Below are positions 1 through 31,111 of a stretch of DNA of 31,111 nt, piece after piece. The notes under the pieces are model-generated. The model was not told where the DNA came from and did not search any database. It was given only the letters and a program-made list of their open reading frames with translations. The first letter of the stretch is position 1. Each line of letters begins with the position of its first letter. The translations under genes and the position numbers were made by a program. The DNA comes from a virus. The stretch covers positions 1 to 31,111 of the IMG/VR virus record IMGVR_UViG_3300027851_000089. One strand, written 5' to 3'.

Positions 1-132
1 CACCCGCAACACCATGACCTGCCCACCATTGGCAAGCAATTGAGCGCTGGGCGTGAAGGTTCCAGAACTGGTGAAGTCTTGGTAGCGCAGCTTGCCGCCG
101 CCACCACTTAAAAACTGAGAAAGACTACTCAT
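1..132 (-). CDS. Partial tail-fibre tip-like protein (C-terminus off the left edge)
   Basis: The reading frame opens at an ATG at 132-130 and stays open to the left edge, so only about 44 residues are visible. An AGAGGA ribosome-binding sequence lies about 10 bases upstream, and the ATG overlaps the TGA of the preceding gene (ATGA), which indicates translational coupling. The start reads MSSLSQFLSGGGGKLRYQDF, followed by a TSSGTFTPSAQLLANGG-type segment. Short glycine runs followed by a 'SGTFTPS..LLANGG' stretch are typical of glycine-rich tail-fibre or tail-tip proteins in proteobacterial phages. Its place directly after a fibre gene at the distal end of the tail module fits that reading. 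Function is inferred from this short piece and from position only. Confidence 0.6.
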   Translation of the reverse strand, partial: MSSLSQFLSGGGGKLRYQDFTSSGTFTPSAQLLANGGQVMVLRV

Positions 133-929
133 AGCAAAATCCATCCTCTCGTTGCATCAGCAAACATTAAAGTTATAGCGGCATTAGTATCGTCTAGCGT
201 CATGTTCTCGGCCAAACCCATAATATTTTGGCTGTTTCGACCTACGATAGCTGTGGTAACTCCGCTCCTATTGACGACTTTAACCCAATCACCGGAAGAA
301 GGAGAAATGGGTAGCGTTAGCGTGAGAGTGGCCGTCAGCACGTAAGTGCGTGATTTTACCGCTGTGGTGTTGCCGCTGATAACAGATACTGTTTCGTCGT
401 AGTCAAGTGTGCCTGTGATCGTTACGTTTGGTGCGATCAAAGGCCCGGTCATCGTGTCACCTGCCTTGGCGACATAGGAGCCAGCCCCTAGGTTGGTAGT
501 CAACCAAGCAGAACCACTCCAAAACCGTAACTCGCTAACGCTGCTGTTCCAGTACATCGCCCCAGCCAAAAGCGCGTTACCGTCATTGTCAAGTGTTGGG
601 TCTGAAGCCTTAGTGCCTAGGTATCGGTCATCGAAACTGTCAAACGAAGCTGCAGCAGCGTCTGCTGAAGCAAGTGCCTCGGCGGCTTTGGTGGTAGCGG
701 TATTCGCACCTGTAGTAGCAATACCAGCCTGAGTCGTAGCAATATCTGCCTGTGTGGTAGCAGTAGAAGCTGCCGCCGAGGCAGTCACTTCATCAGCATT
801 GACATCAACAGCAAGTGCGTTAGCCTCAGACTGAAACGCAGGTAGAGCAGCAAGAAAAGCGTCGGCCCGTACCGCAAAGTTTGCGGGGTCTTGCCTTGTT
901 GGCGGTGTAGGTAGTGCGGTAATTGGCAT
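129..929 (-). CDS. Tail fibre protein
   Basis: This 266-residue protein opens with MPITALPTPPTRQDPANFAV, a start common to many phage tail-fibre proteins. Residues 45-100 are an Ala/Thr-rich run (AAASTATTQADIATTQAG type) of the kind that forms a trimeric coiled-coil shaft. It continues with FDDRYLGTKASDPTLDNDG and an AGAMYWNSS..ELRFWSG segment, also seen in fibre proteins, then a beta-rich C-terminus with AGDTMTGPL. The start is supported by an AAGGA sequence upstream, and the ATG overlaps the stop of the preceding gene (TAATG). It most likely contacts the host surface or carries a tip protein. The receptor cannot be told from sequence. Confidence 0.8.
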   Translation of the reverse strand: MPITALPTPPTRQDPANFAVRADAFLAALPAFQSEANALAVDVNADEVTASAAASTATTQADIATTQAGIATTGANTATTKAAEALASADAAAASFDSFDDRYLGTKASDPTLDNDGNALLAGAMYWNSSVSELRFWSGSAWLTTNLGAGSYVAKAGDTMTGPLIAPNVTITGTLDYDETVSVISGNTTAVKSRTYVLTATLTLTLPISPSSGDWVKVVNRSGVTTAIVGRNSQNIMGLAENMTLDDTNAAITLMFADATRGWILL

Positions 930-1822
930 TATATGAGTCCTTCAATCTCCAATGAGCAGTAAGAAACAGTGGCGTAAGCGATGTCTGTAGAAAAATCCTT
1001 GTAGAAACCAAACATCACTAAGGCTTCTTCCCCAATAGGGTCTTCTGTGCCTATCCATACGGCAGGAGTGGCACGTAAATCGTAAAGCGCACGCTGTGTG
1101 CGATTTAGTTGGGCATTGTCTACCCAAACTCGAACGTTCATACGCTTACTAAACGCTCGCTGCAGAAACGTGGTATTACCGAAGTCGTCAGTCTCTTTAA
1201 TAGAGTAGTCTATGATTCCAGAACTTGCACCAAACTCAGAAGTACCTAATATAAAGATACTACCAAACGACATAATGCCTACTTTTGCGTCTGAAGAACC
1301 GTGGTCTACGACAACACTCACGTGAGAAGACGCAAAAGGAGGAATACCTGTAAACAGAGCCTGGGTACGTAAAAAAGTTGGGTCAAAGAAAAAATACTCG
1401 TACCAATCAGTCAGGACTGAGCCGTCAAGGTATTGAGTGTCTTCGTAGACTATGGGACCAGCTAACCCATCACGGACTGTGACATCAACACGGCCTGCTG
1501 CAAGGTTGCCAAAATAGATAGAGTCAATAACACCTGTGGCAACAGTAACGTTAAGTGATGAAGGGCGGATTGTCTGTGTACTGCCTTGGTTGTCGAACAT
1601 CGCATGGATATTGTCAGGGCCAGTAAGAAGCCACGACGAAGGAGAAGTATCCGGCTGATTTCCAAGGTTACTGTTTACCAGGGAGATGTAGTAGTTAGTA
1701 CCGTAGTCAACAACGAAATCTTTAGCGTAACTTGTATCAACAGACCAAGCAGGCGCTGATTCGACCGCATTGGTCGAAATCAGCATACTTGGAGAAAAGA
1801 CTGTAGGACGCAGAACTTTCAT
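929..1822 (-). CDS. Distal tail / tail-tip protein
   Basis: This is a 297-residue protein directly after the tape measure gene, whose stop it overlaps by one base (TAATG). The first third contains WSVDTSYAKDFVVDYGTNYY and a SLVNSNLGNQPDTSPSSW stretch, which resembles the small carbohydrate-binding (CBM5/12-like) modules of phage tail proteins. The remainder is beta-rich with no motif I can name. The slot after the tape measure normally holds a distal tail or minor tail protein that begins the tip complex, and that is the inferred role. No transmembrane or signal segment is apparent. Confidence 0.65.
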   Translation of the reverse strand: MKVLRPTVFSPSMLISTNAVESAPAWSVDTSYAKDFVVDYGTNYYISLVNSNLGNQPDTSPSSWLLTGPDNIHAMFDNQGSTQTIRPSSLNVTVATGVIDSIYFGNLAAGRVDVTVRDGLAGPIVYEDTQYLDGSVLTDWYEYFFFDPTFLRTQALFTGIPPFASSHVSVVVDHGSSDAKVGIMSFGSIFILGTSEFGASSGIIDYSIKETDDFGNTTFLQRAFSKRMNVRVWVDNAQLNRTQRALYDLRATPAVWIGTEDPIGEEALVMFGFYKDFSTDIAYATVSYCSLEIEGLI

Positions 1823-4800
1823 TATGCCACCACGGTAACTTGCATAGACTCACCGTTGCGGGTGATACGGTCAAGCAAGCGTTGAGTCTTGCCGGTGTTG
1901 ACTGCTGTTGCCCGAACCTCTGCCCGCATTTCGTCAATCTCTTGTCGAAGGGCGGCAATTTCGGCTGCTGCAGCGCTGTCCCCAGCCAAAATGTCCTGGG
2001 TTTGGCCGTTATTGTACACGCGACCGGCAGGCATATGGACAAGTTCTGGGCCTTGTTCGCCAACCATCGCCCAACCGCCAGTATGGACGCCGCCTGTGGC
2101 AAACTTTCGGCCTTCAGCGATACCGTAGGTGGCGAAATGCCAAGCAAGGTAGTCACTGAAGTTGGTAGGCTGCTTGTAGTATTCGATGGCCTCTTGGTTG
2201 GCATCGAAGAATGCGCGAATATCTGGGTTCTTTGCAGCGTAGCTCGATGGCGTCCACACACCACCAGTCAGAGTCGATGTGTTGGCTCCACTTTGGCTAC
2301 GGTAGTTCCAGCTGTTTCCCGAACCAGTAGCGGTTGCTGCATGAACATTACCGAGTGAGTCGGTGGTAGTCATGTTCTTAAACATCTGTGCAGGTGTCGC
2401 AGGTTTGTAAACGCCACCGCCGCCACCGCCACCGCCGCCACCGCTTCCGATATTTCCCGGCATCTGCAGCGCTGCGTTAAATGCTGCAAGTGCGTCAGCA
2501 ACAGACAGGACACTGCTGTTGATTCCATTAAGTGCGTCAAGTTGCAGCTGTGCTGTTTTAAGAATCTCGTCCAGAGACTCCAACTGAGATTCAAGAGCCG
2601 TAATCTGCGGGTCTGCTACATCAGCGATAGCGTCCAGCTGCGCAGCCGCAGAGAGCTTTGCAAGGTCGTAGTCAAGTTTTGTTGCGTACTTGTTGGTAGT
2701 CAGCTGCTCTTTAAGAACTTCGACGGCTTCCTCTAGCATGTCAGCGTCGGGCATATAGCCAGTCAGCTGTGCATTCTGTGCGGCATTAGCTATGAAAGCC
2801 TGAGCCTGCACCAGACTCATTCCAGAGTCACCCTTGAAGCCGTAAAGCTCGTTGGAGGCCTGTCTAGCGATGTCACGCACACGAGTCAACGAGTCAAGTT
2901 GTTCTTGTGCAAGTTCTCTTTGCGCCTCTACTGCTTTTTGGAGTGCGTCGAATGCGTCTTGGGCTGCGTCACGTGCAGCGTCGGCTGCTTCGTTGGAGTC
3001 TTTAACGATAGGAGTGTAGGAAGGCAGGGTCGGTGCATTGTACCCGCTGAACAAAGCAGCCACACTGGTACCGATTTCCCCCATCATTTGCTGAATAGCC
3101 GGGTCGTTCAAGACCTGACCAATAGCAGCAAGAGCTACTTTAGCTTGCTCAACCACTGCACTGATAGACGCGCTACTGACCAAACCAGTCACGCTCTGTC
3201 CAGTCAAAGCAGCCTGAATGATTGGACTGATGATACCTTGCGTGAGAATATTCGTGATCTGCTGTGCCGCGCCTTGAGCCAAAGCATTGTAAATGCCGTT
3301 GGTGATGATGTCAGCAACCTTGCCACCAGCTTCTGAGCCAGAGATACGGCCCAACAACCCTTCTTGGATGGTGTCAGCCATACCACCTACAAAACTGTCT
3401 ACAGCATTACGTATAGCGTTGTCTGTCATAGCTTGTTCCCAGGCTTCTACAGATGCGATATTAGAGTCAGTAGCCTGCCCAAGCTCCGTCAGCTGCGCAA
3501 CATATTCTTGAGACTTTTGCTTTATACTGGCAAGTTCTGCGTTTAGTGGGGACAGGCCCAACGTCGCCACTTCGCTGTCTAACCCTCCAAGAAGCGCCTC
3601 AGCTTGAAGGCGTTTGGTCTCAAGAATGTTCGCCAACATAGCTTCGCGCCAAGCGTCAACTGCAGCAACGTTTGCTACCGTAGCCTGTCCAAGCTCAACC
3701 AGCTGGGCTTTGTATTCGTCAGCCTGATCGTTTACATTCGCCAACTCTTTCTGCAGATCGCTCAAACCTAAGCTGGCAACTTCTTTGCCAAGTTTTCGCA
3801 ACATAGCTGTAGCGTCTTCGGTTTGCTGCTGTTGATAGTTGCTGTTTATGTTCTCCAACATAGCGTTCTTCCACGCATCTACAACCGCAATGTTTTCGGT
3901 TGTGGCCTGTCCAAGGCTAACGAGTTGAATAACGTACTCAGCAGCTTTAGCTGTTACAGCGTTAAGTTGAAGCTGTATGTCACTCAAACCAAGATTAGAG
4001 ACTTCAAGTTTCAGGCCGCTAACGAGCGTCTGTGCCTGCGCTTGCTTCCCTGCTGTAATGTTTGCCACCATTGCTGCACGCCAAGCCTCAACTGCCGCAA
4101 TATTTTCAGTAGAAGCCTGCCCCAAAGCGACCAGCTGTGCAGTGTATTCGGCGGCTCTCTCGTTTACAGAGTTGAATTCTTTCTCTAGCTCAGTCAAACC
4201 TAAGTCAATGACTTCCCGATTCAGGCCACCCAACAGAGTGCCTGCCTCTGCCTTCTTTGCTGCTGCAATGTTGTCAAGCATCGCCTGCTTCCAAGATTCG
4301 ACTGCGGCAATATTTGCAGCAGAGGCTTGACCAAGCGTAACGAGTTGTGCAGTGTATTCCGCAGCTTTGTCGTTTACGGCTTTAATTTCTCTCTGGAGGT
4401 CAGTAAGGCTCAAATCGGCAACTTCGCCGTTGAGACCTAAGATAAGGCTTGCTGCTTCTGCAGCTTTCTCAGCGGCAGCTGCCCCTGCTTCCGTCACCTG
4501 ATTAAAGGCAGGAGCCAGTTTGAGTAGCATGGCGTAGTTGTCACGTCCTGCCTCAGTGTTTAGGTCTTGAGCCTCTACCAAAGCACGGTACTCAGCGTTC
4601 GTGGTAGGCAACGTCAGATTCATACCTGCAAACTGACTACTCAGATTGCGCGTAATTGCTGCAGCACGTTCAGCTTCAGTGTAGTAGGTCTGGAAATAGG
4701 CCTGATGGGCGCCGGCGAAGCTATCTTGCCCACCAAAAGCGTCAACAATGGAGGATGCGAAAGCTCCACTGGCAACAGAAGCGGTCAACAAGTCTTTACC

Positions 4801-7800
4801 CATAGTGGCAAAAGCTTCATTGACCAAGACCAAGCTAGATGACAGACGAGCTACTGTCTGTGTCGCAGTTTCACCGTCTTTAGCCAACTCCGCCGCTGCG
4901 TCTTTACCGCCAAGCATCCACTCTGACACAGCATCCTGCATGTCAGAAGTCCAAGTCGAAACAGCTTTAGTCAGGTCTTCGCCAAGTTCTCGATTGACGT
5001 ACTCTGAAACTGTTTCCCCATTGATGGTGACATCGAAGTACCCGAAAGCATTCTTGTTTTTGGCCTCACCGTTGGTATTGGCAGCAAAACCTGCGTCAAT
5101 ACCTACCGCAATGTTCATGCCCAACAATTTAGCCTGCTCAGTGGAGGACTTAATCACACCCTCAACAGCAGTCTTTGCCAGCTTTTCCATTTCGGGTGTG
5201 GCCCGCTTGACCAAATCGCGTGCTGCTGCTTCACCACCAGTAACTGCAAGAGCAGCGTCCATGCCAGTCTTTCCACTGGAAGAGTAGAAGCCACCTGTAT
5301 GTTGTTCGCCAGGAGTTTTGAAACTCTTAACCAACGACACCACAGCACCAAGAGCGGCAAGGTATGGCGCGACAGTGGCGATGGTTGACATGAGGCTACC
5401 GGCAGCAGTGCCTACACCAGCCCACCCGCCGTTACCGGCAATCAACGCACCAAGCGCATCACCGCCTGCGGCACCCACAAGGTTTGCTGCCCCCAGGGAA
5501 GCGGCAGACGCACCGGCTGTGAAGCCTCCGTAGGCCTGCAAGGCTGTGCCCAAAGAGCCGAAGCCGTCGAGTGCGCTGGAGCCGCCAGCGCTGGAGCCTC
5601 CCGCAGCAGCGCCTCCAGGGATGAGCATACCTAGGCCACGCATTGCCATATTGGCTACGACATCGACCACCAACTTGATAGGTTTCTTCAACTCATTTAC
5701 CACCAAGTCTCGCAACTTTTTACGGCCAGCCTTTCCTCCCTCAAGCAAGCCCGTCATAATTGAGTCGGCCACCCCGTCTTGCAGTCGCTTGGCTTCTTCC
5801 TTGCCAAACTTAGTGAGCGCGTCTTCTCCTGCCTTGCCGGTACCTTTACCTTGGGCTTCGCGCAGCTTGTCAAGTTCTTCGCGGTAGACTCGAATCTTCT
5901 CACGCAGAGCGTCGAATTCAATCTGTTGCTCTGCTCCAAGTGCGCCAGAGGACGCTTCAAGCTCAATAAAAAATTCCCAAGACTTGTTCAGCAAATCCAG
6001 TTGCCGTTCAGTCTTCTCAATCTCAGGTTGCAGACGCTCAAACTCAGTCGCGGTGGCCTGAATGTATGCGGCCTGCTCAGGAGAAGCGTAGCGCAGCTGG
6101 TCCTCAACAGCGGTGGCCCTGCCTTGCTGGGCTGCGCGATTCTCTTCCTTCTTCCAGAATTCCTCAAACTGCCTCTCCAAAGCAATCAGTTCACCTTTGG
6201 CTTTGTTGGCGCTCATTGTCAAGCGTTCGAAAGCGTTGTCTTTGATTGCCTTGCCATCCTGCGCCATCTTGGCAATGGTCGTGTTGTAGTCACGTCCAAT
6301 ATTTGCCATTGCAGTCTGAGTATCCGCCAGCTGCTTTCGGTACTGTTCTGCTGTCGCGGCAGGGTTCTTCTCTACCCACTCAGAGAAGGAATCAGACAAA
6401 GCCTCTGCCTGAGTTTCGTAAGCTTTTTTATACTTCTCAGCACCGACGATAAGGGCTTGTAACTGTTTGTCTTCAGCTTCTTTAGTGAGCGCGATTTCGC
6501 GCATCACGAACTCACCCTGGCTAATCAGCTGGTTGTCAGCCTGCGACTTCAGTAGGCGCTGCTTGCTATCGTAGTGGGTCTTGATCGCAGCAAGTTCGTT
6601 GCGGTTGGCCTCTTCCGTTTCTTTCATCAGATTTTGACGGACTGCGCTGACTGCTTTGAGGGCGGTCTTGTCACCGCCGTAAGGGTCGATAGGCTTATAC
6701 GTATTCGGGCCAACACGAGCAGCTTCGATAGCCGCTTTGATAGCCGCTTGACGACGCACTTCGTCTGCGTTTTCTTGGGCAGCATTTTTCAGTGACTGCT
6801 TTGCAGAGTCCATTCTGGCGTCTTGCGCCATGTTGTTTTGAACTAACTTCCACAAATCATCGCGTGCGGTTTCTACACGCTTGGCCAAGATAACCAACTC
6901 TCTAGCACCTGCACCAGTTTGGGCAAAAGGTGTAGCAGCAAGTTTGTCGTAGTCAGACTGCGCTTTACCGATGTTAGCCCTGGCAGAGTTTATCGCACCA
7001 CGACGAGAGTCTTGGGCTGCGTCGGCAAGTTTTCTACCTTCACGCTGTGCGCGAAGCTCGTCCACACTGATGTTGAGGCGCATTGCCTCAGTGTTTTCGT
7101 TCAGGCGTTTTGTTTCCTCTTCCAGCTTCGCAATGAGTTGGTCGTGATAGCCGGAGGTAGCCGCCTGCTCAGTAGATTTATTGGCCTTATCGGTATAAAT
7201 GCTGTATAGCTGCCAAGCAGTGTATGCAACAGTCAGCACGGCTGTGATAGGGTTAAACAACCCAATCAAACGTGTAAACAGGGTAGAAGCAGCAACAGCC
7301 TTAATCGTCAGGCCTGTAAACGCAGCGGTCATGCCTGCAACAGCCATCGTGATACTGTTGAAGATTCCGAGTACGATTTGAGTGCCCTTGAACAGAGCAA
7401 ATGCAGCGGCAAGTTTTGTCAGCGTGCCGATATTCTCTACAATAGCAATGGTCAGGCTGCTGACCAACTGCATAAGCGTGGCAAGTCCTGTCTTAAACTC
7501 TTCAGACGCGAATGCTTCTTTCAGTCGTGCAGTAACTTGCAAGATCACTGGAGCCAAACCATTGAAGGCTTCCACTAGGGTTGCCTGCAAAGAGGCAGTC
7601 ACCGACTTCATCTGGTTCAGCGGAGTCATTGCCATTTCAGCAGCAGCGTTCGCCATGAAGCCTGCAGAATCTACGATACGTGCTTTGAGTTTCTCCAACT
7701 CAGTCATCGTAGTTGTGCCTACCTCTTTTGCCACACGTGTAGCGAGGTCGCGCAACTCAATCAGCGGCTTAGCGCCACGCTCAGAAAGCACATCCCGCAG

Positions 7801-9960
7801 CAGCGCTTTCTTTTCGAGGCCGGTGGAGAGGTCACTCATAACCCGGTCAAATTCCATCACCATAGAAATGATGTCTTTGAATTGACCGTTCTGGTCGCGT
7901 AGCTTCATCCCCACGCTTTCCATTGCCTTAGCGACTTTCGGGGTACGTTCGCTCAAGTCAGCGTACATGTTTCGCAGAGCGGTACCTGCAGCCGAACCCT
8001 GAATACCAAGGTTGGAGAGTGCAGCCAAGCCGACACCAACGTCCTCTAGCGAAATTCCGTACTGTTTGTTGATCACAGAGGCGGTCTTAAACGCTTCTCC
8101 GATAGACTCCACAGAGGACTTAGATACTGCCGCTGTTTTAGCGATAATGTCACCAACGTAGTTGTACCCGGTAGCCGCGATACCAAACGCAGTTGCCACT
8201 GAAGTCATCACATCAGCAGCAGTTTTAAGGTCAGTAGTGCCAGCAACTGCGAAGTTCAGTACATCCTTGATGGCAGAGCCAACAGAGGCAGCGTCCAGAC
8301 CAGCCAGCGACAATGTTTTCATCGCGTCTGCGATGGCCTGGGGACCGAATGGCCCACTACGAGCCAGTTCCAGCATCTGATCGTTCAGGGCTGCGACAGA
8401 GGCTGTGGTTTCCTGCGACAGCACACGAATGGTTTCCATCGTGTTCTGCACTTCAGCGCCCATCGTCACAACCGATTTCACACCGTAGCTGATAGCCGCG
8501 CCAGTAAACAGCGGGGCAAGGTTGCCCCAGGTGAGCCACAGCAGGTTAAAGCCAGAGGCAAGTCCTCGGGCCATAGAGTGTGCGTCGTTGCCGTCAACGG
8601 TCATGGCACGGAAGACGCGACCCAAGGCGCTGCCTTTCTTACCTGCGTCATCCATCGCACCGCTGCCTTCGCGCAGTCGTGCGAAGAAACCCTTGGTTGC
8701 GTTACCTGCTTTTTCTTCTTCTTGGTAGAACTGACGCATACTGCCCATAGCTTCGGCGTACTTCATGTCGCCAAGGTCCATGCGGCTAATCTTCATAGGC
8801 GTCTGCTGAATAGCACTCGCCATCTGAGCTTTCAGCTGTGCAGCGAAAGTCTTCATTTCCGCCCTACTCGGCAGGCCGAAAAGGCTTCGGGTGTCTTCTT
8901 CTGTCATCTTAGACGCAGACGCTGCCCGCAGCTTTTCTTTCGCCATCGACTCCTGCATCTGCGACTTGATCTGAGCCGCAAGTTGCACCATCGAGTCACG
9001 ATCAGGCATACCCAGCAACGCACGTGTATCGTCAACCGACATACGAGTAGCAGACTTACCCCGCAGACCTTCCGTCTTGAGTGCGTCTTGCATCTGCGAC
9101 TTAATTTGCGCAGCAAGTTGCACCATCGAGTCACGATCAGGCATACCCAGCAACGCACGTGTATCGTCAACCGACATCTTCGTGGCAGACTTAGCCCGTT
9201 GACCTTCAGTCTTCAGTGCGTCTTGCATCTGCGACTTAATCTGTGCAGCAAGCTGCACCATCGAGTCACGATCAGGCATACCCAGCAACGCACGTGTATC
9301 GTCAACCGACATCTTCGTGGCAGACTTAGCCCGTTGACCTTCAGTCTTCAGTGCGTCTTGCATCTGCGACTTAATCTGTGCAGCAAGCTGCACCATCGAG
9401 TCACGATCAGGCATACCCAGCAACGCACGTGTATCGTCAACCGACATTCGTGTGGCCTGCTTGCCTCGCATGTTTTGGCTCCCTACCTGCAGCCTGAGCA
9501 TGTTGTGGTAGCCTGCAAGGTCTTGCTGTAGCGCCTTAAGGTTGGCCTTAGCCGACTTACTGAGCGCGGTGGTTTCTTTTTCAACGACGGCGGCAGAGTC
9601 TTTCATACCCTGAGCAACGCCTACACCGGCAGCAGCGCCTGCAGCCACGCCGCCGCTTTGCATCACAGCAGCAAGTTGCTTGAACTCGTTCTTCAGCAGC
9701 CGTTCCAGACCCTTGAAATTGTCACCGATGCCTTTACGCATTTCTGCAGTCGCATCCGTGAAGCCTTTAGCGGCAGTGGCAAGTTCTTCCAGGGCAGAGC
9801 CTTTGCCTTTGAGGCCTACCAGAATCTTGCGCAACTCTTCTAGCGACTTTCCAGACCCGGCACCAGCGTTGAGCGTGCCTGTCAACTTGTCAATTACATT
9901 GCCAAGTTTGTCGAGGTCTTGTACGCCTTTTACTTCAATGGTGTAACTAAGATCGGACAT
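1822..9960 (-). CDS. Tape measure protein (2712 residues, two internal repeat families)
   Basis: The protein fixes tail length during tube assembly and is ejected with the DNA. Residues about 500-700 are a recognisable TP901-type tape-measure domain (GPFGPQAIADAMKTLSLAGL through LSNLGIQGSAAGTALRNMY and SERTPKVAKAME). Residues about 845-917 are strongly hydrophobic. The C-terminus has a GYRxF-like NPDIRAFFDANQ..HFATYGIAEGR module and the usual GGVHTGGWAMVGEQGPELV ending. Two repeat families stand out: five 45-residue copies near residues 171-395 (KMSVDDTRALLGMPDRDSMV type) and five copies of about 70 residues near residues 1830-2180 (LGL..L......AAEY.AQLVALGQA..NIAAVEAW). A poly-glycine run lies near residue 2500. 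The length is far above lambda gpH (853 residues). The start lacks a good Shine-Dalgarno sequence and sits at the foot of a long hairpin. Confidence 0.95.
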   Translation of the reverse strand: MSDLSYTIEVKGVQDLDKLGNVIDKLTGTLNAGAGSGKSLEELRKILVGLKGKGSALEELATAAKGFTDATAEMRKGIGDNFKGLERLLKNEFKQLAAVMQSGGVAAGAAAGVGVAQGMKDSAAVVEKETTALSKSAKANLKALQQDLAGYHNMLRLQVGSQNMRGKQATRMSVDDTRALLGMPDRDSMVQLAAQIKSQMQDALKTEGQRAKSATKMSVDDTRALLGMPDRDSMVQLAAQIKSQMQDALKTEGQRAKSATKMSVDDTRALLGMPDRDSMVQLAAQIKSQMQDALKTEGLRGKSATRMSVDDTRALLGMPDRDSMVQLAAQIKSQMQESMAKEKLRAASASKMTEEDTRSLFGLPSRAEMKTFAAQLKAQMASAIQQTPMKISRMDLGDMKYAEAMGSMRQFYQEEEKAGNATKGFFARLREGSGAMDDAGKKGSALGRVFRAMTVDGNDAHSMARGLASGFNLLWLTWGNLAPLFTGAAISYGVKSVVTMGAEVQNTMETIRVLSQETTASVAALNDQMLELARSGPFGPQAIADAMKTLSLAGLDAASVGSAIKDVLNFAVAGTTDLKTAADVMTSVATAFGIAATGYNYVGDIIAKTAAVSKSSVESIGEAFKTASVINKQYGISLEDVGVGLAALSNLGIQGSAAGTALRNMYADLSERTPKVAKAMESVGMKLRDQNGQFKDIISMVMEFDRVMSDLSTGLEKKALLRDVLSERGAKPLIELRDLATRVAKEVGTTTMTELEKLKARIVDSAGFMANAAAEMAMTPLNQMKSVTASLQATLVEAFNGLAPVILQVTARLKEAFASEEFKTGLATLMQLVSSLTIAIVENIGTLTKLAAAFALFKGTQIVLGIFNSITMAVAGMTAAFTGLTIKAVAASTLFTRLIGLFNPITAVLTVAYTAWQLYSIYTDKANKSTEQAATSGYHDQLIAKLEEETKRLNENTEAMRLNISVDELRAQREGRKLADAAQDSRRGAINSARANIGKAQSDYDKLAATPFAQTGAGARELVILAKRVETARDDLWKLVQNNMAQDARMDSAKQSLKNAAQENADEVRRQAAIKAAIEAARVGPNTYKPIDPYGGDKTALKAVSAVRQNLMKETEEANRNELAAIKTHYDSKQRLLKSQADNQLISQGEFVMREIALTKEAEDKQLQALIVGAEKYKKAYETQAEALSDSFSEWVEKNPAATAEQYRKQLADTQTAMANIGRDYNTTIAKMAQDGKAIKDNAFERLTMSANKAKGELIALERQFEEFWKKEENRAAQQGRATAVEDQLRYASPEQAAYIQATATEFERLQPEIEKTERQLDLLNKSWEFFIELEASSGALGAEQQIEFDALREKIRVYREELDKLREAQGKGTGKAGEDALTKFGKEEAKRLQDGVADSIMTGLLEGGKAGRKKLRDLVVNELKKPIKLVVDVVANMAMRGLGMLIPGGAAAGGSSAGGSSALDGFGSLGTALQAYGGFTAGASAASLGAANLVGAAGGDALGALIAGNGGWAGVGTAAGSLMSTIATVAPYLAALGAVVSLVKSFKTPGEQHTGGFYSSSGKTGMDAALAVTGGEAAARDLVKRATPEMEKLAKTAVEGVIKSSTEQAKLLGMNIAVGIDAGFAANTNGEAKNKNAFGYFDVTINGETVSEYVNRELGEDLTKAVSTWTSDMQDAVSEWMLGGKDAAAELAKDGETATQTVARLSSSLVLVNEAFATMGKDLLTASVASGAFASSIVDAFGGQDSFAGAHQAYFQTYYTEAERAAAITRNLSSQFAGMNLTLPTTNAEYRALVEAQDLNTEAGRDNYAMLLKLAPAFNQVTEAGAAAAEKAAEAASLILGLNGEVADLSLTDLQREIKAVNDKAAEYTAQLVTLGQASAANIAAVESWKQAMLDNIAAAKKAEAGTLLGGLNREVIDLGLTELEKEFNSVNERAAEYTAQLVALGQASTENIAAVEAWRAAMVANITAGKQAQAQTLVSGLKLEVSNLGLSDIQLQLNAVTAKAAEYVIQLVSLGQATTENIAVVDAWKNAMLENINSNYQQQQTEDATAMLRKLGKEVASLGLSDLQKELANVNDQADEYKAQLVELGQATVANVAAVDAWREAMLANILETKRLQAEALLGGLDSEVATLGLSPLNAELASIKQKSQEYVAQLTELGQATDSNIASVEAWEQAMTDNAIRNAVDSFVGGMADTIQEGLLGRISGSEAGGKVADIITNGIYNALAQGAAQQITNILTQGIISPIIQAALTGQSVTGLVSSASISAVVEQAKVALAAIGQVLNDPAIQQMMGEIGTSVAALFSGYNAPTLPSYTPIVKDSNEAADAARDAAQDAFDALQKAVEAQRELAQEQLDSLTRVRDIARQASNELYGFKGDSGMSLVQAQAFIANAAQNAQLTGYMPDADMLEEAVEVLKEQLTTNKYATKLDYDLAKLSAAAQLDAIADVADPQITALESQLESLDEILKTAQLQLDALNGINSSVLSVADALAAFNAALQMPGNIGSGGGGGGGGGGVYKPATPAQMFKNMTTTDSLGNVHAATATGSGNSWNYRSQSGANTSTLTGGVWTPSSYAAKNPDIRAFFDANQEAIEYYKQPTNFSDYLAWHFATYGIAEGRKFATGGVHTGGWAMVGEQGPELVHMPAGRVYNNGQTQDILAGDSAAAAEIAALRQEIDEMRAEVRATAVNTGKTQRLLDRITRNGESMQVTVVA
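3420..4455. repeat. Five diverged repeats of about 70 codons in the tape measure gene
   Basis: The encoded protein shows five successive copies of a helical unit with the recurring core LGL.(D/E)L...L..V...A.EY.AQLV.LGQA...NIA.V.AW..AM..NI. DNA identity between units is much lower than in the 135-bp family, so these are older duplications. The regular spacing suits an extended helical rod. Confidence 0.85.
8887..9448. repeat. Tandem 135-bp repeats within the tape measure gene
   Basis: Four nearly identical 135-bp units keep exact phase: the marker sequence CACGTGTATCGTCAACCGAC starts near 9021, 9156, 9291 and 9426. A fifth, diverged unit lies on the left side (8887-9000). Each unit encodes 45 residues in frame. 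Near-identity at the DNA level, including synonymous positions, points to recent duplication by recombination or slippage. Gain or loss of a unit would change the protein by 45 residues without a frameshift. Confidence 0.95.
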
Positions 9961-9961
9961 G

Positions 9962-10019
9962 AAAAAGCCCAGCTGGTCGAGTTAGAATCCTTCGGATTCT
10001 ACCGGCGACGGCTGGGCTT
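9962..10019 (-). promoter_or_regulatory. Long hairpin with U-run just before the tape measure start codon
   Basis: On the minus strand a 9-bp outer stem (AAGCCCAGC with GCTGGGCTT, 9965-9973 and 10011-10019) encloses a GTCG/CGAC step and an 8-bp apical stem (TAGAATCC with GGATTCTA around a 3-base loop). Five U residues follow and then, almost at once, the tape measure ATG. The stop codon of the frameshifted chaperone (9999-10001) is inside the apical stem. It could be an intrinsic terminator that needs antitermination, or a translational control structure. No Shine-Dalgarno sequence is visible apart from it. Confidence 0.6.
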
Positions 10020-10786
10020 GAGGGCTGGCTTTGGCTTGGACTTGGACTTTTCAGCGTCAATCTTGTTCCGCTTTGCAACTTCTGAGAGCCACGCCCTGTC
10101 TATTAGAGTCATGGTGTCGTAGAAGCCATCAAAGTCAAGCATTCGAAACGCTGACCAGTAGGCGTGAATATCAGAGGTAGTCAGGGGTAGTGGGTGCCCT
10201 TGCTCGTATCTTCTATCCCTACTTAATTCCTTGAAACAGTCATAGTACCAGAACAGGCGCTCTGGCATCGAAGGTCTACTTTGCAGGGCTTGAGGGGTGA
10301 TACCGCTTTCGGCTTGAAAGTCCAAAAGCTTCTGGACTTTATCTCCCCACTCAAGCTGCCATGCAAATAGCGCAGTTAGTTTTTTTCGTCTTCTTCGTCT
10401 TTGACTGCCTTGTACTGTGCTTCGTCTTTGGCTTGGGTATCGACCCATTCACGGAAGCCGTCGATGGCAAGCAGCTTCTTGGCGTTTTCTTGGCTGTACT
10501 CCAGAGCCTCGCCCTTCAGTTGCACATCGCCCTTCCAGCCGATCAGGATGGTCTTGGCCATGAGGTCGATCATCAGTTCGCGGCTCTTGGCTTCGGCAAC
10601 TTCGCCGCCTTGTTCCAGCATACGGCCATGCTTCTTGAACACAACTTGCGCGTGCTTTCGGAAGTTTTTGTTGCCGTTCTTGGCGATGCAGAATTCGATG
10701 TCGCCACGGTAGGGAACCCAGACGCCATCAAGGGCGGCGGTTTCGTTCACGGCGAAGTCGTTGAAGATGTCAACTGCGTTGGTCAT
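9999..10786 (-). CDS. Frameshifted tail assembly chaperone fusion (gpGT-like, about 262 residues)
   Basis: The longer product is made when ribosomes slip -1 at A AAA AAC (10385-10379). The zero frame reads GAA AAA AAC TAA. After slippage it reads on as CTA ACT GCG (L T A) and gives LTALFAWQLEWGDKVQKLLD and so on to the stop at 9999, adding about 126 residues. The downstream frame has no start of its own with a ribosome-binding site, as expected for a T domain reached only by frameshifting. The T part contains RPSMPERLFWYYDCFKELSR and a basic C-terminus (KSKPKPALKPSRRR). In lambda the T domain recruits tail tube subunits to the G-coated tape measure. Both the site and the gene order match that system. 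Confidence 0.88.
10376..10786 (-). CDS. Tail assembly chaperone (gpG-like)
   Basis: This 136-residue protein corresponds to lambda gpG, which coats the tape measure during tail-tube assembly. The true start is the ATG at 10786, preceded by AGGAGAAACC; an upstream in-frame ATG at 10894 would translate through a terminator hairpin and is rejected. The sequence has the usual features of this family: a small alpha/beta domain, then a highly charged tail ending KDEEDEKN. The last codons are read on the heptamer A AAA AAC (10385-10379), a canonical -1 slippery site placed directly before the TAA stop. It lies between tail tube and tape measure, the conserved position for this gene. Confidence 0.88.
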   Translation of the reverse strand: MTNAVDIFNDFAVNETAALDGVWVPYRGDIEFCIAKNGNKNFRKHAQVVFKKHGRMLEQGGEVAEAKSRELMIDLMAKTILIGWKGDVQLKGEALEYSQENAKKLLAIDGFREWVDTQAKDEAQYKAVKDEEDEKN

Positions 10787-10847
10787 TGGTTTCTCCTGTG
10801 GATGACGCGCCCTCGATTGGGCCACGCTATTGTACACGCCCAAACGC

Positions 10848-10876
10848 AAAAAGCCCCCTACCTTTCGATAGGGGGC
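10848..10876 (-). terminator. Intrinsic terminator after the tail tube gene
   Basis: On the minus strand an 8-bp stem (GCCCCCTA with TAGGGGGC, 8-base loop) is followed by five U residues. It lies between the tail tube stop (10912) and the chaperone start (10786). It probably lowers downstream expression relative to the abundant tube protein. Confidence 0.8.
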
Positions 10877-10911
10877 AAGCAGGTTTTTCTTCAACCCACA
10901 GGAGACAACTC

Positions 10912-12135
10912 TTACAGGGTGACGGCAGCGCCCAGGCGGTCCACGAACAGAACCTTGCGCAGTGCGGCGGTGGCGTTGCCGTTGTCCAGCAGGCCGGTGA
11001 CGCTGATGGAAGCCATCAAGTCGGCATCCTTGCCGCCAGCGTTGACGGTGTAGCTGGAAATGTTGGCCTTGGGGATGGTGAAGACGTACCCGTTGCCGTC
11101 AACGTCGAAAGCCGTGAAGGCAATTTCAGCGTTGGTGTTCGCCAGGAACTCGTCGTAGAAAGCACGACCCGAAGCGAAGTACACTTCGATGTCAGCAGTC
11201 AGGTTGATGGTGCCCGAACCGATGCCCACGGCACCGAGGGTGCAGATGGCGTTCTGCATACGCAGAGCGTTGTCGTAAGACAGCGAAATACTGTTCACGA
11301 ACGTACCGGCCAGCGGAGCGCCTTCATACCACAGAGCGCAAGATGTGCCCGACACACCAGACATGATCTGGTAAGCCTGGGAGGCCACCGGAGTGCCAGG
11401 AAGGTTGGTGCTAGAGTCAGCCACAGCATCCTTACCCATGAAGGAGAACTCCAGGGTGGACAGCGAACCCGAAGCAATGTTCAAGCTCATGGAGCTTGCA
11501 GTCATGCCGGTGTAGGCAAAGAACTCGCTGGTGTCACCCGACTCACGCTCCAGCACGTAGGAAGGCTGGGTCACACCGTTGGTCAGGCGTGCGGTATGCA
11601 CGACAGTGGCAGCATAGGGGCCACCGACCACAGCAGGGGTGCCGGGGTCCAGGGTGATGACGGTGGAGGTGGGAGCCACAGTCTTGCTCACACGCAGCAG
11701 TTTGTTGTCGTTGGCCGTGCCAGTACCACGCACCGTGAACCACTGACCGGGCTTGAGAGTGGTGAAGGCGCTGCCACCAGTGGGGGCCACAGCAGCAGTA
11801 ATGTCGGTGGCGGTGAAGGTACCAGAGAAAGAAGTACCGACACCGTCGGTGCCGTATGCGGCCCAGGCGTCTTGCAGCACGGCAGAGAAGAACTCGTCGT
11901 ACTCGGCATACGACAGTTCGGCGTTGACGCCACCGCTGGCCTCAGCAGACACGGCCACCATGCTCGACACTGCGCGGGTGGAGTTGATTTCAGCCGACTG
12001 CTCTTTGTTGAGCGTGAAGTTCAGCGACTCACCAGTGACGCGCAACTCTTTCGGGTTGCCAGCGACAGGAATCACGCCGAACTGCGATTCTTTGATGTAG
12101 CGTACTTGGACGCGAGAGGTAGATGCGAGTGCCAT
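10912..12135 (-). CDS. Major tail tube protein
   Basis: This 407-residue protein starts at an ATG preceded by TTTTGGAGAACGTCAA. It is beta-rich and opens with MALASTSRVQVRYIKESQFG, followed by VTGESLNFTLNKEQSAEINS and STRAVSSMV, a pattern typical of siphophage tail tube proteins of the lambda gpV / tail tube superfamily. Residues about 90-170 look like an inserted beta domain (SGTFTATDITAAVAPTGG on). It follows the tail terminator and precedes the chaperones, the standard order. It polymerises as hexameric rings around the tape measure. A 107-base gap upstream and the terminator downstream suggest separate tuning of its expression. Confidence 0.9.
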   Translation of the reverse strand: MALASTSRVQVRYIKESQFGVIPVAGNPKELRVTGESLNFTLNKEQSAEINSTRAVSSMVAVSAEASGGVNAELSYAEYDEFFSAVLQDAWAAYGTDGVGTSFSGTFTATDITAAVAPTGGSAFTTLKPGQWFTVRGTGTANDNKLLRVSKTVAPTSTVITLDPGTPAVVGGPYAATVVHTARLTNGVTQPSYVLERESGDTSEFFAYTGMTASSMSLNIASGSLSTLEFSFMGKDAVADSSTNLPGTPVASQAYQIMSGVSGTSCALWYEGAPLAGTFVNSISLSYDNALRMQNAICTLGAVGIGSGTINLTADIEVYFASGRAFYDEFLANTNAEIAFTAFDVDGNGYVFTIPKANISSYTVNAGGKDADLMASISVTGLLDNGNATAALRKVLFVDRLGAAVTL

Positions 12136-12242
12136 TTGACGTTCTCCAAAAGTGAGGTGAGAATAACCGGGGAATCGGGAGGTAGCAACTCACAGTGCTA
12201 CACTATTAGGTTGTTGAGGTTACAGCTGTTAGCGTAGTGACG

Positions 12243-12659
12243 TTAAAGCACATCGAACCAGAACGGTATGAGTGCGACTTCATTGTCCCAGCCCTCTTTC
12301 GGGGGTTTAGAAGTGAACCTAGCTGCGTAGGTTCGAACAGGTGGAAATGCGTCTGTCTGATGCAGTGTAGGGTAGAAGTGCTGAAGCAAGTCGTTTGCCT
12401 GCTTGCTTCCTTGGCCTTGCTTGACATTGGCTTCAAGTTCGATCATGCCCATGAGGCGATGCCCGCCGTTCTGGCCCAGGGCAAGTTGCTCACCGCCCAT
12501 GTACTTAATCCGCACGCACAGGAACGGGTTGCTCTGTGTAGCGCGGTTGACCGCAATACGGTTGTCGTACTCGACCAGCAAAGGGTAGGGTGCCCAGGTG
12601 GCTTTGAGAGCCTCTACCGCAGTGACTACGGCAACTCGTGCGTCTTCTCTTGTTGCCAT
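12243..12659 (-). CDS. Tail terminator protein (gpU-like)
   Basis: This 138-residue protein opens MATREDARVAVVTAVEALKA and has an NRIAVNRATQSNPFLCVRIKYMGG type of core; it ends with an aromatic strand (WDNEVALIPFWFDVL). Size, an N-terminal helix followed by mixed beta strands, and position between the gp10-like gene and the tail tube gene fit the lambda gpU / DUF4128 group, which caps the finished tail tube and joins it to the head. The start lies two bases past the upstream stop (TGATATG). Assignment rests on order plus overall pattern, without a diagnostic motif. Confidence 0.75.
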   Translation of the reverse strand: MATREDARVAVVTAVEALKATWAPYPLLVEYDNRIAVNRATQSNPFLCVRIKYMGGEQLALGQNGGHRLMGMIELEANVKQGQGSKQANDLLQHFYPTLHQTDAFPPVRTYAARFTSKPPKEGWDNEVALIPFWFDVL

Positions 12660-12660
12660 A

Positions 12661-13203
12661 TCAAACCGCCAATCGTTTCAGGGTGTTGAGGTTGCTGTAC
12701 TTCATTTCAATGTAGCCTTTCATAGCTACACCGCCGTAGCTGGCAAGTTGGTTGACTTCTCGGATGTCTCTTCGAATTCCAAATTCATCAACCGGGCCGA
12801 GATTTTCTTCCACATCTTCTGCGTAAGGTGTGTAGTTCACAATCCGCACGTTTGTGTTGTAGCGAATTTTTGGTAGCTTAGAAAGCTCCCTGGTGAGCGT
12901 GGTGTCTACAGCAGGGTCCATACCGCGAGAGAACGGAAGCTCCATACTTCCAGTTGCCATCGCCATGTCCCATTCGCCCGAGGGAAGGTAGCCGTCAAGT
13001 TGCTTGTAAGCACCCTTCACACTGGTGAACTCAATGTACCAGTTCGAAGCAAGGTTTCCGCTCCACTGTGGTGTCAGTGTCACCAGATCAGTGAAGATGT
13101 GCTTGACGATGCGACGGTGAGTCTCAGCCACAGAGTGCTGTATACGCAACTTGTCGCGGTTAAGCTTCTTGATAAGTTCCTGTGACCCTTTAATCTGCAG
13201 CAT
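12661..13203 (-). CDS. HK97 gp10-like neck / tail completion protein
   Basis: I choose the ATG at 13203 (MLQIKGSQELIKKLNRDKL), which has GGAGGG just upstream and overlaps the previous stop by one base (TGATG); this gives 180 residues. The segment LVTLTPQWSGNLASNW corresponds to the 'TPV.TG.L..SW' signature of the HK97 gp10 family, and residues around YTPYAEDVEENLGP match the 'YA..VE.G' region that follows in that family. These proteins act at the head-tail joint or tail completion. The neighbours (connector, tail terminator) agree. Confidence 0.78.
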   Translation of the reverse strand: MLQIKGSQELIKKLNRDKLRIQHSVAETHRRIVKHIFTDLVTLTPQWSGNLASNWYIEFTSVKGAYKQLDGYLPSGEWDMAMATGSMELPFSRGMDPAVDTTLTRELSKLPKIRYNTNVRIVNYTPYAEDVEENLGPVDEFGIRRDIREVNQLASYGGVAMKGYIEMKYSNLNTLKRLAV

Positions 13204-14066
13204 CACACCCTCCGAAGGTGCAAGTTCCAGGCGTCCTGCCAAGCTGTGATACCCATAATCTGCCACTTCACACTGCCGATGGTGGCCTGTCGGCCTACCA
13301 GTGGCGTAACGGCTGACTTTGCAACAATGAGGGTCATGTCGCCTGGAGTGTTCTTGAAGTCAGCCTGAGTGGCATACCTGTACATTTTGTACATGTCCAT
13401 CAGGATGCCGGTAGTGGCCGCGCCTGCAGCGTCTGTGTCCGTGATGGGGTTGTAGGTACCGCTGAACGTCACGTTGACTTCGCAGTTGCGACCGAACAAC
13501 TCACCCTCGGTGTAGTCTCCACCGTAGCTGTAAGCAATTTCGTCGCAGGTAAAGTGCTCAAAGCCGCTGGCCTCTGCGTATGCAGAGCGCACTCGCAGAT
13601 ACTTGTCGTCGCTCTTGAGGAACATGCCATCAGCGACTTGTTCGCCCAGGGCGACCAGATACTGTGGGTCGTAGTCACTGTCGGTGGGCGTATTCACCGT
13701 GTCTTTGACGTACTCGGCGTAGCCGTAGATGGGTGTACCCGCTGTGCGGAGTGCAGCTTGCCCAGGTGTTCGCAAGTCGAACAAATCGGTAGCAAGTTTG
13801 CAGGCCGCAGTCTTCCTGATCGTCTTACCTTTCCAGCCGTCCTCTACAGGTATGCCCATGACCCAGCGGTCGTTGTATACCTTGATTACTCGGCGCAGCG
13901 GAACACTGAGCGTCGGAGCCATCGAAATAACCCGGCGGCGCTGAAAGCTGCCGTCTGGTTGCGCTCCCTCGTAGGACGAGAATTGAGCCTTAAATAGCTG
14001 CAGATTGGTGTAGCCATCGTATACTACGTCGTTGTCGAAGTATTTGGCAGCGTTGGCAAGTTTCAT
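13203..14066 (-). CDS. Head-tail joining region protein of unknown family
   Basis: This 287-residue protein reads MKLANAAKYFDNDVVYDGYT at its start. It is rich in aromatic residues and aspartate, with no motif I recognise. Residues near the end (PLVGRQATIGSVKWQIMGITA) have the look of the small beta-barrel head-closure proteins, but the protein is longer than usual stoppers, so a fused domain is possible. Its place between the connector and the gp10-like protein makes a head-closure or neck function likely. Start choice rests on the open frame and tight spacing to the upstream stop at 14073; the ribosome-binding sequence is weak. Confidence 0.6.
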   Translation of the reverse strand: MKLANAAKYFDNDVVYDGYTNLQLFKAQFSSYEGAQPDGSFQRRRVISMAPTLSVPLRRVIKVYNDRWVMGIPVEDGWKGKTIRKTAACKLATDLFDLRTPGQAALRTAGTPIYGYAEYVKDTVNTPTDSDYDPQYLVALGEQVADGMFLKSDDKYLRVRSAYAEASGFEHFTCDEIAYSYGGDYTEGELFGRNCEVNVTFSGTYNPITDTDAAGAATTGILMDMYKMYRYATQADFKNTPGDMTLIVAKSAVTPLVGRQATIGSVKWQIMGITAWQDAWNLHLRRV

Positions 14067-14072
14067 GGCTCA

Positions 14073-14558
14073 TTAGCCTGTCACGTTGTCCACCGGCAAA
14101 CCTGCGGCAGCAGAGTAGACGCGGCTTGTGGCCGCGTCTACCTGCTCACCTAGGCCCACCAGGGCGGAGCTGACTCGCTGCTTAAGACTCAAGTATCCAG
14201 CTTCAACATCGTCGCGCAGCGTTTCGAATGGGTCGGTCACACGTTCAGTTTCAGCACGACCATCACCGACCCTGCGTGGAGCAAATAGGCTTGCGCTGCC
14301 CAGGAGGTGTTTGGCTATAGCGTAGGCAGAAAACACTTGAACTGAGTTCAGTAGCTTCGTCTGCGCAGTCGTGGGGACGGGTGCTGTCTTTGCTGCCTCA
14401 TAGACACTTTCCAGGGTGGAGGAAATGTCTTCCAATTCGAAGCCCAGCTTCTGAGCATAAATTGGTAGGGCCAGTGTCACGTCTTCCAACTCTTCATCCG
14501 AAACACCAAGTACCGCACGGATTTCGTCGTAGCTGGTGTAGTTGAGCAGTATCGTCAT
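14073..14558 (-). CDS. Head-tail connector (adaptor, gp6-like)
   Basis: This 161-residue, mostly helical protein opens MTILLNYTSYDEIRAVLGVS, followed by DEELEDVTLALPIYAQKLGF. The pattern 'Y....IR..LGVS..EL.D..L' is typical of adaptor proteins that dock under the portal in HK97- and SPP1-type phages. It is the first gene of the minus-strand series left of the plus-strand insertion, so it probably has its own promoter in 14559-14716, although I could not find a convincing one. The ribosome-binding sequence (GGACGGA) is moderate. Confidence 0.68.
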   Translation of the reverse strand: MTILLNYTSYDEIRAVLGVSDEELEDVTLALPIYAQKLGFELEDISSTLESVYEAAKTAPVPTTAQTKLLNSVQVFSAYAIAKHLLGSASLFAPRRVGDGRAETERVTDPFETLRDDVEAGYLSLKQRVSSALVGLGEQVDAATSRVYSAAAGLPVDNVTG

Positions 14559-14587
14559 AGCATCCGTCCAATGTGAGCGGCCATTGT

Positions 14588-14716
14588 AGATTTCCTAACG
14601 AAAATCTGGGCAGCTGGTGTTACACCTTAGCGCAGCTTGACTTTACGAGGCTTGTTGTGGGTTGTTTCAAACTGTGTAGCCATCTAAAATACAGAACACC
14701 TCAACGGAGAAATAAC
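14588..14716. promoter_or_regulatory. Divergent intergenic region with a plus-strand promoter
   Basis: A plus-strand sigma70-like promoter can be read as TTGTTT (14662-14667), 17-bp spacer, TAAAAT (14685-14690), about 27 bases ahead of the ATG at 14717. The region also holds small inverted repeats (AGATTT/AAATCT near 14588 and the palindrome GGTGTTACACC). It separates the minus-strand connector gene from the plus-strand virion-like genes and should drive both, but I found no good minus-strand promoter. Confidence 0.5.
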
Positions 14717-15103
14717 ATGGCAAAGTACGCACACCCAGATGTTTTGGACCAAGGGCCAAACTTCATCAAAGTAAACTGCAACAAGGTCATCTGCACAAGC
14801 GCCTACACCTTTGGTGACAGTTACGCAACCGTAGTAGCAAATACCCTAGCCGAAGCCACAATGGCAAGTGGTGACTTCACGCTTGCCAGCGCGACCAATG
14901 ACCGAACACTGACCACAGCAGCAGGAAAGCAGGATGCGTCAGCAAATGCTACTGGTGCAGCAAGTCACTTCGCATTCGTTGACACAGTAAACTCCAAAGT
15001 TCTATGGGTTACTGAAGAAACTTCAGGACAAACAATCACGATAGGGAACCCTGTAACGTTCCCTTCGCTGGTGTACACTGCCAAGCAGCCTGTCGCTCCT
15101 TAA
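14717..15103 (+). CDS. Small virion-like protein, plus-strand module
   Basis: This is a 128-residue protein starting at the ATG at 14717 (MAKYAHPDVLDQGPNFIKVN), with GGAGA about 8 bases upstream; the longer open frame to 14573 has no such signal. The sequence is beta-rich with many Thr/Ala/Ser residues and no cysteine-rich or catalytic motif, similar in style to small phage head-decoration or fibre-attachment proteins. It is the first gene of a plus-strand block placed inside the minus-strand morphogenesis cluster, upstream of a long repetitive protein. Function is unknown; a structural role is inferred from context. Confidence 0.6.
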   Translation: MAKYAHPDVLDQGPNFIKVNCNKVICTSAYTFGDSYATVVANTLAEATMASGDFTLASATNDRTLTTAAGKQDASANATGAASHFAFVDTVNSKVLWVTEETSGQTITIGNPVTFPSLVYTAKQPVAP

Positions 15104-15120
15104 TTTGATGTGACATGTAA

Positions 15121-15148
15121 CGTGCAGGCAACGCCCCCTGCACGCTTT
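15121..15148 (+). terminator. Hairpin between the first two plus-strand genes
   Basis: CGTGCAGG pairs with CCTGCACG around an 8-base loop and is followed by CTTT. It may act as a partial terminator or attenuator that reduces read-through into the long repeat gene. The U-run is short. Confidence 0.5.
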
Positions 15149-15174
15149 AGGCTGGGCGTCAGAAAGAGTCTTAT

Positions 15175-17421
15175 GTGGCAATCTCGTATGTAGGCGGAAA
15201 AGGCGCAGGCGCGGCCGGGCAGGGCGGTGGGTCCATCAGCCTCACCACCGGCCTCACTGGCGGCAGCGGCGGCGCGCCCATCGAGGGCGACCTGGTGGTC
15301 GTCACCGTCAGTGTGGGCACGGCAGCGCGTGCGCCCACCATCGCCATCAGTACGCCCAGCGGCTACACCCCGCTGACGGCGCAGCGCACCACCGCCACCA
15401 CCTACGACACCAACGTCCAGACCTGCTACAAGGTCATGGGCAGCACGCCCGACACCACGGTCACCATTCCCGCGTCGGGCAACAACGCGGATGGCATCAG
15501 CTACGCGATTCAGGTTTTCCGAGGCGTGAATCAGACCACGCCGATGGATGCCACGCCCACCTACGCGACGGGCAGCGGAACGAACAGTCGGCCAGACCCT
15601 GCGGCCATCACGCCAGTCACGGCTGGCGCATGGATTGTGGTGTGTGGTGGTGGCGCGGCTGCAACGGGAGCGGCGTACACGGCGGCTTACCTCACCAACC
15701 TCATCACCAACTCAGGGCCGGACACCAACGACTCCTTGATTGGTTGCGGGTACTTCACCGGCTGGGTGTCGGGTGCGTACAACCCGGCAGTGTTCGGTGG
15801 CGGCAGTGCAACAGCCAACGATTCTTGGGGTGCGACAACGCTGGCCTTACGGCCCGCTCCCACTGTCACGATACTTACCGGCGACAGCAGCCGGACAAAC
15901 CACACCAGCACGAACGGCAGTGTAAGTTCTGCACACACTGTAACGGGCAACAGCGCCGGGGAAAACACCACCTCGACCTCTGGGGCGGTGGCGCAGACGC
16001 ACCTGCTCAGTGGCAACTCGGCTGTAACGAATCCGACAAGTACCCACGGTGCGGTGACTTTGCCGCCTCCACCGGTAGTGTTGACAGGTAACTCTGCACG
16101 GTCGAATAACACTTCGACTGCTGGGGCGGTGTTGCAGAACTATCTGTTGGCTGGCAACTCGGCACGGTCAAATAATACTGCAACTTCTGGAAGTGTGACG
16201 CAGACTCACACTCTGGCCGGTAACTCCGCACAATCAAACAACACCGCCACATCAGCGGCTGTTGCCCAGCTGCATACCTTGACCGGTAACTCTGCACGGT
16301 CGGACAACACGGCAAGTTCTGGTGCGCTGCTGCAGACTGTCGTGCTGACCGGTAACTCTGCACGGTCGAGCAACACAGCAAGTTCTGGTCCAGCCACCCA
16401 GGCTCATGCGCTGACGGGTGAGACTTCCCGGTCGGACAACACGGCAAGTTCTGGTGTTGTCGCTCAGGCCCATTCCCTGATCGGTAGTGTGTCTGAAAGC
16501 CGTGCAGCCAGTACAGCTGGTGCAGCGATACAGAACAGCTTGTTGACTGGCAACTCTGTTGCGCAGCACAATACCTCGACCACGGACAGTGCAGCGCAGA
16601 CCCACACCTTGTCTGGTAACTCTGTTGCGCAACCTAACACCAGCACCTCTCAAGGCGTGGTCTCGGAAGGTGTACTGTCCGGTAATGCTGTTGCGCAACC
16701 GAACACAGCAAGTTATGGAAGTGTCTCTCAGAGGCATTTGCTGGCAGGTGCAAATTCTGTACAAAACAGTACCGCGAGTGTCGGGTCGGTATCCGCAGAG
16801 AGCCAGCTGACCGGCACCAGTGTCAGCAGCCAGCCTACCAGCACCTCGGGCACGGTCGCACAGACCCATCTGTTGACCGGCGCAAGCACCGTCACCGGCC
16901 ACACAACCACCAGCGGCGCAGCAGCGCAGATCGTCACACACGAACTGACCGGCGAAGGCGCCAGCGCCCCTACAAGCTCGTCCAGCGGCGCGGCAATGCA
17001 GACGCACTCTCTGGTGGGCAAAGACGCACTGCAGGCCACGCTCAGCGGCGCGGCAGCGGTCGCCCAGGCTCATGTGCTGACCGGCGCGGGCGTGGCCGTC
17101 GATCACGTGGCCGCGTCCAGCCCGGTCGTGCAAGTTCACATCCTGATGGGTGAGGGTGCTGCCCAGGCCAACCGCAGCGGCACAGGTTCGGTGTACTTTT
17201 TCCCACCGGTACAGCTTACAGGTGCCAACTGTGCGCAGACGAACACCAGCACAGCAGCGAGAGCAGAAACCTATGAACCTACACCTTGGCACATTCGCAG
17301 GTTGATCGTTCCATTCAGAAATCGCACATTAGATGTGCTAGACTCTTCACGACAAATGTACGTGACAGAAAACGCACGTACGTTACGTATAGCCTATAGA
17401 AACAGAAAGGTCTTCAAATGA
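15175..17421 (+). CDS. Repetitive virion surface / fibre-like protein (21 x 22-residue repeats)
   Basis: This 748-residue protein starts at GTG 15175, with an AAAGAG sequence about 8 bases upstream; the nearby ATG at 15173 is out of frame. Residues 1 to about 230 form a Gly/Thr-rich beta-sandwich-like head with IEGDLVVVTVSVGT, an AIQVFRGV motif and GAWIVVCGGGA. Residues about 232-700 are 21 successive 22-residue repeats with the consensus LTGNSARSNNTASSGAVAQ-T-H. The end (PWHIRRLIVPFRNRTLDVLD, then ENARTLRIAYRNRKVFK) carries two 'NRTL.V/ARTL.I' strands often found near the end of small phage surface proteins. Its TGA overlaps the next ATG (ATGA). I infer a trimeric fibre, decoration or adhesin; it has no signal peptide. 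GC content is higher at both ends than in the middle repeats. Confidence 0.75.
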   Translation: MAISYVGGKGAGAAGQGGGSISLTTGLTGGSGGAPIEGDLVVVTVSVGTAARAPTIAISTPSGYTPLTAQRTTATTYDTNVQTCYKVMGSTPDTTVTIPASGNNADGISYAIQVFRGVNQTTPMDATPTYATGSGTNSRPDPAAITPVTAGAWIVVCGGGAAATGAAYTAAYLTNLITNSGPDTNDSLIGCGYFTGWVSGAYNPAVFGGGSATANDSWGATTLALRPAPTVTILTGDSSRTNHTSTNGSVSSAHTVTGNSAGENTTSTSGAVAQTHLLSGNSAVTNPTSTHGAVTLPPPPVVLTGNSARSNNTSTAGAVLQNYLLAGNSARSNNTATSGSVTQTHTLAGNSAQSNNTATSAAVAQLHTLTGNSARSDNTASSGALLQTVVLTGNSARSSNTASSGPATQAHALTGETSRSDNTASSGVVAQAHSLIGSVSESRAASTAGAAIQNSLLTGNSVAQHNTSTTDSAAQTHTLSGNSVAQPNTSTSQGVVSEGVLSGNAVAQPNTASYGSVSQRHLLAGANSVQNSTASVGSVSAESQLTGTSVSSQPTSTSGTVAQTHLLTGASTVTGHTTTSGAAAQIVTHELTGEGASAPTSSSSGAAMQTHSLVGKDALQATLSGAAAVAQAHVLTGAGVAVDHVAASSPVVQVHILMGEGAAQANRSGTGSVYFFPPVQLTGANCAQTNTSTAARAETYEPTPWHIRRLIVPFRNRTLDVLDSSRQMYVTENARTLRIAYRNRKVFK
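15868..17270 (+). repeat. 21 in-frame repeats of 66 bp
   Basis: Units begin with codons for L(T/S/A)GNS and end with (A/V)AQTH(T/L). The best-conserved copies lie between about 16070 and 16480, where DNA identity is visibly higher; copies toward the 3' end are diverged. The arrangement suits recombination-driven change in copy number. Confidence 0.9.
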
Positions 17422-17720
17422 TCTACACCCGACCAGATGGCCTCGAAGGTACACCGCACTCTCCAGGCGCGGCTCTTGACTACTACTTCAACTGGCGGCG
17501 CTGGTTGCAAGGTTCTGGCATCGTGTCTTCCACGTGGCAGGTGACTGCGCCTTTGTCTGTGTCCAGCGAAGCAATCGTTGGCACATACGAAACCAGTGTG
17601 GTAGTATCTGGCCCCGCAGTCCTTGGTGCTGAGTACACGCTGATGAATACCATCACGACGACTGACGTACCACCGCGAATTGAGACTCGCGTCTTGATAC
17701 TTGAGTGCAGGTACCAGTAA
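17418..17720 (+). CDS. Small phage virion-associated protein
   Basis: This 100-residue protein overlaps the repeat gene by four bases (ATGA), so the two are translationally coupled. It reads MIYTRPDGLEGTPHSPGAAL and then DYYFNWRRWLQGSGIVSSTW. The pattern 'DY..DW..WL..G..I.SS.W' is shared by many small beta-sandwich proteins encoded next to phage head-fibre genes. A perfect palindromic terminator follows. It likely binds or anchors the repeat protein. Exact function unknown. Confidence 0.68.
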   Translation: MIYTRPDGLEGTPHSPGAALDYYFNWRRWLQGSGIVSSTWQVTAPLSVSSEAIVGTYETSVVVSGPAVLGAEYTLMNTITTTDVPPRIETRVLILECRYQ

Positions 17721-17723
17721 AAG

Positions 17724-17747
17724 AAAAGCCCACCTAGGTGGGCTTTT
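17724..17747 (+). terminator. Palindromic intrinsic terminator
   Basis: AAAAGCCCACCT is followed directly by its exact complement AGGTGGGCTTTT, a 24-base perfect palindrome three bases past the stop of the plus-strand module. With A-runs and U-runs on both sides it could work in both directions. Confidence 0.85.
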
Positions 17748-17850
17748 CAGTGCCTCTCCGGGCAGAGGCTTTAGGGTTCGTGACGGTAGCGCAGCCAGTG
17801 TATCAGTCCTTGGCGGGCTTTGCAACGGGCGCAGGCATGTCTCAGAAATG

Positions 17851-17874
17851 AAAAAGCCCGCACTTGGCGGGCTT
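17851..17874 (-). terminator. Intrinsic terminator of the minus-strand head module
   Basis: On the minus strand the stem AAGCCCGC/GCGGGCTT with a 5-base loop runs into a U-run of five. It lies just downstream of the LamG gene stop at 17878 and faces the plus-strand terminator at 17724, so transcription from the two sides is kept apart. Confidence 0.85.
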
Positions 17875-17877
17875 GGG

Positions 17878-18621
17878 TTATGCGTCAGGGAAAGGTGCGT
17901 CTGCTATGGTGTAACTGTCAGTGTAACGAGCAACCCCTTTAGTGGCCCGCACTTCGTCAATCCAGCCTTCAAGTCTGCGTTCTGTTGGGGACGATGTCCC
18001 TACCAAAACTTCTGAAGCAGAGTCATATGATTGGTTGTTAGACACAGTGCCCAACAGCACGCCGTCAATAAAGAATCGAAGGCTTGTGCCAGAACGGCAC
18101 CAAGCCACAGCGTACCAAGTATCAAGGCTACGGGTGAAATTAACAGAGGAATCCCATGCCGTATTGGCGCGCCCCAGGCGAATCTGGCTGCCAATGAATG
18201 CAGCATCAAAACCGCCGTTGCCAGAACTACCGAATATCCCGGCGTCGGCAAGAGAAGAAAACCGGACACGAGCCTCCAACGTGAAGTCGCCGGTGCCAAA
18301 GTTGAAATCAGAATTAGCTGGGGTAGATATTCTTGCCCCTGCTGTCAGGCGCAACGATGACCCACCAAAAACACTCTGGGCAGTTGTGATAACCGCACCT
18401 CCAACAGCGGTGAATGTTTTTGGTCTAGGGCTGCTGTCCGTAAAGACCGTAGAATTGTTAGCCCCCTCAAAATGCAGTAAAGAGGCCACGGCGTCTATGT
18501 CAGGGTCGCCAGCGCCTCCGCTTCCAGCATCCACCCTCCCATAAACCCCGCCCGCCTTGTGGTACACGCCACGGACAGCAGCCGACAAGGTAGCCCGGAT
18601 AGGTGAAGGAAGCGAACTCAT
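17878..18621 (-). CDS. LamG / concanavalin-like domain virion protein
   Basis: This 247-residue protein has an N-terminal stretch of about 45 residues, then VASLLHFEGANNSTVFTDSS, FGGSSLRLTAGARI and FTLEARVRF. WYAVAWCRSGTSLRFFIDG comes next, and the ending is LEGWIDEVRATKGVARYT. This is the classic LamG_3 (laminin-G-like jelly-roll) pattern in full. Such domains bind sugars or calcium and in phages usually decorate heads or tails. The ATG overlaps the previous stop (ATGA). It is the last gene of the head transcription unit, directly before a terminator. The ligand is unknown. Confidence 0.85.
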   Translation of the reverse strand: MSSLPSPIRATLSAAVRGVYHKAGGVYGRVDAGSGGAGDPDIDAVASLLHFEGANNSTVFTDSSPRPKTFTAVGGAVITTAQSVFGGSSLRLTAGARISTPANSDFNFGTGDFTLEARVRFSSLADAGIFGSSGNGGFDAAFIGSQIRLGRANTAWDSSVNFTRSLDTWYAVAWCRSGTSLRFFIDGVLLGTVSNNQSYDSASEVLVGTSSPTERRLEGWIDEVRATKGVARYTDSYTIADAPFPDA

Positions 18622-18854
18622 TGGTCGGCCTGTACGACAGGAGTGCCGCTCACTGCAACAAACTGATACTGAGCATTGGCGATAGGATTCTCAATCATGG
18701 GTGCGACATCAGCGCCCAACTCGCCAACGTTAACCCAGGCAGCGCCTGCAGTGCCTCGACGTTGAAGCAAGGCTCGACCACCAGACACTTGTGCGATGAA
18801 CGAGCCTGCAGCGGGAGTGAAGGGAGTGTTAAGTGCAGAAGCGATGGTAGCCAT
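18618..18854 (-). CDS. Small structural protein of unknown function
   Basis: This 78-residue protein opens MATIASALNTPFTPAAGSFI, followed by AQVSGGRALLQRR and GAAWVNVGELGADVAPMIEN. The pattern (small beta protein with 'GR..L.RR...G..W..VGEL') recalls short virion components in which a residue-level scalar such as 'mean of noise' is annotated in some phages; I cannot assign it. AAGGA lies upstream of the ATG. It is coupled to the LamG gene. Confidence 0.6.
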   Translation of the reverse strand: MATIASALNTPFTPAAGSFIAQVSGGRALLQRRGTAGAAWVNVGELGADVAPMIENPIANAQYQFVAVSGTPVVQADQ

Positions 18855-18863
18855 AGCAAGTCC

Positions 18864-19121
18864 TTATTTCTTGGAAGCGGGAGCCGTTTGGGCCGGTGCT
18901 GGGGCCGAAGGTGCCTGGGCCTTTGCCGGTGCGCTCACAGGGGCAGCAACGGGCGCTGGCTCGGCCACGATGGCGGGCTGGGTCTGGAGCCAGGGCGAGG
19001 GCTTGACCTTGACGCGCACACCGGGGGCGTAGCGCACCTTGGAGGTGGGGTCGGTGAATGCGAACTGAGCGGTGTTGGTGAACCAAGCACCGTCTTCGTC
19101 TACGATGATCTGTTGCTGCAT
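18864..19121 (-). CDS. Small protein with Ala/Pro-rich tail after the capsid gene
   Basis: I place the start at 19121 (MQQQIIVDEDGAWFTNTAQF), where GGAGAAGACAC precedes the ATG; the longer frame begins inside a strong palindrome. The 85-residue product has an N-terminal globular half ending VRYAPGVRVKVKPSPW and a C-terminal Ala/Pro-rich flexible tail ending in lysines. Small accessory proteins like this often follow the major capsid gene. No family recognised. Confidence 0.62.
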   Translation of the reverse strand: MQQQIIVDEDGAWFTNTAQFAFTDPTSKVRYAPGVRVKVKPSPWLQTQPAIVAEPAPVAAPVSAPAKAQAPSAPAPAQTAPASKK

Positions 19122-19136
19122 GTGTCTTCTCCAATA

Positions 19137-19162
19137 AGTAAGGGCCATTGCTGGCCCTTACT
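19137..19162 (-). terminator. Strong palindrome between capsid and following gene
   Basis: AGTAAGGGCCA pairs perfectly with TGGCCCTTACT around a 4-base loop. It lies between the major capsid stop (19180) and the next start. There is no clear U-run on the minus strand, so it may be a partial terminator, an RNA-processing site, or a 3'-end stabiliser for the capsid message. Confidence 0.6.
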
Positions 19163-19179
19163 GTATCACGTTTCAGTGC

Positions 19180-20391
19180 TTAGGAACTGATGACCATTGC
19201 GTCGAACAGGCGCAGGTCGGTGTCACCGAAGGTGCGGAAGACCTCTTCCGACCAGTCCATGCGCATGGCGGTGGTCTTCTTCATGGCGTACTCTTCGATG
19301 GCGTTGTACATCGCAGCAGTGTTCTGCACCAGGGTGATGGCCGAGGTTGCATCCACAGCGTAGATGGTGTTGGCGGGCACCGGGCCACCGTCAGCAGCAC
19401 TCTCCACCAAGAAGATTCGAACGTCGTTGCCGAAGCCCACGTTCACTGCCACACCTTGAGGGTCAATGCGGGCAAGCGTCGGGTCGTAGTTGTTCGAACC
19501 GGGGCGACCAGTGCGGCCTTCCACCTTCAGGTAGGTGTCGATGTCCATGATCGCGTGCGTGATGCGACGGAACTTGCGGTTGCGGGCCAGGAACTTGGTC
19601 CAGGCTTTGTGCGTCAGCACGCCACCAGTGGAGGTAGAGTCCAACGAAGCCGAAGTCACCACCGACACAGCACCCACGTTCAGGTCGCCGTCACCTTCCC
19701 ACAGGGAGTTGATGTAGTTGTAGGCGCGTTGGTCACGCTCAACTTGCAGGTAGCGGGCAGTCGTCATGGTCACGAAGTCCAGCGTGGTAGCACGCAAGGC
19801 TTGATCGGTCCATTCCATGCCGATGGTCCAGCTGCCGATACGACGGATGCGGTCGGCAGTCTTGAAGGTCAGCATCTTCGGGGGCAGGGCACCCTGGGAA
19901 GCACGACCGGCTTTGGCTTGCTCAGGACCACCGGCAGTACCGTAGTCGATCACCGGCTGTTCGAACACTTCGCTGGTCAGCGACAAGCGCGGGCCAACCA
20001 TGCCGTAGAACGTGTCGATGTCGGTGGTGCGGTCTTGTGCGACTTGGCTCTCGATGGCTTCGAGAATCGAAATCACGGTCAGAGCACGCGAAGCCGAACC
20101 AAAGGGCGAGGTTGCCGTAGCGGTATTGGACACAGCACCGTAGCCGCCGTCCATCAGCGAGGCCATCGGAGTCGGTCGCAGACCGAAGGGGTTCTTGTTC
20201 CCAGGCAGGACGATACCGATGGATGCTTGGATTTGGTTGAAGGCAGGGCCGATAGCCAGATCAGCGTCGTGGTACTTCTGGTTGATGTACTGAGGCGGGG
20301 TCAGGCCACTGGCCTTGGCTTCGCCAATCAGCTGTTCAGCGGTGAAGTCAACTTGGTGGGTTGCACCAGCTTTGTCGATGTATGCGGGCAT
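19180..20391 (-). CDS. Major capsid protein (HK97-type fold inferred)
   Basis: This 403-residue protein has CGGAGTAAGAAATC ahead of its ATG. It is placed after the protease/scaffold and putative decoration genes, the canonical position for the capsid subunit. Sequence features include a helical N-terminal region of about 55 residues, VGPRLSLTSEVFEQPVIDYG, and RIRRIGSWTIGMEWTDQALR. Further on are FLARNRKFRRITHAIMDIDT and RMDWSEEVFRTFGDTDLRLF. The last resembles the end of phage capsid proteins. A strong ribosome-binding site and a 3' palindrome suit a very abundant product. Function is inferred from order, size and style. Confidence 0.82.
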   Translation of the reverse strand: MPAYIDKAGATHQVDFTAEQLIGEAKASGLTPPQYINQKYHDADLAIGPAFNQIQASIGIVLPGNKNPFGLRPTPMASLMDGGYGAVSNTATATSPFGSASRALTVISILEAIESQVAQDRTTDIDTFYGMVGPRLSLTSEVFEQPVIDYGTAGGPEQAKAGRASQGALPPKMLTFKTADRIRRIGSWTIGMEWTDQALRATTLDFVTMTTARYLQVERDQRAYNYINSLWEGDGDLNVGAVSVVTSASLDSTSTGGVLTHKAWTKFLARNRKFRRITHAIMDIDTYLKVEGRTGRPGSNNYDPTLARIDPQGVAVNVGFGNDVRIFLVESAADGGPVPANTIYAVDATSAITLVQNTAAMYNAIEEYAMKKTTAMRMDWSEEVFRTFGDTDLRLFDAMVISS

Positions 20392-20421
20392 GATTTCTTA
20401 CTCCGTTTTCTTGGGTGTTGA

Positions 20422-20904
20422 TTAGACGCGCTCGATCACGCCGGTGGTGCCCACAGCGCCGGTACCAGCGGTACCCAGCGACACGACACGCCACATGTAC
20501 GGAGCAGCAGCTTGGCTGGTGGCCGTGCAGACCTTGGGGAAGGCGCTCAGTGCAGTGCCTTTGGCGACCGGGGTGCCCGTCACCACGTAGTCACCGATAG
20601 CGACCGCACCCGTACCGGGGGTAGCTTGCAGACCATCGAATGTGACGCTCATGCGGGTACCGCTGGCGGCAAGCACCGAAGCGATGGTGAAACCGTTCTG
20701 GGGTGCCAGTTCGACGGCGTACACGACGCCTTCGATGGGGTTGCCCACTGCGCAGTTGTCGTAGCGGCTTTCGCCCACGAGTTTGCAGAATTTGCCGACT
20801 TCAGCTTGCGTCAGCTGGTTGCCAGCCCCGCTGCCTGCGCCGTAACGAACAGTCACGGCAGCTGCATCAGGAACCGAGGGTGCGATGAAATGGTCGAGTG
20901 CCAT
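20422..20904 (-). CDS. Putative capsid decoration protein
   Basis: This 160-residue protein starts MALDHFIAPSVPDAAAVTVR, with AAGGAAGAATC upstream. It is beta-rich and neutral, and contains LVGESRYDNCAVGNPIEGVV and ATPGTGAVAIGDYVVTGT. It sits between the protease/scaffold gene and the major capsid gene, where lambda has gpD. On that basis a capsid-stabilising decoration role is likely, but it is larger than gpD (110 residues) and I do not recognise a family motif. Confidence 0.62.
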   Translation of the reverse strand: MALDHFIAPSVPDAAAVTVRYGAGSGAGNQLTQAEVGKFCKLVGESRYDNCAVGNPIEGVVYAVELAPQNGFTIASVLAASGTRMSVTFDGLQATPGTGAVAIGDYVVTGTPVAKGTALSAFPKVCTATSQAAAPYMWRVVSLGTAGTGAVGTTGVIERV

Positions 20905-20913
20905 GATTCTTCC

Positions 20914-21489
20914 TTACTTCTTCAGAGTTTGGGTTTTGAAAGCGAACAGGGGGTCGGCAATCGCGGCCACCTGTTTGACTACCGGGTCGGCTTTGACTTC
21001 AGGCTTCTCAGTAGACGCAGTGGTTGCCGCAACCTTGCCGGGTTTGAACGCTGCCTTGAAAGCAGCGTCCAACTCGGCGTGAGACTCAACGAGTGCTTTC
21101 GCATCCATCTTGTCCACTTCCACACTGCGGCTCAGTGCCACAGCAAGGTTCTTGGTCGATGCTTGCACGATACCCACCAACGAAGCTTGCACTTCTTGGA
21201 GAGCGGCGACTTGCGAAGCAGCAGCGGAGGCCTGGAGGTTGGCTTGTGCCAACGCAGTCTGTGCAGCCGAAAGCTCGGTCTTCAAGAAAGCGACAATTTC
21301 GTTGTCGTTTTGTGTGGTGGCTTGCGCCCCCACATTTTCTTGAGAGGCTTCAGCTGCCACACTGGAATCGGTAGAGTCATCGTCCCCGCCCGTTTGTTCG
21401 GCCAACGCAGCTTGGGTTTCTGCGTCAATCGAAGCACCAGCGGCAATCGCTGCGATTTGTTCGGGGGTGAAAGTCTTTTTGAGTGCCAT
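20914..21489 (-). CDS. Possible nested scaffold protein from an internal start
   Basis: In-frame ATGs at 21498 and 21489 (MALKKTFTPEQIAAIAAGAS) lie exactly at the junction between protease and scaffold domains, with GGAATGACCACT before the second. Use of the latter would give 191 residues comprising only the helical scaffold region, as with lambda Nu3 inside gene C. The ribosome-binding sequence is modest, so this is an inference from domain layout and precedent. Confidence 0.45.
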   Translation of the reverse strand: MALKKTFTPEQIAAIAAGASIDAETQAALAEQTGGDDDSTDSSVAAEASQENVGAQATTQNDNEIVAFLKTELSAAQTALAQANLQASAAASQVAALQEVQASLVGIVQASTKNLAVALSRSVEVDKMDAKALVESHAELDAAFKAAFKPGKVAATTASTEKPEVKADPVVKQVAAIADPLFAFKTQTLKK

Positions 21490-22410
21490 AGTGGTCATTC
21501 CGTGTTTGGGGGCATTATCAGCCAGGAATTCGGTGGCAACAATGCCTGCTGTTGCAGAAACACCAAAATTGACGGGAGTGCGTGCCACAAGCTTGGTATT
21601 GGAGGCTGCGTAGGCAAGTGCCTCGGTGTAGTTACCCAAGGCGTCGATCAAGCCTGCCTCCAGGCCACGCTTGCCGATGAACTCGCGTCCTTGCCCCATC
21701 ACTTGATCTGCGATCATGGTAGTGGTGTTACGGTTCTCTGCCACTACACCGACGAAACCCTCGTACATGTCGTTCAACTGCAGCTGAATTTCTGCCTTGG
21801 CTTCCTCACTCAGCGGCTCATACGGGTTCGCCAGCATCTTGTAACGCCCAGCACGCATCACCGTGGTAGTGATGCCTTCACGCTCTTCCATTTTGCTGTA
21901 CTCACGGTGAATTCGAATCACACCAATCGAACCCGTCACCGCAGTCTCACTGGCAATGAGGTAGGGCGCATTGCTAAAGAGCCAGTAGCCAGCACTTGCT
22001 GCCAAGTCGGTGTAGCCCGTCATGGGTTTGGCCTGAGCAAGTGCTTTCAGGATGCTTGCACACTGGTTGCAACCTGCCACACTGCCCCCAGGAGAGGCCA
22101 CAGCCAACAGCAAACGTGGCGCTTGACGGTCGCCAGCGGCCAATGCAGCCGCTTGTGCGATGTCATCGTAGCCGATGATGCCCCAGGCGCGAAAGAACGG
22201 GCCGGTGTAGCCGCTCACGAGGTGGCCGCTGATTTTCAGGACACCGACTGCGCCGTCACGTTCGTACAGGTCTTCAAACGTGTCCTCTGGCTCGTCCGTA
22301 TCGGCCTTGGCTTCGAAAGCCGTGACGGCCTTTTGCAGCGTGGCTTGAAAGTCGGCGTAAGATTGTTGGCTACCGAACCACAGGTTTGGATTGACTTCGA
22401 ATTTAAGCAT
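20914..22410 (-). CDS. S49 head maturation protease fused to scaffold (lambda gpC/Nu3-like)
   Basis: The 498-residue start at 22410 (MLKFEVNPNLWFGSQQSYAD) is preceded by AAAGGAAATTCAA; the longer open frame to 22602 is not supported. Residues about 55-265 form an S49 (SppA/ClpP-fold) peptidase with VASPGGSVAG, the nucleophile region DLAASAGYW (Ser139) and ETAVTGSIGV. The catalytic-lysine region is AGRYKMLANPYEPLSEE (Lys191). Residues 308-498 are a separate Ala/Gln-rich, coiled-coil-forming domain that resembles a scaffold. In lambda such scaffolds are also made alone from an internal start. The gene overlaps the portal stop by 8 bases. It processes the procapsid and directs capsid assembly. 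Confidence 0.88.
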   Translation of the reverse strand: MLKFEVNPNLWFGSQQSYADFQATLQKAVTAFEAKADTDEPEDTFEDLYERDGAVGVLKISGHLVSGYTGPFFRAWGIIGYDDIAQAAALAAGDRQAPRLLLAVASPGGSVAGCNQCASILKALAQAKPMTGYTDLAASAGYWLFSNAPYLIASETAVTGSIGVIRIHREYSKMEEREGITTTVMRAGRYKMLANPYEPLSEEAKAEIQLQLNDMYEGFVGVVAENRNTTTMIADQVMGQGREFIGKRGLEAGLIDALGNYTEALAYAASNTKLVARTPVNFGVSATAGIVATEFLADNAPKHGMTTMALKKTFTPEQIAAIAAGASIDAETQAALAEQTGGDDDSTDSSVAAEASQENVGAQATTQNDNEIVAFLKTELSAAQTALAQANLQASAAASQVAALQEVQASLVGIVQASTKNLAVALSRSVEVDKMDAKALVESHAELDAAFKAAFKPGKVAATTASTEKPEVKADPVVKQVAAIADPLFAFKTQTLKK

Positions 22411-23953
22411 TTGAATTTCCTTTAGGCTGTGCCGGTGTGTTGGGTGCAATATTGTCGGGCGCACCGCCCATATTGCCGGTCTGACTGACGTTGTTGCCGT
22501 TCTCCGCTTGGGTCGATGTACCACCCATGAACATCGTACCAGCCAGCGGCACGTGGCCGTCACGTGGCAGGTGGCCCGTAAGTTCGATGCTGGCTTCTTC
22601 ATCGGTGATGAAGCCCAGGCTCAACTGCTGCAGGATGCGGCTTTGCTTCATCGACTTGTAGGCTTCCAACTCGTTCTGTGGGCGCAAGTCCAAGTCTTCG
22701 TAGCGAAACTCCACGTGGCAGTCTTGTGCCAGCAAGCGTACTGCCACAGTCAGCGCACGACTGTACAGCACATTCAACTTGCGACGCACAATGTCAGCGT
22801 TCTTCAAGAACAGCATCGTACTGGTCGTCGCAGCGCTGCTATTGCCATCACGCCCCAGAATCGCAGGCATGGTCTTGGCACCGGCAGCAAGCTTGCTCTC
22901 CAGAATCTTCAGCACAGTCTGCATCGTATCGGCAATGTTGCCGTTGCTGCTGCCATTTGTGCCAAGCAAGCTGTACTGCACGCTGTCAAAGCTCACCAAA
23001 GCGTCTTCTGGCTGGATGTTCGACAGCTGCTGCGTGATGCCTGCAATCAGCGTGTTATAGAACTCGCCCAACTTTACCGGGTCGTTGCTGATGTCTGGAC
23101 TGACGCTAGACTTGATCTTCTCTTCAATGATCGTTGCCGTCAAACGCGGCTGAATCACACGCTGCATGGAGCGGCGCACATCGTTCAGGAACTGTGCGTC
23201 GGCAATCACGCTTTGTATTGCCGACTCAAAGTAACTGGTGCTGTACGCATTGAGCAAGTCTTGGTCGATGCTTACGTAGAAGAAAGTCGGGATGTCAAGC
23301 TTTCGCTCTTGACCGCCGATGATCTGTACCGGGTACACGCCAGTGTCTTCTTCCTTGAACACCAACTTGGTGACACTCACTGCCTGCAAGAACGTGGGCA
23401 GGCGTTGCTTGTCCAGTGCAAGTTCCAGACCTGCACTGCCGTAGGCTAACATTTCCTGACCCAGCGACTCTGACAGCGATTGTAGGTCAGTGACAGGGTT
23501 GTAGCCCAGAGTCGGGTCGCCCAGGTAGGTGACTCGGCGCAGAATTTCGTGAGCAAGTTTCGTGGCCTCCACGTTGATCGCCCCATCGGGGTCGCGTGCC
23601 ACGATGGTGTACTTCTCAGGTATGCCGACCCGTAGGTAGCTTTTCGTCGTTGCGCTCAGGTCTGGACTGGCCGCGATGTAGCTGCGCATGATGGCGCGGC
23701 TGTCTGCGCCTGCCCGCAGCGTGGTCGTGTCGGTGTTGGCCAGCCGTGCGTCGGGTCGCTGCAGGTTTGCCGTGGACTTGGCAACCTGCGTCTTCCAGCT
23801 TTGCAGCGCGGTGGGCTTATTGGGCGCTTTGCCAGGAGGCACAGACGGCAGCTGCCCCGGTCCTGCCTGGGTGCGGTTGAATAGGCGGTCGAAGAAGCTC
23901 ATAGCAGCGGATTCTCCCACGGTTTGCGGGTTTGTGGTGTTACGTTCGGCCAT
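22403..23953 (-). CDS. Portal protein
   Basis: This 516-residue protein lies between large terminase and the head protease, which is the portal position. Recognisable parts are MSFFDRLFNR near the N-terminus, SADLSATTKSYLRVGIPEKY-like sequence at about 95-115 and LGQEMLAYGSAGLELALDKQ, the 'G.a.le' core of portal wings. QRVIQPRLTATIIEEKIKSS follows, and near the end LSLGFITDEEASIELTGHLP, a portal C-terminal signature. It forms the dodecameric DNA gate and nucleates procapsid assembly. The start at 23953 overlaps the terminase stop; MSFFDRLF at 23902 has a GGGAG upstream and is a possible alternative. Confidence 0.88.
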   Translation of the reverse strand: MAERNTTNPQTVGESAAMSFFDRLFNRTQAGPGQLPSVPPGKAPNKPTALQSWKTQVAKSTANLQRPDARLANTDTTTLRAGADSRAIMRSYIAASPDLSATTKSYLRVGIPEKYTIVARDPDGAINVEATKLAHEILRRVTYLGDPTLGYNPVTDLQSLSESLGQEMLAYGSAGLELALDKQRLPTFLQAVSVTKLVFKEEDTGVYPVQIIGGQERKLDIPTFFYVSIDQDLLNAYSTSYFESAIQSVIADAQFLNDVRRSMQRVIQPRLTATIIEEKIKSSVSPDISNDPVKLGEFYNTLIAGITQQLSNIQPEDALVSFDSVQYSLLGTNGSSNGNIADTMQTVLKILESKLAAGAKTMPAILGRDGNSSAATTSTMLFLKNADIVRRKLNVLYSRALTVAVRLLAQDCHVEFRYEDLDLRPQNELEAYKSMKQSRILQQLSLGFITDEEASIELTGHLPRDGHVPLAGTMFMGGTSTQAENGNNVSQTGNMGGAPDNIAPNTPAQPKGNSNA

Positions 23954-25634
23954 AAGTGCCGTATTTGGGCGCTTGCGCGATGCTTATGAGTGGCACCCCA
24001 GCACTCAGACTACCAACACCACCGACTGTAAACCGCAGCTTTGCAGCTATCCACAGGTACAGCGTTGCAAAGTGCATGTGATCGTTCTCTTGTCCGGTTT
24101 TCTCCCAGATGTATGCAAGTTCTCCTTTGTCAGTGAACTTCTGCACACGCTTAAGGCTCAGCATCTGGTCTTTGTAGTAGGTGTCCAGATCGCTTGACTG
24201 AATGGCCCAAGTTCCGGCTTTAATGACACCAAGCAAGGTGTCTAGCGCGATGGTGCGATTGACCTTTACCAATCGCATTGCCATTTTGCCTTCTTCTGGG
24301 TTTTCTTCTTCCTCTTCAGTCGTAAACGGCGTGGGCTTTTTCGTGTTCACGAACATTGCACCCCAATTGTTTGGCCGTGCTTTGCAGATTCGCGTGACCA
24401 AGTCCGTGTAGGGTTGGCTGTCGTGGACCGCTACCACGACTCGGTACTCGGCAGCAAGCTCTAGCGTGCGCTTCTCATACTGCGTGTAGTGGCAAGTTTC
24501 CCGATGCACGATTACGAACGTGCCCTGGCTCTCTCGCCCGATCATGATGTGGCAAGTTAGACCTAAGTCTCCACCCATCACGTGAAATTCGCTGGACTTG
24601 AGGTCGGAGCGAACCGTTGCGCGTTCGATGTCGCTGGCAAGGATTGCTTCGTCTTTCTCTTCTCCTGTCAAACCGAGCGCCTGGTTCTTAAATTCGCTGT
24701 ATCGCTCGTACTTTGTGCTGGTGTCGATCAAGTAAGGGACAGAAATAATGGTCGGAACACTGAAGGGTGTGATGTAAAAGGCGTGTGCCTCGTGGTTTTC
24801 GTGTGCGTTTTCGCACACAAACTCCATTCTGGAGGCGTGCAAGTTGGGATTTCTGCCGCATTTTGGGCACCGCAACTCAGCTTCTTTCCACCGAATCGTG
24901 TGGATATTTCGCTTTGTAATCTCTTCCAGAGGCTTGTTGTAGCCTGGAATGTGTACATGTTCGAAGTAATCCGGCATAAAAAGGTGGTTGCAGCAGTCAC
25001 ATTTGTGTATCTGACGGAACCTTTTCGCAGTTTCTGCCTCTTTACTCACCCCATATTTGTCAATTGTGGGCGTGCTGAAGATTTTTCGCAGCTTGTGTGG
25101 TTTGTTTTGCAAGCGGGAGATATAGACCGATGTCTGTGTGATGTCGGACTTGTCGAATTCGTCGTGAATCAGGCAGTTGGCAGGCGTAGACAGGGCTTGG
25201 GTGTCGGATTTCGTACCCTTGAAGAACAGGAAGCTGTTTCGTCCGAACTGCTTCATCTCGCTGTTGTTCATGTTGGGGTTTACCAGACGTTTTACCTCTG
25301 GTGATGCCTCAATCATGGGGTCAATACGGGTCCGGTTATTTTTCTCTGCATCGGAAGAACTCGGGAAGGTGTAGATGACCGTGAAGTCGTCTTGAGTGCA
25401 GCACAAGGCCACCGCGTAGCGGTACGAAAGCTCGGATACGCCCACCTGAGCTGGTTTTACGGTGATGGTGGTGTTGGCTTCGTCGCGCAGGATGGCAAGC
25501 TGGTATTCGTAGCTTCGGAAGGAGTACCGTCGATTGTTGATGTACGTGTTTTTGCTTATCCAAGGGTCAAGCGTAGTGATGCCGTAGACGTTTTTTACGC
25601 CGTCTTTCACCCGTTGCAAGTGGTCTACGATCAT
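23940..25634 (-). CDS. terL: Terminase large subunit (lambda GpA type)
   Basis: This is a 564-residue DNA-packaging ATPase and nuclease. The Walker A-like motif is KPAQVGVSE (about residues 60-68), a deviant P-loop seen in the GpA family. Walker B is CLIHDEFD (154-161), and the coupling motif is FSTPT (186-190). A zinc-type knuckle follows: CDCC at 212-215 and CPKC at 256-259, as in GpA proteins. The nuclease domain has GGDLGL (Asp356) and VAVHDSQP (Asp405). It is coupled to the upstream small gene (ATGA overlap at 25631-25634). All key motifs look intact. It works with the small subunit at the portal. Confidence 0.95.
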   Translation of the reverse strand: MIVDHLQRVKDGVKNVYGITTLDPWISKNTYINNRRYSFRSYEYQLAILRDEANTTITVKPAQVGVSELSYRYAVALCCTQDDFTVIYTFPSSSDAEKNNRTRIDPMIEASPEVKRLVNPNMNNSEMKQFGRNSFLFFKGTKSDTQALSTPANCLIHDEFDKSDITQTSVYISRLQNKPHKLRKIFSTPTIDKYGVSKEAETAKRFRQIHKCDCCNHLFMPDYFEHVHIPGYNKPLEEITKRNIHTIRWKEAELRCPKCGRNPNLHASRMEFVCENAHENHEAHAFYITPFSVPTIISVPYLIDTSTKYERYSEFKNQALGLTGEEKDEAILASDIERATVRSDLKSSEFHVMGGDLGLTCHIMIGRESQGTFVIVHRETCHYTQYEKRTLELAAEYRVVVAVHDSQPYTDLVTRICKARPNNWGAMFVNTKKPTPFTTEEEEENPEEGKMAMRLVKVNRTIALDTLLGVIKAGTWAIQSSDLDTYYKDQMLSLKRVQKFTDKGELAYIWEKTGQENDHMHFATLYLWIAAKLRFTVGGVGSLSAGVPLISIAQAPKYGTYGRT

Positions 25635-25981
25635 TTGAGGGCTTGCTCATACTCTTCGAAGAACTGGCGTTGAACGTCTTCGGGTTGGTTTTTCATGGTA
25701 GCGATGATAGCCGCTTCGATTTTCTTGACCATTTCGGCGTCGTAAAGCTCGGTCTGCATCTTCACAATCTCTTTGAGAATGCTGTTGATGGTGTTCATCA
25801 CCTGTGCTACTTGGTTGGGCAGCACTTCTGAGTCGTAGCGAATCTCTTCAAGGTAGCTTTTCGCAGCCTCGTAGTTGGCAAGCAGTTCTCCGTCAAGGTT
25901 TAGCTGTTTGAGTTCCGTCAACTGGCTCTGTGGAACTGCTGGTGGGACGTATTCGTCCTTGAGTGAGAGGTCATCGAGCAT
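25631..25981 (-). CDS. Probable terminase small subunit
   Basis: I choose the ATG at 25981 (MLDDLSLKDEYVPPAVPQSQ), which has GGGA seven bases ahead; longer forms begin at 25987 or at a TTG. The 116-residue product is largely helical, with QLTELKQLNLDGELLANYEA, then a region ending VLPNQVAQVMNTINSILKEI and VKMQTELYDAEMVKKIEAAI. This 'NQKAQV.NT..S.L.ELVK.Q..LY.AE' pattern is familiar from proteins encoded directly before large terminase genes. Small terminases recognise the packaging site and stimulate the motor. Assignment is by position and this pattern. Confidence 0.65.
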   Translation of the reverse strand: MLDDLSLKDEYVPPAVPQSQLTELKQLNLDGELLANYEAAKSYLEEIRYDSEVLPNQVAQVMNTINSILKEIVKMQTELYDAEMVKKIEAAIIATMKNQPEDVQRQFFEEYEQALK

Positions 25982-26171
25982 TGTCATTTCCCAAGACAAA
26001 TTCGAACATGGCTTTCGCTTGTTCGTGGGTGAGCAGGTTTGTTCCTGTGGGCCAGCTGTGACTGTCTGGGTTTTGGTGTTCGTGAGGTTTGAAGCTGATA
26101 CCTGCGTCTGGGTAGAAGTCTTTCGGTAGCTTCCAGGCCATGAAGATGGTTGCCATTTCGTCTGTGGTCAT
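25971..26171 (-). CDS. Small phage protein of unknown function
   Basis: This 66-residue protein reads MTTDEMATIFMAWKLPKDFY, then PDAGISFKP and a C-terminal THEQAKAMFEFVLG. A 'WKLP.DF.PDAGI.F' core occurs in many small proteins of proteobacterial phages, without a known role. AGAGG precedes the ATG, which overlaps the previous stop (ATGA). Its 3' end overlaps the start region of the next gene. It belongs to the packaging transcription unit. Confidence 0.7.
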   Translation of the reverse strand: MTTDEMATIFMAWKLPKDFYPDAGISFKPHEHQNPDSHSWPTGTNLLTHEQAKAMFEFVLGNDNAR

Positions 26172-26461
26172 TTCTGAGCCTCTCGGTATTGTCGTCTGAT
26201 GCGGTCGGCAGTGGCTGCGCTGACGTTGGCAAGCCTCTGGATTTCTTTCGGTGGCAAGTTGCCTAGGCTCATGCGGAAGGCCTTTCGTGCGTCAAGCAGC
26301 GCCGTCTTGTTCTTGGGCTGGCGCACACGTGGCGGGCGTTTGATGGCGCGGCGTATGGCGACAGCGTGGTAGCCGGTCGCGTCGGCAAGCTCTTGGCTGG
26401 TGATTTCCCAGGCGAGGAACTGCGCCAGGAGCGGCTTGGGGATGGCGTCGATGATCTTCAT
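26168..26461 (-). CDS. Small double helix-turn-helix DNA-binding protein
   Basis: This 97-residue basic protein has two helix-turn-helix patterns: ITSQELADATGYHAVAIRRA (about residues 20-39) and LPPKEIQRLANVSAATADRI (about 69-88). The middle is rich in Lys/Arg/Pro (KRPPRVRQPKNK). As the first gene of the packaging and head operon, it could be a transcription regulator of the late genes or the DNA-recognition part of a small terminase; the repeats just upstream (26480-26559) are candidate targets. The ribosome-binding site is poor, so the start is less certain. Confidence 0.7.
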   Translation of the reverse strand: MKIIDAIPKPLLAQFLAWEITSQELADATGYHAVAIRRAIKRPPRVRQPKNKTALLDARKAFRMSLGNLPPKEIQRLANVSAATADRIRRQYREAQK

Positions 26462-26479
26462 GAGCGCCGACTGTAGCAG

Positions 26480-26581
26480 GATAGGCCTCAGCTATCAAGT
26501 GCCTCGTAGCAATAGGGGTGGCGGCTATCGGAGGCTGGGGCTTGATAGGCCACGGCTATTGGGTGGTTGCATCACGTGATG
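26480..26581. promoter_or_regulatory. Operator- or cos-like repeats upstream of the packaging operon
   Basis: GATAGGCC-NNN-GCTAT occurs twice in direct orientation (26480-26495 and 26544-26559, 64 bp apart). CTATCAAG/CTTGATAG forms an 8-bp inverted pair (26492-26499 and 26541-26548). A 12-bp palindrome, CATCACGTGATG, lies at 26570-26581. They sit immediately before the HTH gene and the terminase genes, a place where binding sites for a regulator or terminase are expected. The role is inference. Confidence 0.5.
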
Positions 26582-26746
26582 TAACAGCAAAGTTCAGAAA
26601 AGTTGTAGCGATGGCGAACACAGGAGAAGGCTGCAGCCGGCCGTTTCATAGGTGAAACCCTATACGTCACCGGCCAAGTTATCCACAAAGTTATCCACAA
26701 CCCCTACCTGTGGATAACTACATGAGCAGGTGTTAATAACCTTCAG

Positions 26747-26766
26747 TGTAGGGTAGTTACCCCACA
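26747..26766. promoter_or_regulatory. Imperfect 20-bp palindrome inside the DnaA-box region
   Basis: TGTAGGGTA and TACCCCACA flank a 2-bp centre with one mismatch between arms. It lies in the gap between the two groups of DnaA boxes and could bind a phage regulator or initiator. Confidence 0.4.
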
Positions 26767-26880
26767 ATGTAGCGCTTCACTGGCGCCGATCTGGTGCGTT
26801 CTAGAGGCATGTATGTCCATACAGTATCGACGCTTATCCACAACTTATCCACAACCTTATCCACAGAGTTATCCACAGAC

Positions 26881-26892
26881 TCTTATATAAGA
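26881..26892. promoter_or_regulatory. TCTTATATAAGA palindrome, copy 1
   Basis: This 12-bp perfect palindrome lies between DnaA boxes. The same sequence, within a shared 15-base word ACTCTTATATAAGAC, recurs at 30894-30905. Two exact copies 4 kb apart in an otherwise dissimilar context suggest a common protein-binding site or promoter element. Confidence 0.5.
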
Positions 26893-26920
26893 CTGAGTTA
26901 TCCACACCCCTGTGGATAAC

Positions 26921-26949
26921 AATAAATCACACAATAGCGTGTTTGTCAA
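26921..26949 (-). promoter_or_regulatory. Candidate leftward promoter next to the LexA box
   Basis: On the minus strand a perfect TTGACA (26949-26944) is followed after 17 bp by TTTATT (26926-26921), a weak -10 match. The LexA box starts directly upstream of the -35. If used, it would transcribe toward the DnaA boxes and the packaging genes. Confidence 0.35.
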
Positions 26950-26969
26950 TACTGTGCATACATACAGTA
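26950..26969. promoter_or_regulatory. LexA (SOS) box
   Basis: TACTGTGCATACATACAGTA matches the proteobacterial LexA consensus TACTGT-N8-ACAGTA at all conserved positions. A second, weaker ATGT-N8-ACAG site lies near 26810-26827. It indicates that some transcription in this arm is induced by DNA damage in the host. Confidence 0.75.
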
Positions 26970-27014
26970 AACGCTACTGCATAGCATGGAAAACAGAACC
27001 CAGAAAATAGACAC

Positions 27015-27044
27015 TAGACACAGCAGAAAATACTGTGCTATACT
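27015..27044 (+). promoter_or_regulatory. Sigma70-type promoter for the right-arm transcript
   Basis: TAGACA (27015-27020), an 18-bp spacer and an extended -10 TGCTATACT (TATACT at 27039-27044) give a strong plus-strand promoter. Transcription would start near 27051 and first pass two small hairpins (GTGCA/TGCAC near 27051-27066 and ATGCACC/GGTGCAT near 27072-27090) before the ORF at 27139. Confidence 0.65.
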
Positions 27045-27138
27045 GGCGCCGTGCATATCGCTGCACAGACAATGCACCAAAATGGTGCATACACCAAAAA
27101 CCCGCGCCGCTATATAGGCGCAACTCTGAAAGCCTCAA

Positions 27139-27804
27139 ATGCAAAACGCAACCGCAACCGCAACCGCAACCGCAACCGCAACCCGCGCCGCCCGTTCTAT
27201 GGTGCATGTTCGTGCCATGTTCCCCGATTGCTTCACCTTGTCAATTCTTGACGCGGTAACGTCAATCTACGACAAGGGCGCCGCCCTTGAGGTTCTGGCC
27301 CGCGCCATTGTAGGCGCCGCCCTTGAGTTTGGGCATAGTGGAAATGATGCCCGCGTGAAGCAATCCCGCGAAGCCTTGCAAGGCAAAGGGAAAGGCGCAC
27401 AAGTCCGCGCCCGCGCCGTTCTGGCGCTTGACGCTGTGCGCGATAGCCTCAAGGCGCGGGAACTGTGCGCCCTTGACGATGGCGCCTTGATTGAGTGGGC
27501 CAGCATGGCCCATGCCCGCGCCGTTGACGCGTTGACGCCACCCGCCCGCGCCGCGAAACCCGCAACCGCAACCGATGGCGCAACCGCAACCGCAACCGAT
27601 GGCGCAACCGCAACCGATGGCGCAACCGATGGCGCAACCGATGGCGCAACCGATGGCGCAACCGCGCCGCAACCGCTGCCCACCGTGCCCGATGTTTCCT
27701 TGATTGTCGCCGCAATCAAGGCGGGCGCATACGATGGCGCAGCCCTTGAGGCCATCATGGGCGCAATCGCAACCGCAACCGCAACCGCAACCGCAACCGC
27801 ATAA
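27139..27804 (+). CDS. Low-complexity Ala/Thr/Asp-repeat protein of unknown function
   Basis: This open frame of 221 residues follows the promoter at 27015. The ends are Thr-Ala runs encoded by GCAACC hexamer tracts, and the middle has an (DGAT)n run. Between them, residues about 28-130 look like ordinary helical protein (FPDCFTLSILDAVTSIYDKG, then LEVLARAIVGAALEFG and VRARAVLALDAVRDSLKARE). I see no good ribosome-binding site; GCC ATG inside the frame near 27197 and 27215 are alternative starts. Because low-complexity DNA keeps several frames open, coding is plausible but not certain. No family recognised. Slippage in the hexamers would change length in whole codons pairs, not the frame. Confidence 0.45.
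   Translation: MQNATATATATATATRAARSMVHVRAMFPDCFTLSILDAVTSIYDKGAALEVLARAIVGAALEFGHSGNDARVKQSREALQGKGKGAQVRARAVLALDAVRDSLKARELCALDDGALIEWASMAHARAVDALTPPARAAKPATATDGATATATDGATATDGATDGATDGATDGATAPQPLPTVPDVSLIVAAIKAGAYDGAALEAIMGAIATATATATATA
27146..27804 (+). repeat. GCAACC hexamer tracts and GATGGCGCAACC repeats
   Basis: Three simple-repeat blocks are present: about six GCAACC units at 27148-27183, a mixed block of GCAACC and the 12-mer GATGGCGCAACC at 27570-27663, and about six GCAACC units at 27775-27800. They bracket and interrupt the 221-codon frame. Such tracts are prone to slippage and may drive length variation. Confidence 0.9.
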
Positions 27805-27835
27805 CCCGCAACCCGCGCCCGCTAGGATAGCGGGC

Positions 27836-27869
27836 GCCTATAACTATCGGTCAACCGATAGTTATAGGC
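27836..27869. terminator. Perfect 16-bp palindrome downstream of the 221-codon ORF
   Basis: GCCTATAACTATCGGT and its exact complement are separated by two bases (CA). It begins 32 bases after the ORF stop. There is no U-run on either strand, so it is not a standard terminator; a protein-binding site, cruciform, or RNA-stabilising stem is possible. The enclosed word CCGATA recurs at 27979, 28159 and 28211. Confidence 0.5.
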
Positions 27870-27987
27870 CATCGCCTAGGGTTTGCCATCACGCAACCCG
27901 CCCGCCCGGTCCATTGGATGCCCGCGCCGCTCACGCCGCGCCCGCTGAAAATGCGACCCAGCACCAGCACATTAAAAACCGATAAGG

Positions 27988-28130
27988 CAACCGCGCCCGC
28001 TAGGGCAGACGCTAGGGCAGACGCTAGGGCAGACGCTAGGGCAGACGCTAGGGCAGACGCTAGGGCAGACGCTAGGGCAGACGCTAGGGCAGACGCTAGG
28101 GCAGACGCTAGGGCAGACAGTGCGCGGTTG
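27988..28130. repeat. Ten exact 12-bp tandem repeats enclosed by a 9-bp inverted repeat
   Basis: The unit GCTAGGGCAGAC is repeated ten times without a single change from 27999 to 28118. The array is bracketed by CAACCGCGC (27988-27996) and its complement GCGCGGTTG (28122-28130). As DNA, spacing near one helical turn is iteron- or centromere-like. As RNA, the flanks would close a large loop displaying ten copies. It also keeps open frames on both strands (ADAR repeats on plus, ASAL repeats on minus). Confidence 0.95.
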
Positions 28131-28138
28131 TAGAAACT

Positions 28139-28378
28139 ATGGGAAAGCAAAACCAAAAACCGATAATGACGAAACCCGCGCCGCTACATGCCGCGCCCGT
28201 TGACTCATTGTCCGATAATCAGGCTTTGCGGAACCATAGCGGAAAACTTATCGGGCACATACGCGCCACCCGCTACCCTTTGCGGCATGGCGCACCACAC
28301 ATTACAAAATCACGTTATTCGGGCCGGTTGCCCGTCGCACGTAGTACGGCATTATTTGTCAATGGCTCTATCGGTTAG
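28139..28378 (+). CDS. Doubtful small ORF after the tandem array
   Basis: This 79-residue frame starts MGKQNQKPIMTKPAPLHAAP and contains LRNHSGKLIGHIRATRYPLR and HITKSRYSGRLPVARSTALF. The composition is protein-like and basic in its second half. There is no recognisable ribosome-binding sequence and no family match that I know. An overlapping frame in another phase (28188-28568) is also open, so coding here remains uncertain. Confidence 0.33.
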   Translation: MGKQNQKPIMTKPAPLHAAPVDSLSDNQALRNHSGKLIGHIRATRYPLRHGAPHITKSRYSGRLPVARSTALFVNGSIG

Positions 28379-28389
28379 CGCCCGGTATC

Positions 28390-29090
28390 CTATGGCTGTC
28401 TTGCGGGAAAGTGCAAAATATCGTTGCGTGATGTGTGGCCCCGACAGTGGACAAATACTAGGCTTGCGGAACACGCCTAGTATCCGTGGCGTATGCGAAC
28501 AGGTTAACCCCACATGCATACTCGCCCACCAATTACATTTAGCATCCCTGCAAGCGTTTCTTGTGTAGGATAGGTCGGAGACTGTGACCCTTATTCGCTA
28601 GGATATTGGGTAGTCGCCCTTGAAATACGACCCTAGAAACGCCCCTGCATATGCTTGAACAGCAGCAAGTTTCGAGGATACTTCCGCAGTATCGTCGATC
28701 ACACTTGCGGGCTATGCCAGCGACTCACACCACACGCAAGGTTATGCTTTGCGCGTTTGGCTCAATGGCAGCGTTGACCACGATGTAATCTCAAGCGATC
28801 AGCCGAACTGTCCGTGATCTGACAAATCACGTTAATCTACGCCCTGAAACCGTGGCGAGTAACGGTTAAGTCCTTGCGGATATGTGACATATCCGTGGCA
28901 ACTGCCCCTAGAATCGCAGTCACGACCCGTCAGCGTGGAATACTGACTCAACCCTTAACTGTTCTTACGCCTAGACGCTAAATAAGGCTACTTGCGGGTC
29001 CAGCAAGTCTGTTCACACTAAGGCGCTGAATGTGCGCTGAAACATTCAAACACAACATATCGGGCAGTCGATGCCCAATCTCATAGCATG
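28390..29090 (+). ncRNA. Candidate large structured RNA
   Basis: From about 28390 to 29090 there is no convincing coding frame, but there are hairpins along the whole length. Examples are ATACTAGGC/GCCTAGTAT (28455-28483), GATACT/AGTATC (28677-28692), CGCAA/TTGCG (28735-28752) and CGTGAT/ATCACG (28813-28830). AACCG/CGGTT (28848-28867), GGATAT/ATATCC (28878-28894), GTCAG/CTGAC, ACTTGC/GCAAGT (28990-29008), GAATGT/ACATTC and GGGCA/TGCCC complete the series. The word CTTGCGG recurs five times, twice in the module CTTGCGGA-N-TATCCGTGGC. A 23S-like segment is embedded. Phage-borne large RNAs such as GOLLD and ROOL are of similar size, but I cannot assign this one to either. Ends are approximate. 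Confidence 0.5.
28562..28634 (+). ncRNA. Segment resembling 23S rRNA helices 75-79 (L1-stalk base)
   Basis: TGTGTAGGATAGGT, then CGGAGACTGTGA and, 36 bases later, AGTCGCCCTTGAAATACGACC match bacterial 23S rRNA (TGTGTAGGATAGGTGGGAG... and ...GCCCTTGAAATACCACC, about E. coli 2090-2200, from memory). The rRNA pair GGTGG/CCACC appears here as GGTCG (28573-28577) and CGACC (28628-28632): both sides changed and pairing kept. GACT/AGTC and ACCC/GGGT continue the stem. The distal stalk that binds protein L1 is replaced by a 17-base loop. The rest of domain V is not recognisable. Confidence 0.6.
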
Positions 29091-29092
29091 GA

Positions 29093-29148
29093 TGCGGCCT
29101 AAGCAAGTCTTAGGCCGCAAACTTAAGCAACACCAATGCTTAAGTTTG
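29093..29148. promoter_or_regulatory. Two adjacent strong hairpins before the small-gene pair
   Basis: TGCGGCCTAAG/CTTAGGCCGCA (29093-29119) and CAAACTTAAGCA/TGCTTAAGTTTG (29118-29148) stand back to back. They lie just upstream of the ribosome-binding site of the gene at 29172. They could end the structured RNA, mark a processing site, or shield the 5' end of the downstream message. No U-run follows. Confidence 0.6.
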
Positions 29149-29171
29149 CCCACCACTCTGAAAGGAAAATC

Positions 29172-29408
29172 ATGTACATGATTGAAGCCCGCGCAAAACC
29201 CGGATACATCGTCCACCGTGACCAAGTTTTCACCCGCGAATGGGACATTGTGGCCCTTACACCCGAAGATTCCCGCGCTGATGATTTGGCAGAAGCCAAG
29301 GAAATCATCAAGGAACTGATGGCCAACGACTTCGACAACGACGGCGAAAACATCGCCCAATACCGCGCACGAAACATCAACACCCAAAACGTGGAGCACT
29401 CAGCATGA
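29172..29408 (+). CDS. Small acidic protein of unknown function
   Basis: I choose the ATG at 29172, preceded by AAAGGAAAATC; the longer frame from 29136 begins inside a hairpin. The 78-residue product reads MYMIEARAKPGYIVHRDQVF, then TREWDIVALTPEDSRADDLA and an acidic helix EAKEIIKELMANDFDNDGEN. No domain recognised. It overlaps the next gene by ATGA, so the two are co-translated. It is typical of small early or accessory phage genes. Confidence 0.7.
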   Translation: MYMIEARAKPGYIVHRDQVFTREWDIVALTPEDSRADDLAEAKEIIKELMANDFDNDGENIAQYRARNINTQNVEHSA

Positions 29409-29599
29409 AATATCTCGCATGGAGCGGCGTCGTCCTGGCGCTCATTGGCATCGTTCAAGCCTTCTTCCTGGGCGTTTCGTACCATTTCGAGGGCTACGGC
29501 CTTCACCCGGCCATTTGCGGCGTCCTGAGCCTGATTCTGGCCCTTGGCGGCTGGTGGCTTGCGGGCTGGGCTGAGCGTTTGGAAGCTGAAGACGAATAA
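29405..29599 (+). CDS. Small two-helix membrane protein
   Basis: This 64-residue protein has two hydrophobic segments: LAWSGVVLALIGIVQAFFLG (about residues 4-23) and ICGVLSLILALGGWWLAGWA (about 37-56). They are separated by a short loop (VSYHFEGYGLHP), and the C-terminus is acidic (ERLEAEDE). The layout predicts an inner-membrane hairpin with both ends on the same side. It is translationally coupled to the 78-residue protein upstream. Holin, spanin-like or superinfection-exclusion functions are possible, but there is no lysis gene beside it to support a holin call. Confidence 0.72.
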   Translation: MKYLAWSGVVLALIGIVQAFFLGVSYHFEGYGLHPAICGVLSLILALGGWWLAGWAERLEAEDE

Positions 29600-29935
29600 T
29601 CGGAACCTGACCCCAATTTCGCGCATAGGGCCTAAAAAGCCCTCAAAATTTCCATCAGCCTCTGTAACAGAATAGCGCCAAGCTATCGGCGTCCAGCTTT
29701 ACAAAGCGAACAGCCTAGCTTTACAAAGCCGACACAAAGCAAGATTCTTGCGGGCCAAAGCAAGATTCTTGCTCGGCCGCGCCCAAATCAAGGCCAAATC
29801 TTGCCCAAAAAGCCCTGCCTAGCACAACCATTTGTAATTTGTGTAACTTTACACAAACTTCACATTAGGCGAAATTCGGGTATTTTCGTCTTTAAAACAT
29901 AGAATTTATACCCACTAACATAGGAAAAACCTATC
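29600..29935. promoter_or_regulatory. Intergenic region with tandem operator-like inverted repeats
   Basis: There is no gene in these 336 bases. AGCTTTACAAAGC occurs at 29695-29707 and 29717-29729 (22-bp period), and GCAAGATTCTTGC at 29739-29751 and 29760-29772 (21-bp period). Each unit is itself an inverted repeat. Further on, TTTGTGTAA/TTACACAAA forms a 9-bp inverted repeat at 29838-29857. Candidate promoter elements TTCACA and TATTTT follow near 29859-29888 ahead of the gene at 29936. Two-turn spacing of dyads suggests cooperative binding of a regulator; RNA hairpins are an alternative. Confidence 0.55.
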
Positions 29936-30394
29936 ATGCGACTCGCAACTTGGGAAAAATCCACCCCGAACGAATACTTCGGCTTCTCTCACTACCCACA
30001 CAGCGGCACATCCAGCCACTTGTGGCTCAACTTCAGGCACGAAGACATTTACACAGCACACGCCGAAACCATCCGTAATTTCGGTGTGTACATCTGGTTT
30101 AGCGACGACAAAACCATCAGCATCACCACGAAAATGCATGATGTGCATTCTGCTGACCTCACCGAACTGCAAAACATGGTGAAGTTCTTGAAGAAGAACA
30201 ACATCAACACGCCTTTCATGAAAATTGAGGGCAGAAACCATCTGCAACTCATTTTGCGAGACATCCTGAAACAACTGAAAGTCACCGAGCAAACCAATTA
30301 CCCAGGTGACGAAATCACCAAAGTCAGCCTTGACCACCTCACAAGTCAAGTCCTGTCCTACATGCGCTCACAATTCGCTTGCTGGAATTTCTAA
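29936..30394 (+). CDS. Protein of unknown function (152 residues)
   Basis: The start MRLATWEKSTPNEYFGFSHY is preceded by AGGAAAAACCTATC, in which ATAGG/CCTAT can form a small hairpin around the ribosome-binding sequence. The protein is mixed alpha/beta with DKTISITTKMHDVHSADLTE and a helical second half (LQLILRDILKQLKVTEQTNY). I recognise no family. It has its own upstream control region with dyad repeats and is closed by an intrinsic terminator, so it is a single-gene unit. Codon use is more A-rich than in the structural genes. Confidence 0.7.
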   Translation: MRLATWEKSTPNEYFGFSHYPHSGTSSHLWLNFRHEDIYTAHAETIRNFGVYIWFSDDKTISITTKMHDVHSADLTELQNMVKFLKKNNINTPFMKIEGRNHLQLILRDILKQLKVTEQTNYPGDEITKVSLDHLTSQVLSYMRSQFACWNF

Positions 30395-30405
30395 GCTCAA
30401 GCAAT

Positions 30406-30437
30406 AGCCCATTCCATCAACATGGTTATGGGCTTTT
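30406..30437 (+). terminator. Intrinsic terminator after the 152-residue gene
   Basis: AGCCCAT pairs with ATGGGCT, with a nested CCAT/ATGG step and a 4-base loop, followed by four U residues. It begins 12 bases past the stop codon. A second hairpin, GAATAACC/GGTTATTC, lies at 30455-30482. Confidence 0.75.
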
Positions 30438-30482
30438 CGTGGGTTTAAGACTCTGAATAACCACACGAAATGAAGGTTATTC

Positions 30483-31029
30483 TCTAGCGCTCAACTTCCG
30501 AAAAAACAGGTGTCATTTTTTCTGCCAAATCTGCCAAATCCACGGCAAGCTGAAACAAAAAAGGCCTAAGCAAGGTTTATGCCTGATTGACCACAATCTC
30601 AACATGGGATTGACGCCTAATTTTTAAGCAAACGAACAAAATCAAGCACTTAGCAAGTTTTTAGGTCAACAGTGAATATGGGTTAAGTTCAAAAAGTACC
30701 CCAAGTTTTGTTTTTGAGTAGTGTATGAAAAGCCTTCTCTAGAGCCCACTTTTTACGCTCAAAACACCTCTTCTAGCGACGCGTTTTTTTACACCCTCTT
30801 TACCCCCACCCCCCTATTTTTTCAAAACCGTAAACCGGGTATCACTGTCTGTGTAAAACCGCGCTAACTTGTTGATTCTTATGGGAAAAGCACTCTTATA
30901 TAAGACCGCCTTTTTTGTAAGACTGTATACAAAAATTTCCCCGGCCAAAACAGCTAAAACCGACCACCACCTAATCCAGTCGCTCTTAACCCCCACCCAA
31001 TCAAAAACCGTATTTACCCTCTTGACAAA
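30483..31029. other. Long non-coding stretch, A/T-rich with C-runs
   Basis: No credible gene is present. The minus-strand frame 30814-31083 has no ribosome-binding site and looks fortuitous. Items seen: a TGCCAAATC direct repeat (near 30522-30541), homopolymer-rich pyrimidine tracts (30780-30825), the second TCTTATATAAGA palindrome (30894-30905), and the word AAAACCG repeated several times between 30825 and 31012. It may be regulatory; nothing is decisive. Confidence 0.5.
30894..30905. promoter_or_regulatory. TCTTATATAAGA palindrome, copy 2
   Basis: Second exact copy of the 12-bp palindrome found at 26881 inside the DnaA-box cluster, with the same flanking bases (ACTCTTATATAAGAC). It is a candidate shared operator or promoter element. 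Confidence 0.5.
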
Positions 31030-31111
31030 ATGAAAACCCTCCAAATCTCCGCCCACCCCACCGACTCCGCCCCCATCCGTCACCGCCGCGCCGCCGTGGC
31101 CTACCGTGACC
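31030..31111 (+). CDS. Possible partial CDS at the right edge
   Basis: An ATG at 31030 opens a frame to the window end, reading MKTLQISAHPTDSAPIRHRR and then AAVAYRD. Third codon positions are overwhelmingly C, a strong periodic bias that suggests real coding. TTGACA lies just before the start, and there is no ribosome-binding sequence, so a leaderless message or a different start downstream is possible. Too short to name. Confidence 0.4.
   Translation, partial: MKTLQISAHPTDSAPIRHRRAAVAYRD

Follow-up and report, generated by a model that had tools for sequence, protein, structure and literature searches.

The locus described here raises the question of what a dense cluster of DnaA boxes does in a phage genome, and of whose proteins read it. 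Origins that depend on DnaA are known from chromosomes (oriC) and from plasmids, such as oriR of P1 and oriV of RK2. The window, by which we mean the whole stretch of DNA that was analysed, is an IMG/VR virus record of 31,111 bases that is classed as linear and is probably a genome fragment. An exact-match scan of the whole window confirmed the nine perfect DnaA boxes that a sequence-only reading had placed in 26679-26919, all of them exact copies of TTATCCACA, and found no further TTATCCACA or TTATNCACA beyond the array in the 31,111 bases (Table 1). The count of TTATNCACA was 9, compared with a mean of 0.66 and a maximum of 3 in 100 shuffles, and among the 1680 rearrangements of the box letters TTATCCACA was found nine times, the runner-up three times and the mean was 0.13; both controls thus place the cluster beyond chance. 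Four of the boxes had been described as phased at one helical turn. The four are indeed in tandem, and the phasing is approximate, since their starts are 11, 12 and 12 bp apart. Where one inverted pair had been claimed, two close pairs were found, 26898/26911 and 26691/26709, the latter with 11-bp arms and a 9-nt gap. Triple tandem DnaA boxes are not unique to the window phage, because they were detected in at least 120 viral contigs, compared with one for the reversed motif.

The array is located inside a divergent gap (26462-27138), with leftward packaging and structural genes on one side and rightward early genes on the other. On the minus strand to the left, a 97-aa HTH protein, possibly the small terminase, is followed by two small ORFs, the large terminase (TerL), the portal protein and then mostly leftward genes; on the plus strand to the right are small genes without a named family. 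No Rfam family and no tRNA were found in the window. Expandable low-complexity repeats, namely CGCAAC hexamers and ten 12-bp CGCTAGGGCAGA units, are located within and after the first early gene (27139-27804 and 27998-28118), and other repeats occupy a roughly equivalent place in two relatives (L122 1-170 and the start of L142). A 135-bp tandem repeat (8954-9447; 3.7 copies, 95% match) lies within a 2712-aa ORF that is probably the tape measure, the leftward structural block encloses three plus-strand ORFs at 14717-17720, of which one has 66-bp repeats, and about 1 kb at 28134-29171 is without a gene from the codon-based caller.

Table 1 Features of the control region and neighbouring genes in the window.
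Feature	Position	Strand	Remark
Exact DnaA boxes	26679, 26691, 26709, 26834, 26845, 26857, 26869, 26898, 26911	+, +, -, +, +, +, +, +, -	exact TTATCCACA
Left group, three exact DnaA boxes	26679..26717	++-	place, order and orientation conserved in L130
Four tandem exact DnaA boxes	26834..26877	+	starts 11-12 bp apart; conserved in L130, where one of the four is TTATGCACA
Inverted pair of exact DnaA boxes	26898..26919	26898+, 26911-	10-bp arms, 4-nt gap
AT-rich palindrome TCTTATATAAGA, SdhR operator core	26881..26892		inside the array, DnaA boxes on both sides
Second TCTTATATAAGA	30894..30905		intergenic, upstream of an ORF truncated at the contig end; without a neighbouring DnaA box
Easiest-melting 50 bp of the control region, candidate unwinding element	26853..26902		overlaps boxes and operator
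LexA-type box TACTGTGCATACATACAGTA	26950..26969		CTGT-N8-ACAG at 26952
Inverted repeat TGTATGTCCATACA, putative regulator site	26810..26823		one base differs in L130; close to a LexA-type box
Sigma-70-like promoter candidate TAGACA-18-TATACT, toward early genes	27015..27044	+	weak: 2 found, 1.0 expected
97-aa HTH protein, first leftward gene	26168..26461	-	weak HTH_23 match under cut-off; homologues in relatives
116-aa conserved ORF adjoining TerL	25631..25981	-	
Large terminase subunit	23940..25634	-	phrog_675
Portal protein	22403..23953	-	phrog_3753
First rightward ORF, 221 aa, Ala/Thr repeats	27139..27804	+	no family match

To see how the array is maintained, we compared the window with its relatives. 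This group, family A, comprises the window, relatives identified by TerL (L121, L122, L123, L141, L142 and L143; 61-69% identity) and further members found by motif (L126, L127, L130 and L135); L126 and L127 are the same in the compared part, and L123 and L141 end before the gap. Nine family-A loci apparently cover the gap, the window counted, of which seven have at least two boxes in it; the other two, L142 and L143, lack an exact box. The TerL of L130 is identical to that of the window in 420 of 566 aligned columns (74%), and the third codon positions in 281 of 564 (50%). All nine boxes are nevertheless found in L130 in the same place and orientation, with an offset of 20316 for eight and 20317 for the ninth. 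Box bases are identical at 80 of 81 positions, the only change giving TTATGCACA, which still satisfies the consensus, and spacer bases at 135 of 160 (84%). Because boxes, spacing and spacers are kept while TerL third positions stand at 50%, the whole ordered region is under selection. A long perfect inverted repeat with DnaA boxes inside, possibly a cruciform, was observed in L122 (~1380-1440). No box cluster was seen in JWF, Seuss and SHOU24 within the stretches examined.

Two elements of the control region had been absent from the sequence-only reading, an SdhR-type operator nested in the array and a LexA-type box. The composite of DnaA box and operator recurs widely in viruses. An operator followed by a DnaA box within 30 bp was found in 18 viral contigs and, in a collection of 84,980 genomes of bacteria and archaea, in 10 stretches, of which five are from Hoeflea. 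A DnaA box followed by an operator within 30 bp was found in at least 119 viral contigs and in one of 399 genomes of the presumed host order, which is the order of a betaproteobacterial MAG. Taking both orders, at least 136 distinct viral contigs besides the window carry the composite, with L130 in both lists; they belong to several terminase lineages and include relatives of two isolates. Three contigs in the 18-contig list (L129, L133 and L134), which have a single box apiece and share nothing else, are probably chance hits, and so, it seems, is L216 of the 119-contig list; all four were retained in the counts and in a set of 62 non-redundant composites, which was obtained from 139 sites with an anchored 75% identity cut. 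Among these 62, 48 have a box no more than 45 bp to the left of the operator and 37 have an inverted box no more than 45 bp to its right, and the common box offsets around the operator are -17, -18, -39 and +8, +9, +30. Most composites have 1-3 exact boxes within 300 bp (96/119 loci). The operator 12-mer was present in 20 of 20 composite records, with one copy in 18, two in the window and four in an 86-kb relative (G001). TCTTATAYAAGA was absent from the 120 triple-box loci (0 near, 0 far), which indicates that the operator is confined to one phage group and is not a property of DnaA arrays generally. The locus sequence of L122 has a DnaA array without the operator.

The flanks of the composite in the 119 loci hold a terminase on one side and, on the opposite side, a T7-type primase-helicase or family-A polymerase, with transcription leading away from the composite. 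The terminase type was recognised in 47 of these loci (41 T7-like, 3 family B, 2 P26059A-like and 1 family A). No significant mutual similarity (BLASTP, E 0.065 or worse) was found between the terminases of the window family, family B, the T7-like group and phage P26059A, the last taken from the record's own annotation; the terminase of L131 is a relative of the T7-like group. The composite is also present in two isolates. The 76-kb Limnohabitans phage DC31 has all five of its exact boxes and its single operator within ~120 bp, and in Curvibacter phage P26059A the operator is accompanied by one exact box and one TTATGCACA. By inference only, the host of the window phage is Comamonadaceae-like, because these two phages carry the composite. 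Sequence queries with the window region and an L125 region returned no isolate with the composite, and near matches to the array in microviruses were short repeats. The sole composite among the 399 host-order genomes (L339 1501-1526, in genome G072) is located in the promoter region of an atpI-atpB-like operon, and its 26 bp, comprising DnaA box and operator, are identical to window 26869-26894. Two 36-kb phage contigs, G004 and G007, have end repeats of 221 and 127 bp and end inside dense DnaA arrays.

The LexA-type site of the window fits the LexA consensus, CTGT-N8-ACAG. Such boxes were counted 28 times in 70 kb near the composite, compared with 19 times in 1.0 Mb elsewhere, and 24 of the 119 loci have one within 300 bp of the composite. 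Their distribution differs between lineages: all seven family-B loci have a LexA-type box within 400 bp, and two of nine family-A loci have one, the window and L135 only. In the 120 triple-box loci overall they were unremarkable (1 near, 6 far). Family B also encodes a stand-alone 83-aa LexA DNA-binding domain adjoining the large terminase gene (L138 1966-2217 and homologues).

Which DnaA would read the array? The Bac_DnaA_C domain was detected in none of 36 distinct phage records (two sets of 20, with G000-G003 in both), in a search that covered the window as a fragment only and whose control was positive in 10 of 14 genomes. Because no DnaA gene was found in the 36 phage records, host DnaA is the likely ligand, and the array is most likely a site for it. 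The earlier suggestion of a host-DnaA-dependent origin is thus upheld as to the host DnaA site, with exact boxes kept under divergence and no phage Bac_DnaA_C; the origin itself is possible. Plasmid-like replication, which had been suggested along with it, was unsupported, as the 86-kb relative has its own DNA polymerase, primase and helicase, and also a ribonucleotide reductase and a ParB-like protein.

We propose, with belief and doubt about evenly balanced, that the array is the core of a central control region, origin plus promoter, which reads host DnaA and a metabolic regulator. The proposal builds on the observed sites, their conservation and recurrence, the host context of the operator and the lack of a recognisable phage DnaA or SdhR in the searched records; protein binding, the origin role and the sign of the SdhR effect are predicted by it. 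Host DnaA would assemble on the ordered box array in a control region between divergent early and late gene blocks, and the operator matching the host TCA-cycle regulator SdhR would sit in the easiest-melting stretch of the array. DnaA would open or remodel the region, upon which phage replication, early transcription or both would begin, and operator-bound SdhR would hinder the DnaA-driven opening. Such a switch would depend on the replication capacity (DnaA) and the carbon metabolism (SdhR) of the host, and the LexA-type site in the window and some relatives would be an added DNA-damage input. DnaA and the regulator at the operator may work against or with each other, and their target may be the start of replication, the flanking promoters, or both. 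Several observations count against the proposal: the GC skew of the isolates, the family-A loci and other phages without a box cluster, the single exact box (plus one variant) of P26059A, the L122 array that lacks the operator, the mostly incomplete SdhR half-sites in viruses, and the tandem gaps that hold the composites of DC31 and P26059A. A more specific version is put forward tentatively: in a widespread class of freshwater phages with Comamonadaceae-like hosts, host DnaA may oligomerise around an SdhR operator, often with a LexA site, and start replication or the lytic program, so that infection would be gated by the carbon flux, replication state and DNA damage of the host, with no regulator encoded by the phage.

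Evidence on the origin was sought in melting and in GC skew. The 50 bp that melt most easily in the control region have a nearest-neighbour energy of 58.6, in the lowest 0.13% of the 50-bp windows of the contig, with four other places lower. GC skew, which had been recommended as a check for an origin, follows gene direction and not the array in both composite isolates: it turns at a gene-direction switch at 35.1 kb in DC31 and at 56.0 kb in P26059A, with no clear turn at the composites at 20.2 kb and 72.4 kb. In the window, G001, G004 and G007 the skew does turn at or near the array, confounded by the divergent genes and with opposite signs, namely a minimum in G004 and G007 and a maximum in G001. 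GC skew was therefore dropped as origin evidence, given the sign in G001 and the lack of a turn at the composite in the two isolates. The isolates' skew, without an origin signal at the composite, would suit a region that is only a transcription switch, where DnaA, SdhR and LexA act on flanking promoters and replication starts elsewhere. This explanation, which we regard as possible though doubtful, also agrees with the SdhR-type and LexA-type sites being transcription-factor sites, with the placement of composites (69 in divergent gaps, 9 tandem, 2 intragenic and 39 at contig ends, so that divergent gaps hold 69 of the 80 not at contig ends), and with DnaA footprints near the lambda pO promoter, as reported in PMC3985674. 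However, a promoter should need less than nine exact, spacing-conserved boxes and an easy-melting core, and the composites of DC31 and P26059A are located in tandem, not divergent, gene gaps.

The metabolic half of an origin-plus-promoter region depends on the identity of the palindrome. The name SdhR is based on the consensus in PMC4494728, the one paper in which a full-text search located the 13-mer extension of TCTTATATAAGA; according to that source, SdhR belongs to the HutC subfamily and its site is TCTTATGTCTTATATAAGACATAAGA. Both window copies of the core TCTTATATAAGA are exact, at 26881 and 30894, and the extended half-site TCTTATG / CATAAGA is absent, the window flanks being GAC / CTGAG. 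In the host order, 44 of 80 genomes contain the 12-mer, with 78 copies in sum compared with 6 of the reversed control. Eleven of 14 host loci with the 12-mer adjoin a gntR-, malate dehydrogenase- or isocitrate lyase-like gene (L178 and L179 overlap; L181, L185 and L187 are without such neighbours). Pfam searches on five of the neighbour products identified three GntR+UTRA proteins, one malate dehydrogenase and one isocitrate lyase, and the remaining neighbour genes were recognised by eye. None of 20 phage records that were searched had a GntR domain over the cut-off. The palindrome matches the core of the operator of the host GntR/HutC regulator SdhR and may be read as that operator.

It is unlikely, in our estimate, that a regulator other than SdhR reads the palindrome or that the palindrome is a melting element, the DnaA array being real in either case. 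The full extended half-site in only 5 of the 62 non-redundant viral sites, compared with 6 of 13 host sites, speaks for another reader, but the flanks beyond the 12-mer fit the host site, with G before in 38, C after in 49 and either in 60 of the 62, and the published SdhR palindrome is present in L121. A melting element would agree with the position of the palindrome within the easiest-melting part, yet does not require a palindrome, and operator copies at 23-bp spacing in G001 and L143 count against both. The same spacing (L143 ~2560-2619, with no exact DnaA box, and G001 81974-82054) is why an iteron was considered; a phage iteron or mere melting element was down-weighted, as host copies of TCTTATATAAGA lie at sdhR-, mdh- and aceA-like genes.

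A DnaA sink had also been suggested, in which the boxes would titrate host DnaA and block host initiation. With nine high-affinity boxes per genome and tens of phage copies, the sites would outnumber the DnaA monomers of E. coli, for which PMC5835720 gives roughly 200 per origin. The number would suffice, yet the boxes keep their order, orientation and spacing, and the spacers 84% of their bases, at 50% third-position identity, whereas datA-like titration implies free spacing with number alone, and the 1-3 exact boxes in most composites are few for a sink, which makes this role very improbable. Hardly credible at all is a packaging (pac/cos) site adjoining the small terminase gene. The array does precede terminase genes in the window family and family B, but in P26059A some 12 kb, counted across the ends of the record, separate the composite from the terminase gene, the DC31 composite lies among small hypothetical genes, and we know of no packaging role for DnaA boxes. 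The generalisation that arrays always precede terminase genes, drawn from 34 loci by single-linkage protein clustering, failed a stricter test, in which a terminase was recognised in 30 of 120 loci, 12 of these within 1.5 kb with the 5' end of the gene facing the array, and the array was just 3' of a small-terminase gene in 11. An array preceding the terminase is a feature of some lineages only. In L011, L028, L048, L062 and seven other loci, the distance between the array and the 3' end of a small terminase gene of the Sf6-like kind is 9-28 bp.

Compared with DnaA-dependent origins, the window array shares clustered exact boxes, both tandem and inverted, beside an AT-rich stretch, and differs in its location in a phage divergent early/late region, in the SdhR-type operator mid-array and in a putative origin role. 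Lambda likewise places host DnaA at a phage replication control region, which is predicted for the window; as described in PMC3985674, lambda has two DnaA-box-like sequences near pO and its own initiator O, whereas here the exact boxes number up to nine, a metabolic operator is added and no phage initiator was identified. Cyanophages with PhoB/pho boxes also carry operators of a host physiological regulator and read the nutrient state of the host, but these boxes drive individual genes (PMC10976474), while here each genome usually has one operator, placed inside a DnaA array. The core GTCTTATATAAGAC palindrome is shared with the bacterial SdhR operator (PMC4494728), though bacterial sites often have extended half-sites, and 398 of 399 genomes lack a DnaA box within 30 bp of the motif in the one order searched. 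For Pseudomonas phage vB_PseuGesM_254, DnaA boxes were also proposed as part of a phage origin; this was an Ori-Finder prediction in a single phage, and the available text of PMC11512268 does not mention a metabolic operator.

Host DnaA near a phage control region (lambda) and host nutrient-regulator sites in phages (cyanophage pho boxes) are thus known already. A DnaA array that encloses a TCA-cycle operator and recurs in several phage lineages appears new: our literature search found neither such a composite in print nor a paper linking SdhR with phage, and the main text of the papers on isolates DC31 and P26059A contains none of the terms DnaA, origin of replication, replication origin, skew, intergenic and promoter. 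The element can be tested now, because two cultured phage-host pairs carry it. These results suggest that phages may time replication or gene expression by host state. If true, phages would tie a central switch to the replication licensing and the central metabolism of the host via 2-3 reused host regulators, which would bear on when lytic lake phages replicate.

Follow-up and report, generated by a model that had tools for sequence, protein, structure and literature searches.

A perfect 12-bp tandem array next to a structured-RNA-like region of an uncultured tailed phage is probably a young non-coding minisatellite

The intergenic tandem repeats of Borgs (PMC9879509) are the closest described counterparts of the array reported here, which resembles them in its perfect head-to-tail units, in its recent formation, in being absent from or different in relatives, and in having a unit that is not shared between genomes. 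Further points of likeness to Borgs are periods that are multiples of three within genes and not necessarily so between genes, partial unit copies at the borders, and arrays at contig ends, whereas Borg units are A-rich and the present genome is that of a tailed phage with a GC-rich unit and few arrays per genome. Bacterial minisatellites, or VNTR loci, likewise have short perfect units in non-coding, length-tolerant places, the copy number here being taken from one assembly. Plasmid and phage iterons have a unit of about 17-22 bp; the likeness lies in direct repeats that share their arm with DnaA boxes, but the array has a 12-13-bp unit and is not conserved in syntenic relatives, and no initiator was found among the proteins tested. 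Lastly, the phage RNAs GOLLD and ROOL (PMC12286853) are comparable as large, ornate-looking phage non-coding RNAs with a variable linker, although the RNA-like region described below matches neither in Rfam and has no tRNA cluster.

The window, i.e. the whole stretch of DNA analysed, has 31,111 bases, comes from an IMG/VR virus record, and is linear and probably incomplete. Its structural genes (terminase, portal and capsid, identified by PHROGs) are oriented leftward. Rightward from a small-terminase-like gene there follow a non-coding stretch with DnaA boxes, a gene at 27139-27804, two hairpins, the array, an 860-nt ORF-poor region and a small gene. The features around the array are:

26679-26919, no strand assigned: nine perfect DnaA boxes, TTATCCACA, clustered, a candidate replication origin
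27139-27804, + strand: small Ala/Thr-rich gene upstream of the array, function unassigned, coding score +0.27, with internal in-frame 6- and 12-bp repeats
27815-27869, + strand: tandem hairpin pair directly after this gene, without a U-tract
27988-27996, no strand assigned: left arm of the inverted repeat, CAACCGCGC, also within a dispersed element
27998-28117, + strand: tandem array of ten identical 12-bp units, CGCTAGGGCAGA, TRF score 242, 100% matches
28122-28130, no strand assigned: right arm of the inverted repeat, GCGCGGTTG
28300-29160, + strand: structured-RNA-like ORF-poor region with a fold z of -4.2 and two hairpins at its end (29093-29149)

The frequency of CTAG in the window (positions 1-29170) differs between its parts, this tetranucleotide being scarce in the structural half, at 0.87 per kb against 3.8 expected, and as frequent as expected in the non-coding sequence of the right arm (3.9 per kb, array excluded). 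The tape-measure-like gene carries a 135-bp in-frame repeat at 8954-9447 (3.7 copies, 95%).

Coordinates and a reverse-complement check confirm as exact the ten identical repeats and the 9-bp inverted repeat of the preliminary description. Units start at 27998, 28010 and so on to 28106, the left arm lies 1 nt before the array and the right arm 4 nt after it, and the left arm is the exact reverse complement of the right. An array of this kind, with ten copies as counted in one metagenome assembly, is far beyond chance expectation, and it has the form of a minisatellite, namely at least three near-identical head-to-tail units over at least 50 nt. The inverted repeat is only mildly unlikely, at about 0.4-1% by chance for this position: an exact 9-bp inverted repeat occurred in 0.35%, 0.8% and 4% of draws of equal-sized flanks from the same region (12, 20 and 50 nt, respectively), frequencies that are uncorrected for the choice of the feature after inspection. 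Elsewhere in the 31 kb there is no copy of the unit with up to two mismatches, except one 2-mismatch site in the structural half. Ten perfect units without a family of degenerate copies agree with the very recent expansion proposed earlier, and the array is non-coding, on the same strand as the structured-RNA-like region and in line with it. Exact-array scans of IMG/VR with the window unit and with the 13-bp unit of a relative (below) matched no other phage.

Terminase and TerS scans recovered about a dozen related contigs, among them L006, whose TerS is 87% identical; only four of the contigs reach this region: L004, L009 and the near-identical L010 and L011, making three lineages besides the window. 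All have TerL/TerS, a divergent intergenic region and a small gene whose stop is directly followed by hairpins; the hairpins of L004, L009 and L011 were identified by inspection. The small genes (L004 354-1151, L011 7243-7893 and L009 1726-2319, all on the - strand) are in the same place as 27139-27804 of the window; those of L004 and L011 are 51% identical. No significant match was obtained for the window gene, given its divergence and biased composition, so its equivalence to the others rests on position. In-frame tandem repeats are abundant in the window and L004 genes, and no convincing Pfam or PHROG match was found for the window gene or its positional counterparts. TerL scans of bacterial genomes found no host or prophage, and among annotated phages there was no DNA relative apart from DnaA boxes, the terminase matches being distant only.

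Comparison of the array between related phages, as proposed in the preliminary description, shows that it is not conserved. In L009 and L010/L011 there is no 12-13-bp array, and the small gene and its hairpins lead straight into an ORF-poor region of 800-950 nt whose predicted fold is more stable than those of its shuffles; the window and L011 align only weakly at this point, so the array insertion is placed approximately. In L004 the same slot does contain an array. It lies roughly 100-180 bases past the hairpins, consists of 12.8 units of 13 bp (CCAGCGGCTCAGG) and runs off the contig end before the 3' flank. Its unit is not significantly similar to the 12-bp unit of the window (44 of 300 shuffles score as well). 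Thus in syntenic relatives the array is absent or has another unit, as seen across the four lineages in which the slot is visible, L004 being cut off at its array.

The left boundary of the array resembles three nearby non-coding copies of a dispersed element, A-ACCCGCGCC-GCTA, with the general pattern AACC(C)GCGCC(C)GCTA(GG). All four copies of the element are in non-coding gaps, and a direct repeat brackets the array:

27096-27112, + strand: element copy 1, AAAAACCCGCGCCGCTA
27810-27826, + strand: element copy 2, AACCCGCGCCCGCTAGG, 5' half of hairpin 1
27989-28004, + strand: element copy 3, AACCGCGCCCGCTAGG, left boundary of the array and its likely seed
28172-28186, + strand: element copy 4, AAACCCGCGCCGCTA
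27974-27985 and 28155-28166, + strand: AAAAACCGATAA, direct repeat bracketing the array

The last seven bases of copy 3, CGCTAGG, are the first seven of the array unit. Since the left arm belongs to an element that also occurs without an array, and the unit begins with the last bases of that element, growth from the element end is the simplest origin of the array. Its position, its non-coding character, its absence or different period in relatives and the resemblance of its boundary to nearby copies lead us to think it probable that the array is a young non-coding minisatellite, grown from a copy of the dispersed element in a tolerant linker. The CGCTAGG end of one copy would have been the seed, extended by replication slippage or unequal recombination, and the site that took it up would be a length-tolerant linker between a small gene with two 3' hairpins and a structured RNA of 800-950 nt. 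If the linker is transcribed, the array may form a self-paired arm 5' of that RNA, closed at the base by the two 9-mers, and its length and sequence probably matter little. Against a minisatellite count the exact inverted repeat, given its low chance frequency, the array in the same slot of two lineages, which could have a function there, the small number of lineages (four) in which the slot is visible, and the weak alignment of the window with L011.

Other short arrays, unrelated to this one, occur in the same non-coding arm of related contigs: (GTCTTAT)5 in L003, 14- and 23-bp repeats in L009, 25- and 28-bp repeats in L011, a 50-bp repeat in two copies in L017, and (CGGT)27 in L018. The main in-gene tandem repeats here have periods of 6, 9, 12, 15, 21, 66 and 135, all multiples of three.

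The best surviving alternative, which we consider much less likely than a minisatellite, is that the array is a functional arm of the downstream RNA, transcribed jointly with it and folded into an extended imperfect rod that the 9-bp helix closes, as a spacer or a repeated protein-binding platform. The array is on the same strand as the RNA-like region and in line with it, the array that L004 has in this slot would likewise be self-paired, and GOLLD and ROOL cages contain variable, disordered linkers (PMC12286853). In the predicted fold of 27805-29165 the two arms pair with a probability of about 0.96, which bears out one part of the earlier proposal that the inverted repeat would hold the array in one loop of ten sites; the other part is not supported, since about 54% of the array bases pair within the array in that fold, which gives a self-paired arm in place of an open loop with ten exposed sites. 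Arm pairing depends on context, however, falling to 0.3 or near zero in some shorter stretches, the latter (0.001) with 150-nt flanks. The array also folds on itself no better than arrays of shuffled units (81% of shuffles fold as well or better), by which a conserved hairpin-forming unit is rejected. A CsrA/RsmA sponge was likewise rejected, as it requires repeated GGA and the unit and its junctions contain AGGG and no GGA. Further against a functional arm, the units are not conserved, transcription is presumed only, and the RNA-like region occurs without the array in L009 and L010/L011. Its counterparts there are at 690-1640 of L009 (- strand, fold z -2.6) and 6360-7180 of L011 (- strand, fold z -3.9). 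Sequence conservation between the window and L011 regions is above all 60 shuffles, and between those of the window and L009 it is not above shuffles. The region is a candidate new large phage RNA; GOLLD and ROOL covariance models of Rfam did not match it. A TTGCGG motif recurs in it seven times in the window, three times in L011 and twice in L009, and its terminal hairpins are clear in the window and L011.

Somewhat less likely again is that the copy number is an assembly artefact, with a real array that is longer or variable and has been collapsed to ten clean units. The window is a metagenome contig, and assemblers often collapse such tandem repeats (PMC9879509). Three related contigs end inside tandem repeats (L018:1-109, (CGGT)27; L008:1-31, 9-bp; L004:1-167, 13-bp), which points to repeats as a cause of broken assemblies in these phages. 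On the other hand, the present contig passes through the array to unique sequence on both sides.

As DNA, the array had been suggested to be an iteron or partition site, that is, a set of iterons for a replication initiator or the partition centromere of a phage-plasmid. It does consist of perfect direct repeats, and nine DnaA boxes lie in the same arm at a distance of about 1.1-1.3 kb; clusters of three to eight perfect boxes each are also found in L003, L004, L006, L010 and L011. Yet the syntenic L010 and L011 have DnaA boxes and no array, so that related replicons sharing the origin have not kept the repeats; L004 has another unit and another period; neither degenerate nor inverted copies form a family elsewhere; and no initiator or ParA/ParB family was found among the tested proteins of the L011 early genes and the window right arm, both genomes being incomplete. 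The suggestion is not supported on this evidence, and iterons, parS and, as discussed below, a protein are all unlikely, with a DNA site of this type having perhaps half the appeal of the RNA arm. The DnaA boxes, together with a TCTTATATAAGA palindrome, would likely constitute a DnaA-dependent phage origin. This palindrome adjoins the DnaA-box cluster, and L009 has copies of it and no DnaA box.

Within the RNA-like region, a BLAST match to 23S rRNA led to a short Rfam run on 321 bases, which identified one further feature:

28554-28642, + strand: complete, well-preserved 23S rRNA L1-stalk module (H75-H79) inside the RNA-like region

This segment corresponds to positions 2127-2214 of LSU_rRNA_bacteria (50.0 bits, E 3.1e-14), and our own covariance model, trained on eight 23S sequences from bacteria with the phage left out, finds it in the window with 73 bits (E 7.7e-17). 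The module has both the sequence and the pairing of H75-H79. It keeps the closing helix and the invariant GUGUAGGAUAGGU..GGAG..CUUGAAAUAC.ACCCU, 89.8% of cells pair on the joint alignment of 23S and phage, a value reached by none of 500 shuffles, and one G-C pair that is otherwise constant is replaced by C-G in the phage, which is a compensatory change. With our model, L009, L010, L011 and nine further related contigs gave no score above noise, and there was no further rRNA match in the rest of the RNA-like region. The module escaped Rfam when the query was the whole window or a 4.6-kb stretch, so empty Rfam runs on long stretches are no proof of absence. Ribosomal protein uL1 binds H76-H78 of 23S rRNA and is regulated by mRNA mimics of that site (PMC10931766), which makes a uL1 decoy a natural hypothesis; judged from its sequence, the phage module is possibly such a putative decoy. 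More speculatively, and with still less confidence than we give to a DNA site, the array may be the repeat-built 5' arm of a new large phage RNA, in which the L1-stalk mimic would be a protein-catching head and the repeated rod a spacer or multivalent scaffold, for uL1 sequestration or docking on translation components during infection.

The array also lies in an open frame:

27918-28133, + strand: (ADAR)n open frame of 71 codons, judged untranslated

By codon statistics trained on 8,597 codons from the window's genes, the frame scores -0.21 bits per codon (-0.53 in its non-repeat part), against +0.09 to +0.37 for real genes, and its repeat arginines are ten AGG codons, AGG making up 5.6% of Arg codons. 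Translation as an ADAR-repeat protein, which by the preliminary description would have counted against its reading, is therefore very improbable despite the open frame, a period divisible by three and the in-frame repeats in genuine genes of the phage, given this negative score, the rare codons, the lack of an upstream ribosome-binding site, the absence of the frame from L009 and L011, and the 13-bp period of L004, which is incompatible with frame-preserving expansion.

A young non-coding minisatellite, as we favour, would mean that Borg-like tandem repeats also arise in a lineage of uncultured phages, with periods in multiples of three inside genes and of any length outside them. The L1-stalk module is of more interest than the array and deserves follow-up; if this RNA is produced, mimicry of a ribosomal protein-binding site by a phage could be tested directly on it.
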